Shown here: positions 1 to 64,000 of the stretch, piece by piece
How the letters are laid out: each line of letters starts with the position of its first letter
Position numbering within the stretch: position 1 is the first letter of the stretch
Source: Punctularia strigosozonata HHB-11173 SS5
Lineage: Eukaryota; Basidiomycota; Agaricomycetes; Corticiales; Punctulariaceae
NCBI RefSeq assembly: GCF_000264995.1
Contig: NW_006767444.1
Location: 160,082-224,081 of the forward strand
Direction of reading: 5' to 3'
DNA: 64,000 nucleotides
The notes under the pieces: model-generated
The model's database searches: none
The model's input: the letters and a program-made list of their open reading frames with translations, nothing else
Told to the model about the DNA's origin: nothing
Position numbers and translations under genes: made by a program

Positions 1-651
1 GGCGGCATGGTCTGCGCCGAAGGATCCAAGAGAGCACCCAACCAGTGCATCGCTGTGCTCTTCGAGACGGAAGATTCTAGTGTCCATCCTACGAACGCGT
101 CTGAATACATACCACTATCGATGGTTCGCTTCCACGCATGGCCCCTGATGTGTGGGCCACGCTCAATCACCTCGGTCTGATTCAGGCGAGTGGATCTAAG
201 ACTCAAGTTACACACTCCAGATACTCCCGTGAGCTATGGTGAGATCCCGGTCATGGTCCCGGTTGGTGTATTGAATGTATCCAAGGTGTTCCTTAAAATG
301 CGCATCTCGCTCCCTCGGGCAATCGAGCTCTTGTCATTCAATTCTTCAGTCGGTACCCCGCGCAGCGCGAGGCTCTATCGGAAACTCGTCTCCGAGCCAT
401 TGTGCACCCGAACGCGTGATATATCGTTGGCACATTCATCCGAGTTCCTGAAGAATGGACATGAGCGGGATCGTACATCCAGCTTTCTGGGAGTTTCGTG
501 TTAAACGGGCGGAGTGCTCGGAGTACTCGCAGGGTCACCCCCCTATCTCCGTGGCATCCCACCTTGGTTATAAGGTGCGAGTGTACTGTACGGTACGTTA
601 CAAAACTTCTCGAACCGTGTAAGCGGCGTCTTCGAAGACTCATATCGTCGT
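1..651. other. Unassigned sequence upstream of the first gene
   Basis: No open frame here resembles a known protein. A stretch ending just before 663 looks like a possible intron end (pyrimidine-poor, ending in ACACAG), so part of this segment may be 5' exons or leader of the following gene. No repeat or RNA gene was seen. Confidence 0.3.
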
Positions 652-3382
652 ATGCATTCTCTTACACAGAACGACTCCACGTATCCTCCGACGGGCTTCT
701 CCAACGATGATATAGGCGACTTCGATGGATTGTCCTACGTAGCCGAATCAGACGATACTGAGGACAATCGACTTGGACCCGGCTCTACAGTAGATGCGTT
801 CCTTTTCCGTATGGTTAGGGGATTAGGACGTGCAGTGAGAAGATCAGCCCCGGCGATTGATTATGACGATGTGTCATGCAACAGTGCTCCGGCCACTCCC
901 GTCGACATGGACCAACTTTCCTACATCACTACCTCTAGCGACACCGAGGATGGACGTTTGGGACCGGGGCATTCCCTAGACGCCCTTCTCGGCGCAGCCG
1001 GACGCAAGATCGAACGAGTGTTGGCCCGGGCATGCGCAAGTTGGGGCCTTACCCCGCACACAGATGTGTCGCGTGCATTCCGCCGCATAGCAACACGAAA
1101 AAGCCTGAATGCCACCTCAGGTCCTTGCCAGCATTATTACTTCATCGAAATGCTCCGAGATGTTTCCGGTACGAGCATGCCTATCGAACGTATTGAATTG
1201 GATTTTCCAATTTCCTCAAATCACTTGTGACGGTTGCGGAGATGCATTCGCTCTATCATTGATGAAGACACCGGAGGTACAAGAACTGTGTTCCAAGCTA
1301 GTTCATCGTCTCCGGTAGGTTGACGCATTTCGACCGGCTTTCGGTAACTTACGATATGGTTCATCTATATAGGAGTCGAAACCCATCCTCCTCCTTGATG
1401 GCTATCAACTACGTGATTGCTCTCGTAGTATTCCACGAACGCTTTAAGGAGGAGTTTACCGCACGCGGGGTGGGAGCGCTCCTTACAGAGATCATGGGCA
1501 ACATTCAATTGCAACGATCACGAAGACGGGACGCTGTCCTCCTTGCTCCGGCATACCGGGCGCTCGTTTGCCTCAGCGACTCCGTATCATTGAACCATAT
1601 GAAACAGCTTCTATCCCTGGATCATGCGGTCGACATCACTTCCCTGAACGCTCAGCTTCGGCTCCCAGTCCAACGACTGGCGGAACTGTCAATGCATAAC
1701 AAGTTACATATCAATGCCCTATTAACGGCCACACGGCAAGTCTTACCACTGATGCTCACTTCATCTATGAGCTGACCTGCATTTTCAGGACCGCTCGTGA
1801 GCGAGTCCTTGCAATGAGCTGCCTTATTCCCTGTCTTGTCATGACCAGTGCTGCAGTGACCATCAACGATACACTCGGAATTTTTTCGGTCCATGTTGTC
1901 GAGTCGTTGTGGCGAACCCTTAACGCATGTGACGATCCTGTCTTCAGGTCACTCTTGGAGAAGTTCTTGCATATCGTGTATGCAGACTGGGCATGGACAC
2001 TTCATACACGTGCATTCCTGACCTTCTGGAAGCCGTTGATGCACCTCAGGTATGCAGCTCATCTGTCTCTCGCGATATATATACCATTGCAATATCAGCG
2101 CTAGGGATCCGCGATACTTGCAGCATGGAACCGCTTCATACGAGGTCCTTGAAGCAATTGCTGCCGTGCACGAGCGCAGTTGGGACAATCCTCGGGAGTA
2201 TGCGGCCATACTGAGGATGTCTGCCGAGGATCGAGGCTCCTGTCTCTCCGCCTCGATGTGTGATGATACCCATCCCTTGTCTCGCCTGGACCGACTTTGG
2301 AGGCATCCGTTGATCGTAATGCACACCGAATTCGTTCAAGAACGAGCTATGTCGGCTTCCGAGGGTTGGCACTCAAGGCGCATACGACGAGCTATACCCT
2401 TGGATCGTACGAATAGCCTCTGTGGAAAGATCCTTGATATCCTGATATCGTGAGTCGTCATCGTCAGTATGCTTTAGAGAGATAAGACGCTAAAATATGT
2501 CTTCACAAAGAACAGATCTATCCCAGCCGTTCGAGACGACCATGTACCACATCCGGTTCATTCTACCCTGGTGGGATGACCATGCTCGGACAACATTGTT
2601 TGGAAAGTTACAGGACTCGCCTTGGAAAGCACCCACGCAGCTTGCGCAATGGCTGCTCCAGAGCCAGAGCTCCCGGGTGCTGGATACGCACGCATCTCAC
2701 GACAACCTGTTGTGCACCGGCATAGTCCTTGGAAGGGTTGTCGGGAGTGACAGCAACGAGATCGGGGTAAGTTCCCATAAAACGTGGTTCTCAACGATCG
2801 GACCATGACATCGAGGAGTAGGCATTCTACGATCATTACCGCAACCCTCTTCCTTCCCCTAGACTTTATCACGGCGATTCCCGCTATGCTCGTCTCGTGG
2901 CACCTTATAGAGGTGTTGCGCACCTCCGTTGGGTTGCAACGAAAGATATCCCAGGTCGATATATGCCCGTTCCGATGCCACCGTGCATGATGGATCGCAC
3001 ATGCTACGTTGGACAGATTCGTCGAGTCGACGAGATAGACGAAGATGGCTGCCTACTCGTCCTTGCGGACAACCTCTCACCACTTGATGGGCAATCACAA
3101 TGGCGCGTTACGCAGGAACACGGCGAGCACCTGCATGTTCTGTGTGCGACTCATCCCCAGGCGGCTATTTACTGGGTTACATTGTCAGTGCACATATATC
3201 TCGCCGATCAGGAAGGATGTTGCTGATACCTCTGCAGAACCAGTATCGTCCACGTTTTCTCGTGCGCTAAGTTGCTGCTACCCCCCGAGAATAGGTTGCA
3301 GGACTTGCTGAAGTGCGAGTGCTGTGTCTGGGAGTCGCAACGGCATCAGTGGCAACACTCGGGTGATGATTGCCATTATTAG
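652..3382 (+). CDS. Hypothetical multi-exon protein, MYND-finger-like C-terminus
   Basis: I do not recognise the family. The first open stretch (652-1170) contains two copies of a short acidic motif, LSYVAESDDTEDNRLGPG and LSYITTSSDTEDGRLGPG, about 60 residues apart. Joining through introns near 1171-1241 and 1316-1371 gives a helical segment around 1372-1690 (NYVIALVVFHERFKEEFTAR); a further exon runs 2099-2450. A final intron at 3184-3237 joins an exon to a C-terminus ending CECCVWESQRHQWQHSGDDC, whose Cys/His spacing resembles the second half of a MYND zinc finger. Large proteins with C-terminal MYND-like fingers are common in Agaricomycetes, but the first zinc-ligand pairs are not evident here. 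Exon limits between 1690 and 2900 are uncertain, the start is only the first ATG of the first convincing exon, and two genes rather than one remain possible. Confidence 0.4.
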
Positions 3383-3991
3383 CGCCCAGCGAAGGAGGGG
3401 CTTGCCGAGGTTTTGAATAGCATGTAATATGTGTTCAATCGGACGAGAGGTCAGGCTCCAGTGCTCGAGCGAGCGCTAGCGCTCAACACTTATGAGCCGC
3501 TCGGAATGGATTCCCCGCAGTTCGCCGTTGCTCTTCGGCGGTGCTTTTTATACCAGGTCCTCGGAATTAAACCTAGAAATTAGGGATTTCCATCATCTTG
3601 AATGTGTTCACTCACCGCTGCGCACCCAGGGCATTAATGTATGCACAATCCTCGGCCGTGAAAGATCATTGAAGCCCCAATACTTGGAGAAAACGACCAG
3701 AGGAGCGGCCGACTGCGTTGTGTGTAATATCCTGTTCAGGGGATCCGCCGCCCCAATATAGCAATTTCCGCGCTCATCGGGAGAATCCGAGACCAGTCGG
3801 GTCGGGCGTCAGTACGTGTGTTTGTGACTGTCACAGCCGACGACCAGTCGGTGCCGTCCCCCATTGCACGCCCCTCTCTAAGACTCGTTGTAATGCAGCT
3901 TTGAACCATCGAATTTCCACCGCAAGCACCCACTCAGCGATATAAAAAAACACGTCCAGCAGACAAAAACCCGCTTCCTAATCACAACACC
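3383..3991. other. Intergenic, promoter of the first chromodomain gene
   Basis: No convincing gene. The segment separates the orphan gene from the chromodomain gene and holds that gene's TATA-like element close to its ATG. Confidence 0.4.
3940..3947 (+). promoter_or_regulatory. TATA-like box
   Basis: GATATAAAAA lies about 50 nt before the ATG at 3992 and directly ahead of a short A-rich leader, a normal position for a fungal TATA element. Confidence 0.45.
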
Positions 3992-4393
3992 ATGGCTCGG
4001 GCAAGCAAAGCCACGCCTGCTAGGAAGACGAGGTCATCGACCGCTGGCGCTACCACTCGCAGTCGGCGCCAGAGCGCAGCGTCTCGCAAGTCCGCGTCGC
4101 CGAGGAAGTCGGCGACCACGACGAACGCGAAGTCGCCCCGATCCAAGACGGGACCGAAAACAGGAGGGGAACTCTGGGAGATCACGGAGATCATTGGGGA
4201 GCGCGACGACATGTATCAGGTCCAATGGGCAGGCACGAACTCACGAACGGGCAAGCCGTGGGCGCCGTCGTGGGTGAGCAAGGAGGGCGTCTCCGCGGAG
4301 GAGCTCGTGCAGAAGTGGGAGGAGCAAAACAAGAAGCCCGCCCCACGGAAGAGTGCCTCTAGTGCTAGGCGTCGGTCTGGAAGGCGGTGGTGA
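3992..4393 (+). CDS. Small basic chromodomain protein
   Basis: This 133-residue protein has a Ser/Arg/Lys-rich N-terminal tail (about residues 1-58), a single chromodomain (about 59-112; ITEIIGERDDMYQVQWAG then PWAPSWVSKEGV and QKWEEQ), and a short basic C-terminus. Chromodomains bind methylated histone tails or nucleic acid; the basic tails suggest chromatin association, which is inference. It is paralogous to the chromodomain of the gene at 9272. A consensus donor (GTGAGT) overlaps the stop codon: whether or not the 59-nt downstream intron (4390-4448, with a CTAAC branch site) is removed, the frame ends in TGA, losing at most one residue. A TATA-like element precedes it. It is not next to integrase sequence, so it is not obviously a fragment of a chromoviral retrotransposon. 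Confidence 0.75.
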   Translation: MARASKATPARKTRSSTAGATTRSRRQSAASRKSASPRKSATTTNAKSPRSKTGPKTGGELWEITEIIGERDDMYQVQWAGTNSRTGKPWAPSWVSKEGVSAEELVQKWEEQNKKPAPRKSASSARRRSGRRW

Positions 4394-5023
4394 GTACCTG
4401 GTTTTACGACTGCCCGACTTCTAACAATAATCATCCCCACCCTCCCAGATTATTGCACCATGATTCCCCTATCGGCAATGGACGCAAGTTCTTGATGACG
4501 AAGTTCCCCCGTAGTTCGTTCGTCACGCGTACGAATGCTTTGCTTGCGCAGATATTGCTTTCGCCTCGAGGGGTCCCGCAGAAAATTATGTATCTACCCG
4601 CAAGCCCCTATGCTACACGACGTTCCAGGTTCGCAGGCGCGATGCACGCTCTACGAAGAGTCCGAGACCTCAAATGCCACCAGCGCTGGTTCCCGAAGGT
4701 GCACGGTTACGACATTGTTCTGGCCTGTTCTGGCTCTGAGACAATCAATCAACCAGTGCGCATTGGGTGGCCCGGGCAGCTATTGTTATCAACCCTCAGC
4801 CTTGCAATAGCTTGGATGTACAGGTGACAAAGCCACTCAAAAAACCAACAATAGTAAAGTATATTTCATCGGCATTGTTGATACGTCGTTTCGTAGCTCC
4901 TGTCTGATATAAAGGGCCTGCAAGGCGAAGCCTACGATAACTCATCGGGGCCGCTTATTTCTCCTTGCGCACATTCTTCCTACAGAGACTCACGCACGAC
5001 CGGCTCAACGCTTTCGTATCTAA
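4394..5023. other. Intergenic between chromodomain and kinase-like genes
   Basis: Open frames here have no recognisable content. The first part is the likely 3' UTR (with a possible UTR intron, 4390-4448) of the chromodomain gene; the last 120 nt carry a TATA-like element for the next gene. Confidence 0.4.
4906..4913 (+). promoter_or_regulatory. TATA-like box
   Basis: GATATAAAG about 110 nt before the ATG at 5024. Confidence 0.35.
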
Positions 5024-7460
5024 ATGCAGATCTCAGACACCCCTCGCAGCGATGCGTTTGATCTGCCTCTCGAAAGTTTACCGCTGCCACTCGATTTGAC
5101 ATCTGAAATAGTGAAGCAGGTTCGCAATATTCTTCAACGTCGCATGCCCGCGCTAATCCATGTGCAGGACATAGCATTGGAGATTGGCAGGGTTGAAAAG
5201 GTATATCGTGGCGTATGGACGACGAAAGGCATACCAGTTGCCATTAAATATGTTGAGGCTGTCAAACGCAAGGTCGATGACGAGCGAGTATGTCCCTCTC
5301 CAGCTCAATTCCAGGGAAACGCCCATGCCCACGCCCTGATATTCATCGACATTACCAGGAACACGAAGGCTCCATACGCGAACCAGTATCTCGTGATCGT
5401 GGCCGTCCTATATTCTCGCTTCGAAGATTATGGGGACGCAGAAGATCTGAGTCAAGCCATCGCCAGTCCCTCGGCAGTGCTGAACCACCATCCCATCCTC
5501 GACTGCTTCGAACGGTGTCGCGCTGGATTTCGCTTGACCATCCAAACATTTTACCCATGTACGGCGTCACCTACGATCCTGAAGGAACTGGTTTCTCCTT
5601 GGTTACACCCTACGTTCCTGAAGGAAGTCTAAGAGAATGGTACTCGGCGGAGGCGCGAAGGCCGCGCCATGACCGAGAGTTGCGCCAGAGACTGGTAGGC
5701 TACGTTACACGTCCTGCTCGTTGTTGCTGAGCATTGCGTGTAGATGGCGGAAGTAGCGTGTGGCTTGGCCCATCTGCACGAGAAGGGCATAGTGCATGGC
5801 GATATCAGGGCTGGTAAAGTGAGCGCGCCTTCCGGGGCGTGTCTTCTCTGTTTGAACCGAAATTTACGCGCCCAACGTCTTTCAGGTACTCGTAACGCAT
5901 TGTCGCGATGAAAGTCTCGGCACATACAAACTTCGCGCCTTGATCTGCGATTCTGGCTTTGGGGACAGCGGCGCATTGCGCTGGCGTGCATGGGAGCGCG
6001 AGGCTCCCGAACAGTTCACGAGGGAGTTTCGGGACGTTAAGAAGGAAGATCTTGAGGGGAGCCTTGCTGATAAGCGTTGTGACGTTTGGTCTTGGGGTAT
6101 GACTGTCGTTGTGAGTGGTCGTCTGGTGTGCCCATTCAGGCTTAGCATACTAACACGCGAGCACTCAGGAACTGTTCAGCGCTGAAGTCCCGTTCGCATC
6201 TTTGAACCAGGAGCAAGTCAAGAAGGCATTATTGGAGGATGATCTGTATGACTGGTGGCACATGGCCGCGCGGAACGCTCTCACCTTAGAGTTACAACAA
6301 ATACTCCCCTTCTGCTTTCAGAGAGATCCGCGGAAGCGGCCCACTATGCAAGACATACTCGGCGGTCTACGATACAGGCAGCCGAGGGCAGCGTACGTAA
6401 TGAGCGTCGGTATGGCATACACTCATCACGAATGACTGACGTCAGAGACCCTGTAGTCGTGGTCCTTCAACGGTCCCCAGAAGTCCGTCTGGCGATCGGA
6501 CAATGAATGGCACAGGGAGCATTCTTTTCTACGGTGAGCGTTGGCGCGTGGATTCTAGCGCGTTGCATCACTTAACCAGCCTACGTAGCCACGGTGGGCC
6601 GGACTGATTCTGTCCTGCGCCACCCCCTCCCCTCCGGTGCCCGATTTCTGAGTATTCAAGAGGGAGACGTCATCCTCGTTCCCCACCAGCCGCAAAGCAC
6701 CCCGTGGGTGTTCGGGAGACTGGTCCAAAGGGTGGGCAGGCCGCACCCACTTCTGCCGGGGAACTTTCTGAAACATCCTCAGTAAGTCATTGGGCATCCA
6801 CCTGCGAACGATCATGCTCATACGATTCTACCATAGAACCGAATACAACGATCAACGACATAAAGCCCAATTGCCTGTTGTTGGTGAGCACATCAGCCAG
6901 TGGGTTCCTGATTATGCCTTACGTCTCGGATGTCGGTAGCTACCAGCAGCGTGGGATACAAGAACAGATACGGGGACATCACGTTGCCAGATCAGCCGCT
7001 GCTGGTCACGACATGGCCGAATGGCGACGCCAAGTGCACGGGTTATCGGCTGAGATTCACGAAGGAGAGCGGCTTCTTCCCGGCGGATCATACACGATTA
7101 ATGTACGTTGGCTCTCGTCCTAGTCGTGATATGGTATTCACTTACGCTCAGTTCGGGACCACCCATATATGCCGAAGGAGGGCAACGACAATATTACCGT
7201 GAGTACCAATGCACCGCGTTGTTCGCTTGCAGACTAACTCCCGGCACTGTGAATTAGTGCAAGTCACTCGCAGCTTCTCGGGCGCGATTGTAACCCACAA
7301 TGCTGTGCCACCTGGACACGTCGTTGGCGTCACCAAAGCGCCAGAAAGAGGATTATGGACCTGGGAGCTTGAACGCTCCCGGAATCGCGACGGCGATGAG
7401 CCTATCATTTCTTCAGGGGCAACCGAGAGCGTTAACCTCGTTACGTTTGCTCAAGCGTAA
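5024..7460 (+). CDS. Degenerate protein kinase joined to SH3-like modules
   Basis: The N-terminal half has a protein kinase fold. VAIKYV gives the beta3 lysine, DHPNILPMYGV and GSLREWY follow, then VHGDIRAGKVLV (catalytic loop), CDSGFG (metal loop), REAPEQF (APE) and CDVWSWGM. Several key positions are unusual: the glycine loop keeps only one glycine (GRVEKVYRG), the alphaC glutamate position reads LRTVSRW, the catalytic-loop asparagine is lysine, and DFG is DSG. An Arg/Ser-rich insert of about 55 residues sits between beta3 and alphaC. Downstream exons encode an SH3-like domain (FLSIQEGDVILV ... GNFLK), a second one (GYRLRFTKESGFFPADHT), and a third block starting QVTRSFSG. Joining the two halves requires a donor GTAATG near 6398; the neighbouring GTACGT donor would instead end the kinase at 6506, leaving the SH3 block as its own gene. 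Likely a pseudokinase or weak kinase acting as a scaffold; substrates unknown. Confidence 0.6.
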
Positions 7461-7523
7461 CAGTCTTACTGAACTTTTTAATTATCATGAGTAACTGAAT
7501 AATTTAGATTTACGTCGAATTAT

Positions 7524-8616
7524 ATGATACTCAGTATAGCACAAGAATATGCAGCAAACCAAAGAGCGCCTCCAATCTCCACCACGTCAATTTCGTGCAT
7601 CCCTACCACTGAGGTGACATGGACACCTCGGAACGAGGAGATCATACAAGTTCTCGCGCGGCTCGCAGTCACTGATCCATCCCGTGAAGAAGCCGTGGTT
7701 GGTGAGTATAATTCGGGTTCGCGCTTCTCTCGCTTCCAGGGCACATCGTTCAGTAGTTGGAGGAGCAAAACAAGTGGGAGGTGACGTGAGCGATTGTTTC
7801 TGCGGATTCGTGGCGTCTGACGAATTGAGTGCACCCCTGCCCCAAATTTCCCTAGACGTCCTGCCAGGTGTTGGCAACGGTGCTGGAAGAATATTAGTGA
7901 GTTGCCGAGGTAGTATTCGCCATCCAATGATCATACTCATCCGGACTCGCCATTAGGCCGATGTACACTAGTCAACTGCACAAAAATGAATTGCCGTTTA
8001 TTGGTGAGTACGCCGGTGATACGAGTTTGGGCGTATTTCCCACCTTTGACGTTGGTAGTCGTCACCCGATTTCACGATCAGAACAGAGATAACGAGGAAC
8101 TGTGGCAAGGGGAAAAGGTAGTGATCACAGATGTTCCCGATACATGGCCGGTTGGGGACCACAAATGCACGGCGTATCGGCTGACACAAACGAAAGAGTC
8201 TGGCTACTTTCCGGCGGACTACGCGCGACCGATGTGCGTTTCTTCTCGTTGTTTAAATCGAGGTACTAGTACTCATTATGGTTCAGTTCGGGGCCTCGCA
8301 ACAATGACGACGACAAACCGAGGTGTTACAGTGAGCCTTAACGCTTGATATTGCCGGTATGAGATCCAGGGCCTGACGCGATATAGTGCAAGTCACTCGC
8401 AGCTTTTCGGGTGTGATTGACGCACACAATGAGCCGCAAGAGACAGTATTTTCCATGGGCGACATTCTCGGCTTTACTAAAGCGCCCGAGAAGGGACGAT
8501 GGACCGGGGATATTATACCTACCAGGAGTCGCGAAGGCAAAGATCCTCGGGCCGTCACTAGGGAGTTCGAAAACCATATGGTTGAGGTCCTGGACCCGTG
8601 GACTCCTTTGCACTAA
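7524..8616 (+). CDS. SH3-like module protein, tandem copy of the preceding gene's C-terminal half
   Basis: This gene repeats the last part of the gene before it without any kinase domain. The matching blocks are TKESGYFPADYARPM (compare TKESGFFPADHTRLM), QVTRSFSGVIDAHN (compare QVTRSFSGAIVTHN) and GFTKAPEKGRW (compare GVTKAPERGLW), each with introns at equivalent places and with its own stop codon. The N-terminal exons (7524-7696 and 7752-7901 or so) read EEIIQVLARLAVTDPSREE and a Gly/Leu-rich stretch with no clear counterpart. The ESG-aromatic-FPAD pattern is typical of the last strands of an SH3 fold, which binds proline-rich peptides. The start codon is the least certain point: the copy may be a functional paralogue or a decaying duplicate. 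Confidence 0.5.
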
Positions 8617-9271
8617 CTTGTTCCTATTCCTCTCGGACCCGCCCAAGCGTAGCGGGAAGATATACCTAGGCATGCGATCATCAGAAATGGGGTATACGAG
8701 CGAAGGCGTACTTGCGATTCGAAGTAAGTATTAGACCAGATGCCATCACATGCCCGACCTCGCAGTGGTGAGTGACTCGCCGTGGCAGCGAGTTCCGTCG
8801 CCTCGAAGCGCTACGGATCTAAACCCCTCTGAGATCAGGAGCGGCCTCACTAAACTTGGCGAGGGCGCCGCATGGCGGTACTTACTAGTTTGATCGCTCG
8901 AACTTACATCTGGGAGCACGGTTCTTTCAGATGATCGCGATATAAGAACGAATTGCGCAGCAAATTATGCCGTTAACCTGTCTGCTGCCGCAATAATGAG
9001 TGTAAGTCCACTTGCTTGCGCTCTAAGTATTGTCGCAAGGGTCGTCCTGTTCCTGATACCGTGTCATCCGGGGCCCAGAGCGGCGAGAAGCCAGCCACGA
9101 CGGCTTCTCGGGGCACGTGTCGCTGGCCGGGCTTCGCACTTCTCTTCTCATAGATCCCCGTGCGATATTCATACTTATGTACATATCACGTACGCGGAGG
9201 CTGCACGATGGGAGTGACCGGGGATCCGAGGGCACTTGTCTCTCCACCTTCCGCTGCCCTACCGCACCGAC
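8617..9271. other. Intergenic
   Basis: No recognisable gene. It separates the SH3-like copy from the second chromodomain gene. Confidence 0.4.
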
Positions 9272-10702
9272 ATGGCTCCCATGAAGCCAACCCATCGCCG
9301 CCGCCGCCGCCGCAAGCCGTGGACGACGACGAGGAAGAGCAGGCCGCACATGGACCCCGACTTCCACGAGGTCCAGGAGATTGTGGGCGAGGCCGACGAC
9401 GAGCGTGGCAAGTGGTATCTGGTAAGGTGGGTCGGCATTGATCCTGAAACGAACGCGCCTTGGCGGCCCGATTGGATCCATGAATGCGGTGTGTTCGCCC
9501 CCGAATGTCTCGAGAGGTGGGAGGTGGAGAAGGAGTCCAGTCTCTATAAGAGATCCTGTCTCCGTGAGTTCTCACTTGTCTTGCACTTGGATGTCATCCG
9601 GCTGTGAATATATGCGCTCACAAGTTGGATGTTTCGTTAAGGTATCACCATCCCGAAGCGAATACCTGGTCGTGCGCCGTTGTCGCTCCAAGATGATGCC
9701 AAACATGCCGCGGGGACCAATGTAAAAGAAGACGTACCCGCATCCACTCATCTTGACGGATACAGAGCCGGCGACGTCGGTATCCCCATCTTTTACGAGG
9801 GATGCTCAGAACAGCCTAAGAACTTTGCGATGGACATTGACCAAAAGCAGCACCGAGCCCCGGAATCGCACACAAGCGATGCAGCCGATCCCAGACCCCT
9901 GGAAGGTGACGGGTCTGATTCAGAGGAGGATGTCCTGCTCTACCCTTCAGACGACGGTGCGCATCCCTTGTTCTACCGCCATCCGCCATCGCAAAGTGAC
10001 GAAACAGAACTTTCAGAACTTTGCCAAGATCGCGCGGAAACCGGCGCCGACTTCGTCCTGGACGAGTTTGAGGCGCTCGTGCCGATCACTTATGCGCCTG
10101 TGTCGAACACTTCCGACCCGCCCGATCTCGTGGGTGGAGCCCTGACTCCATCACGACAAGGGAGCTGTGGCGCGTCGATGGCCAGCCAGGTCCCCCAGAA
10201 CTTCGACGGGGACCTTACAACGGTGATCCCCGCAGCGGCCATCGCGGTGCAGCCGTCCTTGAGCCCCGCCGGGCACGCTATATCTGCGCTGCCGGCACCC
10301 GTCATCGATTCCCAGCCGGTCAGACCCAGCACAACCACGGAAGGCGACGACCATTCGGTAGAGGTACAGGGATTACCCGTCGACGCGCTGCAGCTCCCCG
10401 ACGAGTCGGACTCGCTACTCTATCCGGATGAGGACACCCCCGACGAGGCCGACGCGAGCTCCCTGCACGCCATCACCACCGCCGCTACTACCACCTCCAG
10501 CGATAAGAACAACGACCCCGGTCTTGGCGCCGACTCTGGCGCCGTTGACCAGCATGGCATCCCTATCGAGCCTGCGCGGACGTCGGTGGCAGAGCGACCT
10601 CAGATCCATTTCTCATTCGGGCTCGGAGCGCGAGGCGCCGACTCTGATCCCTTTGGGTCCTCTTGGACGCCGCCCTTCTCCCAGCATCAACTCGTAGCCT
10701 GA
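9272..10702 (+). CDS. Chromodomain protein with long acidic tail
   Basis: Two exons (9272-9563 and 9642-10702) join in frame to give about 450 residues. Residues 1-25 are very basic (six arginines in a row); a chromodomain follows at about 30-88 (VQEIVGEADDERGKWYLVRW, then APWRPDWIHECGVF and LERWEVEK). The remaining 350 residues are acidic, low-complexity and rich in Asp, Glu, Ser and Pro, with the short motif DSLLYPDEDTPDEAD echoing the earlier DVLLYPSDDGAHP. The domain is clearly related to that at 3992, so the two genes look like old duplicates now separated by the kinase/SH3 pair. A histone-methyl or nucleic-acid reader role is known for the domain family; the role of the acidic tail is unknown. 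Confidence 0.7.
9297..9314 (+). repeat. CCG trinucleotide run in coding sequence
   Basis: A short pure CCG/GCC run encodes the arginine tract at the N-terminus of the chromodomain protein. Confidence 0.6.
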
Positions 10703-11376
10703 GTGCCTGGAAAACATGTGAGTATCGACGGGCCTCGGTTTTTCTTGCATTGGTTTCTTAAGTCAGGTGACGCAGATTGTACGAATACGACGGAGTCGAG
10801 TCTGCGGAACTGCTCTTTTTGATTTCTTGGTTCTACTGGCAACTAATGTCTGTCCGTAACTCTCGTCCGACCCGCTATCGTCGCGTCTCGTTCGCTGTGT
10901 ATGATCAAGTCGGGTGTCCTCCTGCTACTTCCGCGCTTCATCTCCTTGCTCTGAATTGTTGTTTGTTGTTTGTTGACATGCTCCTCGAACCTGTTGTCTG
11001 GACATGTTATATCATATCGTGTATTTTAACCATCCCCCGTATAGTCCCTAACTCGCGAATTTCCATCCTGTTTTGGAAGCTACGGATTTAGTAAGGCATT
11101 TGTTTACCTCGGGATCCGGATTTCGGGCGGACAATCTCATCGCGTATATGTACCCAAATTGTCGATACACATGATGAGTAGCATACAGGAAATGCTGTGT
11201 ATCTGCGAATATACCAACGCTATCTTGATGAAGGTCAAGAGGTCGTGCTACAGGCCCTTGGTGGCGTCACGGCTTCGTCTGCCACCTCGCTACGCTTCTT
11301 TGCATGCCGTTCTCCCACTACGCGATATAATTGACAACAACTACAAGGGGTCTCTCGGTCTATCTTTTGCGCGACC
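10703..11376. other. Intergenic upstream of EMC1
   Basis: Nothing recognisable as a gene. A weak GATATAAT element lies near 11324, about 50 nt before the EMC1 ATG. Confidence 0.4.
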
Positions 11377-14300
11377 ATGCGCTCCGTTTACCGCTGCGCA
11401 GCCTTGCTAGCGCTCCACCTCGCGCCATGGACGGCGCACGCCCTGCACGCGTCCGAGGCCGGCGTGCTCGACTGGTACACTCCATTAATGGGACAACCGA
11501 TCACGGAGACGCTCGCGACAGCACCGACTTTCCACCGCGTGACGCAAGAGGGCGGAGCGAGCGAGAGCGTCGTGTTGGCCGCGACCGCGGCGAATGTGCT
11601 GGCGGGCGTGAATCCCGTGAACGGGTCTCTGGGTGAGTTGCGTGCGCGTATGCGTCGCTGACGGAGTGCTGATGCTGATGAATTTGGGAATGGTAGCTTG
11701 GAGACATGTATTCGAGGACGAAGACGCTGTAATAGCGTTTCAAAAGCATAAGAATGGTGCGGACGATGTCTTTCCTCACGTTCGTTACTCCGAGCTTGAC
11801 AGCAGGCTTCTGCTCACAGTTGTAGCCTCTGTGTCCGGGCCCTCTGGTTCTACCCTCCGCTTATTCGATGCTCTGAAGGGCCACCTCTTGCTCGAGCAGC
11901 GCATACATGCACCTGAAGTTGGCCGGCTGCACCAACCCGAGTCGGTTGGCGTGGCAATCGCCTTCTACGCCGAGAACGAAGAATCCGATATCTTGGTGCT
12001 GACCAGCGGAGATAATCTGAGGAGACTGAACGGGAAGACGGGCGAGCTCAAGTGGAGCTGGACTGCACAAGATCAAGGGTACGTCCGTCTCACGTTTCAC
12101 TCTCCAGTTCTGCCAACGAATTGACCCGGTTTTTGTGCGTTTTCTCTAGCTCGTTGGTGATATACTCGAAGATCATCCCGAGCCCGAACGCCATCTATCT
12201 CGTCGGTCTCGCCAAGTCATTCGCGGGCTACACGTTGCACGTCTCCGCCCTCTCGCCCGCGGACGGTTCGCTCCTTGCCTCGCAGCCGATCAATTCCCAG
12301 GTCGAGAACGGTCTCACGGACTTTTTGTACCTCGCCTCCCCCAGCTCCTCAGCCAATCGCAACCCGAGGCTGGTGTGGCTCGAGCACGCGACGATCCGTT
12401 CGGTCGACCTCACGCCGCTCCTGGACGCGAAGGGCGCGTCGACGAAGGGGACCGCGTACAAGCGGATTATAGACGTAGGATTGGCCGAGCACGGCCAGTT
12501 CGTCGCGATCAAGGAGGACGGGACGGGGAGGGTGTTTAGGTTGGATGTGAACGGAGCTGGGGAAGGGAGTATCAAGGGTATCTGGGAGTTCCAGCGATCC
12601 GTGAGCACGCATCGTTTCGTGTGAAATGGATGGATGCTGATCACCCGCCAAATGCATAGGCGACTTCGAAGGATTACAGCGACTCGATGTATTCGGGCGG
12701 TGTCGACAAGGACGGACATCCTTACATTGGTCGGGTGTTCTGGTCCCATGCTCTTCAGGTACGAAACACACCTGGCTCGTCGAGTATGTGCGTGTATTCA
12801 TGTGTTGATGGTGATACCAGCAAGCAGGCTACAACATATTTGCCGCGCATTTGGGCGATGGTAAAGGCCTCGTGAGCGGCTTCGCCTTCCCGTTCGACAC
12901 GGACAAGCATGGCATAATCTCGCACGTATGTAGAATCCTACTGGAGTGCATGCGTTCTCGTTTTAATAATCGGTTCACAGGTCGCAATCGATGCCGCGAA
13001 CCCGCAGACGGATACCGTGGTGTCTCGCATAGTCCTCACGACGACGACCGGCGCGGTGCAGCTGTGGACGCAGGACAAGGTATCGTGGACGAGGGAAGAG
13101 TCGCTGGCGAGCATCAGTGTCGCCGAGTTCGTCGACCTGCCCGAGCCGAGCGGCGATGGCAAAGGCGCTGCGCGCGATCATGAAGGCTGGCTGGCACGCA
13201 CGACGCGGCACTTCGCCGACGCTCAGGTTGGTCGTAATCGTTAATTCTTATCGACCAGGAGTCCGTGTGCTGACGTTGTGCACCACAGAACTTACCAGAG
13301 TACCTCGCCCACTTCGCCAAGCGGTTCGCCACGGGCTCGTACGCGTCTGTATCAGCTCCGGTTTCTCCTGTCAACCCGTCGAACGCGACATCGCTCGCCC
13401 GGGACGCGTTCGGGCTCAAGAAGATCATCGTTGCGGCCACGCCTTTTGGGAACGTCTTTGGCATTGACTCCAGCACGGGCAAGATTGTATGGAGCCGTGT
13501 GCTAGGGCTGGGCTGGGCGGCTGAGGTTGGCGGGAGGGTGTTGCCCGTAAAGTTGTTTGTTATGGCCGGTGCCGACGATGGGAGCAAACCGGAGGTGCTG
13601 CTCATCACTCAGCGACGTGCCGAGAACGTGAGCATATATCCATATTCTGGTAGTATTTATCCGTTGACACGAGCCCTCGGACTTCGCAGACCCTCGTCGA
13701 CACGGTCGTCTTCCATCTTGACGCCCTCACAGGTGCAGACGCCAGCGGTGCGGCGCCGACGCCACTCATTCAAGGGATCGACGTTATTCCCGGCGCCCTG
13801 GTGGAGTCGTATTTCATACCGGAAATCAAGACCGCTCTCCTATTCGACGAGTTCCTGCAGCTCCATACCTACCCTGACAATCCGAAAGTCAAGAGTGCTC
13901 TGAAAAAGCTTGCCCCTTCGCTCCATTTCTCCCTTCGCGCTGGAAAGCCCGGCAGCCGCCAGCTCATAGGCCATCGCATTATGTCTTCTGACCGCCTTCC
14001 GGGCATCCAGACATACGTGGGCTACCCTACGTGGACGCTCGCCCTTCCGCCCTCAGAAGAGATCATAACAATCGTCCCGCGGCCGCGCGAGCCCGTTGCG
14101 AGTCTCGGGAAGGTGCTGGGCAATCGGACGACGCTCTACAAGTACCTCAATCCGAACGTCGTCGCAGTCCTCACCTCAAATCCGGAGACGCCTAGCTGCG
14201 GTGTCTATGTTGTCGACCAGGCGAAGGGTACAACTCTCTACCGCGCCAAGCTTCCTGCCTTTGGGGGGCGGTGCGACGTCCACGCCACGTTTGCGGAGAA

Positions 14301-15067
14301 TTGGCTGGTGTATCACTATTACGACGGGGACAACGCGGGGGCAAGCAGGACGAAGGCGTACAGGGTCGTGAGCGTTGAGCTCTACGAGGGGAAGGGCGTC
14401 GACGACAAGACGAGGAGCTCGGAATTGTCCAGCTTGTCGCCGAAGAGCACGGCGTTGTCTGCTCTCGAGCAGGTGTACCTGTTCCCTCACGGTGTGATGA
14501 CTATGACCACGACGTCGACCAAGTATGGGATGACGGCCAAGGATCTCATAGGTTCGTCTTCTCCCCTTGCGCTGTATTGACCCTGTTCCTCAAACTTTGT
14601 GGTAGTTGCGAACAAGAACGGACAGATTCAGTCCTTCCCCCGTCGGCTCCTCGATCCGAGAAGGCCGAAGCGCAAACCGACTGTCGAAGAGCAGGAGGAA
14701 TGGCTGATCCAATACGATCCGCTTCTTCCTGACGACCCCCGACGCGTGCTCTCGCACAACTATGACGTACGTTCTGCCACACGCTCTGCTTTCTTCTAGC
14801 TCGTTCTGACTGCGACGGTTTATGCAGGTCGAGAAAGTGCGGCGTATCATAACGTCGCCCGCGCTCCTCGAGTCTACCTCCCTCGTCTTCGCGTACGGGC
14901 TCGACTTGTTCTCAACAAGAACAGCGCCGTCAAAGACGTTCGACGTTCTCAACGAAAACTTCAACAAGGTCCAGCTCGTGCTCACCATTACGGGCCTGGC
15001 GGTGGCCATCTTTGTGACGAAGCCGATGGTGCAGAGAAAGAGGTTAAGAGAGAAGTGGTATCAGTGA
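11377..15067 (+). CDS. EMC1: ER membrane protein complex subunit 1
   Basis: Ten exons join cleanly (11377-11632, 11697-12078, 12150-12600, 12660-12758, 12821-12925, 12981-13226, 13289-13627, 13690-14551, 14606-14766, 14828-15067), giving 1,046 residues, the usual size for fungal EMC1. A signal peptide occupies about residues 1-22. The luminal part begins EAGVLDWYTPLMGQ and continues as PQQ-like beta-propeller repeats (for example TGELKWSW and GKIVWSR). The C-terminal DUF1620 region is well conserved (QIQSFPRRLLDPRRPKR, then EKVRRIITSPALLESTSLVF) and ends in one membrane helix (LVLTITGLAVAIFVTK) with a short basic cytosolic tail. EMC1 is the main luminal scaffold of the ER membrane complex, which inserts moderately hydrophobic and multipass membrane proteins. 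No unusual residues were noted. It is tail-to-tail with DML1, 137 nt apart. Confidence 0.93.
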
Positions 15068-15204
15068 CCGTGCTCATGATCTTGTATAATTCAACACTGC
15101 TAGAAGTGCACACGCGTTCTCATAGGATGCAATGAGACATTGATCTCGATTAATATACAAGCGATGGGCTGCCGCTCGACCAGGGCCGCGCTCCTGTGCG
15201 GCGT

Positions 15205-17372
15205 TCACTCCTCGTCTTCGCCAATGTCATCCGCCGTCTGGTCTTCGTTCTCAATTGCATATGCATCCCTAATCGACAGCAACTCTTCCACCAGCTCCTT
15301 CATCTGCTCCTGTTCTAATCCGTTGTCCTGCGCTACGTTGAGTAGGGCGGACGAATGCATGTTTTTCCGTAGATACTCGGCGTGCAAGGATAATAGATTT
15401 GTGGTTGCGGAGTTCGTGTCCAATGAACTCATGACCGGCATTGAGACGATCTTCGGGCGCCTTGAGTTAGACGCTCGCCTTGACAGGATAGTTTGAGGGA
15501 AAGACGAGATGATAGGGAATGGCGGCAAAAAACGTCTGCAAGGGAGGGCTGATCAGCCGTGGTCCTCATTGGTCTCGAAAGATACACTCACGAAGTCAGC
15601 GCTGAATTGCTTCCTGCCCATTCAGCATAAACGTCGATGCTACTGTCGCTCAGGCCACGCAAGACGTCGCGCCGAGAAAATGAAGCAGTTCTCTGTGGGT
15701 TCAGTTCAGTCATGCGGCATTTGCATAACCCCGAAATGAGAGGCTCAAACCTTGCCTTGCCTAGCTTCGCTAGGCCACAGGCCGGACAAGTCGTAGAACC
15801 GGTTTTCGAGCACTGTACTGGTGATTTCGTCTGTGAACGGTAGGATTCCTCGGAGATGCGAAAAGCGTGTGTCGTTTTGGATGTTCAAGCTTTCCGAGAA
15901 GGAAGCAAAATCTTCCGCTTTCTTCTTCAACCTGAACCGATAGCGTATGAGCATGATCATAATGTTGGTCGAATGAGCCCGACCTAAGGGGTAGAGTCAC
16001 AGTCTCGATGTGAGTGGAAATGATCGTAGATGTATGATGCATGTTCGAGGTCTAGTGGTAGTCATTCAGTTGATGAGTGCAAAGGGTATACTTACTTTTA
16101 GCGCTCACCTCAAGCTTGCGGACGATCTCGTCCTTCAGTTTCGGCCACGTCAGTGCCGGGTTTTGAATAGGTACCGCGATGCTAGTGAACTCATTCAAGC
16201 TTTGCAACGCGAGCGCATCATTCAATATAGACTGAGCTTCCACATGTGGAGACTGCACAAGACGAGTTGATATGAATCAGGATATTACCATCATCGATAC
16301 TCACCTCGGTCGTTTCAGTCGTTGTCCAACGGCTCGCGGAATCATATAAGGTGATGCGCGACGACAAGTTTGCGAATGCGAGCGCAGGCAACTTCGAGAA
16401 GTCGTCGCGATAGGTTTGTAGAAATGAGTCAATGAAGCCACCGAATGCAGGAACGTCGTAAGTCAACTGGACTCCCTGCGAGAGGTCGTCAATAGAGCAG
16501 CGACGCGACACTGTTAACGTATGACAGACCTGTAACGAATCACACTCTTCGACGAATTGTCGAAATGATTCTTCCATTAGAGAGTTATCCTATGTGATGC
16601 ACATGTTGATGATCCCACATGCTGCATGCCAGTGAAGCGTATCCACGAACCGAATCGTACTGCTTGAACAGCGCTTGACCACTTGCCCAGTTCGTGGTCT
16701 CCGGGGACTCAGCCGCCGAAGGGTCCGGGAGTTTGTGTATAGACCGTGGCACATAGTACGGGTGCGAGTAGTCGGACCAGAATCGGATTCCTGGGTCGGC
16801 TTTCGCAGTCGCGTTTTCGTCGTTCTCGTCGTCATGTGCCTCGTTCTCCTCTTCAAGATGTCGCAAATACTGGCTCTTAGGCACCGGATCTTGAGCAAAT
16901 TCTACGACTTCGCCAGACCTGGAGGATGCGAGAATGTCAGCAAATACGCGTCAACCTCGCACCGAATGTGACGCACCAAGGAGTCATGTCCGCGTCCTTC
17001 TCCGGATAGAGATCATTAGTCCTGGCCAAACTTCCGAAGTTGGCTAATCTAGGTATCACAATAAACTGTCGCTACGTCGTGCTAGCTAACCGTACGACTG
17101 ACCACGTCGGTCAAAGATCAAGACTCTCGGGCAGTATGTAGGTTGGCCCTAACGCGGGCCGGTCAGTGTTTTGTACCACGATTACAGGTAAGGATGAACT
17201 CACATTCGTAGATAGCCCTTCTCTGAACGATTTGTCGTGATCCACGAGCGGATCTTCTGCCTCCGCGTCCTCCAAGTCCCCGTAGGTGAAGTAGCTCTCC
17301 TGCGTATTCCAGAAATGCGTGCCGATATGGTTGGCTAGATTACCAGCTTGAATGTAAAGGATCTCCCTCATG
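15205..17372 (-). CDS. DML1: DML1/Misato family protein
   Basis: The N-terminus MREILYIQAGNLANHIGTHF is the signature opening of the Misato/DML1 family, tubulin- and FtsZ-related proteins needed for mitochondrial DNA inheritance and mitochondrial distribution. Further exons carry GQPTYCPRVLIFDRRGQ, PVPKSQYLRHLEEE, IHKLPDPSAAESPETTNWAS, QLTYDVPAFGGFIDSFLQ and RDDFSKLPALAF, in family order. The C-terminus is acidic (QTADDIGEDEE). At least seven introns interrupt the gene. The family start was chosen although an in-frame ATG exists 18 codons upstream. It lies downstream of, and on the same strand as, the phosphatase gene. Confidence 0.9.
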
Positions 17373-17729
17373 ATGGATCGGAAAGCAGAGTTTCGTTGAT
17401 TAGTAGTGGAGAAAGCACAGAGCAACAGTCCCGTCGAAAATATGGAGAGAGAGTGCCGCCGATTAAAATACGCGCGCGCGGGTGGCCGAAAGCGGCAATT
17501 TTAGTCAGTTCGGTTGAGCAGTTTCGGGCTAAACTGACTTAATTGCATTGGAAGAGCTTGTGTAGATCTTGAGATCTTGTGTTCCATGGGGAGATGCGTA
17601 CTCCAGGACGCATCCGGTTGGTAAAGAAAGTATATGTGGCAATAATACAGGATCATCCGAGTGCTGTAGTATAGTAGTGCAGAAAAAAACATGAAAGAAC
17701 GTGGAGGGCGGGCAGGGCCCATACCACTC
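17373..17729. other. Intergenic between DML1 and phosphatase genes
   Basis: Holds the DML1 leader and the phosphatase 3' end. Two short GCGCGCGC-rich and AT-rich tracts, but no gene. Confidence 0.4.
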
Positions 17730-19025
17730 TTACACGAAGTAAGGCATGTTCCCCTATAATTAGTAAAATCAGTTCGTCTGCCCGTGATTGCGTCCAAGGA
17801 TCGCGGACGCTTACCATCTTCCTCCCCGGCATCTTACCTACGTCTCTCTCGTTCTCTTCCGCTGGGCCAAATACCTTGAACTCCCTTCCTCCCTCCCCCT
17901 CTCCGCCATTGCCGTCTCCATGAAGGGTCAGTATGCTCGCCATGTTGCCGCAGCGGTAGCAATAGTTCGGCGCGGACCAGACGGTGACGAGCGCGTCGTC
18001 GAACATGTACTTGTAACCTTCTTGGACGAGTTGATGGGCCCTTGCGATGAGCGACAGAGAGTTGACGTGGTTGAACTGCAGATCAATGTAAACATCAGGT
18101 TATATATCGAGTTTGGAATGTCGGCGCGTACCTCTCTTGTCACGGACGCGCCGAATAGCCATCCTGCTCCTCGTGGGCTTACCGCCCATGTCTCGACGTC
18201 ATCCGGATCACTCCACATGAGGTCTGAATGCAAATGCATAGCATCAATTCGTTGCTCACGGATGCAACCTGTAACGCACCACAGAAAGCGCCCTCGTGCG
18301 GAATTTCTTGCGCCCGACTTAAGACGCGTATTTGGTCGAGCGTCCGGATGTCTGGTGAGAGGCCGCCATGTACACACAACGTTTCGCCGTCTATGATCTG
18401 CCAATTCCGTTGAGAGCATGTACGCCGATGTAACTGGTGGATATACCGCAGCAAGGTTAAGGTAGTCGAAGACGTTGCAGCAGGCTTTCCATACTGTTGC
18501 CGAACCATACTTCTGCTGGCATTCGTCTGTGCTCGCAGTTCAGGTCCCATCCTTATATCATAATTGTCGTAGAGACGTACCGTAGAATCCGTATACTTGT
18601 GTTATCTGCCGCGATTCGTGGTTCCCTCGCAGCAGAGTCACCTTGTCGGGGTATCTTGCCTTCAACACCAGTAGCAATGAAACCGTCTCTAGACTGTAAT
18701 GTCCTCGATCTACGAAGTCACCCTGAAATGGCACACGATGTTTAACATTCCTCTCTCGAGTCCGCATGGTATAGGAAAAACCTACGTGCCATGAAGATGT
18801 AGCTCGTCTCCGGCACCATACCACCCTTCCGTAGCAACTCCAGCAGGTCCCAGAACTGCCCGTGTATGTCGCCGCATATGGTCACCGGGCTTGAGACGGG
18901 CTGAATGTTCGATTCTTCGATCAGGATCGAGCGCACGCGATCACATAGCAGCTTCATGTCGGGTTCGGAGAGGTGTTGGCATTCCATTAACTGCGCGAGC
19001 CATTTGTCGGGATCGTACTGTCCCA
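17730..19025 (-). CDS. PP2A-like Ser/Thr phosphatase catalytic subunit (PP4/PP6/Ppg1 group)
   Basis: All catalytic signatures are present: [78 protein letters not shown] and [15 protein letters not shown]. These place two metal ions and the phosphate-binding arginines in the PPP family. The wording ([32 protein letters not shown]) fits the PP2A-like subgroup that includes Sit4/Ppe1 and Ppg1 rather than PP1 or calcineurin; which of these it is cannot be settled by eye. A small last exon gives the C-terminus MPYFV, close to the DYFL end that is carboxymethylated in PP2A relatives. A Gly/Glu-rich insertion ([10 protein letters not shown]) precedes it. The start is the first true ATG (MGQYDPDKW). 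Expressed divergently from the Aven-like gene. Confidence 0.9.
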
Positions 19026-19235
19026 TCGTTCGCGACAATCGGCAAGATACACTCCGGTAGGCGCGAGTCTACCGGGAAGGAGTGGTTGCGCGATGCGCGG
19101 GGCGGCGGGGGTCAGGAACAAGATGAACGGCGGTCGTCGCCACCAATATGACCACGCCTGCTTTACTTCGTCCACCGCTGCAGGAGGGACTATCGACGTG
19201 CTCTTTCAAACACTAGCAAACGCTTCACTATCGAC

Positions 19236-19243
19236 GATATAAG
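19236..19243 (+). promoter_or_regulatory. TATA-like box in a divergent promoter
   Basis: GATATAAGAG about 45 nt before the ATG of the Aven-like gene, inside the 258-nt region shared with the divergent phosphatase gene. Confidence 0.4.
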
Positions 19244-19283
19244 AGTCCGAGCGCAGATCTCGCTCGCAAGTCACAACTAATCT

Positions 19284-20166
19284 ATGGACACTGCATCATC
19301 TCGACCTTCTGCCTCCCGAGGCTCAAGCTCGCAGCGCAGCAGGGGCTCTCACAAGCCACGAGGCGGTCACGGTAAAGCTCTCCGCGCCCGCGGTCGAGGA
19401 CGGGGTGGTGGGCGCCCGGCTGTATTCCGCGAACGCATCCTCCTGGAAGGCGAAGCGCCCGAGGATCTGGACGAGGAGGCGGAGGCAGAACTCCGCGCGA
19501 AGTACTCGAGACGAAACTTGGGCAGCAACGCGGATCGGTACAAGGAAGAGGATCCGGAACTGGGCTCGGATGGCGAGCCGATCGTCGAGCCCGAGGTCGA
19601 TTTGAGCGCGTTTCTGCGAAAACAGAGGTTGCACGATGAGGAAGACGCGACACCCGGTGAGGACGATCAGGAGGTGGATCACTCTTTAGACCACTTGCCT
19701 ACAGGGATAGGAGGGAAAAGCAAGGGGAAGGTTGCGGAGCAGAGAAAGGGTAAAGTACAGCACATCGCCTTGGACGACGAATTGGAGAAGATGCTCAGGG
19801 AGAAGGCGGTCGCCGATGCAAATCGTGGTATGTGCATTTCGCCCTCCTCAGATGCATGGACGTAGATCATCAACCTTTCTTGCGTCCCTCAGAGCTTAAG
19901 GAGCGCTTCCGCGTTCAAGCGGCGAAACCCACCTTTCAAGGCTCGGTTGCAAACGCTGGACGGGGCAAAGGGCCACATCGAGGTATGTCCCGATCGCGCG
20001 CCGTTCATTTCATTTACATTGAGATTGCAGCAAACACTGAGATCTGATGCCATTATCTATAGAGAAAGATGTGCTCGTCGCGCCTCCCCTTCCTGGCCAG
20101 GAATCAAAGAAGGACCCAAACGCAAAAGATGGCCTGGAGGATTTCCTTGACGAGCTCTTGGGATGA
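19284..20166 (+). CDS. Aven-like RG-rich protein
   Basis: Three exons (19284-19827, 19893-19982, 20063-20166) give 245 residues. The N-terminus is Ser-rich then RG-rich (RARGRGRGGGRP). It is followed by YSRRNLGSNADRY, similar to the conserved YSKRK-x-SNWDRY block of animal Aven, then an acidic linker with VDLSAFLRKQR, a helical segment (ALDDELEKMLREKA) and a C-terminal GLEDFLDELLG, matching the ELEDWLDSM-type end of Aven. Animal Aven binds RNA G-quadruplexes through its RGG box and restrains caspase activation; fungi lack classical caspases, so an RNA or translation role is the more likely shared function (inference). The assignment rests on short motifs and domain order. Confidence 0.65.
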
Positions 20167-21050
20167 AGAATCCGGATTGTCCATATGCATTGTGCATTCT
20201 ACGACGGAGGCTCCGAATCAGGGGCGACCGGTATACGCGCGACGGCGCAGGCGTCTCTTCCTGGTCACAGCGTCCTCGACTATGCTGGTAAAAATACACC
20301 GATCTAGCGGTCGACGCTCAACGGCGATGCGGAGCACTTGGGCGTGGCAGACATTGTCAGGATCAGTATCAAGAGATGTCTGACAGCCGCGGAGGCGAAC
20401 TCTGCAGATATCGCAGTGTCGAGCCTGGGCATGGGGGAAGAGTTGTGCTCTCTTGTGCTGTTAATGGCCAAGGGTGTTCGCTGCTGGGGACTCACCGGGC
20501 CAAACTACTTATTCACTGGCGTCGGAAGGTGCATGTCCGTATGTACGGCGGTCGTTTGCTTGTATGTGACGCTCGCGTGCGGTTCCTGTTCCTTCACTAT
20601 CATGTCCTCAGCGATCAGACCTATCATGCTGTAAACGCTCGAATTGCTGAGACTTAGTATCTGGTATTAGACAGTGACAATTATCCGATAGTAGACGGCT
20701 GGCTATCGATGGCTCACCGCTGATCCGGTCAGGCAGTTTCTGGCCCGACGGTCACCTACATGCGTCGCAAGTCCGTACATCCGCTCTACGTAGCACGCTC
20801 GCTCGGCATGGAGAACGCGCATCGAAACTAGCCTATATGGGTCCGGTAATCAAAGGAATAATCAAAGAAAACCACGACGAGGAGATCGTACAGAATGAGA
20901 GGGTCAGGAAGGGATCTGTACGCTGTGTACTTACTACGAAGAGTACGGTAGCTCGATAGAGAGGGTATGTTCAAGTCGAGGATCTGCTAGGGTCACTAGG
21001 GATACAGTTATGTTTCGTGAGACGATTGAAATGGGCGCGGGGGAGCTGGT
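20167..21050. other. Intergenic left of the mating-type region
   Basis: Several overlapping open frames, none with recognisable content and none with a CaaX end. It holds the 3' ends of the convergent Aven-like and receptor 1 genes. Confidence 0.4.
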
Positions 21051-22670
21051 TCAGCTCGCCGAGGGTAAACGTTCGTGTCCCAAGATGCTGTGACGTGACA
21101 GCTCGCCGGTCGGGGTGTCGATCGCTATGGCCTCGAACGAGGGGGTCGAGGGTAGCAGGTAGGCGGGCAACGGCGGGGATATGTTGATCGTGTCGGTCGT
21201 GAAGGCCGGAAGGCCGGATTCGAGGTCCAAGGAGAAGGAGCTCGATGTGAACGAGGAAGGTAGTCCTTTCTCGGTGGTGTCGCTTCGGAGCAGGGAGACG
21301 TCCGAGGAGGTCCTGCTGTATGGCGGTGCTTTTTCGGAGGAGGAGCGAGGGGCCGGGAAGTAGCCTGCCTTTGGAGGAGGTGGGCATGTGAATCCCTTCT
21401 CGGTGGATCGGAAACCGGACCGCGAGATCAAGCTGAAGGGGCGTTGGGCATGAGGATAGATAGCGCAGAAAAGATTGGCCGTAACGTACTGAGAGCCTGA
21501 TCCGTTCGATGCTTGCACCGAGACCAAGGGCTTGAATCCCAAGCGCTTGGCGACGAACCAGAATGCGAGTTTGTAGTGCCGACGCGCCTCCTCTGCGAAT
21601 CCGAAGAACAGGAGGAAAATGATGGCGCAGGCGGGAACGCTCCATCGGCTGAGCTCCAGGGAGACGACATTTGAGTGGTTCAGTCGCCAGAGGACCGCAG
21701 GGATCTCCTCGACGCGGCTTTGGTCGTAGTGCGTGTCGGACCAGCTGATCCAAGGGTTGACGCCAAGGCGGGCGTTTAGTACGATGACGTAGATCGCCAA
21801 GGGAGTGTTGCAGAGAATCTCCGTTGTGGCAAGGGCCATCAGACGGAAGTAGCGACTGGTCGAGAGTCCCTTATTTGACGAGATGAACTCGCTGAAGGAA
21901 GCTTGGCGACGAATCAACGCGCGCAGCGATAGTACTGGATAGATAAAGTGTCAGATTGTAGTTACTACGTCGAACTGAACACACACCACAATAGACGGAA
22001 GAAATCAAGCCCAATAAGATCGGCCACGCGCTGACTAGGAAGAACGTCGGGATAGTGTCGTACAAAGCAGGCCAGCAGCCGACGTCCTCGAAAATATTGA
22101 AACGGTGTCCAGTAACGATGTAGGCTGCTTGAAAGGTTAGATGATGCAAGTAATATCATGCGAATGAGCTCACCCAGGACCATGACGATCATGGGAAGGA
22201 GAACGCAGATTAAAGTGTCGATAATGACGGCACGTTGTTTCTGAGTAGAAGGGTGAGCCTCAGTGGAAGTAAGAGGACGAAGAATCGCACCTCAGCTCGG
22301 ACGACTACCGCAGACGGAACACAGGCAATATTGTACAAGCGGCGGTTGATGCAGAGCGATGCGGCGGGGATCCCCACGGAGACGCCGATCGTAATGCGAG
22401 TCGCTGCCAACCAGGTACAGTTAGCATACGACCTACGCAAGATAGGAGTACAAGCTTACATATATCACACCATACGGGCACCCAGTTGATGGCATTGTTA
22501 TGCCATACAATCGAGTTGACGAACAGGTTGAGGGAGCCCAAGGAAGCCCAGATCATGTAGTAGCACGTTGCAGAGTTCCATGCTTGGAAGTGCCACGTAA
22601 GAGGAATTAGAGGTAAGACAAATCCCAGGCAAGCAAAGACAGGAAACAACGGCCAGGTTGAATCGGACAT
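21051..22670 (-). CDS. STE3-type pheromone receptor 1
   Basis: A class D seven-helix G-protein-coupled receptor for farnesylated peptide pheromones. The first exon (22460-22670) starts MSDSTWPLFPVFACLGFVLP and ends in the family signature WHNNAINWVPVWCDI. The next exons carry IPAASLCINRRLY (helix 3) and VTGHRFNIFEDVGCWPALY (helix 3-4 loop). The large last exon holds SRYFRLMALATTEILCNTPL, WSVPACAIIFLLFFGFAEEA (helix 7) and a Ser/Pro-rich cytoplasmic tail. Introns fall at the positions seen in the other receptors of the window. It lies head-to-head with the CIVA pheromone gene at 23159 and is most similar to receptor 3. Receptors of this family couple to a heterotrimeric G protein and a MAP kinase cascade that drives mating. 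Confidence 0.9.
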
Positions 22671-23158
22671 AAGGAGATGGTGGAGGATACTGGTGAGGAG
22701 AGGGTCGTTCACGGAACGAACTGGGTAGACAACCCAGTGGAAAGGCAGAGGTGCCAATTGGGTTGTTCACGACAGAGTTCCCGCCTTATGACTGACTTCA
22801 GGCCTGAATGAAGCATTAGACAATGCGGTCCCATTGACGATTGCGAAAAAGCTAGTGGGTGCAGTCAAAGCGCGTGGCGACAATGCGCGGCGGGTCAAGG
22901 CTGAGATCTGAGATCTAGTCACGTGCCATTTCACGTGACACCCTATCAGCCATTGTTCCTGCTTGCCAGAGGTTTCGGATGTGGCTCCAATGTTGACAAT
23001 GGTGGACGAGACGCGGAAGTAGTCGTATTGTCCCTAGAATGGGCATAAAACCGTGGAGGGGTCCGTCACACTCCTTTCTCCCCACCTTTCATCATCTTCG
23101 ATTTCGTTCCGCGTCACCGCGACACTTTGTGACCTTCGCATCCCCCGCTACCGACGTT
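22671..23158. other. Divergent promoter between receptor 1 and pheromone 1
   Basis: This 488-nt stretch separates the receptor (minus) from the pheromone precursor (plus). Apart from a TATA-like element nothing coding was seen. Confidence 0.5.
23044..23050 (+). promoter_or_regulatory. TATA-like box of pheromone gene 1
   Basis: CATAAAACC about 110 nt before the pheromone ATG, followed by a pyrimidine-rich leader. Confidence 0.35.
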
Positions 23159-23335
23159 ATGGACTCCTTCACATCCCTCGAGTTTCTCATCAACTCCTCG
23201 CACCCTCACCCCACCGATAATCCCAAGCCCGACGACAATCACGACGTCGATGTCGTTGATTTATCGGATGCCCTACCGGCCGACTTCGAGAAAGCCGGAT
23301 CGGGCATCGCGTACTCTTTCTGTATAGTCGCCTGA
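23159..23335 (+). CDS. Mating pheromone precursor 1 (CaaX = CIVA)
   Basis: A 58-residue intronless precursor. It begins MDSFTSLEFL, the MD-x-F opening seen in many basidiomycete pheromone precursors, has an acidic, Pro/His/Asp-rich middle, and ends AGSGIAYSFCIVA. The last four residues fit the CaaX rule: the cysteine is farnesylated, IVA is removed and the cysteine is carboxymethylated. The charged pair EK just before AGSG is a plausible N-terminal processing site, so the mature lipopeptide would be about ten residues (inference). It lies divergent to receptor 1. In known B loci a pheromone does not activate the receptor of its own haplotype. Confidence 0.85.
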   Translation: MDSFTSLEFLINSSHPHPTDNPKPDDNHDVDVVDLSDALPADFEKAGSGIAYSFCIVA

Positions 23336-24766
23336 TTTTCTTTATATTCTTCTTGATGGTACGTTTACATGCTCTACGCTACTTTGAATAGTAACCCTAA
23401 CTTGAGATTACAGTCAAACATGCACGATCATGTCACGACTTCGCCTTCCACTCTTAGTCGGTCTGGGACCGCTCTTCTCTTGGCAGTCGCGCTGTGCTGT
23501 GACTGTTAAATTATCTGTGAGTCACTGCCATCCGCAGCATCCTGCTGTTGTAATCCATCTAACACGATATTCGCAGCATTCATTCTCGCCTATTTATCAT
23601 GGTCTCGGGTGTTTCTTGCCTCGTGCATGCCCGTCGGCACCGATATCCTCGCAATTGTATTAGTCGCCATATATTTCCTACGACCACCATCGACGTAGTA
23701 GCAGTGTAGAGCGAACAGTAGTACAGTAGTAGTAATACCCCTTAACATTCGACCATGCTCTGTATAGTGATAGTTGCGCTATAATTCATGTTTTCCTTGG
23801 TTGTAAGTACTTCTATCGAGGGCCAATTGCAAGGTGAAGGGCTCATCAATTGGTCCTTATGCATCACCCAATTGTAGGAAGTTATCCATCATACGTATCT
23901 CCGGCTAGCTTTTTTGAAGTGTGTGACGGTTACGAACGATCTCGGAGATACTACATATGCAGGACAATGGTCATAGCGCACTCACTCATTGTGCACAGGG
24001 ATAACGTAAGGAGTCACATCAAGAAGGATCGACTAGTAGTGAGCCGGAGTCAACGTAGCACTGAGACGTACCGCGATATATTTATTGTTGGAGAGAAGGG
24101 CGCTGATCTATACCTCAGTTAGGCCCGGGACAATGGCCGGATTGAGCGTGGGAACTGGTATAAAAATAGATGACGCCCATTCACCTTGACACCATTGTTT
24201 TTGCCCGATGACGGTCGACCACAGCGTATTGTGGTCGCCAGCCGCAAGCTTAAACTCCAGAAAGATCGGATTCGGCGTGAAATATTTCTTGGCTGAACGT
24301 TGAAGCAGAAACGTTCGATAGGGAATTTCGGCGTTACCGCAGAGGCATCATCAGGTAGCTGTGCGACCCGGCGAATCGAGAAGGTCGATACGATAGAAGG
24401 AAAAACGTTTGCCATTACGCCAAGATTACAGTTTGTACTGGGTCGCGGGGATTACATGTGGTTGGATCGCTACAGTTTTACGTTTGTGCTTCGAACAATA
24501 CATAGCAGTAAATAGAATCCCGACACCGTCTCGATGTTGAAGACGAAGGGTTGAAACGGTGAGCTACCGGCTAGCGGCACTGTATCTAAGTTCGGTAGCT
24601 CGGTCCTGAGCCAGTGTATGGGAAGTTACGGGTTTGCACTTACCGATTTGAGAATGTCATACCCGAGGATCCATGGGTGGAGGGAAGCAATCGTTCACTT
24701 GATATAATTGTACCGGATCAGGAGGAGTGAGAAACTCGTGAGGTAATAGAGTACTCACAGGCAGAA
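23336..24766. other. Intergenic between pheromone genes 1 and 2
   Basis: 1.4 kb without a recognisable gene. I searched both strands for short frames ending in Cys plus three residues and a stop, and found none with aliphatic residues besides the two flanking genes. Confidence 0.45.
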
Positions 24767-24907
24767 TCATGATATGATGCAGTAGAACCCGAGACGGGAC
24801 GCGCTGTCCTCGTTCACGGGAGGAGAGTCATCGGAGTATTCTGGAGCAGAGCCGGATTGCTCGGGAGTAGCCTCGGCGAGAGGAAAGAGGGTTGCGAACA
24901 CGTCCAT
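24767..24907 (-). CDS. Mating pheromone precursor 2 (CaaX = CIIS), minus strand
   Basis: A 46-residue frame, short enough to be missed by gene callers. It begins MDVFATLFPL, matching the MD-x-F opening of the other two precursors, has a Pro/Glu/Ser-rich middle (PEYSDDSPPVNEDSAS), and ends RLGFYCIIS. CIIS is a valid CaaX box, and serine at the last position favours farnesylation. The segment NEDSASRLG resembles DEDSKLG in pheromone precursor 3, suggesting a shared processing site. It lies head-to-head with receptor 2, 527 nt away, with a TATA-like element on its own strand. Assignment as a pheromone rests on length, opening, CaaX box and position; no expression evidence is available here. Confidence 0.85.
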   Translation of the reverse strand: MDVFATLFPLAEATPEQSGSAPEYSDDSPPVNEDSASRLGFYCIIS

Positions 24908-25434
24908 GACAGTGGTGAATCAATCGAGTATGTGATCTGGTGTGGGTTTCGAAAGGTTTAAGGTGTCAACCTCACGGAGGAGAAACGAAGTGCGGTCGTC
25001 GCGGGGAAAGGTGGTAGGTGGGATGGGCAGTGCGACAGATGAGTACGTGAAATTTATACGATAGGATTATGCAGAATGAGGAGCAGACAATGGACAACGT
25101 AGACGACATTGTTTGATACGAGAAGAAGGCCCCTGACCTTGGCCTCGCCGCGGGTTGCGAAACTTGATCAGTGATCACGTGCCTGGGTACCGTATTTCAG
25201 ACTCCGGCAAGCCGGCTGCCCATTGTCCTTTCAGTCCCTCGCGTTCGACTTACAATGGCTGGTAGACAATGGATATCTACTTTTGGCCTGCGTTCCCGTC
25301 AGCATCGAATGCCGCCATTACGCCCTAACCCGTGCTGCTCATGCTCAGCTTATAGATCATAGGACTCCATCGAAGCACCTTCCGCCTCTTACCGCAAATT
25401 TCCACCTTCCGTTGGCAAAGCCATCCCCAACAAC
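24908..25434. other. Divergent promoter between pheromone 2 and receptor 2
   Basis: Contains the TATA-like element of the pheromone gene on the minus strand. No coding content seen. Confidence 0.45.
25052..25059 (-). promoter_or_regulatory. TATA-like box of pheromone gene 2
   Basis: CGTATAAATT on the minus strand, about 145 nt before the pheromone ATG. Confidence 0.4.
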
Positions 25435-26870
25435 ATGTCGTTCACCCAACCTCTCGCTATGCGGACCCTTCCATTTCTGGCTGCATCACTAGTTCTTGTG
25501 CCTTTACCCTGGCATTGGCGCTCGCGAAACGTCGCTACCGTCAGCATGATCCTCGTTTTGTTCTTGAGCAATCTCATGTGGGGGATCAACGCCGTATTAT
25601 GGAGTGAGGATGCGATTATACGGGCTATTACGTGGTGCGACATTAGTACGTGTATACGCGTTTATCCCAACGTGAGAGATGTTGAATGATATCATTGCAG
25701 CAACGCGTTTCCAAATGTACGCGACTATGGCGTTACCAGCCGCAAGTCTCTGCCTCACTATCCGACTTGAGGGTATCTCGTCTTTGCGAAGAGCTCGCAT
25801 AACTCATGACGACAAACGCCGGGCTCTCATCATCGATTTGCTGCTCTGTTATGGCGTTCCGCTTCTGTTCACCGGTGCTTGTAAGTCGATTACCCCTTGT
25901 TTTGGGCATCGCTGACTTGCGGCACCTATATCTCTCAGATATCATTGTGCAAGGGCATCGCTTCGATATCATCCAGACTGTTGGCTGCCGGCCAACTATC
26001 TACGTGTCCTGGCCTGCCATCCTGATTAGTCTGATGCCTCCACTATTGGCTTCCGTCATCTCCTGCTTGTTTGCCGGTATGTTATCTTCCGTTATCGTGA
26101 TTCTTCACCGTTTTGAGACCACCTTCTTAGGTCTTTCACTTCGTAATTTCATTCAGCGTCGGGCAACCTTCTCCAAACACCTCCAGTCGGGCCAGTCCGG
26201 TCTGACCACGTCCAGATATCTCCGCCTCATTTCCATGGCGCTTGTCGAGATGACATGGGGCTTGTCCGTTGGCATAACGAATATGTATGCCACTTTCATG
26301 GACGGCTTGCGGCCTTGGACAGATTGGAACGACGTTCATTCCAATTTCTCCCGCATTGGACAGTTCCCCCTCGTTTTAGTGCCACACCTCAACGTCGTTC
26401 TCCTCTACGTTACCTGGTGGATGATCCCGATATCAGGCTTTCTATTCTTTGCCTTCTTCGCCTTCGGAGAAGATGCCGTCAAGGAATACCAGTCATCGGT
26501 CGCTTGGGTGCGCCGCACGATACTGCGGCAACTGCATTTCAGGTCGATGCTTGCCGGTCGTATCTCCTCGCGAAGCCGAGCTGGAGTATCCCCTTCCAAG
26601 ATGCAGGGAGTCTCTCGCACGAATTCCAAGACGCATGTCACGCTCTCTTCGCCGTTCAAGTCGGAGCTGGCCAGCGTCTCCACCGGCAGCGAAGATACGC
26701 TGTCAACCCGGAATTTACCACCATCTTACGAACTTCTTCGTGCCAACCCGGCCATCGCATATCCGTCTTCATATACCTGCTCGAATACCGGTTGCCCGCC
26801 TACCGCTGGTCCATACACCTTCCACGACACAATGACTTCCGATCACGCTTACACCCAGGATATCGTATAA
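25435..26870 (+). CDS. STE3-type pheromone receptor 2
   Basis: Exons 25435-25645, 25701-25878 and others join to a full seven-helix receptor. Landmarks in order: FLAASLVLVPLPWHW (helix 1), WSEDAIIRAITWCDI (end of helix 2, signature more divergent than in receptors 1 and 3), LPAASLCLTIRLE (helix 3), VQGHRFDIIQTVGCRPTIY, TSRYLRLISMALVEMTWGL and ISGFLFFAFFAFGEDAVKEY (helix 7), then a Ser/Thr/Pro-rich cytosolic tail. It is divergent from pheromone precursor 2 and convergent with receptor 3. Function as for receptor 1: recognition of a farnesylated peptide from a compatible mating partner. Confidence 0.9.
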
Positions 26871-27438
26871 CATGGCTTCATTCATGGCTACCTTCACAAA
26901 TGCATGTATTTATTAATATTTATCAAGTTTCCGTCGCGGGTTATATATATCGCTGTATTGATCCTTCCGCCTTTTATGACAATCACGTTGTGCTAGAGAC
27001 ACATCATGAAAATCTCGAATACCGTGGCTGTCATGGGCCGTTCATAGTCACATTCAGGCCATTTTCGCGGGGCATCCTATTGGCACACATACCGATGTGC
27101 TGAACTGTTCGTCTCGTTTTGTCCCAGGTCATCTTAGACTTCAACGCTCGAGATCGCTATCGTGCTCGCTTCGCAAGCTGATACCATTCGGTAACTGCAG
27201 ACTGGATTTCTCGTGGATACATTCATACGTAAAGCTATTGCTACAAATGGGCATCGTATTACGTGTATACTAACGTATCATTCACATGAAATGCACTAAT
27301 ATGAGCACACATGGCTCTCTCGGCATGAGATGCGAAGCACTAAGGTGTGTTATGCCTGACCCGGAAAAGTCGAAGTGAGGGACAGGCCGAAGGACGTTAA
27401 CGGGAGGACTAGACGTTCTCGGGTGACCGGGATGGTGG
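26871..27438. other. Convergent intergenic region between receptors 2 and 3
   Basis: AT-rich spacer holding two 3' ends. Nothing else recognised. Confidence 0.45.
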
Positions 27439-28962
27439 TCAATAATGGTGGCCTTGCTCCGCCATCCAAGGAGCAATCGCATATGCCTCTGGGTGACTAT
27501 GCATTGAAGCGTTGCGAGAGATGTCGATCACTTCGAAGAGAGGCGGCGGGGTAGAAGGGGTATTCGGCTCGTCCCTGCGAGCCTCCTCCGCCTTCGCATT
27601 CGAAGCAGCCGGTGACGGCGGCGAGAGCGCGGAAGAATCGTTCACGTGTTTGTGGTATGGTGAATCGTGGTTGTAGTCGAGCGAATCAGCGCCGACGTGC
27701 GTTTGCGAGAGACTGGAACCGAAGTCGGATTTCGATGGATGGATGAATGTCGGGAGCGTGGAACCGGAGTATCTGTACGAAACCTGATCAATACATGTCG
27801 GCGGACAGGTAAGGGCGAAAACGAACGAATGGTTGCTGTCGTTGCGCGACTTAGGGGACAAGCCGAACCGCTTAGCGATCCACCAAAAGGCCGCACGATA
27901 GTGCTTACGCGCCTCATCGGCAAAGCCGAAAAGGGCGAAGTATACGAAGCCGCAGAAGACGAGGCTCCAGCGGAAGAGTTCAATGGAGATTTCGGAAGCG
28001 GGTACGGATCTCCAGATCACGGACGGGATCTGGTGTATTCGAGAGTAATGCGCGTGGGTGTCCGCCCAGCTGATCCAAGGTGCGAGGTTCCCGGGTCGGA
28101 GATTGAGATAGGTGCCGTAGATGCAGAGCGGGACGGTGACCAGAATCTCCATCCCGGCCAGTATCATCAGGCGGAAGTAGCGACTGATGCTCATAGCGGA
28201 CGTCGAGGACGTGAAAGCGCTGAATTGGGCGCGGCGTTGGAAGAACGCCCGAAGAGTGAGAACTGCGAGCGGTGCGTCAGCTTATGTGAAGGCGGAGCAA
28301 AACATGAGCGGGACGAACAAGCGTAGCTTGCAGACACGAGGCCGATGACAAGGGGCCACAACTCCGAAAGTGGATATGCCACGGGAGTGTTATACGTGAA
28401 GGGATAGCATCCAAGGTCTTCGTATATGTCGAAGCGATGTCCGGAGACGATGTATTCTAGTTATAGGGTCATGAGCTTACTTGAAGAACTCTGAGACAAC
28501 AACACTGACGCATGGGCAACTGAATGAGTGGAATTCCGAGACCAATCGCAAGGTCGATGTAGACGTCGCGTCGTTTCTGCTCTTTCGTTACAAGCACATT
28601 CGAGATGGATGCGATTCTATAAAGGCGCCTATTGATACACAGAGAAGCCGCAGGTATCGCTACCGAGGCAGCAACAATGATATGCGATGCTGAATAGAAG
28701 ACGGATTAGCTATCGCGAGTACTGCTACGGGACACAAACTCTTACATATATCGCACCATACGGGTGCCCAATTGATCGCGTTATTGTGCCAGATGATGGA
28801 ATTGATGGCCAGGTTAAAGTTCGAAAGTGAGATCCAGAGCATGTAGAGGCATGTTCCGGAGTTCCATGCGTTCAGGTGCCATGGTAATGGGACCAGTACG
28901 AGAAGTCCACTGAGAAAGGATAGGACAGGGAAAGCTGGATAGCTGGGGTCTGAGGCGAACAT
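27439..28962 (-). CDS. STE3-type pheromone receptor 3
   Basis: The first exon starts MFASDPSYPAFPVLSFLSGL and ends WHNNAINWAPVWCDI, nearly identical to receptor 1 in this stretch. Later exons carry ISGHRFDIYEDLGCYPFTY-like loop sequence, then ISRYFRLMILAGMEILVTVP, PWISWADTHAHYSRIHQIPS and VYFALFGFADEARKHYRAAF, again very close to receptor 1 (PWISWSDTHYDQSRVEEIPA, LLFFGFAEEARRHYKLAF). The cytosolic tail diverges. The gene is head-to-head with pheromone precursor 3. Receptors 1 and 3 therefore look like a recent duplicate pair; whether they differ in pheromone specificity cannot be read from sequence. Confidence 0.9.
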
Positions 28963-29614
28963 GATGCCGGAAGGGAAGCTCTATGTGTGAAGGGTTTGGG
29001 CGCGCGATAGCAGTGGAAAGACATTTTCTTTATGAGCTTGGTCGCAGCGTCCATCGCGGATGGTACAATGGGATGAGCGAGCTCAAAATCGTCTTTGTTC
29101 TCGATTATGTAACATCGGCTGCTCAACATTTCCCACGGTCCAGTTACCTCAATGGGACGGTAGAGATTCTACCACCGTGCAGGCCCCGATCGCCAGCTCC
29201 TCTTCAGCCCATGCAGCATTCAAAAGCGTACGTGCCGGCTCTGAATACAAGAGGAGCTAGGGCTGACTGTTACCAAGTTGTCGCACAGTACCTTGTAGTG
29301 TCCTCCTCTTCGTGCCCGACTCTCGCATGATATATACTTCGCCCGACATAGATCGGAGGAACAATGCCTATGCTTACAATTACCCCCCATTGTGGTCTGC
29401 ATACGGGGCTTGACATATTATTATGGCACAATAGGGCCATATATAAAAGCATAGTGAGCTCTCCTCCGGCACCACCCTCGTTCGCATTCCCTTGCTCAAT
29501 ATCTTAGACGCATCATCCTTGTGATTTGCTCGCGGCGTCTATATCCTTCGTCGTCTTTGTCGCGCACTTCATTCGCGTCTCGCGCACCCAACTTCGAGCA
29601 GGTCTCATCATTCA
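28963..29614. other. Divergent promoter between receptor 3 and pheromone 3
   Basis: 652-nt spacer with a strong TATA-like element on the plus strand. No CaaX-ending short frame was found on either strand. Confidence 0.45.
29440..29448 (+). promoter_or_regulatory. TATA box of pheromone gene 3
   Basis: CATATATAAAAGC about 170 nt before the ATG, followed by a CT-rich leader; the clearest TATA element of the mating-type region. Confidence 0.5.
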
Positions 29615-29767
29615 ATGGATTCATTCCAAGCTATCGCCGAACTCGTCCTTGATGCGACACCTCTACCCAAGCCTGACGCCCTCGATTCTCTCATGAGCGA
29701 GCCAGCTGGCATACCGACCGACGAAGATTCGAAACTTGGTCTGGCGGGCTACTGCGTCATCGCATGA
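29615..29767 (+). CDS. Mating pheromone precursor 3 (CaaX = CVIA)
   Basis: A 50-residue intronless frame starting MDSFQAIAELVLDATPLPKP and ending SKLGLAGYCVIA. CVIA is a classic fungal pheromone CaaX box. The acidic DEDSK segment precedes the likely mature peptide, which would be about seven to ten residues. The opening MDSF is shared with precursor 1. It is divergent to receptor 3. The frame is too short for most gene finders. Confidence 0.88.
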   Translation: MDSFQAIAELVLDATPLPKPDALDSLMSEPAGIPTDEDSKLGLAGYCVIA

Positions 29768-30602
29768 TCCGAAACATGCGACGAGCTAATCCCTGTCAGT
29801 TCTCTGCTTCCCGTCTTTCTGCGTTGCTCATTACGGTCATTCAGACAGACATCGATGCCACGACACCACCCCCAACCCGCATCAGTGACGGCTGCGCCGT
29901 TGCCATACTTTACCATCCTTCTGACCGATTCATCTTGACGTATACATTTCATGATATCGTAAACTACAGACGAAGGGTTATGAGGTCATAGTGTCTGTTT
30001 TGGCGCATCCATACTGCCTTCAAGTTCGTTCACAGTTGCGACGTAACTTCAGATTGTATTGCTATCCGCGTATATGTATATATATAGCTCAGAATGCATC
30101 GTGCCAGTGTCTCCCTGACATCCGCGTGTCGTCGTGCTGCCTCCGTAACTTCGAAGGAAGTCGTTCAAGAGACTAACGTTTAGCATAGAAACCGAGCTTC
30201 TATTTACTGTTCACCCTGACCGTGGCGCGCCGTCAATCACCTTGAGTCAAATTATTGTGCCCTCGTCTTGACATGATGATACAACTACGTGAATCTATCG
30301 ATGCGATTGACGAGTCTTATTTCTCCTTCGTAACAGTTCGTAAGGCGAGGATTACCGAGTGTTGTGGTACTAGAGCGGAAGAGCGACGAAACAAAGGGAT
30401 CGCTTGACAGTCGACGTAAAGCGATGTCCTGCTACGAGACCAACCCGAAATGAAACCCCTATGAATACAACCAAGAATGGTAAGCCAATGAAGTAAGAAG
30501 CGAGACGGAAATGGATGTCATGAGCTAGGAATAATTGCGGGATGAGAGCGAGGCGAGTGTCCTATGTGCATTAGGTTTAAATTGGAGATCGTGAGGCGAT
30601 CA
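29768..30602. other. Intergenic between pheromone 3 and receptor 4
   Basis: No gene recognised. An in-frame CAVA at 29893 does not precede a stop and is not called. Confidence 0.45.
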
Positions 30603-32410
30603 TCATCGGTCATGAACCTCCTTGACTACGGTCATGTATATAGCTTCCGGCGCATGACTTTGCAAGGAGACTTTTGGCGTACGGTTCGGGGGCGTGGACA
30701 GGAGCTCGATCTCTACGGATAACAGTCCGGGCGAAGGGGGCGGAGAGAGGTAGATGGCAGACGGCGCAGCCGACAAGGACTGGGGCAGGTCGGCGCGTGG
30801 TCGGCGTATGCATGGAAGAGATTGCGCGGGGGCCAATCGGGACATGCGGTCGCGGGCTGGTAGATGACTACTGCGCGGCTTCGCGGGGAGGGGTGGTACA
30901 CCGAGATGAAAGTCTAATCCGTGATCTGTCATTCGAAGAATATTCGACGAGTTGGAGACAGAGACGATAGAGTTGTGCGTCGACGCTATTCCGGAGTAGG
31001 CCCCTGGAGAATCGGGGTAATATGTTCCCAGCGCGTTTAGATATTGATCGCGCTGGAACCCTAGGTAGGAGAGCGAAGATGCAGCATCGTTGGCACCGAA
31101 GATGGGCGCGCTGTGGGGGTGGCTGGGGATTCCAGGTAGCGAGAGGTAGTATGACCCAGTCCGGATGCTATCACGAGCACGTCCTCCCTCTGTTGCGAGT
31201 GTCGGTGATGCATTGATACTCCCCCAGTCCTGATCTGCCCATGATGATGAAGGACGATGCCTATAGAAACATGAGATACAGTGAAGCGCAAGATACGAGT
31301 AATACTGACAGGGTTGGTGATGCAAGATCATCCCTAGCCTTCATTTGGGGAGAAAGCTTCGTTAAGCGTCGGCTTGTCTTCTGCCTACGGAACAACTTCG
31401 AGTGCGATAGCCATTGCCAGCATTCGACCCATTTATCTATGACCTCTTCTCCAAATGCAATGCAAGCTACAGTGATTCCAGATGCAGCCGGTATCGACCA
31501 CCACAAGAACAAGTTCTCGGCTGTTGCGTTTTCGGGCAAGACAGGGATTGTGTTGAAGTCTGAGCGCACCGCTGATATCGAAGTCCAAGGAAGCAACTTG
31601 CCATTCGTCATGCGAATATGACTGTCGAGATCGACGGAAACGGAGGTGATGGAGAGGATAGAAAGCGCAACTGCTAACGATAAGAGCCGAAGGGATTGGC
31701 GGAATGGAGGACGAGCTGATACGGCTGCCAAGGCGTGTCTGTAATGAAGAGTACTCCTCCGACGAAGGATAAACCGAAGCGCAATCACTTAAAGAATCTC
31801 AGCTCTTGGTAAACAAAATAGTATCAAGTACTCACCACTTAGAACAAGAGAGGCCACGGAAAGCATAAGAGGCGGCAGCCAAAATATAACTACAGCAAGC
31901 GCCGACGTATATGTACTGGGCCTGCATCCCACATCGCGTACGATATCGTAGCGATGGTCTTGCACTATTGCATGGAGTCCGACAAAAACCACAGGAAAAG
32001 TCAAGCAAAAAAGCGTGTCGACCAAGAGCCGCCGGTCGCGACGGATCGCACCCTCCTGATAGCGCGAGGATAGAACCGACTCGGATGCAAGCCGCAGGCT
32101 AATGCATAGGCTCGCGGCGGGCATAACGAAGTCGAACGCAATTATCAACGCGGAGCCTGAGATGTCATCAGCATACACTTTGCAACACGAGTACGCTACA
32201 CGTACTAATCTCGCACCAGGTTGGTGCTGTTGGGTTCACGTTGCCAGCCCATATTATGGAGTTGACGGCGAACGCGACGTCCAGCACGAATAGCCAAGCG
32301 AGTATCGAGGCGACCGGAATGTTTAATGGCCGAAAGTAATACGGCGCAGGGATCAGTACGAAGAAAGCGGCGACCAGAGCGGTCACCGGCATCTGAACGG
32401 TTTGCATCAT
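30603..32410 (-). CDS. STE3-type receptor 4 (second receptor group)
   Basis: Starts MMQTVQMPVTALVAAFFVLI, with helix 2 ending WAGNVNPTAPTWCEI (Glu where the others have Asp). Helix 3 is FVMPAASLCISLRLA, the loop VQDHRYDIVRDVGCRPSTY, and helices 5-7 lie in LRLLSLAVALSILSITSVSV and WWSIPAASGITVACIAFGEE. A final exon (30603 to about 31290) adds a long Ser/Pro-rich cytosolic tail. An in-frame upstream ATG at 32500 exists but the shorter start matches the other receptors. The sequence is closer to receptors 5 and 6 than to 1-3. No pheromone gene was found beside it, as is usual for the non-mating-type STE3 paralogues known in Agaricomycetes. Confidence 0.85.
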
Positions 32411-33274
32411 GACTGAGTGCGCCGCGACTGCCCGTCTACGAAACACAGGAAGGCGAACGGGTGGACGGGAGGGTGAGCGAGTTGAGAGCACGACAACCAA
32501 AAGCCAGTTCCTGTGCCTCTTTGTAACTGAAAACGAGCGTTCGCTCGTCTAACATTGCCTACGAGGCCGCAGGCCTCGCGTGCGGCGATACTCCCATACG
32601 AATCCTCGACAGCGCCGATAAGGTGGACAGAAGTGGGCGAAGACGAGGCAGCCCGCAAAAGGGAGAAACCGTGTTTCATCTCGTTATTTCTCGATACACC
32701 GTTAGCGCGCCGACGAGAATTCCCAAGCCACCGAGTGCGCCGACGGTGTCCCAGACACCATATGAAAGCCAAAGCACGTCGGAGAAGCAGGAGTAGCGAC
32801 CCGAGACACCACTGCAGTGACTGCACCCTGGAACAGTGGAAATCCCATTGGCGTTACGCCACCAGCACCCCCGCCACGGCTCGGAGGACAGCTGCACTTC
32901 TGGCCTCCCCTGACCCGCCCCGTTCCGTGGCGATGGGATCTCATTACTCTCGTGGAACTCCCGTGGAATGATTCGTGTCGCAGAGCTTCGTACCGCGAGC
33001 ACGTTTGGAGGTCGAAAGTGGAGGCTAGACAGACACGCGGAAGCGGCCGTGCTCTGGTGCCCGCGGGCGTTCACTGTTCACTGGGCCCGGCCTGCTCCGA
33101 GGGTCGGGCAAAGCAGTCAGGGAGCCAGATATTACGAGCGGATATGAGTATGGCATTGGACGTTGGGAAGCAGATGTTAGACAACAGGTGATACAGTAGA
33201 AGTGTGAACGCTTCGAGAATGTGAAAACGTCCAAACACGCCGCAAAGAACCCTACTATGCGATCCACTCTAACC
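32411..33274. other. Intergenic between receptors 4 and 5
   Basis: Overlapping open frames on both strands (about 130-138 codons, 32555-33074) show no recognisable motif or family and lack a CaaX end. GC-rich, no repeat seen. Confidence 0.35.
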
Positions 33275-35249
33275 TCATCGGTGCGAAGTGCTGGGCTCGT
33301 TGGTTTCATATAGCCGGTCTGGCTCAGAAACGCTCGCAGGAGGCAGGGATGATATTCGCAGCGATGACGGTACGGCTGGATCGCTTGGCGACCCATGCGA
33401 CCGCCCCAACGCACTCTCCCCGCCACTCTGTCGCGTCGTGGTGGTCGTTTCGCTCGCGTGGCGGGCCAACCGCGCCTTTGGCGGTCGCGGGAACATGGAT
33501 AGTAGGTTTGGGGATGACGTCGTGCGCGAAACCCCGGGGCGGGAATTGCCGTGAGGAACGCGGCTGAGCTGAGGCCGAAGGTCGAAGTAGCGGGAGGAGC
33601 AGGTCATCTCCGGTTCGTAGGTCTGGCGTATGGGATCGGGGTAAGGGGAGAGCGTCGGCGCGAGATCATCCTCGGTGGAGACGATGTCGATGACAGGAGA
33701 GGGGATCCTCGACTGACGGCACTGCGCGTAACGCGGCCGTCTCGGGACAGTAGGTGAGAGATCGGAGAGGAAGACCGACTGGGCGTATCCCGCGGAGGAA
33801 GGATAGCAACCGATGGGCTCCGGCCTCGTGTCTGTGCCGCAACCAGATGGCGGAGATATATCCGAGCTGAACCACGAATTATCGTACGAGGAAGATGCAT
33901 CGGACTCGTACAGCGCCGGGAGCGTGGAGTCTCGCACCCCTGAGTTGGAGGTAGAAATTGAAGAAAGCCGGCTTGCCGGAACCTGCCCCCGGGAAGATGG
34001 CTTACGACGTATAGAGCCGAAGCTGCATAACCATAGATCAGAAAATCGATGGCGGTGTAGTGCCTTTAGTTACTCACACTGATGGCAGCGATGCCCGAGA
34101 ATCCATCTCTGGAAGAATCGACTGATGTTTCTCGCGGACTTCATCGCGTCGGGAGCGCTTGCGGTTGAAGGCGACTCCGAGCCTCCGCGATAATTCTGCC
34201 CACGCCTGCACAATTTCTTCGTTCCCAGCTGCGAGAGCGATGTAAACGGCCGCAGCAATAGGCGTCGCCCACCAAAGGAACATGTAGGATGGCATGAGAG
34301 CCCGGTGATCGGTGATGGTGAATATGTCGATGCGACCATGCTCGGCGTGAACGGCATCGAGTGATGGCCAAGAAAGGAGCTTCCCACCAGCAAGTCGCAG
34401 TTGAATGGAAACGTCCACAGCCGTAGTGTTGATGGACCACGCTGCGAGGACGATGGCGAGGAATATATGACGGGGGGCGGAGTTGGAAGATGAACGAGAG
34501 GTACGGATGGAGGCAGTATCATACAAGGACTCAGACCGATTGGGCGTGAGCTTCTGGAGTAACGTTACTAAGGCGGTACGTGTCAGAGGTTAGGTCACGG
34601 GCGGAGTGAAGGGAGGTGTGACTCACCAGAGAGTATCAACGTAGCCACAGAGAGTAAAATGGGAGGCAGCCAAACTAAGATTATGCTTGGCACGGATGCA
34701 TACGTGGCGGGACGACACCCAACGTGCTGGACGATATCGTATCGATGGTCTTGTACAATGATGTCTATGGCAGGGTGAGTATGCGTCTTACCTACAGTGG
34801 AAGGTTTGCTTACGGAGGGCAATATATACTACAGGTGTAAGAGAGTAGAGGAGGCTCTGGACCGTCTGTTTGGTTCGGGATGACTTGGGTAAAGCTTCGG
34901 AACCAAAGGACGGTTGTACCAGGTCGACTACAAGATGCAGGCTCGCAAGGGGAATAGCGACGTTGAAGCCCGTTATCACTGCAGCGACTGGTCATGGGTG
35001 CATGATCAGGATACTGTATCTTCCGCGCGCGAGTGAAGGATACTCACCAATGTCGCACCATGCGGTGTTGACTATGTGCACGTCACCATACCAGACGATG
35101 GAGTCGATCGCAGAAACGAGGTTCACAGCGACCAGCCAACCAAGCATAGACACCAATGCAACGCTTCGGGACCAAACCACAGCTGGTGCGGGGACAAAGC
35201 AAAGAAAGAAGCAAAGTAGGGAGAACAGCGGCATCTCCGGGCGCTCCAT
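33275..35249 (-). CDS. STE3-type receptor 5 (second receptor group)
   Basis: Chosen start MERPEMPLFSLLCFFLCFVP aligns with receptor 4; an in-frame ATG at 35312 would add a hydrophobic 21-residue leader. Helix 2 ends WYGDVHIVNTAWCDI, helix 3 is IPLASLHLVVDL, the loop reads VQDHRYDIVQHVGCRPATY, nearly the same as receptor 4, and helices 6-7 lie in MFLWWATPIAAAVYIALAAG. The last exon (33275 to about 33940) is a long Ser/Pro-rich tail. Receptors 4 and 5 are tandem on the same strand with matching intron positions, so they look like a local duplication. Confidence 0.83.
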
Positions 35250-36238
35250 CTCTCCAACGTTGGTGACAAGGAGGAGCGCGCCTTGACTAAGAAACGGGAG
35301 AAAAAGTTCCACCCGGGCGCGATGGGATGAGCGCGTGTCGAGTTTTGTATGTTTTGTCCGTTTAAAAGGCTGACCTAGCTAACGGGCGTTGCTAGAATTG
35401 CCGAAGGCCGATCAAGCTCGTTATTTGACAGCGCTTGACGTCCAAGACCGGTGGTCGAAGGGGGGCAAATGTGCTCGTCCGCGGGTCCGCCGGAGCTTCC
35501 TTCAAGTCATCCCTCGATAAAGCGGTGCCCGGAAGAGGCAAACATTGCACCGCTGGCGAACGTCAAGTCTTTAGCCTAGAGGTTGGCGGCGATTGCGCGG
35601 CATAGGACGCACACATTGGTCCGAGCATTCCTACCCTGACTTGCGTCATAGACCCTAACAAGTTCAACGGGGTAACGAGTACTGTGAATCAGGACCGCTG
35701 GAAGGTTTCAGGTACTTGTTGCTGCCGAGACAGCGGGCATCCGACGCGTCATATCGCGGCTTACGACGAGCTGAAGAGGCATCAACGAGTGCCTAGCTTG
35801 GTATTATTCATGTTTCTGATTTGAGACGAGGTTCGAAGCCTCGAGTTGAAGTAGACTAGAGCATTTATCAGATAAATGAAAAGCTCTCAGCGAAGCAGGA
35901 AGAAACGGGGTCACATGTACTGCCTGATACTGATAGTGAGCAATGATTAATGGTGCATTGATCCCGTGTCAACTACCCTACGTCATCATCTGCCGGTTAC
36001 CCCGGATTCGGCGTTTCTCTGTGGTCTGCGACGTTGGTCCTGTCGACAGAGTCAATACTTGCCCAGTTTCTCGTGCACCTCTCGTTTCTCACTTCGAAAG
36101 TCGTATAACTCGACTACGGTGCACGTTGTTTTTGGGTAATCAAGCCCGCGCGCCGTTTCAGAGTGTCTTGACGCCAAAATTAGCTGACGCACGCGACCGC
36201 GCGATCCGACAGCCTCTCATTCAAACCGCACTTTCTCC
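35250..36238. other. Intergenic upstream of receptor 5 and of the membrane-protein gene
   Basis: 989 nt between divergently transcribed genes. I searched both strands for CaaX-ending short frames and found none that qualify. A hairpin near 35830 (CGAGG-TTCGAAG-CCTCG) mimics a tRNA T-arm but no tRNA fits around it. Confidence 0.4.
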
Positions 36239-37803
36239 ATGGCAAGCACGAGCACCGGTCTCCGGAAGCGCATGGGCTTTCTGCGGCGGTCAAACATTCA
36301 TCACGATACACTCGACGAGCTGGGCATGGACGAGGTGCAGGACGATGTGCGTCTGGATGATCATCTAGCAGTCGACGCCGGGATCATAGGCTCGTCCATA
36401 ACCGAAGAGGCGACGGAATCGGAGTCGGGAGACGAGACGACCGAAGAAGAGGGCGAAGTGGACGGTGACGAGGAGGAACTGCGGGGTCCAGAGAAGGAGG
36501 CGGAGGGGAGCAGCAAGCGAGGACAAAGTTCTTCTCATACAGGCGACGACAGGCCCGAGCGCCCAGCACTTGACATGCCGAAAAGACCACCATCGATTCC
36601 AAGGACTTCAAGTATCAGGCGCCCGCCCAGTGAGGAGACGTCGCCGGGCATCTCCCGACGGGCGTGGTACGAGTTTGACCTTTCAGTGGTCGTCGCACTC
36701 GTCTCTCCTCTAGGCAACCTCTTGACTGGTGGTGACCACGTGCGGAATATCCTCCTAATTATCCTTCTGATATTCTACCTCCACCAAGTTATCGAGGGTA
36801 AGCGCTCCTCGCTAACGCTGGGCTCTTCGGACTGATCAAGCCTTTACACTTAGTCCCCTGGTCACTTTACCACTCATCTCGGCCGCGTCGACGAGCGCCG
36901 GAAATCCGTGTAGACGGCACTGTAGAGGAACGGTACCTACAGCTAGCATCGTCGGAACTGCGCAGGCTTGAATTGTTCTTCCTCCTCCTCACCGTCATAT
37001 CACCATTTCTGGGTGCTCTTTTGCTACGACGTATCAGCGAAGCGGTCCTTGGTCACAACGCAATCTCCTGGTTCTCTAGCGGCCTTTTTGTCCTTGCAAC
37101 CGGCATACGGCCTTGGACCCATTTAGTCGAACGCCTTCAACAGCGGACGACAGACCTCCACGACATTGTCCATTACCCCTCTTCGGGGTCACCGGCGCTA
37201 GTCCTTGATGCCCAGGAACAGTTGGATGCGCTCCGAGATCGTACGGAGCTTCTCGAGACCGAGCTCCACGACGTGAAGCAGCAGCTCAAAGACATGGTCA
37301 GCACAGACGAGATGTACGAACACGTCGACGAAGCGATCGAGGGTGTCGAGAGGGCGCTGCGCAAGCAAGAACGCAAGGTCTTCGCAGGCAGGTCGACGGA
37401 GGAATCTCGTATCGCGGCCCTGGAGGCCATGGTAGAAGCAATGCGGGCGGAGCGCATTCTGCAGGCACAGCCGCCTCCGACGCTCGGCGCATGGCTATCC
37501 TCCTTTGTTCCGTATTGGCTCGTCCGGGAGACAGAAAACTATCAAAAAACTCGCAGGTCGTCCCGACTGCATTCCCTTTCGGCTTCTGGCTCTCCCCGAC
37601 TCGAGACGATACCCGAGGACGATGGATACGGATACGTTAGTCCAACAAATTCGAGGTTTGTTAGCTCCAAACCTCGATCACGCGTTCGCATCCCATTCCT
37701 CAATATTGTGTTCCGGGTCGGAGACCTCGCGACTTTACCCATCCGGGCCTTCTTCGGCTACCTTCTCTCCCCTCGGTCTATTATATCCCCGTACGCTCGC
37801 TGA
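36239..37803 (+). CDS. Multi-pass membrane protein with coiled coil, conserved-looking hypothetical
   Basis: Two exons (36239-36797, 36854-37803) give 502 residues. The N-terminal 140 residues are hydrophilic and very acidic (DETTEEEGEVDGDEEEL), then RRAWYEFDLSVVVALVSPLG leads into two hydrophobic segments (about 152-187). A further pair of membrane helices lies at about 224-270 (LFFLLLTVISPFLGALLL). Residues of about 300-370 form a coiled coil (LRDRTELLETELHDVKQQL). The C-terminus carries an amphipathic segment, a Ser/Pro linker and a last hydrophobic stretch. I do not recognise the family. It sits between receptors 5 and 6, so it is linked to the mating-type region, but nothing in it suggests a mating role. 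Confidence 0.75.
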
Positions 37804-38741
37804 TGGTCGCCAGTTCGCATCTGATTATCTGTGGTCTTCCATTTTGAAATCCGAGCCTATCCTGTGTCTGTTTGACACGTTCATTCCTTGTTCCTCGATA
37901 TCGATATTCGTGTTCGCGCTTCCGTCTTTCTCTTGGTGATAGTTCGTCTCATTGGGACAGCAAGATTCATTGTAATTATTATCATTGTCCTATTGTCCTC
38001 CCTCGCTTCCAATAGTCTTCGACTGTATCCCTTCCCGACTAGTTCACTCTGTATTAATCATCTGTACCATTGTCAGAGTCTTGGTCGAACACATTGTCCT
38101 TGACACGCTGGCGGACGTCTCTCCGATCCTTCCGGTTACTTATGACGTAAACGCGGTTTGACGTCCATAAAAGGAAACTGCAATGGCGGAACCTTAACCT
38201 CGACCGGTTTTAGGCCATCCCTTTGTCTCGCACCTTCTTGTCTCCGGTCCTCTCGAGGCTAACGTCCCGATCGGTGCGAGTCGTGCGCTTTTGTTTCCGC
38301 ACGCGAACCGAAATGGTCTTGTCGACCAAAGTTACATTGTTCTCCTCCGGGTAGTTTGATTGTCGGACTGAGTTGGCTGAACAATATGCAGTCCTTTTTT
38401 CTTCTAGGATTCTGGCGATACTACCGGGAGTGCTTCCTTCAAAGCACAGTTAATATGAAAGTATTGTGCCCGTGCGCACGAGAGACTCTATTCTTCCCCC
38501 CTCATTCTCGCAATCTTTTCCTGGAGGGAGGGATCTCCTCGACCTGGCGGCAGGACCTTCACGAGCGTTGTTCAGTAGTGGCAAGCGATCCATTCATCGA
38601 ACATCTGGTGTCTCTATAGAGTGCGATACCTCATCTACCTCATCTACCCCGGTCGGTATAATCTGGCTTCATCGAGGAGAGCGCGTACACCTCGGCCGCC
38701 TATCCGACATCACATCCTAATCACCCGACGCATCGACCGCG
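37804..38741. other. Intergenic upstream of receptor 6
   Basis: T/C-rich sequence, including several long pyrimidine tracts. Both strands were searched for pheromone-like frames; only a CDVG-stop at 38706 was seen and it lacks aliphatic residues. Confidence 0.4.
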
Positions 38742-40660
38742 ATGTCGGCCGGACTCCCAGTCGTGTCGTTGATATGCGCCGCGCTGTTGCTCCTGGTCTT
38801 GTCTCTGCAATGTAAGCTGCGGAACGTACCGGCCGCGACAATGACTAGCTGGTTGCTGGTCGCCAATATTGCACAAGCAGTCAACACCGTGATCTGGAGC
38901 GGCAAGGTAAACGTCATTGCGCCTGTGTGGTGCGACATCGGTATGCACAGCTCGAATAAGCTTCAGGCGTGCCGATGTGACGCCGTCTACAGTTACCCCC
39001 GTCGTATTGGCCACCTCCATCGCCGTTTTGGGCGCCATCTTATGCGTCTGCGCTCGCCTCGAACTCCTCTCGTCATCACGCCGGCTACCACACAGCACGA
39101 ACAGCAAACGTATCGAAACTGTAGTTCGGATCATATTTTGTATCCTTTTGCCCTTGTTTTATGCTGCATTGCGTGAGTGTTTATGCCGGTCTCATGTGAC
39201 GACTCGTCCTGATTTGAGGATCAGATTTGGTTGTGCAAGACCATAGATTCGTTATAATTGAGGACTTTGGCTGCCAGGCAGCCATCCAGTCTTCAGCGGC
39301 AGGTATCGCTGTGACCTACGTACCCATTCTAATCACCTGCCTCGCTATTTGCATTTGCTCCGGTAAACTTTCCCGGTTATCCCTTCCTAACCTTACTTAC
39401 ATGAAGTTTCAGGAGCCGTTCTTATCAATGTATACTCTAAGCGGGCGAATTTCGCAGTGCACCTGGGTCATCGGATGCCCATGTCTATCACGCACTTTAA
39501 TCGCCTGCTCGGCATTAGCGTCATGTTGACAGTTTTGGTTATGGCTATCGTCGTATTCGACATCACCTCACGGGCCGCTGAACCGCTCTCTCCGTGGTCC
39601 TGGGACGCCACCCACTTATCCGCAATCGAGATTCATCGCCTGGTGGACCTTTCTGCGCTTCAAAGAACCCGCGTCGCCCTGGACTGGTGGACCGTTCCAG
39701 TCGTCTCCCTCATGGCGTTTATAATGTTCGGGATCGGATCGGAGGCGATGAATGGGTACAAGTCCTGCGCGTGCTCGTTACTTCGGCGTCAGGGGACCGA
39801 GCGTGATCAGCGGACGATGCAAAGCACATTACCGATCCAGTAAGTGTCCCACTCATGGCTCTGTTGCTTTCGCTAAGATACACTCCTCCAGCTTATCATC
39901 CAGATCGTTTGGCTCGTCGACTATAAGCATTGCCAGGTCCACCACGGCCTCCGCCCACACATCGAAGTGGAGCTTGGACGAGGATATATTGCCAGAGATG
40001 CCTTCGCCGCCACTCCGACCCACCCGCTCACCTGTTCCCCAGACTCCCTCTTACCGCCCTGAGCGGCCCACGATAACCATCCCCGCTGTCGCTGCTTTTC
40101 CTGCTGCCCCTCGAGCTACCCATGCTGATAGAATCATCTCGCCCATTTCCCCTCAGGATCAAGACGCCGACGCGTCCTTCGCTGAATCAGCGCTGTCATA
40201 CGTCGGCTCTCCCACTGCGAGGCAAGCGCTCGGACGCGCACCGTCTGCCTCCTCGTCGTTCGCTCCGACCATCCCTCCCGGCATATACTCTCCCGTCCGC
40301 GGTACGACCACCAGCCCGAACGACATACCGACCTTCAACGTCACCCCGTACTCGCCTCCCTCGTCGCCGTTCAACGAGCCGGCACCTCCGATTGGACTTT
40401 CGTCCTCGTTCCTGCAGGTCCGCAAGGGATCAGAGGGTGAGATCAGTCTGGTAGCCGGGAGCATCACCGACTCCATCCTGGCGCCATCCAACTGGCCTCA
40501 GCCGCCAAAGACGACGCCCAGCCCACCTGCAGTGCCGATGAGTCCGTTGAAGAAGGTACCGAAGCGCAGTCGAAGTGGGACGGTCGGGCTCGGCGTAGTG
40601 CCAAGCGTCGGGTATACCGCTCGCTGGGCTGGTGCGGATCCCGCGTCAAGAAGGTTTTAG
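38742..40660 (+). CDS. STE3-type receptor 6 (second receptor group)
   Basis: The first exon starts MSAGLPVVSLICAALLLLVL and ends WSGKVNVIAPVWCDI. A 52-nt intron leads to VVLATSIAVLGAILCVCARL (helix 3), then VRIIFCILLPLFYAAL (helix 4), VQDHRFVIIEDFGCQAAIQ (loop), FNRLLGISVMLTVLVMAIVV (helix 5) and WWTVPVVSLMAFIMFGIGSE (helix 7). After an intron near 39840 comes a Pro/Ser-rich cytosolic tail of about 250 residues. The helix 2 signature and the VQDHR loop group it with receptors 4 and 5. It is the last recognised gene of the mating-type region; the P450 follows. Confidence 0.85.
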
Positions 40661-40980
40661 TCTCTTTCAACTTCCCTCACGTTCCCTCGATGTCTTCTGA
40701 TTATACATCTCTTCTACACCCACCTTCGTTTGTGCATGTCTCTTCGAGCTTCTAGTCACTCTTTCTACCCCTCAACAGGTTACCCACGCCACCCATCCGC
40801 AGATGGTCCGTTTCCACTGTATTTTTTCTTGCGTCCCCCACTCCTAACATGTAGCCAATCCTGATGAATGAACTGTATCGATACCAATATCTATGCTGAA
40901 CGGGAACCTTTCGTCGTGTTCACACCTTTCGTGAGGCTGGTTGATTGTTTGACGCCCGCGATCGTGACTAGCGAGCACAC
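40661..40980. other. Convergent intergenic region
   Basis: 3' ends of receptor 6 and the P450 gene; pyrimidine-rich, nothing else seen. Confidence 0.4.
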
Positions 40981-43530
40981 TCAGCGGTTTGACCTCCGGG
41001 TGATGCGCAAAGGTAGCCGTGGACCCATGTCCGCCTTGCCCCTCTCAGCCGGCGCCTTCGATGCGATGTGAGTGTCGAAATTGGTAGATGATGGACTCTT
41101 GCCTACCGCAACAACGAAACATCCATCTTTCCAGAGCTGATATTCTTTACTGATCAGATCGAATTCATACTCCCGGACGAGGACCGCCAAGAAACTCTGC
41201 AGTTCCACGACACTAGCACAAGCTCTCATGAGCCTTCGCTTCCCGAACACGTAAAAGAGAATCGTACGCAAATCTCCATCTACCGTATGCCGAGTGAGAC
41301 TCTGAAGGCCAGGAAACGTTGCGAACGAGGCGTACCCTAAGCAAGTCTTGGGACCCCCTCCGAAGCTGGCACTGGAAAGAAGTGATCCTCACATTTCCGT
41401 CTTGAGGACCCAAGGTGAAGTACTGGCGCTCACATGTTGTCGTATGGACCTCCTATTCGTTGTTCTGGTCTGATCTCCGCTGGATCGGCGATAAGCCAGC
41501 GCTCCGGCTTGAATTCGTCTACATCGGTTCCCCAGATGTCGGGATGGTGATTTGCACCGTCGAGCGCAACGAACTGTTTCCCTCTACCCGTCAATCGAGC
41601 TCCTGACAATTGTGTTGTACTCACGATTCTCTGACCAGCGCTGATGGGAACTTGCTTCACTGGGCCGTTTGGGGTGGGAATAGGATTTGATAGTGGTATC
41701 ACGTCATCAACTCTGGCTTGAAACAGCCCGTACGAGACTGGCGAATGAACACGCAAAACCTCCTTCACAAATGCGTTAAGATAGGCTGAAGACGATATGA
41801 AGACGATACATGAGTTGGCCTCTAAAAGATCGCATGGGTGACTTACGCATAGCGTTTAACTTCGCATAATCGAACCCGGGCTGATTTTCGTCCTCGAACA
41901 TTGGCTCGAGCACCTGGGAGACTTCGGCGAAGAGTTTTCGTTGAATGTCCGGGTTACGAGCGAGTTCGTATAATCCATAATTGGTCGTGTTGCCTACAGT
42001 CTCAACTGCAGATTCCTGCTGTAAGATATGTCAAGCATACGGAGTACATGAAAACATACATCCGGCGACGACGGAGGTTCTGGGATGCCTTCAGGGACTG
42101 AAGATAGCAAATGTAAGGGCTGACGCACGTAAGTTGGTCGTATATCTCCTGATCTGTCATGGGTTGAAGTTTGCCTCTTTCGTCCGGCTCACCGGCCCTA
42201 ACTACATGACACACTCATTCAGCGCCATAGAGCCACTGGAATATGATATACAGGCCTCACCCAAGACGCTCAGCAAATCGCGGTCCTCTGTCTTATCGTC
42301 TTCCGCAATCTTTCTCCTATGAGCTGCGATCAACTCTGCGGAAAACCGAAGACCGACTGATTTCGCGGCTCTCAATTGACGCATTCGTTTGGTGGGAATA
42401 CAATCGAGTCGAGAGAGAATCCAAGGTGGAAGCCGAAGAGCTAATGCTTGCAAGGCGATTTCGATTTTGGTTGGTCGGGAATATCCTCTGCTGATTATAC
42501 CCCGGTAGGCTCTGACACGTATCTAGTGACATGAACGTCGTTGTGGTATATTTCTGGGACTCACTGCATCAATTCATGCTGTTCTCCAGCAATGCTGTTA
42601 AACTCCACTCCGAAAGCGGCTGCAGCACTTGTGAGTAATGATCTATGCTATGGTTGGATGACGAACCTCGTCCTAATGATTCCATGGTCAGGAGCTCTAT
42701 CCACTGATACACGTTCATGTCTATCTTTTCGACTTTATGTTCGTTCATGAGGGCTTTCCAGCGAGTCGCTAGCTACGGATCCCATCAGAGAATGGATTTA
42801 CCGCCCGCAAGTAGTACTTTACTATATAAGCACAACCAGAGAATACCGGAGTCAGGCTGTGGACGAAAGTGGCTTGGAACGCTGGTTGTATGAGCCTCCG
42901 TTGCCGCATGTGATCGGCTCCTTAGAGTGCATCGATTAGCCCAAGTCCAGAAGACGCCCAAGTTGACATATTGCTCACCATCTGCATAAATGACACCTTT
43001 GCCTTCAGGTGTCGTTAGAGACTATCGACAAGTAGCCTTCAATGACTTGACACATGCCTGTGACGAGTCGTAAGAATTCTCTGAGTGACTCTTCAAATTT
43101 GTAAGTGGTCGTCTGCCCGTTCAAGACGTGCTGGATGGCGTTGGGGTCGTTGATCATCAGCCATTCCACCTGGCAAAATAGGTCACATCAGCTCGACGAA
43201 GCACCGGAAGAAAGACGCACTCCGAAGCAACTGGTCATCATGTAGACATCTCCGTATTCAGTCCTCCACTTAATGTTGGCTTGTCCTGCCTCAGATTGGA
43301 GTAGTTCGGCTTGGCTCCCTGGCATGTGCATAAGTTCGACCACAATCTTTGGCAGGATTTCGAAACATACCGATGATCCACGACCGAGGCTTAGGACCGC
43401 GAATCCACGTAGGTGAAGTTCCGCGTACCCTCCTGCGGGTGCCCCATGCCAGCAGTGCAAGAACGCACGAAAGTGAGACTGGGGAGAAGAGAATTTGGAG
43501 ACCAGCTGTCGTTAACATTCCCATCAGCAT
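40981..43530 (-). CDS. Cytochrome P450 monooxygenase
   Basis: A membrane-anchored microsomal P450. The N-terminus holds a hydrophobic anchor (LQILFSPVSLSCVLALLAWG) and a proline/basic hinge (WIRGPKPRSW); QSEAGQANIKWRTEYGDVY is a phrase typical of basidiomycete P450s. Downstream are LPPWILSRLDCIPTKRMRQL, an I-helix with SAVETVGNTTNYGLYELAR, the ExxR motif in MKEVLRVHSPV, HHPDIWGTDVDEFKPERW, and the heme-binding loop FGGGPKTCLG joined across an intron to a helix starting ACASVVELQSFL. The I-helix lacks the usual AGG/AGH start, having S-A-V before E-T. It needs an NADPH-P450 reductase; substrate unknown. Some middle exon limits (42460-43180) are uncertain and a disabling change there cannot be excluded. 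True ATG taken at 43530; the stop could move if the last intron is read differently. Confidence 0.75.
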
Positions 43531-45307
43531 ACACCGCCGCACAGGACGTTCGCCTGGGTGTTTTCGTATATGGCTTCATGGCTCCTCCTATATATGCAGA
43601 TCCGCTGAATGTCTTGACGTGGGATAGATGAACGTAATGATAGTCACACAATCCCGCCCTATGCAATATCGCCCATGCGGCTCCTCAGGTAGCGCGGAGA
43701 TCTTCACTTGCCCTTTACATTACGGGCGGACGGAAGCGGCCAATCGTCTCGCTCTGACTTGCGAGCGGCAACAATAGGCGTGCGCCGTGGAAATGGAACC
43801 TGTGTCTTGCCGTAAGTAGTGGCTGGTGAGTGGTCAGGCTCCCTAGGGTTTAACGATTCTCGCAAAAGTCATGAGTGAGCTTGGGATGCCAAAAATCGAT
43901 ATCATCAGTCGGATTCATGGATGCCATGGCATAAGGAGTTTGCGTTACAGTTGTTTAAATCGTGCATGAAGAGGGCACAGCAACGAGTGTTGATGCACAT
44001 GATGGTTGGTCTCATATTTTAGGTCATGCAAGTCGAACAGTGCCCAGCTTCCGTTGTACATGTCACGTCACATCGGACAACACGAAGCATGTTGGATCAG
44101 GATTGTGCGTGCGTGCGTTATTGCAGGATATCTCGTCAGTATGCTTGCACATCTCGATCGTGCAATCGAGCGCGCAACATTGGCGCCATAAACGAGTCCA
44201 AACGCTGCTGCGCCACATCGCACTCAAGCACACCTTCAGCTGCAGGCTGACTGTTCCTCCATCATCATGGTCTACATGCTACCTTTCAGGATCTAGTCCA
44301 TCTGTTAACTAGATCGGAGTTGCCCTCGGCTACCTGCGATCTAGCAAGCTCCATTTGGGCGCTGCCTGGACCAGTCCGCCCGGAAGCGCAGTCGCTTGGA
44401 GCGGGACAGAGCGGGACGGCTGCCAAGCTCCCGCCTCCGGATTCGAGAAGTTTTTAGTCTACCGGGGCTCTTGCTGATAACAATTCCCCGACGCTGCAAA
44501 AAGTACGCTCTCCAAACATAGTACTCAGTACTCATTCCACAATCACACTGGCTTGTGCCTTGTTCCTTGAAACGAACTGCGCTCACTGGCTCGTTTGACG
44601 GCTCTCCCTCACACAAAGGCTCCGACGCACATTTTCCAATCCACTTCCGGGTCATACATGCAGCCATAATCCCGTCACTGTCCGACAAGGGCCGGGCAGA
44701 GATTCCACTTTCATGATAATCTGCTGGTTATATGTAGCTTGCATTGACTTTGTCAAAGCCCATATAAGCATTTCATGGGCAATCGCGTGCCATCGAGCCT
44801 GAGATTCCCGATGTTCTGAACTCTCAGAAGAGATACAGATAATCTAGATGCATATTGGTGCGGGGCGGGGAGTACGTACAGACAATAGGCTTTGCTTCGA
44901 TTTCCGTTTTCACGTCCTTCCTCGAGTATGAATGTACCCGGCGATCCCATGGAAAACCCTCTGCGGGACCCTGCAATGCCATAGACGGCTTCACCCATGT
45001 CTATGTCTTACACGATTGAAGGACTCGAAGCCTCTTGCATCCAGGGCTGAGCTCCCGGCCGCAGTTCGCGAGCACACGGGAAATCGGAAGCAACCGCACC
45101 TGACACCCCCCATTCCCAATCATGGTCGCGATCAACAGGCAGTGATGTCAGGGTCACACACCGAACATACCCGAGTCGAGAGGCTGATAAGAGCGAGCCC
45201 GGATCGCGCAATGAAACGGCAAGCGCGAGCGGTCTTTCGTCACCGGTCCTCGTCGTCTCCAACCACGACGGTCAACGCTAGGCGACCGTTCACGGATCGT
45301 TTGAGAG
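43531..45307. other. Intergenic between P450 and GPH1
   Basis: 1.8 kb without a recognisable gene. A minus-strand frame at 44753-44998 (starting MGEAVYGIAGSRRGF) with a possible intron could be a tiny gene, but nothing supports it further. A Cys-Val-Leu-Pro-stop at 43801 lacks an in-frame ATG and is not called. Confidence 0.35.
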
Positions 45308-48300
45308 ATGACCAGCACCGTCGACCCAAAGTCCATCGGCCAGCCGGTCAAGAAGCCCCGGAGGCATCAGCGTTCTGCGACAGGTATGCGATATCAGCCC
45401 TTTCCGTGCACCCACAACCTCGATTACTGACGCGGCTTCGTGAACAGGATACCTCGGTGATATCGACGACAAGACTGGCAAGGAAAAATGGCCTCGCGGT
45501 GAAGAGGAGGTTTGGAAGGCGGGCCTCCGAGGCATCGACGCAGGTACGTCGACCTTTCCTCACACGCTTGTGCGGAACTCGACAGTTTACCGATAGATGT
45601 ACCCTCGATCTCCAAGTCGATCGTGAACCACGTCCAGACGTCGCTCGCGCGCCAGGCGTACAACCTAGATGACTTTGGCGCGTACCAGGCCGCGGCGTAC
45701 TCCGTGCGCGATAACCTGATCGTGCGTACCCGCATATATGCGAGCATGTGTCGTTACATTCTAACTTTCGCTTTGCTTAAGATCAACTGGAACGAAACCC
45801 AGATGAACTACACCCGCAAGAGTCCCAAGCGCGCTTACTACCTCTCGCTGGAGTTCCTCATGGGTCGCGCGTTGGATGTATGCACCCATTCTCCCCACCG
45901 ACGTCACTATACAACATACTCATTTCTTCACCATGACAGAACGCGATGCTCAACCTCGGCCTCAAGGACCAGTACACGGCATCCGTCGATAAGCTCGGGT
46001 TCAACCTTGAGGACCTCATCCATCAGGAGCGCGATGCCGGCCTCGGCAACGGCGGTCTCGGCCGGCTCGCCGCGTGCTACCTCGACTCCGGCGCGTCGCA
46101 GGAGCTCCCGCTATGGGGTTACGGCTTGCGCTACAAGTACGGTATCTTCCAGCAGCTCATCTCACCCGAGGGCGCGCAGCTCGAGGCCCCCGATCCGTGG
46201 CTCGAGCACTCGAACCCGTGGGAGCTGCCACGCGTGGACGTCGTGTACGACGTCAGGTTCTATGGCCATGCGGAGCGCATCGAGGGCGGGAAGGCGGTTT
46301 GGAGCGGTGGGCAGGAGGTGCTCGCGATCGCGTACGACGTGATGGTGCCCGGGTACGACACGAAGACGACGAACAACTTGAGGTTGTGGGAGAGCAAGCC
46401 GAAGAGGGGTTTCGATTTGAACAGCTTCAACGGTATGGTCTCCCGTAGACATGTGCTAGCGCAGCTTGCTTACGACCTGTTTGGTTCAGCTGGAGACTAC
46501 GAGCGTGCCGTCGAGTCGTCCAACAGCGCGGCAGCAATCACCTCGGTTCTCTACCCGAACGACCACACCTCTTGTGCGTCCACGATGCTCTCACTTCCAT
46601 GCGCATATGCTCATGGCTGAAATGTACCCAGTCGGCAAGGAGCTGCGTCTCAAGCAGCAGTACTTCTGGACGGCAGCTTCTCTCCAAGACATCTTGCGTC
46701 GCTTCAAGAACCTCGAGAAGCCCATCACGGAGCTTCCTGACTGTACGTGCTCATCTGACACCCGAATCTTGAGGCTAACCCCGAGTGACACGCGTAGATG
46801 TCGCTATCCAGCTTAACGACGTATGTCCTGATATTCACCGTGGGTCATCGAGGAGCGTTGTGCTGATATAATCTCGGTTGTTGTAGACTCACCCGACGCT
46901 TGCCATCCCGGAGCTCATGCGCATTCTGATCGATGAGGAGGACCTGTCCTGGGACAAGGCTTGGCAGATCGTGACGAATGTCTTCTTCTTCACGAACCAC
47001 ACTGTCCTTCCGGTTCGTTGCGGGATTGTATTACTTTTATCATTTTACATGCTGAGAACATTATGATACGCTCGCAGGAAGCGCTGGAGGTATGCTGTTA
47101 TTAACGAGGATGGCGAACGTGATTGGTACTGACATTTTTCGCAAGAAATGGCCTGTTTCGCTCATGGAGAACCTCCTGCCGAGGTACGTTGCTATCAGAT
47201 TCCCCGAGATTGATCAGCCTGACATTGACTCCTTGATGAAGGCATATGCAGATCATTTACGATATCGTGAGTCAGCCATATGTGTATGTGCTCCAGCTTT
47301 TGACCAGATCATCTCTTAGAACCTCGGTTTCTTGCAAGGTATGCGTGTTGTTCACATGCGTGGGGTATGCGCTGATCTGACCTCGAACATCAGCCGTCGC
47401 GAAGAAGTTCCCTCACGATCTCGATAGGCTTGCGCGCATGTCCTTGATCGAGGGTGAGCAAGCCTGATTACTTGCGTCGAGTGGTATATCTAAAAGATGG
47501 TGTGGAACAGAGGGCTTCCCTAAGAACGTTCGCATGGCTAACCTCGCCGTCATCGGTACGCCATTCAGCTTATCGCGAGGTCTGTCAGGTGGTTTGACAT
47601 GAATACAGGTAGTCGCAAGGTCAACGGTGTCGCGGAACTGCACAGTGAGTTGGTCCGCACGACGATCTGCAAGGACTTTGTCGAGTTCTTCGGCGTGAGC
47701 AAGTGGGTGGCAACTTCTATAGAGCTCTTGCGGGTCGCTGATCGTTTTGTATCATAGGTTCGGCAATGTGACCAACGGCAGTAAGTATAAGGCGAACTCA
47801 ATTGGAGGAACATCGATATTAATTTCAATTGCAGTCACTCCGCGTCGCTGGCTGGATCAGTGCAACCCTCTCCTTTCGCAGCTCATCACGGATACCCTCA
47901 AGCTCCCCAAGGCCGCGTGGCTCAAGGACCTCACGAAACTCCAGGGTCTGCTCAAGTTCGTTGACGACACTGCGTTCCAGAAGAAGTGGACGGCCGTGAA
48001 GCACAGTAACAAGGAGCGCTTGGCGCTGTACATCGAATCTACCCTCGGATACAAGATCAACACGTCGGCGATGTTTGATGTGCAGGTTAAGGTCGGTCTA
48101 CGTTTCCTGTTGCGCGTTGAAAAGCTCGCGCTAATCAGAACGATGATGTGATAGCGTTTGCACGAGTACAAGGTTTGTCGGCGCCGCCACCGTGAAGCGT
48201 ATACCCTGACTCACAACGTCTACAGCGTCAAACTCTCAACATCCTTGGTGTTATTCACGTGGGCCTTTTACGCGAGGGACTCTGCTCACATGTGCTCACT

Positions 48301-49454
48301 ACTTGTTCATAGCGCTATCTCTGGCTCAAGGGCCTGACTCCCGCAGAGCGTAAGAAGGTGAACCCGAAGGTGGTCCTGTTCGCCGGAAAGGCTGCGCCTG
48401 GCTGTACGTCGTCTGCCTCCCTCGTATCATACTACCTATAACCTATTCCTCTTACTAGACTACGTTGCCAAGTTGACCATCCGCCTCATCGTCAACGCTG
48501 CGCGCGTCATCAACGCGGACCCGGAGACCAAGGAGTACCTCGAGGTCCTCTTCTTGCCTGACTACTCGGTCTCGCTTGCGGAGCTCCTCATTCCCGCCTC
48601 CGACATCAGTCAGCACATATCGACCGCCGGTACCGAGGCGTCGGGCACATCCAACATGAAATTCTGCCTGAACGGTGGTTTGTTGGTCGGTACCGTCGGT
48701 GAGTAACTTCTTCAGGTGTAGCGATTCAGGCACGCTGACTGTGCGGTACACAGACGGCGCCAACATCGAGATCGCCGAGGAGGTTGGCGAGGAGAACGTC
48801 TGTGAGTCTATGATCTGGATATATACAAAGGAATAGCAAGCTGATTGTGTTCCTCGCAGTCTTCTTTGGGCATTTGACTCCAGACGTCGAGGGCCTGCGC
48901 TACCAGCATGCCTACAGCCCGATCCCGGTCGAGCAGAAGTCTCCTGGTCTCGCGAACGTCTTGAACCAGATCTCTGCTGGCCGCTTCGGCGACGGCAGCG
49001 TCTACGAGCCGTGCGTACAACCATTTCCTGGTACACATGCATGACCTGACTTGGGTCCCGCAGCCTGCTCAACACCGTCCGCCAAGGCGACTACTACTTG
49101 ATCACGGACGACTTCGACTCCTGTGAGACCTGCGATCACTCTCGCGCCAAATCGGTCACTGACTGAGCTGTTTGTAGACATCCAAGCTCTGGCGATGGTG
49201 GACGAGGCGTACCAAAACCGCACCGAATGGATCAAGAAGAGCATCAACACTTCCGCCAGGGTGGGTATATGCGTACTAACAATCACAAAAATGTCCGCTG
49301 ATCCTGTGACATACTCAGATGGGCAAGTTCAGCTCGGACAGGTGCATTATCGATTACGCGCAGGAGTACTGGAACATCGAGCCTCAGGTTAGTGTTGCGT
49401 CTTGAAACGCGGGGTGGCGCTAATATCGTGATGATTCTGCAGAAGGTCGCCTAA
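45308..49454 (+). CDS. GPH1: Glycogen phosphorylase
   Basis: Catalyses phosphorolysis of alpha-1,4 bonds of glycogen to glucose 1-phosphate, using pyridoxal phosphate. The N-terminus ([20 protein letters not shown]) is basic and Ser/Thr-containing, suiting phosphorylation control. Landmarks follow family order: [152 protein letters not shown], and the PLP lysine in [15 protein letters not shown]. The usual ending of that last motif, MLNGALTIGT, is [10 protein letters not shown] here. About 18 short introns, several exons under 60 nt, break the gene. The C-terminus ends NIEPQ-KVA after a last intron. No regulatory element was identified. Confidence 0.93.
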
Positions 49455-49951
49455 AGGTGTGGTGTGTGGACTGTACATTGCTCTATTCTGTCCGCCTGTA
49501 TAACAAAACGATCGCATGTATTGACTGCACCGTGCGAATGCTGCGTTGGTCCGCTGTGTCTTGCCTGAGTTGTATAATGTCATATCGTGCACCGATGGCA
49601 CAAAAATGATATGGCGGCGCGAACTAGTCCTTGCAGATGTTTTTGTTGGTGGCATGCATGATTGTTGATTATTGTGAGCGTGTAGCATGTCATCGTCGGA
49701 TGATGCGAAAGTCGGACCAGTCCACGCGACGTGGTTCTTTCGTCCCGCCCAACACGTGTGTACCACGCTCTCCCTCGGAGCCTGCAACGACCAGGGCGAA
49801 TTGATGCACTCGCCCGTCTCTATCTAACCCCGCGCATCTCATCTCTAGGTAATTTTTACGCGTTCATCACCCGCTGTCGACACATCCAACGCGATATTAG
49901 GTACACCAGGGGGTTAGTAGCGACGCGACGCGCGAACCCTTCGAACTCGCC
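49455..49951. other. Intergenic between GPH1 and the Msb1-like gene
   Basis: 3' UTR of GPH1 and promoter of the following gene; nothing further recognised. Confidence 0.4.
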
Positions 49952-52900
49952 ATGCCCTCGTTCCTGTCAAAGGTCTTCCCGGGACGTAAGAAAGAGGATC
50001 ATGGCACGCACCCGAGCCCGACGTCACCCACAAGTCCTACCAATCAAGCGCAAACCAGGGGACGACTTCCGTCGTTGCTAGGCGGAAAATACGAGGCCGT
50101 CTCTGTCCATTCGTCGTCCGCGCCGCCCTCACCCATTCAACCCAAGGAGCTGGGCAAAGTGAACGAAAAAGAGAAGGACAAAGAGAAGGACAAAGAGAAA
50201 GAGAAGGAAAAGGAGAAAGACGGGGGGCATGGGGGTTTCGGAGGAATCTTCAGGGTACGGTCGAGGCCAATGTCGCCGGTGAGAGGACGAGCGGTGTCGC
50301 CAATACGGGAGCAACCTCAGTCGCCGTCGCTGTTAGACCTTCCTGGGTTGACGGATGTGGAGGTGCAAAGATCACTGGGCACGCTCTTCGAGACTGATCC
50401 GGTCGCGGAAACAACCCTGGATGAGAGCGCCATAGCGGGGAGGAGGCTGACACCATTGGAGACGCTCGTGTTGGTGAAAGCGTGTGGAGAGTATATTAAC
50501 GAGCATGGTACGTTGATCATTCCGTGTTCTTCGGTCACGACGTTCATAATATATCCCTTATAGGCTCAGAGACCCTCGGTCTAATGCACCCGCACTGGTA
50601 CTCCTCAGATCCTGCGGTTCAGCGCAAACTGGCTTCGCTCTTCCTCCTCTCGCTCACACCCACCCCCGCTTCCACTACGACTGTATCGCCATCCGGCGCG
50701 TTCGAGAACGAACTCAACTATACACGGGATCCACACGATGTCGCCGCCGTTCTGCGATGGGGCCTTCGCCATTTCGAGCCTTCAACCCCTGCTTCTACGG
50801 GATCGCCCTCAACCACCGTGCACTCCTTTGGCCTGTCACGAGACTGGTACACCATCTTTCACGACAATGAGCGCTCGTCCGGGTACCCTCTACGCGCTTT
50901 CACGGAAAAGCTTGTTCCGCTCCTGCCGGAGGAGCATACCTCGCTCCTCAATGCGATCCTGGATGTGACATCGTGTTTGGCAAGGCACGCAGAAGCGAAT
51001 GGCATCTCAGGGAGCAAGTTTGCGAAGTTTGTCGGGTTCTGGGTACTCGCCGTGCCCCGGATCGAGCCGAATGACGACTGGGAGAAGTTCTACACGAGAT
51101 GGGAGAGGAACGGGAGGATGATGGAGCACTTGTTCCTCGCGCGTATAAGGTTCGGCTTGAATTTCTACGCCTCTCATCATACGCTCATGTGTCATTTTAA
51201 TCAGAGACGAATCTGCGGTTGCCCCACTCCCTAGACGTCTCACCGAGCTCGTCCAGAACTATCCGTACTCGTCCTCTCCTCACACCGATGATGGAATCCT
51301 TACCCGCCCGAGGTTCTCCACGCGAGTGCATCCTGCATTGCTCGTCCGAGTTGACACACCGATCGCGAACAAAGACGGACCGCGCTCGACTCTACACGGG
51401 CTTGCGCTCGTCAAGAGAGCTCTGGAGGCTTCATCCGAGACGGAGGCGGATACGAGCACCGAGAGCCAAGACGGCGCAGTAGGTGTTTGGACCAGGATAA
51501 AGTCACTCGCTGTCGTGCCCCCGACGGAGGAAGAGCCGGATCCAGAACCTGCACTTCAGCTTGTCATTGCCGACGACAGCATCACTCTTCTCACTCTCGC
51601 CTCAGGTTCGACCACCTCTATCAAACCGTCGACCCCCGCAGCGCCCTCAGTGCCTGTCGTGCGCGTGCGCGTGCCGCCTCAACACAAAGCCTCCGCGTCA
51701 ATCGACACCACCGGCACGCGCACAAACGGGCACAGCCAATCGTCCTCGTCCGCTACGTCTCCCTCCTCCGCATGGTCCCCCATCTCCTGGGCCGATTTCT
51801 CCCAGGCCGGGTTCGGCAGCACGCCGCTCGAGAGCACGCTCGCGAGCACGCTCTGGGATACCGACCTCGAGAAAACGCAGCCGCCGAGTCCGCACCCGGG
51901 CCTCGTGCGTCGGCTGTCGAGCAAAGCGGGCGGAGCGAAGACGCCAAGGAGCCGGAGCGTGAGCCGGCGTAATAGCCGCCGTGCGCGTGTATCCGAATCC
52001 GACGGCACGCCGCTCGAACGAGAGACGGAAGAGGAGCCGAAGAAGGAGCGGAAGCAGGTGCAGGAGAGGGTCAAGGGTCTGAAGCTGGTTGAGGTTGACG
52101 AAGCTTTCGTTGACTTTTGGTCGGACGCGGTGACGGACCCGATTGCAAGCGAGTGGCCACCCTTCGCGCTCGCGCAGCTCAAGTCGGTCGAGGGTATAGA
52201 ACACGATGGAAAGCGCGTTGAATGGTTGGTCGTCGAGCAAACGTTCAGCGAGCCACCTCCGCCACCTCCGCCTGCCCCTCCTGTGCCGACTCCGGCACCG
52301 ACTCCGGCGGTCAAGCAAGATGAGGCAGTCCCTAGGGCACCAAAGCTGGGTAGCCCACGGCTTAGTGTGAGCTCGGTCACGAAGCGCTTCACGTTCTTTG
52401 GGAGAGACAGCCAGGCTGGGAAGCATAAGGATGAGAAGGACCTGGGTAAGAAGAGGCAGACAGGGATGAAGGTCGGCGAGATGGGCGAAATAGTGCGAGA
52501 GGAGGAGGAGCCTTCGCTCGGCGGCCAGGCGGCTGTCAAGGATTCCCTGGACATCCCTAAAGCAACCGAGGTGGCAAAGGTGGAAGACAAGGACGAGGTA
52601 ACCAAGTCTGCCAAAGAACCGGAGAATATTCCGCTTCCACCGGACACTGCCAGCCAGGCCGAATCGAACACTTCGGAAGTCAAGAGCAAGTTCGTCGAAC
52701 ATGCCGAGACCCCCAGCCCAGCGGCCGTCGATGCCGCCACCAAGACCCCTGAAACCGATCACGACGCCGAAGTCGCAGCTGCAGGCGTCGCTGCCGCGGG
52801 TGTAGTGGCTGTAGCAGCAGCCGTAGCCGACAGCGCCATCGTCACTGTGGACGGCATAGACAACGAAGAAGAAGCCCATCCTGCGCCTGTCATCCAAGAG

Positions 52901-55900
52901 GTGCCCGAGGAGAAGCACGTACATCCTCCCCCTGTTGCGCATCATGAAGCGGAGGCCGAAGAGGGCATCGTGAACGGAGCGAGCCCGCTCAACGCAGCCG
53001 TCCAGGATGTGATTGCGGAGGCGAAGCAGGTGGAGGCCGAGGAGGCAGCCGCAGAGACGCCGACCCAGGAGAGTGTTAAACCGCTCGAGCCTGAGGTTGC
53101 AGTTGTAGCAGAGCCTGTGGCAGAAGAAGTCCACCCCGTGTCAGAGGCTGAAACCGCGCCAGAGCCTGTAGCAGAAGCGATCGCGGTGCCAGAGGTCGTA
53201 AATGAGGCGGAAGTGGTCCCGGCCCCAGAGGTCGAGCCTGTTGTGACAGCTACCCCGACTGTGCTGGCAGAAGTACCTTCCCCTCCCAGTCAGGCGGAGG
53301 AGGAAGCCACACCGACAGCCATACCGGAGCATACCCCCGAATCTATATCATCCGAACTGGCCGTCGTGGAAGGCAAAGAACCCGCGACTTCTTCTGCGCT
53401 CGCCACTCTAGAAGAGCCCTCCAATGTCGATCCTGTTGAGGATACATCCGCTGCCGTTCCAGAAGCGATCGCGGTAGTGCCAGCTGCGCCTGAAGAACCG
53501 GTTGTAACTGAGCCGGTCGTCGAAGCCGCATCGACCATCGAACCCGTCGTTGCACCCGAGGATGTTGAGGTCGTCGAGGAGGCTGAGCCCACCGTTGCAG
53601 CCGTAGCAGCGGTTATCGAGGAGATAACACCTGTTCCTGCTGAAGATGTCGTTGCCACACCGGCAGAGCCCATTGACACTGAGCCAGCCGCTGCACCCTC
53701 CGAGTCTGGTAATATTGCTATCGCGGAGGTGGAGGAAGGCGAACCGACAGTCTCAACCTCAACTGTACCGACGCCCGTGGAGGAGCCTACCGCAACACCT
53801 GTTGAAGAGGTCGGTGATGCATCCGAGGAACCAGCTGTTATTGAGCCAGTGATCGAGGCTGAGTCGGTCACCGAGCCTGACCCTGCACACTCCGGAGTCA
53901 ATATCAAGGACGAGCCAGAGCCTGCGACCGTTTCCGCGTCAGTCGCGGTGGAGGAGCCTCGTGAGGAGGAGATTGCCCCGCATGAGGAACCGGAAGATGG
54001 CAAGCCGGTCAGGGAGGCTTCTCCGGTTCCCGAAACTGAACCCGCAGATGCCGTGGCTGACGTTGAGGAGGTGGGGGAACCGACACTTGCTTCCGTCTCA
54101 GCGGCCGTTGAGGAGCCCGTCGAGATTGTCGCGCCTCCGGAAAGGGCAGGTGTGGAAGACAAACAATCTGCTAGCCCTACGCCTGGTGAGCTACTTGGTC
54201 ATGAATCGGCTGCACCCATCTCTGAAGTTCCTGACGCAGAGCCTACAACCGAGCGAAACTCGACCGAAGCGGCTGCTGCACCGGAGATCGTAGCTTCGGA
54301 AGAAAGCGAGTCGACGGCCGCCACACAGCCCCACCTTGATGAGCCCATTGAGTCGACCAGTGATGCACCTGCTCCGCCTGAAGAGCCGATCGTTCCAGAG
54401 GCAGCAGCAGAGGTCGAGTCCACCACCGATCCTGCCCCTGTCACCGATGTTGGACAGGCTCTCCCAGCTCCCGCTGAAGAACCTGCACCCGTCCCCATCG
54501 AACAGCCCGTTGTTGTGCCTGATGACGCCAGCGTCGTCGAGCCAGACACCGAAACTGAATTGGACGTTTCTCCTGCGCCTGAAGAGCCGCTCGTCCCTGA
54601 ACCAGTAGCCGAAGACGAATCCCACGCGGATCCTGATCCTACCCTCGTCGAGGTCGAGGAGGCTCTCCCAGCCCCCGCTGAGGAACCTGTGGCAGTCCTC
54701 ACCGACCAGCCCGCTGTTGTGCCTGATGAACCAAACGCCATCCAGCCGATCATCGACACTGAATCGGTTGCTGAAGGTGAACCAGCTAGCGAACCAGATC
54801 CCCCTGTTGCAGAGGCCGATATCAACGTGCCTGTGCCGACTGTCAATTCTCCAGTTGCCACAGAGGGCTCCACTGTTCTTCCCGCAGAAGAGGCCGTAGC
54901 TGCTCCAGAAGAAGTTGCTGTCGTCGCCGAGGTGGAGAGTACTCCTGCTACCGAAGTCACCGATACCATCAACACTGAACCAGTCAATGAGGCTGAACTC
55001 AAACCTGAACCTGAACATGCGCCTACCGTGACCCAGGTCGAGGATGCCGAGCCCACCATCAAGACTGAACCAGCCACCGTTGCGGAGCCAGTTAATGTTT
55101 CCTCGGAAGAGCCTGTACCCGAAGAGGAACCTGCCCCGGAAGAGGTTCCGGTCGAGGAAGAAGCCGTCGTCGTCGAGCCGCAGACGACAGATCATCACGC
55201 CGGGGCTGCCGCTACAGAACCTGAAGTTATTCAGCAACCGGCTGCAACAGAGGATTTGACCGTACCCGCGCAAGTGCCTACGAGTGTGGAGGCGGGCGCC
55301 GAGGAAGCGGCGCTTGTTGAGGAGTCTGCGCTTTCCGCCGATGACACTGTCCCCCCTCCGGAAGCAGAACCTGTGCCAGCTAAGTCGGATTCGGAGCAGG
55401 AGCCGACTGCTATCGTTGAAGAAAGTGGTGGTGAGCCTGCAGTCGCCGTGGCGACCGAGGCAGATGCGGAGGCGGACGCACCGGCCCTTGAAGCTCCTGG
55501 CGCAGAAGCTCCTGCGATTGTGGAAGCCGCGCCAGTGCTATCGGACGACCCCGCAGACAATGTGCCTGTCGATGGTAAGTCGGTTCTGGTACCAACGAAC
55601 GACAGGTTAATATATTGTTACATTAGAGCCGACATCTGCAACGCAAATTTCCGACTCCGGCCCAGCGCTGGAACCTCAACACGACCAGCCTGAAATTGCG
55701 ACCGAAGCTGTCCATCGCGCGGCGGAGTCTGAGGACACTGTGGAAGCTGAAGAACCTTCAGCAAGCGAAGTTGTAGATTCGGCAGCCGTCCCTACCGATG
55801 CAGTTGAACTCGAAGCGCCGGCGGCAGAAGAAGGCGGAATTGGAGAGGAGCTCCCTCCGGCACCTGCCAGCGTTGTTGACTCGGGGGAGACCTTAGGTCC

Positions 55901-56225
55901 TCAGCAAGCTCTCGACATGAGCGAGGTACCGACCAAGGCAGAAGTCGCGCAATCGGAGTCGGAACCAGCTGAGGCGTCGGATGAAGTGGTTGCAGCGGCA
56001 TCACCCAGCGAGCTGGCTGCGGATGCTCCAGGTCCGCATACAGCGCAAGAGGTCACTGAGCCTACCATCGTTCCCATGCCCGCGGATGAATCGCCTGTGC
56101 CTTCCGCAGAGCCTATCCCACCTGCTGGTGTGTAACGATGATTACTTGTGGGCCCTCTCGCTTATTGATCATGGATAGACGCAACTGCTCCTGAGCCCGC
56201 TCATGACGACAAGACCTCCTCTTAG
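49952..56225 (+). CDS. Msb1/Mug8-domain protein with very long acidic repeat tail
   Basis: Five exons (49952-50507, 50564-51149, 51205-55574, 55627-56127, 56179-56225) give about 2,019 residues. The N-terminus MPSFLSKVFPGRKKED is followed by a Lys/Glu run (about 72-92) and Ser/Pro segments. Residues of about 150-450 resemble the fungal Msb1/Mug8 domain (RhoGAP-like fold, formerly DUF1708): LTPLETLVLVKACGEYINEH, LGLMHPHWYSSDPAVQRKLA, AAVLRWGLRHFEPS, YPLRAFTEKLVPLLPEEHTS, KFAKFVGFWVLAVPRIEPND. Yeast Msb1 acts with Cdc42/Rho signalling in bud growth. After a basic Ser/Arg segment and a proline run (about 755), the last 1,200 residues are low-complexity Glu/Pro/Ala/Val with EPVAE-type repeats. 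The alternative of reading through the last donor would stop at 56135. Assignment of the domain is by pattern recognition. Confidence 0.75.
50168..50220 (+). repeat. Purine-rich repeat coding for Lys/Glu/Asp run
   Basis: Imperfect repeats of GAGAAGGACAAA encode KEKDKEKDKEKEKEKEKD in the Msb1-like protein, probably length-variable among strains. Confidence 0.7.
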
Positions 56226-56636
56226 GAGTAGACCCGATCGCGGATGTACAGTACGCCTTCTCGACTCCCGTCCAGGTGCTTATCATCTGACGCTATGCCG
56301 TAGCACTGAGGTTACGAATCGAAGAATGTTGAATTTTATCCACTCATTATGGCTCAAGTATCGCGGACTTGTATCCCGTCCCTCTTTGCTGATGAACGTC
56401 GTGTTTACGGAAGATACCCTTCTCATTAATCAATCGCTCCTGGCTGTACTTCTGTTATATCCCTGCCCTGCCATTAGTTTTATCTCGTGTCCCGTGGAAT
56501 ATAAGACCGCCGTTTGTTCTGCGCCGTCGCGGCCGAAACGTGTCAAGCACCGCATTATGTGGAGGCAGGAGGCATACGCCCTCGTACAAATATTACATCG
56601 GCGTGAAGCGCGAGTGAGGCTATGATGATGTGTCAT
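56226..56636. other. Convergent intergenic region
   Basis: Between two 3' ends. An open frame of 140 codons shows no family features. Confidence 0.4.
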
Positions 56637-57337
56637 TCACTGGATGCCCCCTGACCGAGTACTCGTGCTCGACGTTGAGTCAGATATAGAATCCGTCGAG
56701 AAGACCGGAACACTTGTAATGACGGTCGTCGTAGCGGACGTGACGAAGGTGGTTGTCTCTGTGGTAGCGACAGGCTGCCCTTGCCCGTCAGTGGCGCTCG
56801 TGACGACCTCGGTCGTGATGGTCGATTCAAAGGACGAGATGATGGTGCTGGCCACAAGGCTTGCAGACGAAGAAGAGCTCGAGAAGGTGTTGTTGAGAGG
56901 ATTGCTGGCGTCGTGGTGGTGGTGGTGTACGGTACCGCCTACTGCACCACCTACGACCGCCGCAACTACAACCACACCGAGAACGGCTGGAGCATCGTCA
57001 ATAATCGTAATGCTACCGTGATTCCTTGACGGACTCACCCAAGGCAATTATCCCGTTCCTTGTCCGCCAGAAGGGCACTCGACGAGACGCGTAGGTTGGC
57101 CCTCCCGCATACGGAGGGTATGTCTCCTTCGGCGCATAGGTTACTTGCGGCTGCGCTGGCGACGGCGCTGGCGCCGCGCCCTTACCTAGCAGATCAACAT
57201 CGTAACCTTCCTGCAGTCATGGTCACTACTACATTCGCGCTGAGAGCAAGCCCTCCAGGAAAGGTGCGCACCTGGCGTTGCGCGCGGGAAATCTCCGGCG
57301 CGGCGTCTAGCAAACTTTTGTCGTATGCACCGGACAT
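56637..57337 (-). CDS. Small single-pass membrane protein, Ser/Thr-rich
   Basis: Three exons join by GT-AG introns (near 57212-57271 and 56995-57048). The first exon reads MSGAYDKSLLDAAPEISRAQ; the second begins EGYDVDLLGKG, runs through a Pro/Ala/Tyr-rich stretch (KETYPPYAGGPTY) and ends VPFWRTRNGIIAL; the third continues the hydrophobic helix (AVLGVVVVAAVVGGAVGGTV), a His5 run, then about 100 residues rich in Ser and Thr (TTETTTFVTSATTTVITS) with a stop after RSGGIQ. With basic residues before the helix, the Ser/Thr part is probably outside or luminal and O-mannosylated (inference). No signal peptide, so it would be a type II protein. I do not recognise a family; stress-sensor-like proteins have similar composition. 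Confidence 0.6.
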
Positions 57338-57782
57338 GCTCGTGAGCCGGCTACAACTCCGTAGACGAGGAGACGGGCAGGAAGAGGTTCACAACGCAGC
57401 AATGTCAAGGTCTTTCATCAGCTCATGGCTTTTGGCAGCCGGGCGCTAAACTGCTGTGTAATATCATTTTGTGTACCTGGCGCGCTTGGCAAAGACGGGG
57501 TTCCCTAATAGGTAATTCCCGCCTTGGACTGTGCGTCAACGTTCCGCATGCTGAAGTGTTGATGACAGAATCGGTGCGTTTTGACTGTGTAAACTCTGAA
57601 CTGGGCCCATACGTTACTCGGCCTCAGCGGGGGGTCAAGTTCATTGTTCGTCCCACCTCGAGCCAACCGGAGGTCACGTCTGGATCTCGATGGGAAGGAG
57701 AGGAATGATCCATATAAGGGATAACAATACATGCTTCAACATGATTAAATACAGAGCGCACAACGCGGATAATAACCACACA
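57338..57782. other. Intergenic upstream of the Ser/Thr-rich protein gene
   Basis: Holds the promoter of the preceding gene and the MRD1 3' end. No gene recognised. Confidence 0.4.
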
Positions 57783-60752
57783 TCACTCCTCCATCTCGTC
57801 CCCATCTGCGTCCCCGCCCAGATTGAGCTTCCTTTTCCGTCCAGGCAGCTCCTTGCCACTTCCGTAACCAACACCAGCCTTCTTCCTCAGTGCCTCGACA
57901 TCGACATCCTCCTCGCTCGCCCACTCGAGCACCAAGTGCCGTCCAAGCAAATGTGTATGCTTGAGCGCCTCGTACGCGTTCTCTGCTTCGTGCCTGGACA
58001 CGAAATCTAGGAACGCGAACCCACGAGACCGGTGGTCGAACTTCTTGGGTAGTCGCACAGACTTGAGTTGCCCGTGGGCGCTGCGACACGTCAAACATCA
58101 GCGATATGCTCAACCGACCGGGAAGGACGATGACTGACCCGAATAATTCTCGGATATCTTTCTTCGTCGCCTCGAACGGCACGTTCTTCACAATCATCTT
58201 CGTCGTCCTTGCCTTCGCTTTGCCCTCCCCTTCCTTGCCCTCCTTCTCGTCCTGACCACGTCCCGCCCACTTTACGCTTAGCGCGTGCCCATCCACTACC
58301 GTTCCCTGGAGACTCTTCATACCCTTCTTTGCGCTTTCCTTATCTTTGAAACCGACGAAGCCATAACCCATGCTCAAGCGCCCGTTGGGATTCTTCGGAT
58401 CCGGCTTTGTCTGCACACGCGCGAAAGCGAACGAAGGCAAGTGGCGCAAGAGCTGGGTAAGCCGTTCCGACGTCGTAGAGAACGCGAGGTTCTTGACGAA
58501 GAGCGTTGTTCCGGCCGCAAGCGAGAGCTCCTCCCCGGCAGCGTCTTCCTCCGGCTCCTCTATGCGAACCGGCTCCTTCGCCAGGGCGCCATTTGCCTCC
58601 TCCTCGGATGGCACCTTGCCCGTGAACATCCCTTCCGGGCCTCGCTCGAGGTAAATGATCGAGTTGCCCATCCTCCTGTACGCCACCGCTTTGAAGGCCT
58701 TCCGCGTCTCGTCTGGCTGCGCGAACTCCACTACCGCCATCGTTCCCGCGGGCGGTACCAGAACCCTCGTGAGATCACCGTGTGGCTCAAACAGCGCCCT
58801 TATGTCATCCGCTGATGTGCCATAAGGGATATTCTTGACGAGGATGATCGTGTCGGATCGAGCTGGCTGGGCGAAGGATGCTAAGTCGACGCCCTGCGAT
58901 TCCAGGTAGGCTTTGGTCTCCGAGATGACATGCGTCTCGGCGAGAGCCATCTTGACGGCGGCGTTATCGGACTCCGGGTTGAGGATGTCTGCTTTGGAGA
59001 CGTTCATTCGGTCCGCGATCGAGGAGACGACCGCATCGCTCTGAGCGTGATGTCAGCCGAATGTCGACGCAAAGTAGCTTGCCGCTCACGTTCATGTATA
59101 GCATGCTCCAGTTAAAGCCTTTGCCAGCCATCGCCTTGCGCTGCGCGGCTTTCTCCTGTTTCACCGTCTTCTTCTTCCCATCTGCATCCTGGACCTCCGG
59201 CGGGGGCTTGCGCTCCACGGCGGGAAGGATATGCAGAAGCCGGCCCTGGAAGGACGTCTTATCGAGCGCGTCGTAAGCATCGACAGCGTCCTGAGCTTTG
59301 GCGAACTTGATGTAAGCGAGACCCTTGGATTGCTTTGTCGCATGGTCGAGTGGGATGTGCACCTGACGGAGAATGCGATTTAGCCAAGCAGCCTTTTCGC
59401 AAAGTCAAAAGGTAAGAGATCAGAAATATCCAAGGTTGTCAACAATCTCCGAAGAGTCTGCTGTCCTAATCTACTTTTTATGTGTGTAACATCATGGAAA
59501 GCGGGGGTAGGGAGAGTATGATATGCTCACCTAGATATCACGAGAGGCGAGTGAGAGCATGTCAAGAAACAGGAACGTCGTCAGCGCGCGCTCGATGAGT
59601 CGAGACAAAGAGAACAGAGATTCAGATAGATATTCTACTATCGGATTTCCCTGAGGATCAACATGCTCCGAAGAGTCTGATGTCCCTATACTAGTTTATC
59701 ATCTCCAAGGTGGACGGTAGTACGAAACTTGGTCCGAAGCACGACATAAAGGGAAGAGCGTAGCGTACCTGAGAGATAGCACCGAACCGTCTGAAGTGCT
59801 CTTCCAAATCGGCTTCCGTGCATGTGAAGGCAAGGTTGCGCAGAAATAACCGAGACGTCTCGAGGATAGTTCGCCGCGTCGGGTCTTCGGGCTCGAGGGG
59901 AGCTTGATCTGCTTCCTTGTTCCTATCCTGGACGCAACCATTGTAAGTATCGTGAGGCGGTCACTGAAAAGCCAAGAATCACCTGAGTATCCATGGAATC
60001 CTCTTCATCAGACTGCTCGAACGCCTTTTCAGCCTCAACTTCCTCCACGCGCTTCGACATGTGTTTCTTCAGCCAATCCATATCCGACATGCCGACATTC
60101 TCCTGGTCACCATCGTCCGCTCCTGTAGGATCAACATTCCTGTCCGGCGATGCGCCCTCGGGGTTCTTGGATGTCGACCGAGATTTCTTGTCCGGATGAC
60201 GCAGAGCGTCGGGTTGTGCCGACGGAGAGGGTTCCTCGTTGGCCCATGTCCTGCCCTTCTTTCGAGGCTTCATTGTCTCCATGAACTCCTCAAGCTGTTG
60301 GTCCTTCTTGTTCTTGGTCTTCATAGCCTGCTCCTTCTCCTTCACATGCGTAGATGACGACGCTTGCGGTGTATCTCGCTCCGCCGGCGAAGGCCCTAGC
60401 CGAGGACGTTTGCTCGGCCGCGGCGCAGGAGCATCTTTAGCGCCCTGAACGTAGAATCACCAATCTTATTTAAGGGAGGAGAGGCGACCAGGCCGGAGCG
60501 ACGCACCTGAACGATCTGAACAGCGATCCTGCTGGAGTCCAAGAACGTCCTATCGAACCAGTCCCTCGCAGCTGCCGCCTCCGCGTCCGTCTTGAAGCCT
60601 ATGAAGCCGAACCTTCGGGACGTGCCGTCGGATTTCTGTGCGACTTTGGCATCGGTGATCGTCCCGGAGGGTGCGCCCTTCTGCTGAAAGTACTCGCGGA
60701 GGCGGTCGGGGGTAACATAAGAAGGGATGTTCTTGACAATGAGCCGCGACAT
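57783..60752 (-). CDS. MRD1: Multiple RNA-binding domain protein 1, five RRMs
   Basis: Ribosome-biogenesis factor of the small-subunit processome (RBM19 in animals). Five RRMs in order: SRLIVKNIPSYVTPDRLREY (RRM1), LFLRNLAFTCTEADLEEHF (RRM2), ILVKNIPYGTSADDIRALFE (RRM3), LFVKNLAFSTTSERLTQLLR (RRM4) and MIVKNVPFEATKKDIRELF (RRM5), with RNP1 octamers RRFGFIGF, KGLAYIKF, MGYGFVGF and RGFAFLDF. The RRM1-RRM2 linker is Lys/Glu-rich with MSDMDWLKKHMSKR, the conserved linker phrase; KGFNWSMLYMNSDAV after RRM2 is also family-typical. The C-terminus is basic then acidic (GRKRKLNLGG, DGDEMEE). Most introns are 50-60 nt, but the one inside RRM2 (59363-59768) is 406 nt and carries a 28-nt direct repeat. 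MRD1 binds pre-rRNA and is needed for early cleavages that yield 18S rRNA. Confidence 0.93.
59439..59466. repeat. 28-nt direct repeat in long MRD1 intron, copy A
   Basis: Matches 59658-59685 at 25 of 28 positions; shared core CTCCGAAGAGTCTG. Lies inside the only long intron of the gene. Confidence 0.75.
59658..59685. repeat. 28-nt direct repeat in long MRD1 intron, copy B
   Basis: Second copy, 219 nt downstream of copy A on the plus strand, same orientation. Confidence 0.75.
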
Positions 60753-60800
60753 GACGGCCTGAGCGCAGAGTTGAGCAAGGCGAAATTTATCGACGGCCCG

Positions 60801-60847
60801 GTGTTCGAGGCGGAGATTGTCGGAGATTCAATTGCGTTGCGTCGCCT
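60801..60847 (+). repeat. 47-nt direct repeat, copy 1
   Basis: Matches 62638-62684 at 44 of 47 positions, same orientation. Copy 1 lies about 50 nt upstream of the MRD1 ATG. Confidence 0.8.
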
Positions 60848-61302
60848 CGCTGTCCAAGTTCCGAGGCACTCTACCACGTCCATGGGTCGCCTTGCTTAAG
60901 TGGAACATACGGAACTCATGGCCGCTGAGAACCGATCTGTGTATCTCCATAAATTCTCACATCGATCAGCCTCAAGGCCGTTCGTGCTCGCCAACCACAT
61001 TGGCTCACTGTTCACATGATCGTTCCCTTACCAGCATCTCATGCCATGACAGCACTATCATTGACGCTCTCTCTACACTCGGGGGGCTCATCACTTCCGA
61101 GATTAGCAACCAGGAGGATCCTTGATTTGCTTTCGAAGCGTGTCCGCGCGTATTCCTGGCACGGGCGACTGTACACCGCTGGCCAATTCAAGCCTTATCA
61201 CAACTGTTTGCATTCAACACTAAAAAGGTTTGCCCTTGGTGTGACCCCATTCATTTAGGATGCATGTATGCATATGGGCAGAAGTTCCTTGGCTTCTCGT
61301 GG

Positions 61303-61310
61303 TATATAAG
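61303..61310 (+). promoter_or_regulatory. TATA box of hydrolase gene
   Basis: GGTATATAAGGCG about 58 nt before the ATG at 61368. Confidence 0.55.
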
Positions 61311-61367
61311 GCGCCGGTATACAAGGCGGATCCCCACGTCTTCAGCGATCGAGCCGCACGATAGGAA

Positions 61368-62632
61368 ATGGATCCCAATCCAAACTATCACCATGTGAGT
61401 TTCGTCAAAAAAATGCAAGCCATCGCCGCCGAATGTCTATGGCCCTTCGTTGCTCTTGCGGTCTGTATCCGCAGGAAGGGGCGCGGACGAATCACGCTGA
61501 AAGAAGAGCTATATTGGGCCAGGTTTCGATTGTGCGCAAATGATATTCGCCATATCGTGCTTCACGGACGTCCCCTCACATTTTCCCTTGCAGTGGCTTC
61601 AAGATGTATCCGCTCTCGATCTTTCGTGTCGCATTCGCCGGTGACGCGGTCGCAAAGCGCGTCCTGAACTCACCCCGCTTTGACGCCGTCAAATCCAACT
61701 TGTACGAACACGTTCGCAAGCCCGATTTCGCGGGCTACTGGATGTTTCGTCATTCCTTCACCGATCCGAAGCCTCCCTCCTCCTCAGACCTGGTTATCTG
61801 CTACGTTCACGGCGGAGGGTACGCGGTTTGGCAGCCAGGGACTTACACCGCCTTCATCCTCGCCATCGTGGAGGCCATCATGAAACGTGGTCTTACCGTC
61901 AGTGTCTTCGCCCTCGACTACTCCCTCGCCCCCGAAGCGGGGTTTCCAACCCAGGTCGGTCAAATGGCCGCGATGTACAAGTACCTACACGAGGAGATGG
62001 ACGTAGATTACGACAAAATCGCCTTCGTAGGCGACTCGGCCGGCGGCCATTTATGTCTCAGCTTCCTCACCCACCTTCATCGTCCAACCCAATGGCTCTC
62101 CCCAAACCCGTCGGAAGGTCTGCCCAAACCGGGACAAGGGGTGTTCCTGATGAGCCCCTTCGTCACGGCCGATACCTCCTGTTCGACCTACCAGACGAAT
62201 GACGGGCTCGATATGCTCTCGAAGTCCATCGTTACTCAGTACAGCGGCATATTCCTCGACGCGTCCGAGTACGGCAATACAGACCTCGCGCTCCCGTATG
62301 TGCAGTTCGTCGTCTACCCGGTCCCGGGCGGTCGCGACTGGGCGCAGATACTCCCCAAGAAGGTGTGGGTGAGTGCTGGCACGAACGAGGTCTCGGAGGG
62401 GCACATCGAGCAACTGGCCGATGCTATGCGCGAAGCCTCCATCGACGTGCGGTTCTCGCTTACAGATGGCAAGTCCCACGACTGGCAATTTGTCGACTGC
62501 TTGAAGGCGGAGAAGGCTTACCTCGGAGTGCCCCTGGGGCATGATCTTCCCCCTGAGATGGCCTGTGTGGATGAGTTAGCGGAGGCGATCACCGGAGTAA
62601 CACATAGATCCAAACAAATTCAGACTAAGTAA
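61368..62632 (+). CDS. Alpha/beta hydrolase (HSL/steryl acetyl hydrolase type)
   Basis: The oxyanion-hole motif HGGGYAVW and the nucleophile elbow GDSAGGHL (about 115 residues further) place it in the hormone-sensitive-lipase-like group, which includes fungal steryl acetyl hydrolases and carboxylesterases. The acid and histidine of the triad are probably the Glu or Asp near SAGTNEVSEGHIEQ and the His in GKSHDWQF. The first exon (61368 to about 61533) encodes a hydrophobic helix (AAECLWPFVALAVCI), so the enzyme may be membrane-anchored; it joins the body through an intron with a weak donor (GTTTCG). If that intron is not used, the ATG at 61604 would give a 342-residue soluble form that still holds both motifs. 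Substrate unknown. The gene is bracketed by the 47-nt direct repeat. Confidence 0.82.
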
Positions 62633-62637
62633 TGCAT

Positions 62638-62684
62638 GTGTTCGAGGCGGAGATCGTCGGAGATTCATTTGCGTTACGTCGCCT
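62638..62684 (+). repeat. 47-nt direct repeat, copy 2
   Basis: Starts six nt after the hydrolase stop codon; same orientation as copy 1 and 1.84 kb from it. Confidence 0.8.
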
Positions 62685-62807
62685 GTGTCGCGCGATCGCG
62701 ATGTATTGCGGTGGTTGTCTTCGACCGTGTGCCTCCGTTTTACTTTCAGTCCGTAGTTATTTCCGTACTCCTTGATATGCGAGCTCACGCTGTCTTGATC
62801 AAGCGCT

Positions 62808-64000
62808 ATGGACCCCCTTCCATTGTCTGTTCGTCACATTGTAGATGTGCTAGAATCGGTGCGCCTGCCTACATGGGTGCAGATGCAGGTACGTGCCAGT
62901 GTAGCATACCCTGCTTGCGCGCATCATGATAGGTCCATCAGGATGGTTCCAATTTCTGCGAGCAAACACGCGATTACTATACGAACCATATACGTTACGC
63001 CGACGGCAGCATGTTTGCCCAGGAAGAGTGTTTTAGTTCCGAAGAACATGAACTGTTACGAAGCATGTTTGCGCTGATCTTGCGACAGTCTATGGCCGTT
63101 CGCGGGTACCGAAAGAACGACGACGACCAGAGGATTGTATTACCGGAAGTGCTTGTGATGCTTTCCATCATCCTACGCAAATGCTTTCCCTACGAAACCC
63201 ACGAGCACTGGTGAGTAGGGCTCCATGTACAAATGGTCGAGGAAAGCTGAATTTTCCATCCAACATCAGCGACTCTGTCATGTTTGCGGTGTCCAAGTCA
63301 CCTACGGGAACAGATGAGCAAGCCGCCACGGCTCTTCGCTTGAGAGCGGAATTGGTTGTCCGACGTATAAACGACGTAACCCAAATCGAGCTCAACTCAA
63401 TGTTGCCTGCTCATGACTCACAAACTCCTGAAATGGCGTCGGGTTCGTTTGTGGACGGCGTTAGCATGGCGAGTGCACTTCCTGGAGCGAAGAATCGGAG
63501 AGACTGATACTGGCTTCAACACAGGGGTCTGAGGACCGGGACGACATGAGCGGGGTCACCCAATACGGATACGCCCAACAACTTCTGTATTCAAGGAGTC
63601 CAGTTCCGCAGGGCCCTACTGACGTCTGTGTGGCGAACGCGTGCACTATCCACCCGCTGCTGACCAGTGCTCTATACCATCGCCGTGCCGTTGGCGCTCC
63701 GGGGCCGCTGATCGGACTCTCTTATGATAAGACCAGTCCGACTGTACACGCACATATCGCCTGGCTCGAAGAAACCGCCGAAGAAGGCAGTGATCTGGTG
63801 AGATCGATTGCAGTAGCGTTTGGCAGTACTTCTCACGACACACAGCCGATCGTCAGTGTCCTTCCTGCACGTACTTTCAACCTCAGCGAGCCATTTTCCG
63901 CCCTGAAGCTGGCCCTCGTCCTTCATCGCTCAAAGTTCGTGACGATACAGCAGTGCTCCTCGTGGGAAGCAGACGAGACTTTACCCTGGAGAGCGGACCT
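62808..64000 (+). CDS. Unrecognised gene, 3' truncated by window end
   Basis: Four exons could be joined: 62808-62888, 62933-63210, one starting at 63270, and a last one from about 63530 to the window end. The protein starts MDPLPLSVRHIVDVLESVRL. It continues VHQDGSNFCEQTRDYYTNHI, EECFSSEEHELLRSMFALIL, VLVMLSIILRKCFPYETHEH, and TDEQAATALRLRAELVVRRI. The last exon reads ANACTIHPLLTSALYHRRA, GLSYDKTSPTVHAHIAWLEE and FSALKLALVLHRSKFVTIQQ. The alternation of short hydrophobic strands and helices suggests a folded cytosolic protein, but I can name no family. The frame is still open at 64000. Confidence 0.5.

Follow-up and report, generated by a model that had tools for sequence, protein, structure and literature searches.

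The P/R locus of Hypsizygus marmoreus, about 22 kb in length, contains three STE3 receptor genes, three CAAX precursors of about 50 aa with a glutamate some 10 residues before the CAAX motif, and two receptor-like STE3.s genes; one of its receptors is flanked by the pheromone genes PHB2 and PHB3 (PMC8686365). Three paralogous receptor-pheromone groups with non-mating STE3-like genes nearby are described for the B locus of Coprinopsis cinerea (PMC8305134). The matB clusters reported for two Polyporales comprise seven receptors and three precursors in Sparassis crispa (PMC6207663) and six receptors and five precursors in Grifola frondosa (PMC10607315), and the MATB region of Trichaptum, with the DML1 gene in its flank, has four receptors, in which mating and predicted non-mating STE3 genes are mixed, and two precursors (PMC8970355).

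We analyzed a stretch of 64,000 nt of the genome of Punctularia strigosozonata HHB-11173 SS5 (the window), in which three receptors of the STE3 type are divergently paired with three short CAAX precursors between 21.05 and 29.77 kb; beyond the pairs are three more intact STE3 genes (R4–R6, 30603–40660) that were absent from a first-pass annotation. Such a set of paired receptors beside receptor-like genes fits the known Agaricomycete arrangement. The locus shares with H. marmoreus its numbers of paired receptors and precursors, the size of the precursors and the position of their glutamate, and differs in having three receptor-like genes and a single precursor divergently paired with each receptor. 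It likewise resembles the C. cinerea locus in its three groups with STE3-like genes near them, except that several pheromone genes accompany each receptor in C. cinerea, versus one here. The likeness to Sparassis and Grifola concerns the numbers of receptors and precursors in one cluster; Trichaptum is alike in its DML1 flank and mixed STE3 genes and unlike in gene number. Taken as a whole, the explanation that this is an Agaricomycete B (MATB, PR) region of three modules followed by probably non-mating receptors, operating by the mechanism proposed below, is in our view very probably correct.

Gene Content and Organization

Receptor genes were modeled by hand-splicing GT-AG introns and re-translating, and all models give intact ORFs. 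R1 (21051–22670, minus strand) encodes 470 aa and has four introns (exons 22460–22670, 22291–22403, 22174–22240, 21987–22124, and 21051–21934 in the hand-spliced model); R2 (25435–26870, plus strand; 422 aa) and R3 (27439–28962, minus strand; 452 aa) each have four exons and three introns. Their scores against the STE3 family PF02076 (cut-off 29.2 bits) are 353.4, 316.3, and 360.6 bits, respectively, and all six receptors of the window match this profile (158.8–360.6 bits). A simple hydropathy scan gave seven peaks in R3–R6 and six in R1 and R2 at the chosen cut.

The putative pheromone precursors are Ph1 (23159–23335, plus strand; 58 aa, ending in CIVA), Ph2 (24767–24907, minus strand; 46 aa, CIIS), and Ph3 (29615–29767, plus strand; 50 aa, CVIA). 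All three match the PF08015 profile over its full length; Ph1 alone passes, because the scores of 35.9, 20.0 (just below the cut-off), and 14.9 bits (E = 0.058) compare with a gathering score of 22, and the sub-threshold values of Ph2 and Ph3 count against our main explanation. A glutamate precedes the CAAX cysteine by 11, 10, and 10 residues in Ph1, Ph2, and Ph3 (counted by eye). Among the 521 ATG-started ORFs of 25–130 aa in the window, four have a CAAX-like end, namely the three precursors and one ORF with no Pfam match. When a start codon was not required, the interval from 20 to 42.5 kb yielded eight CAAX-like ends, three of which are those of Ph1–Ph3; the other five were judged by eye to be unlike precursors and were rejected as additional pheromone genes. 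One of these five, an ORF at 29364–29507 (CSIS) inside the Ph3 promoter, has no Pfam match and was attributed to chance.

The modules thus read R1 (minus)/Ph1 (plus), Ph2 (minus)/R2 (plus), and R3 (minus)/Ph3 (plus), with spacers of 488, 527, and 652 nt between start codons. The first-pass annotation had proposed three divergent receptor-pheromone pairs with spacers of about 490–650 nt in a B (P/R) mating-type locus; the pairs are borne out by the hand-spliced models, the STE3 matches, and the CAAX ORFs, the spacer estimate agrees with our measurements, and its assignment as a P/R locus draws good support from the STE3 and CAAX genes together with a DML1 neighbor. This DML1/Misato gene, seen as unspliced ORF pieces at 16221–17500 on the minus strand, sits on the left flank (PF10644, 64 bits, cut-off 26.5; PF14881, 32.2 and 23.1 bits on two pieces, cut-off 30). 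A Pfam scan of 27 ORFs outside the receptors, covering part of the window, matched 11 at the thresholds used (by batch 8 of 10; 3 of 10, two of which hit genes matched before; and 1 of 7, or 12 ORFs with repeats). PAK, RSM19, RIC1, and SNF2, which neighbor MATB in Trichaptum (PMC8970355), were unseen among these ORFs; the matB locus of Taiwanofungus is reported with different named neighbors, dim1 and pho84 (PMC8865532).

Unpaired Receptors

R4 (30603–32410, minus strand; 553 aa, 191.8 bits against PF02076, with an uncertain intron in the C-terminal tail), R5 (33275–35249, minus strand; 583 aa, 158.8 bits), and R6 (38742–40660, plus strand; 570 aa, 205.4 bits) are STE3-like. No pheromone-like CAAX ORF adjoining them was recognized among the ATG-started ORFs or, by eye, among the other CAAX-like ends. 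In a midpoint-rooted protein tree restricted to the six receptors of the window, R1, R3, and R2 split from R4–R6 with support of 99/96, and all three inner branches are strongly supported. R4–R6 therefore both lie near the PR locus without a neighboring pheromone gene and branch apart from the paired receptors; they probably represent receptor-like genes without a mating role, of the kind often found alongside such loci, and pheromone genes for them may lie outside the window. The function of receptor-like STE3 genes is described as still unsettled (PMC8305134, PMC8161036).

Mating Specificity

That one haplotype carries several sub-specificities, as the first-pass annotation suggested, is plausible by analogy with Coprinopsis. 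Specificity might instead reside in only one or two of the modules, the others being conserved copies, a reading to which we give somewhat less than an even chance. Two of the four STE3 genes of Trichaptum are predicted to act in mating, with STE3.2 and STE3.4 reported to be under balancing selection and STE3.1 and STE3.3 not (PMC8970355), and nonsynonymous differences between B types of Grifola are reported in PR1 and PR2 only (PMC10607315); in P. strigosozonata, however, each of the three modules has its own precursor and its own copies of the heptamer ACAATGG (see below), and the unpaired receptors have neither nearby.

The species could also be bipolar and the region orthologous to PR without still deciding mating type; its modules, invariant among strains, may then signal after fusion or in development. 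Such a state is known in polypores: the bipolar P. chrysosporium has three receptors clustered in its B-orthologous locus (PMC4101180), PR genes are reported to be unlinked to mating type in Agaricus bisporus (PMC8305134), and the single precursor per receptor found here lies in the direction reported for bipolar Boletales, tetrapolar species having more precursors per receptor (PMC5473757). Bipolar Boletales, however, tend to have fewer receptors than the six present here (PMC5473757), and all three paired receptors and their precursors are intact and compactly arranged; neither point is decisive, and we regard a bipolar origin as unlikely.

A Recurrent Element in the Spacers

ACAATGG is the most enriched heptamer in the spacers, ranking first of 1,453. 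Copies start at 22950 and 22996 in the R1–Ph1 spacer (22671–23158), at 25087, 25220, 25252, and 25266 in the Ph2–R2 spacer (24908–25434), and at 29065 and 29387 in the R3–Ph3 spacer (28963–29614), where TATA-like boxes precede the pheromone start codons by 115 nt (CATAAA, Ph1), 151 nt (TATAAA, Ph2), and 173 nt (TATAAA, Ph3). Half of the 16 copies in the window thus fall within 1,667 nt of spacer, where 0.23 would be expected, and the other 8 fall in the remaining 62.3 kb. Every one of the six paired genes has a copy no more than 350 nt away, and none of the three unpaired receptors has one inside 600 nt, a distribution that supports co-regulation of the modules; one copy, on the other hand, stands 675 nt before R6. 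The proposal in the first-pass annotation that the pairs share promoters gains support from the presence of this element in every spacer. Since the three spacers show no BLASTN match to one another, their common element is not plainly leftover duplicated sequence.

The heptamer is one base off the core of the pheromone response element of smuts, fungi of a different subphylum. Like the smut PR locus, in which HMG-type sites recur at pheromone and receptor genes with the element ACAAAGGGA (PMC3248468), this locus has a recurrent candidate HMG-type site at its P/R promoters; the smut element itself occurs 0 times in the spacers and twice in the window. In the open-licence literature we found no report of ACAATGG in mushroom P/R promoters among the matches listed, including a promoter study of S. 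commune that gave other motifs, Tec1-like and Fhl1-like (PMC8161036).

We doubt that the clustering is an effect of chance or composition with no regulatory role. The element was identified post hoc and from this one locus; 3 of its 16 sites are located in the interval from Ph1 to Ph2, distant from known starts and where no gene is recognized; and its p-value of 1.4e-10 is lower by only a small margin, within a factor of ten, than the best value obtained with other heptamers in random triplets of real sequence (1.3e-9). Against chance, none of 2,000 shuffles reached a count of 8 (maximum 2), the best count for any heptamer across 500 shuffles was 5, and of 3,000 triplets of intervals drawn at random elsewhere in the window, none yielded a heptamer this extreme. 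The placement of ACAATGG before TATA-like boxes and its distance from R4–R6 argue in the same direction: the combination, a pattern picked after the sites had been viewed and allowing CATAAA, occurs five times in the window, at the starts of Ph1, Ph2, Ph3, and R3 and in one orphan unit, compared with a mean of 0.13 and a maximum of 2 in 200 shuffles. The starts of R1 and R2 are without it. No CAAX ORF was found downstream of the orphan unit (ACAATGG and TATAAA, 24130–24170, plus strand); in the scan of 20–42.5 kb without an ATG requirement, CAAX-like ends are absent from the plus strand from 23321 to 29493.

Relationships among the Modules

The regular divergent pairing need not reflect constraint, because the orientations of receptor and pheromone genes are reported to differ from strain to strain in Trichaptum (PMC8970355) and Flammulina. 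Judged by sequence, R1 and R3, which share the same orientation, are closely related paralogues (51% identity over 329 aligned columns); R2 belongs to a more distant lineage (35% identity) and its module is inverted. Duplication of the modules, as put forward in the first-pass annotation, accordingly holds for modules 1 and 3 and does not simply extend to module 2. That the identity and common orientation of R1 and R3 mark them as two alleles of one sublocus, fused by misassembly of a dikaryon, is highly improbable: a self-BLASTN comparison (E ≤ 0.01) gave four matches with starts in the interval 19–42 kb, all four inside receptor genes, and among them no duplicated spacer or right flank appeared.

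A tblastn search of the window with the nine proteins (E ≤ 10), aimed at relics of receptors or pheromones, returned numerous weak matches beyond the known genes, the best being R3 to 193–405 (E = 0.003, 31% over 81 columns) and the second R4 to 47703–47455 (E = 0.032). In Smith-Waterman comparisons of three inter-module regions with the six genes on both strands (36 comparisons, 40 shuffles each), one exceeded z = 2.5, that of 29768–30602 with R4 (z = 4.2, score 34 versus a shuffle maximum of 32). A receptor fragment suspected by eye near 24.5 kb was supported by neither method.

Proposed Mechanism and Implications

Other basidiomycetes activate mating receptors by non-self pheromones, farnesylate these pheromones, and place the response under MAP kinase and HMG-factor control. 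By the same scheme, the CAAX cysteine of each precursor would be farnesylated and the peptide trimmed near the conserved glutamate and released as a lipopeptide, to be recognized by the receptors that another B haplotype encodes; the activated receptor would signal by way of a G protein and a MAP kinase cascade, at the end of which an HMG-box factor, acting on ACAATGG in each spacer, would raise expression of both genes of the module. With three modules, as many as three sub-specificities could vary independently, and a single compatible pair would suffice for B-regulated development. We infer both that the modules differ between strains and that the HMG factor uses ACAATGG. A more speculative extension, to which we give distinctly less than an even chance, is that each pair forms a cassette complete in itself, its two genes driven from one HMG-dependent bidirectional promoter, that ACAATGG marks the STE3 genes of the mating system, and that cassettes could then be gained, inverted, or lost as wholes, the unit at 24130 being a scar of one such loss.

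The arrangement described here is of a type already known, and what is new is the clustering of ACAATGG at the three pairs. To the known B loci, P. strigosozonata contributes one that is compact and readable throughout, in which each paired receptor has a single pheromone gene. Separating mating from non-mating STE3 genes in Trichaptum took many strains (PMC8970355); ACAATGG offers a cheap hypothesis, needing sequence only, for distinguishing mating-type STE3 genes from receptor-like ones. Should the motif prove valid in further mushrooms, pheromone regulation in Agaricomycetes would be tied to the HMG-factor circuit reported for smuts and Cryptococcus.

Paired and Unpaired Genes of the Locus

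The six genes that the first-pass annotation had placed in three head-to-head receptor-pheromone modules (21051-29767) within one B mating-type haplotype are real. Hand-built exon-intron models of the STE3-type receptors R1, R2, and R3 (GT-AG introns of 49-58 nt) translate to uninterrupted proteins, as checked by re-translation, and Pfam assigns all three to STE3. The short pheromone precursors Ph1 (CIVA), Ph2 (CIIS), and Ph3 (CVIA) have CAAX ends and full-length matches to the mating-pheromone profile; their scores are 35.9, 20.0, and 14.9 bits, respectively, with Ph1 alone above the curated cut-off of 22. Few ORFs in the window end this way: of 521 ATG-started ORFs of 25-130 amino acids, four have a CAAX-like end. 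R1, Ph1, Ph2, R2, R3, and Ph3 lie in this order on alternating strands, beginning with R1 on the minus strand; every pair is therefore divergent, as had been claimed, with start codons separated by 488 nt (R1/Ph1, 22671-23158), 527 nt (Ph2/R2, 24908-25434), and 652 nt (R3/Ph3, 28963-29614).

Beyond the modules lie three intact STE3 genes absent from the first-pass annotation: R4 (30603-32410, minus; 191.8 bits), R5 (33275-35249, minus; 158.8 bits), and R6 (38742-40660, plus; 205.4 bits). No pheromone-like ORF was found beside any of them in a scan for CAAX ORFs, the remaining CAAX-like ends being judged by eye. The last intron of R4, in the C-terminal tail, is uncertain, and the protein is shorter without it. 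R4 and R5 are adjacent, on the same strand, and 34% identical. Non-mating STE3-like genes are described as broadly present near PR genes in Agaricomycetes (PMC8305134, PMC8161036). Gene-like ORFs between R5 and R6 (36239-37803, the end coordinate read by eye) have no Pfam match; by eye they contain hydrophobic stretches and a charged region. Among 36 comparisons, one pointed to weak DNA similarity between 29768-30602 and the R4 gene, with z 4.2 and a score of 34 (the shuffles reached 32 at most); it is possibly due to chance.

In a midpoint-rooted maximum-likelihood tree of R1-R6 alone, built on their first 330 residues, R1, R3, and R2 fall on one side and R4, R5, and R6 on the other (supports of the three inner branches: 99/96, 100/100, and 100/98). 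Sequence identity is 51% between R1 and R3 (329 columns) and at most 35% for all other receptor pairs, so modules 1 and 3 appear to be a same-orientation duplication. The proposal that the modules are duplicates thus holds for these two but not simply for module 2, which is inverted, sits between them, and has a more distant receptor. A weak tblastn match to R3 at 193-405 (E 0.003; 31% over 81 columns) is possibly chance.

Pieces of a DML1/Misato gene occupy the left flank (16221-17500, minus; PF10644, 64 bits, with PF14881 also matched). DML1 is also among the genes flanking MATB in Trichaptum (PMC8970355); none of the other genes named there was found among 27 ORFs scanned. Neighbors named by Pfam are EMC1, a calcineurin-like phosphoesterase, a carbohydrate phosphorylase, RRM proteins, an alpha/beta hydrolase, and an Msb1/Mug8 domain protein; a cytochrome P450-like ORF (41433-41855, minus) scores 22.0 bits, just under the cut-off of 22.8. 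Directly after the Msb1/Mug8 match, a stop-free frame of 1,510 codons (51161-55690, plus) is rich in E, A, P, and V.

A Common Element in the Spacers

When all 7-mers in the three spacers were enumerated, both strands pooled, ACAATGG ranked first of 1,453, with eight copies in 1,667 nt (0.23 expected). The remaining 62.3 kb of the window holds eight copies, three of them between Ph1 and Ph2 and one at 675 nt before R6. None of 2,000 dinucleotide-shuffled spacer sets held eight copies (maximum two), the top count for any 7-mer across 500 shuffles was five, and none of 3,000 interval triplets drawn at random from elsewhere than the modules had an equally extreme 7-mer. The best such triplet of real sequence reached 1.3e-9 against 1.4e-10 for ACAATGG, less than 10-fold apart, which leaves the enrichment robust but short of overwhelming. 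All six paired genes have a copy no more than 350 nt from the start; none of R4, R5, and R6 has one within 600 nt. BLASTN of spacer against spacer gave no match, so the sites were not plainly copied. Three of the nine CACGTG E-boxes in the window fall within spacers 1 and 2 (22671-25434).

Five units of ACAATGG followed 20-60 nt downstream by a TATA-like hexamer ([TC]ATAAA), a pattern picked after the sites had been seen, occur in the window (mean of 0.13 and maximum of two in 200 window shuffles). They precede Ph1, Ph2, Ph3, and R3, with one orphan; R1 and R2 have none. The orphan (ACAATGG plus TATAAA, 24130-24170) points right, between Ph1 and Ph2, and precedes no recognizable gene; no CAAX ORF was found downstream of it.

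ACAATGG resembles an HMG-box site. It matches the first seven bases of the smut pheromone response element ACAAAGGGA at all positions but one. Smuts use such elements for the activation of mating-type genes by the HMG factor Prf1 (PMC3248468); in Cryptococcus, pheromone and receptor genes carry pheromone response elements to which the HMG protein Mat2 binds (PMC3744442). We therefore think that every spacer is a bidirectional pheromone-responsive promoter; the spacer sites support the shared promoters proposed earlier, their promoter role being our interpretation. A Schizophyllum commune promoter study described motifs other than ACAATGG (PMC8161036).

Comparison with Other B Loci

Set against comparable loci, three modules plus additional receptor-like genes are a usual layout for a B locus: about 22 kb in Hypsizygus hold three receptors, three precursors, and two receptor-like genes (PMC8686365), Sparassis has seven receptors with three precursors (PMC6207663), Grifola six receptors with five precursors (PMC10607315), and Coprinopsis three functional subgroups (PMC8305134). 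Divergent pairing is not a general rule, since receptor/pheromone orientation differs among strains of Trichaptum (PMC8970355) and Flammulina. From this one haplotype, mating specificity may reside in all three modules or in one or two, or the species may be bipolar. The matches listed from the open-licence literature include no description of one-to-one divergent pairing together with a common cis element, and this strict pairing with its shared element is the sole unusual point of the P. strigosozonata locus.
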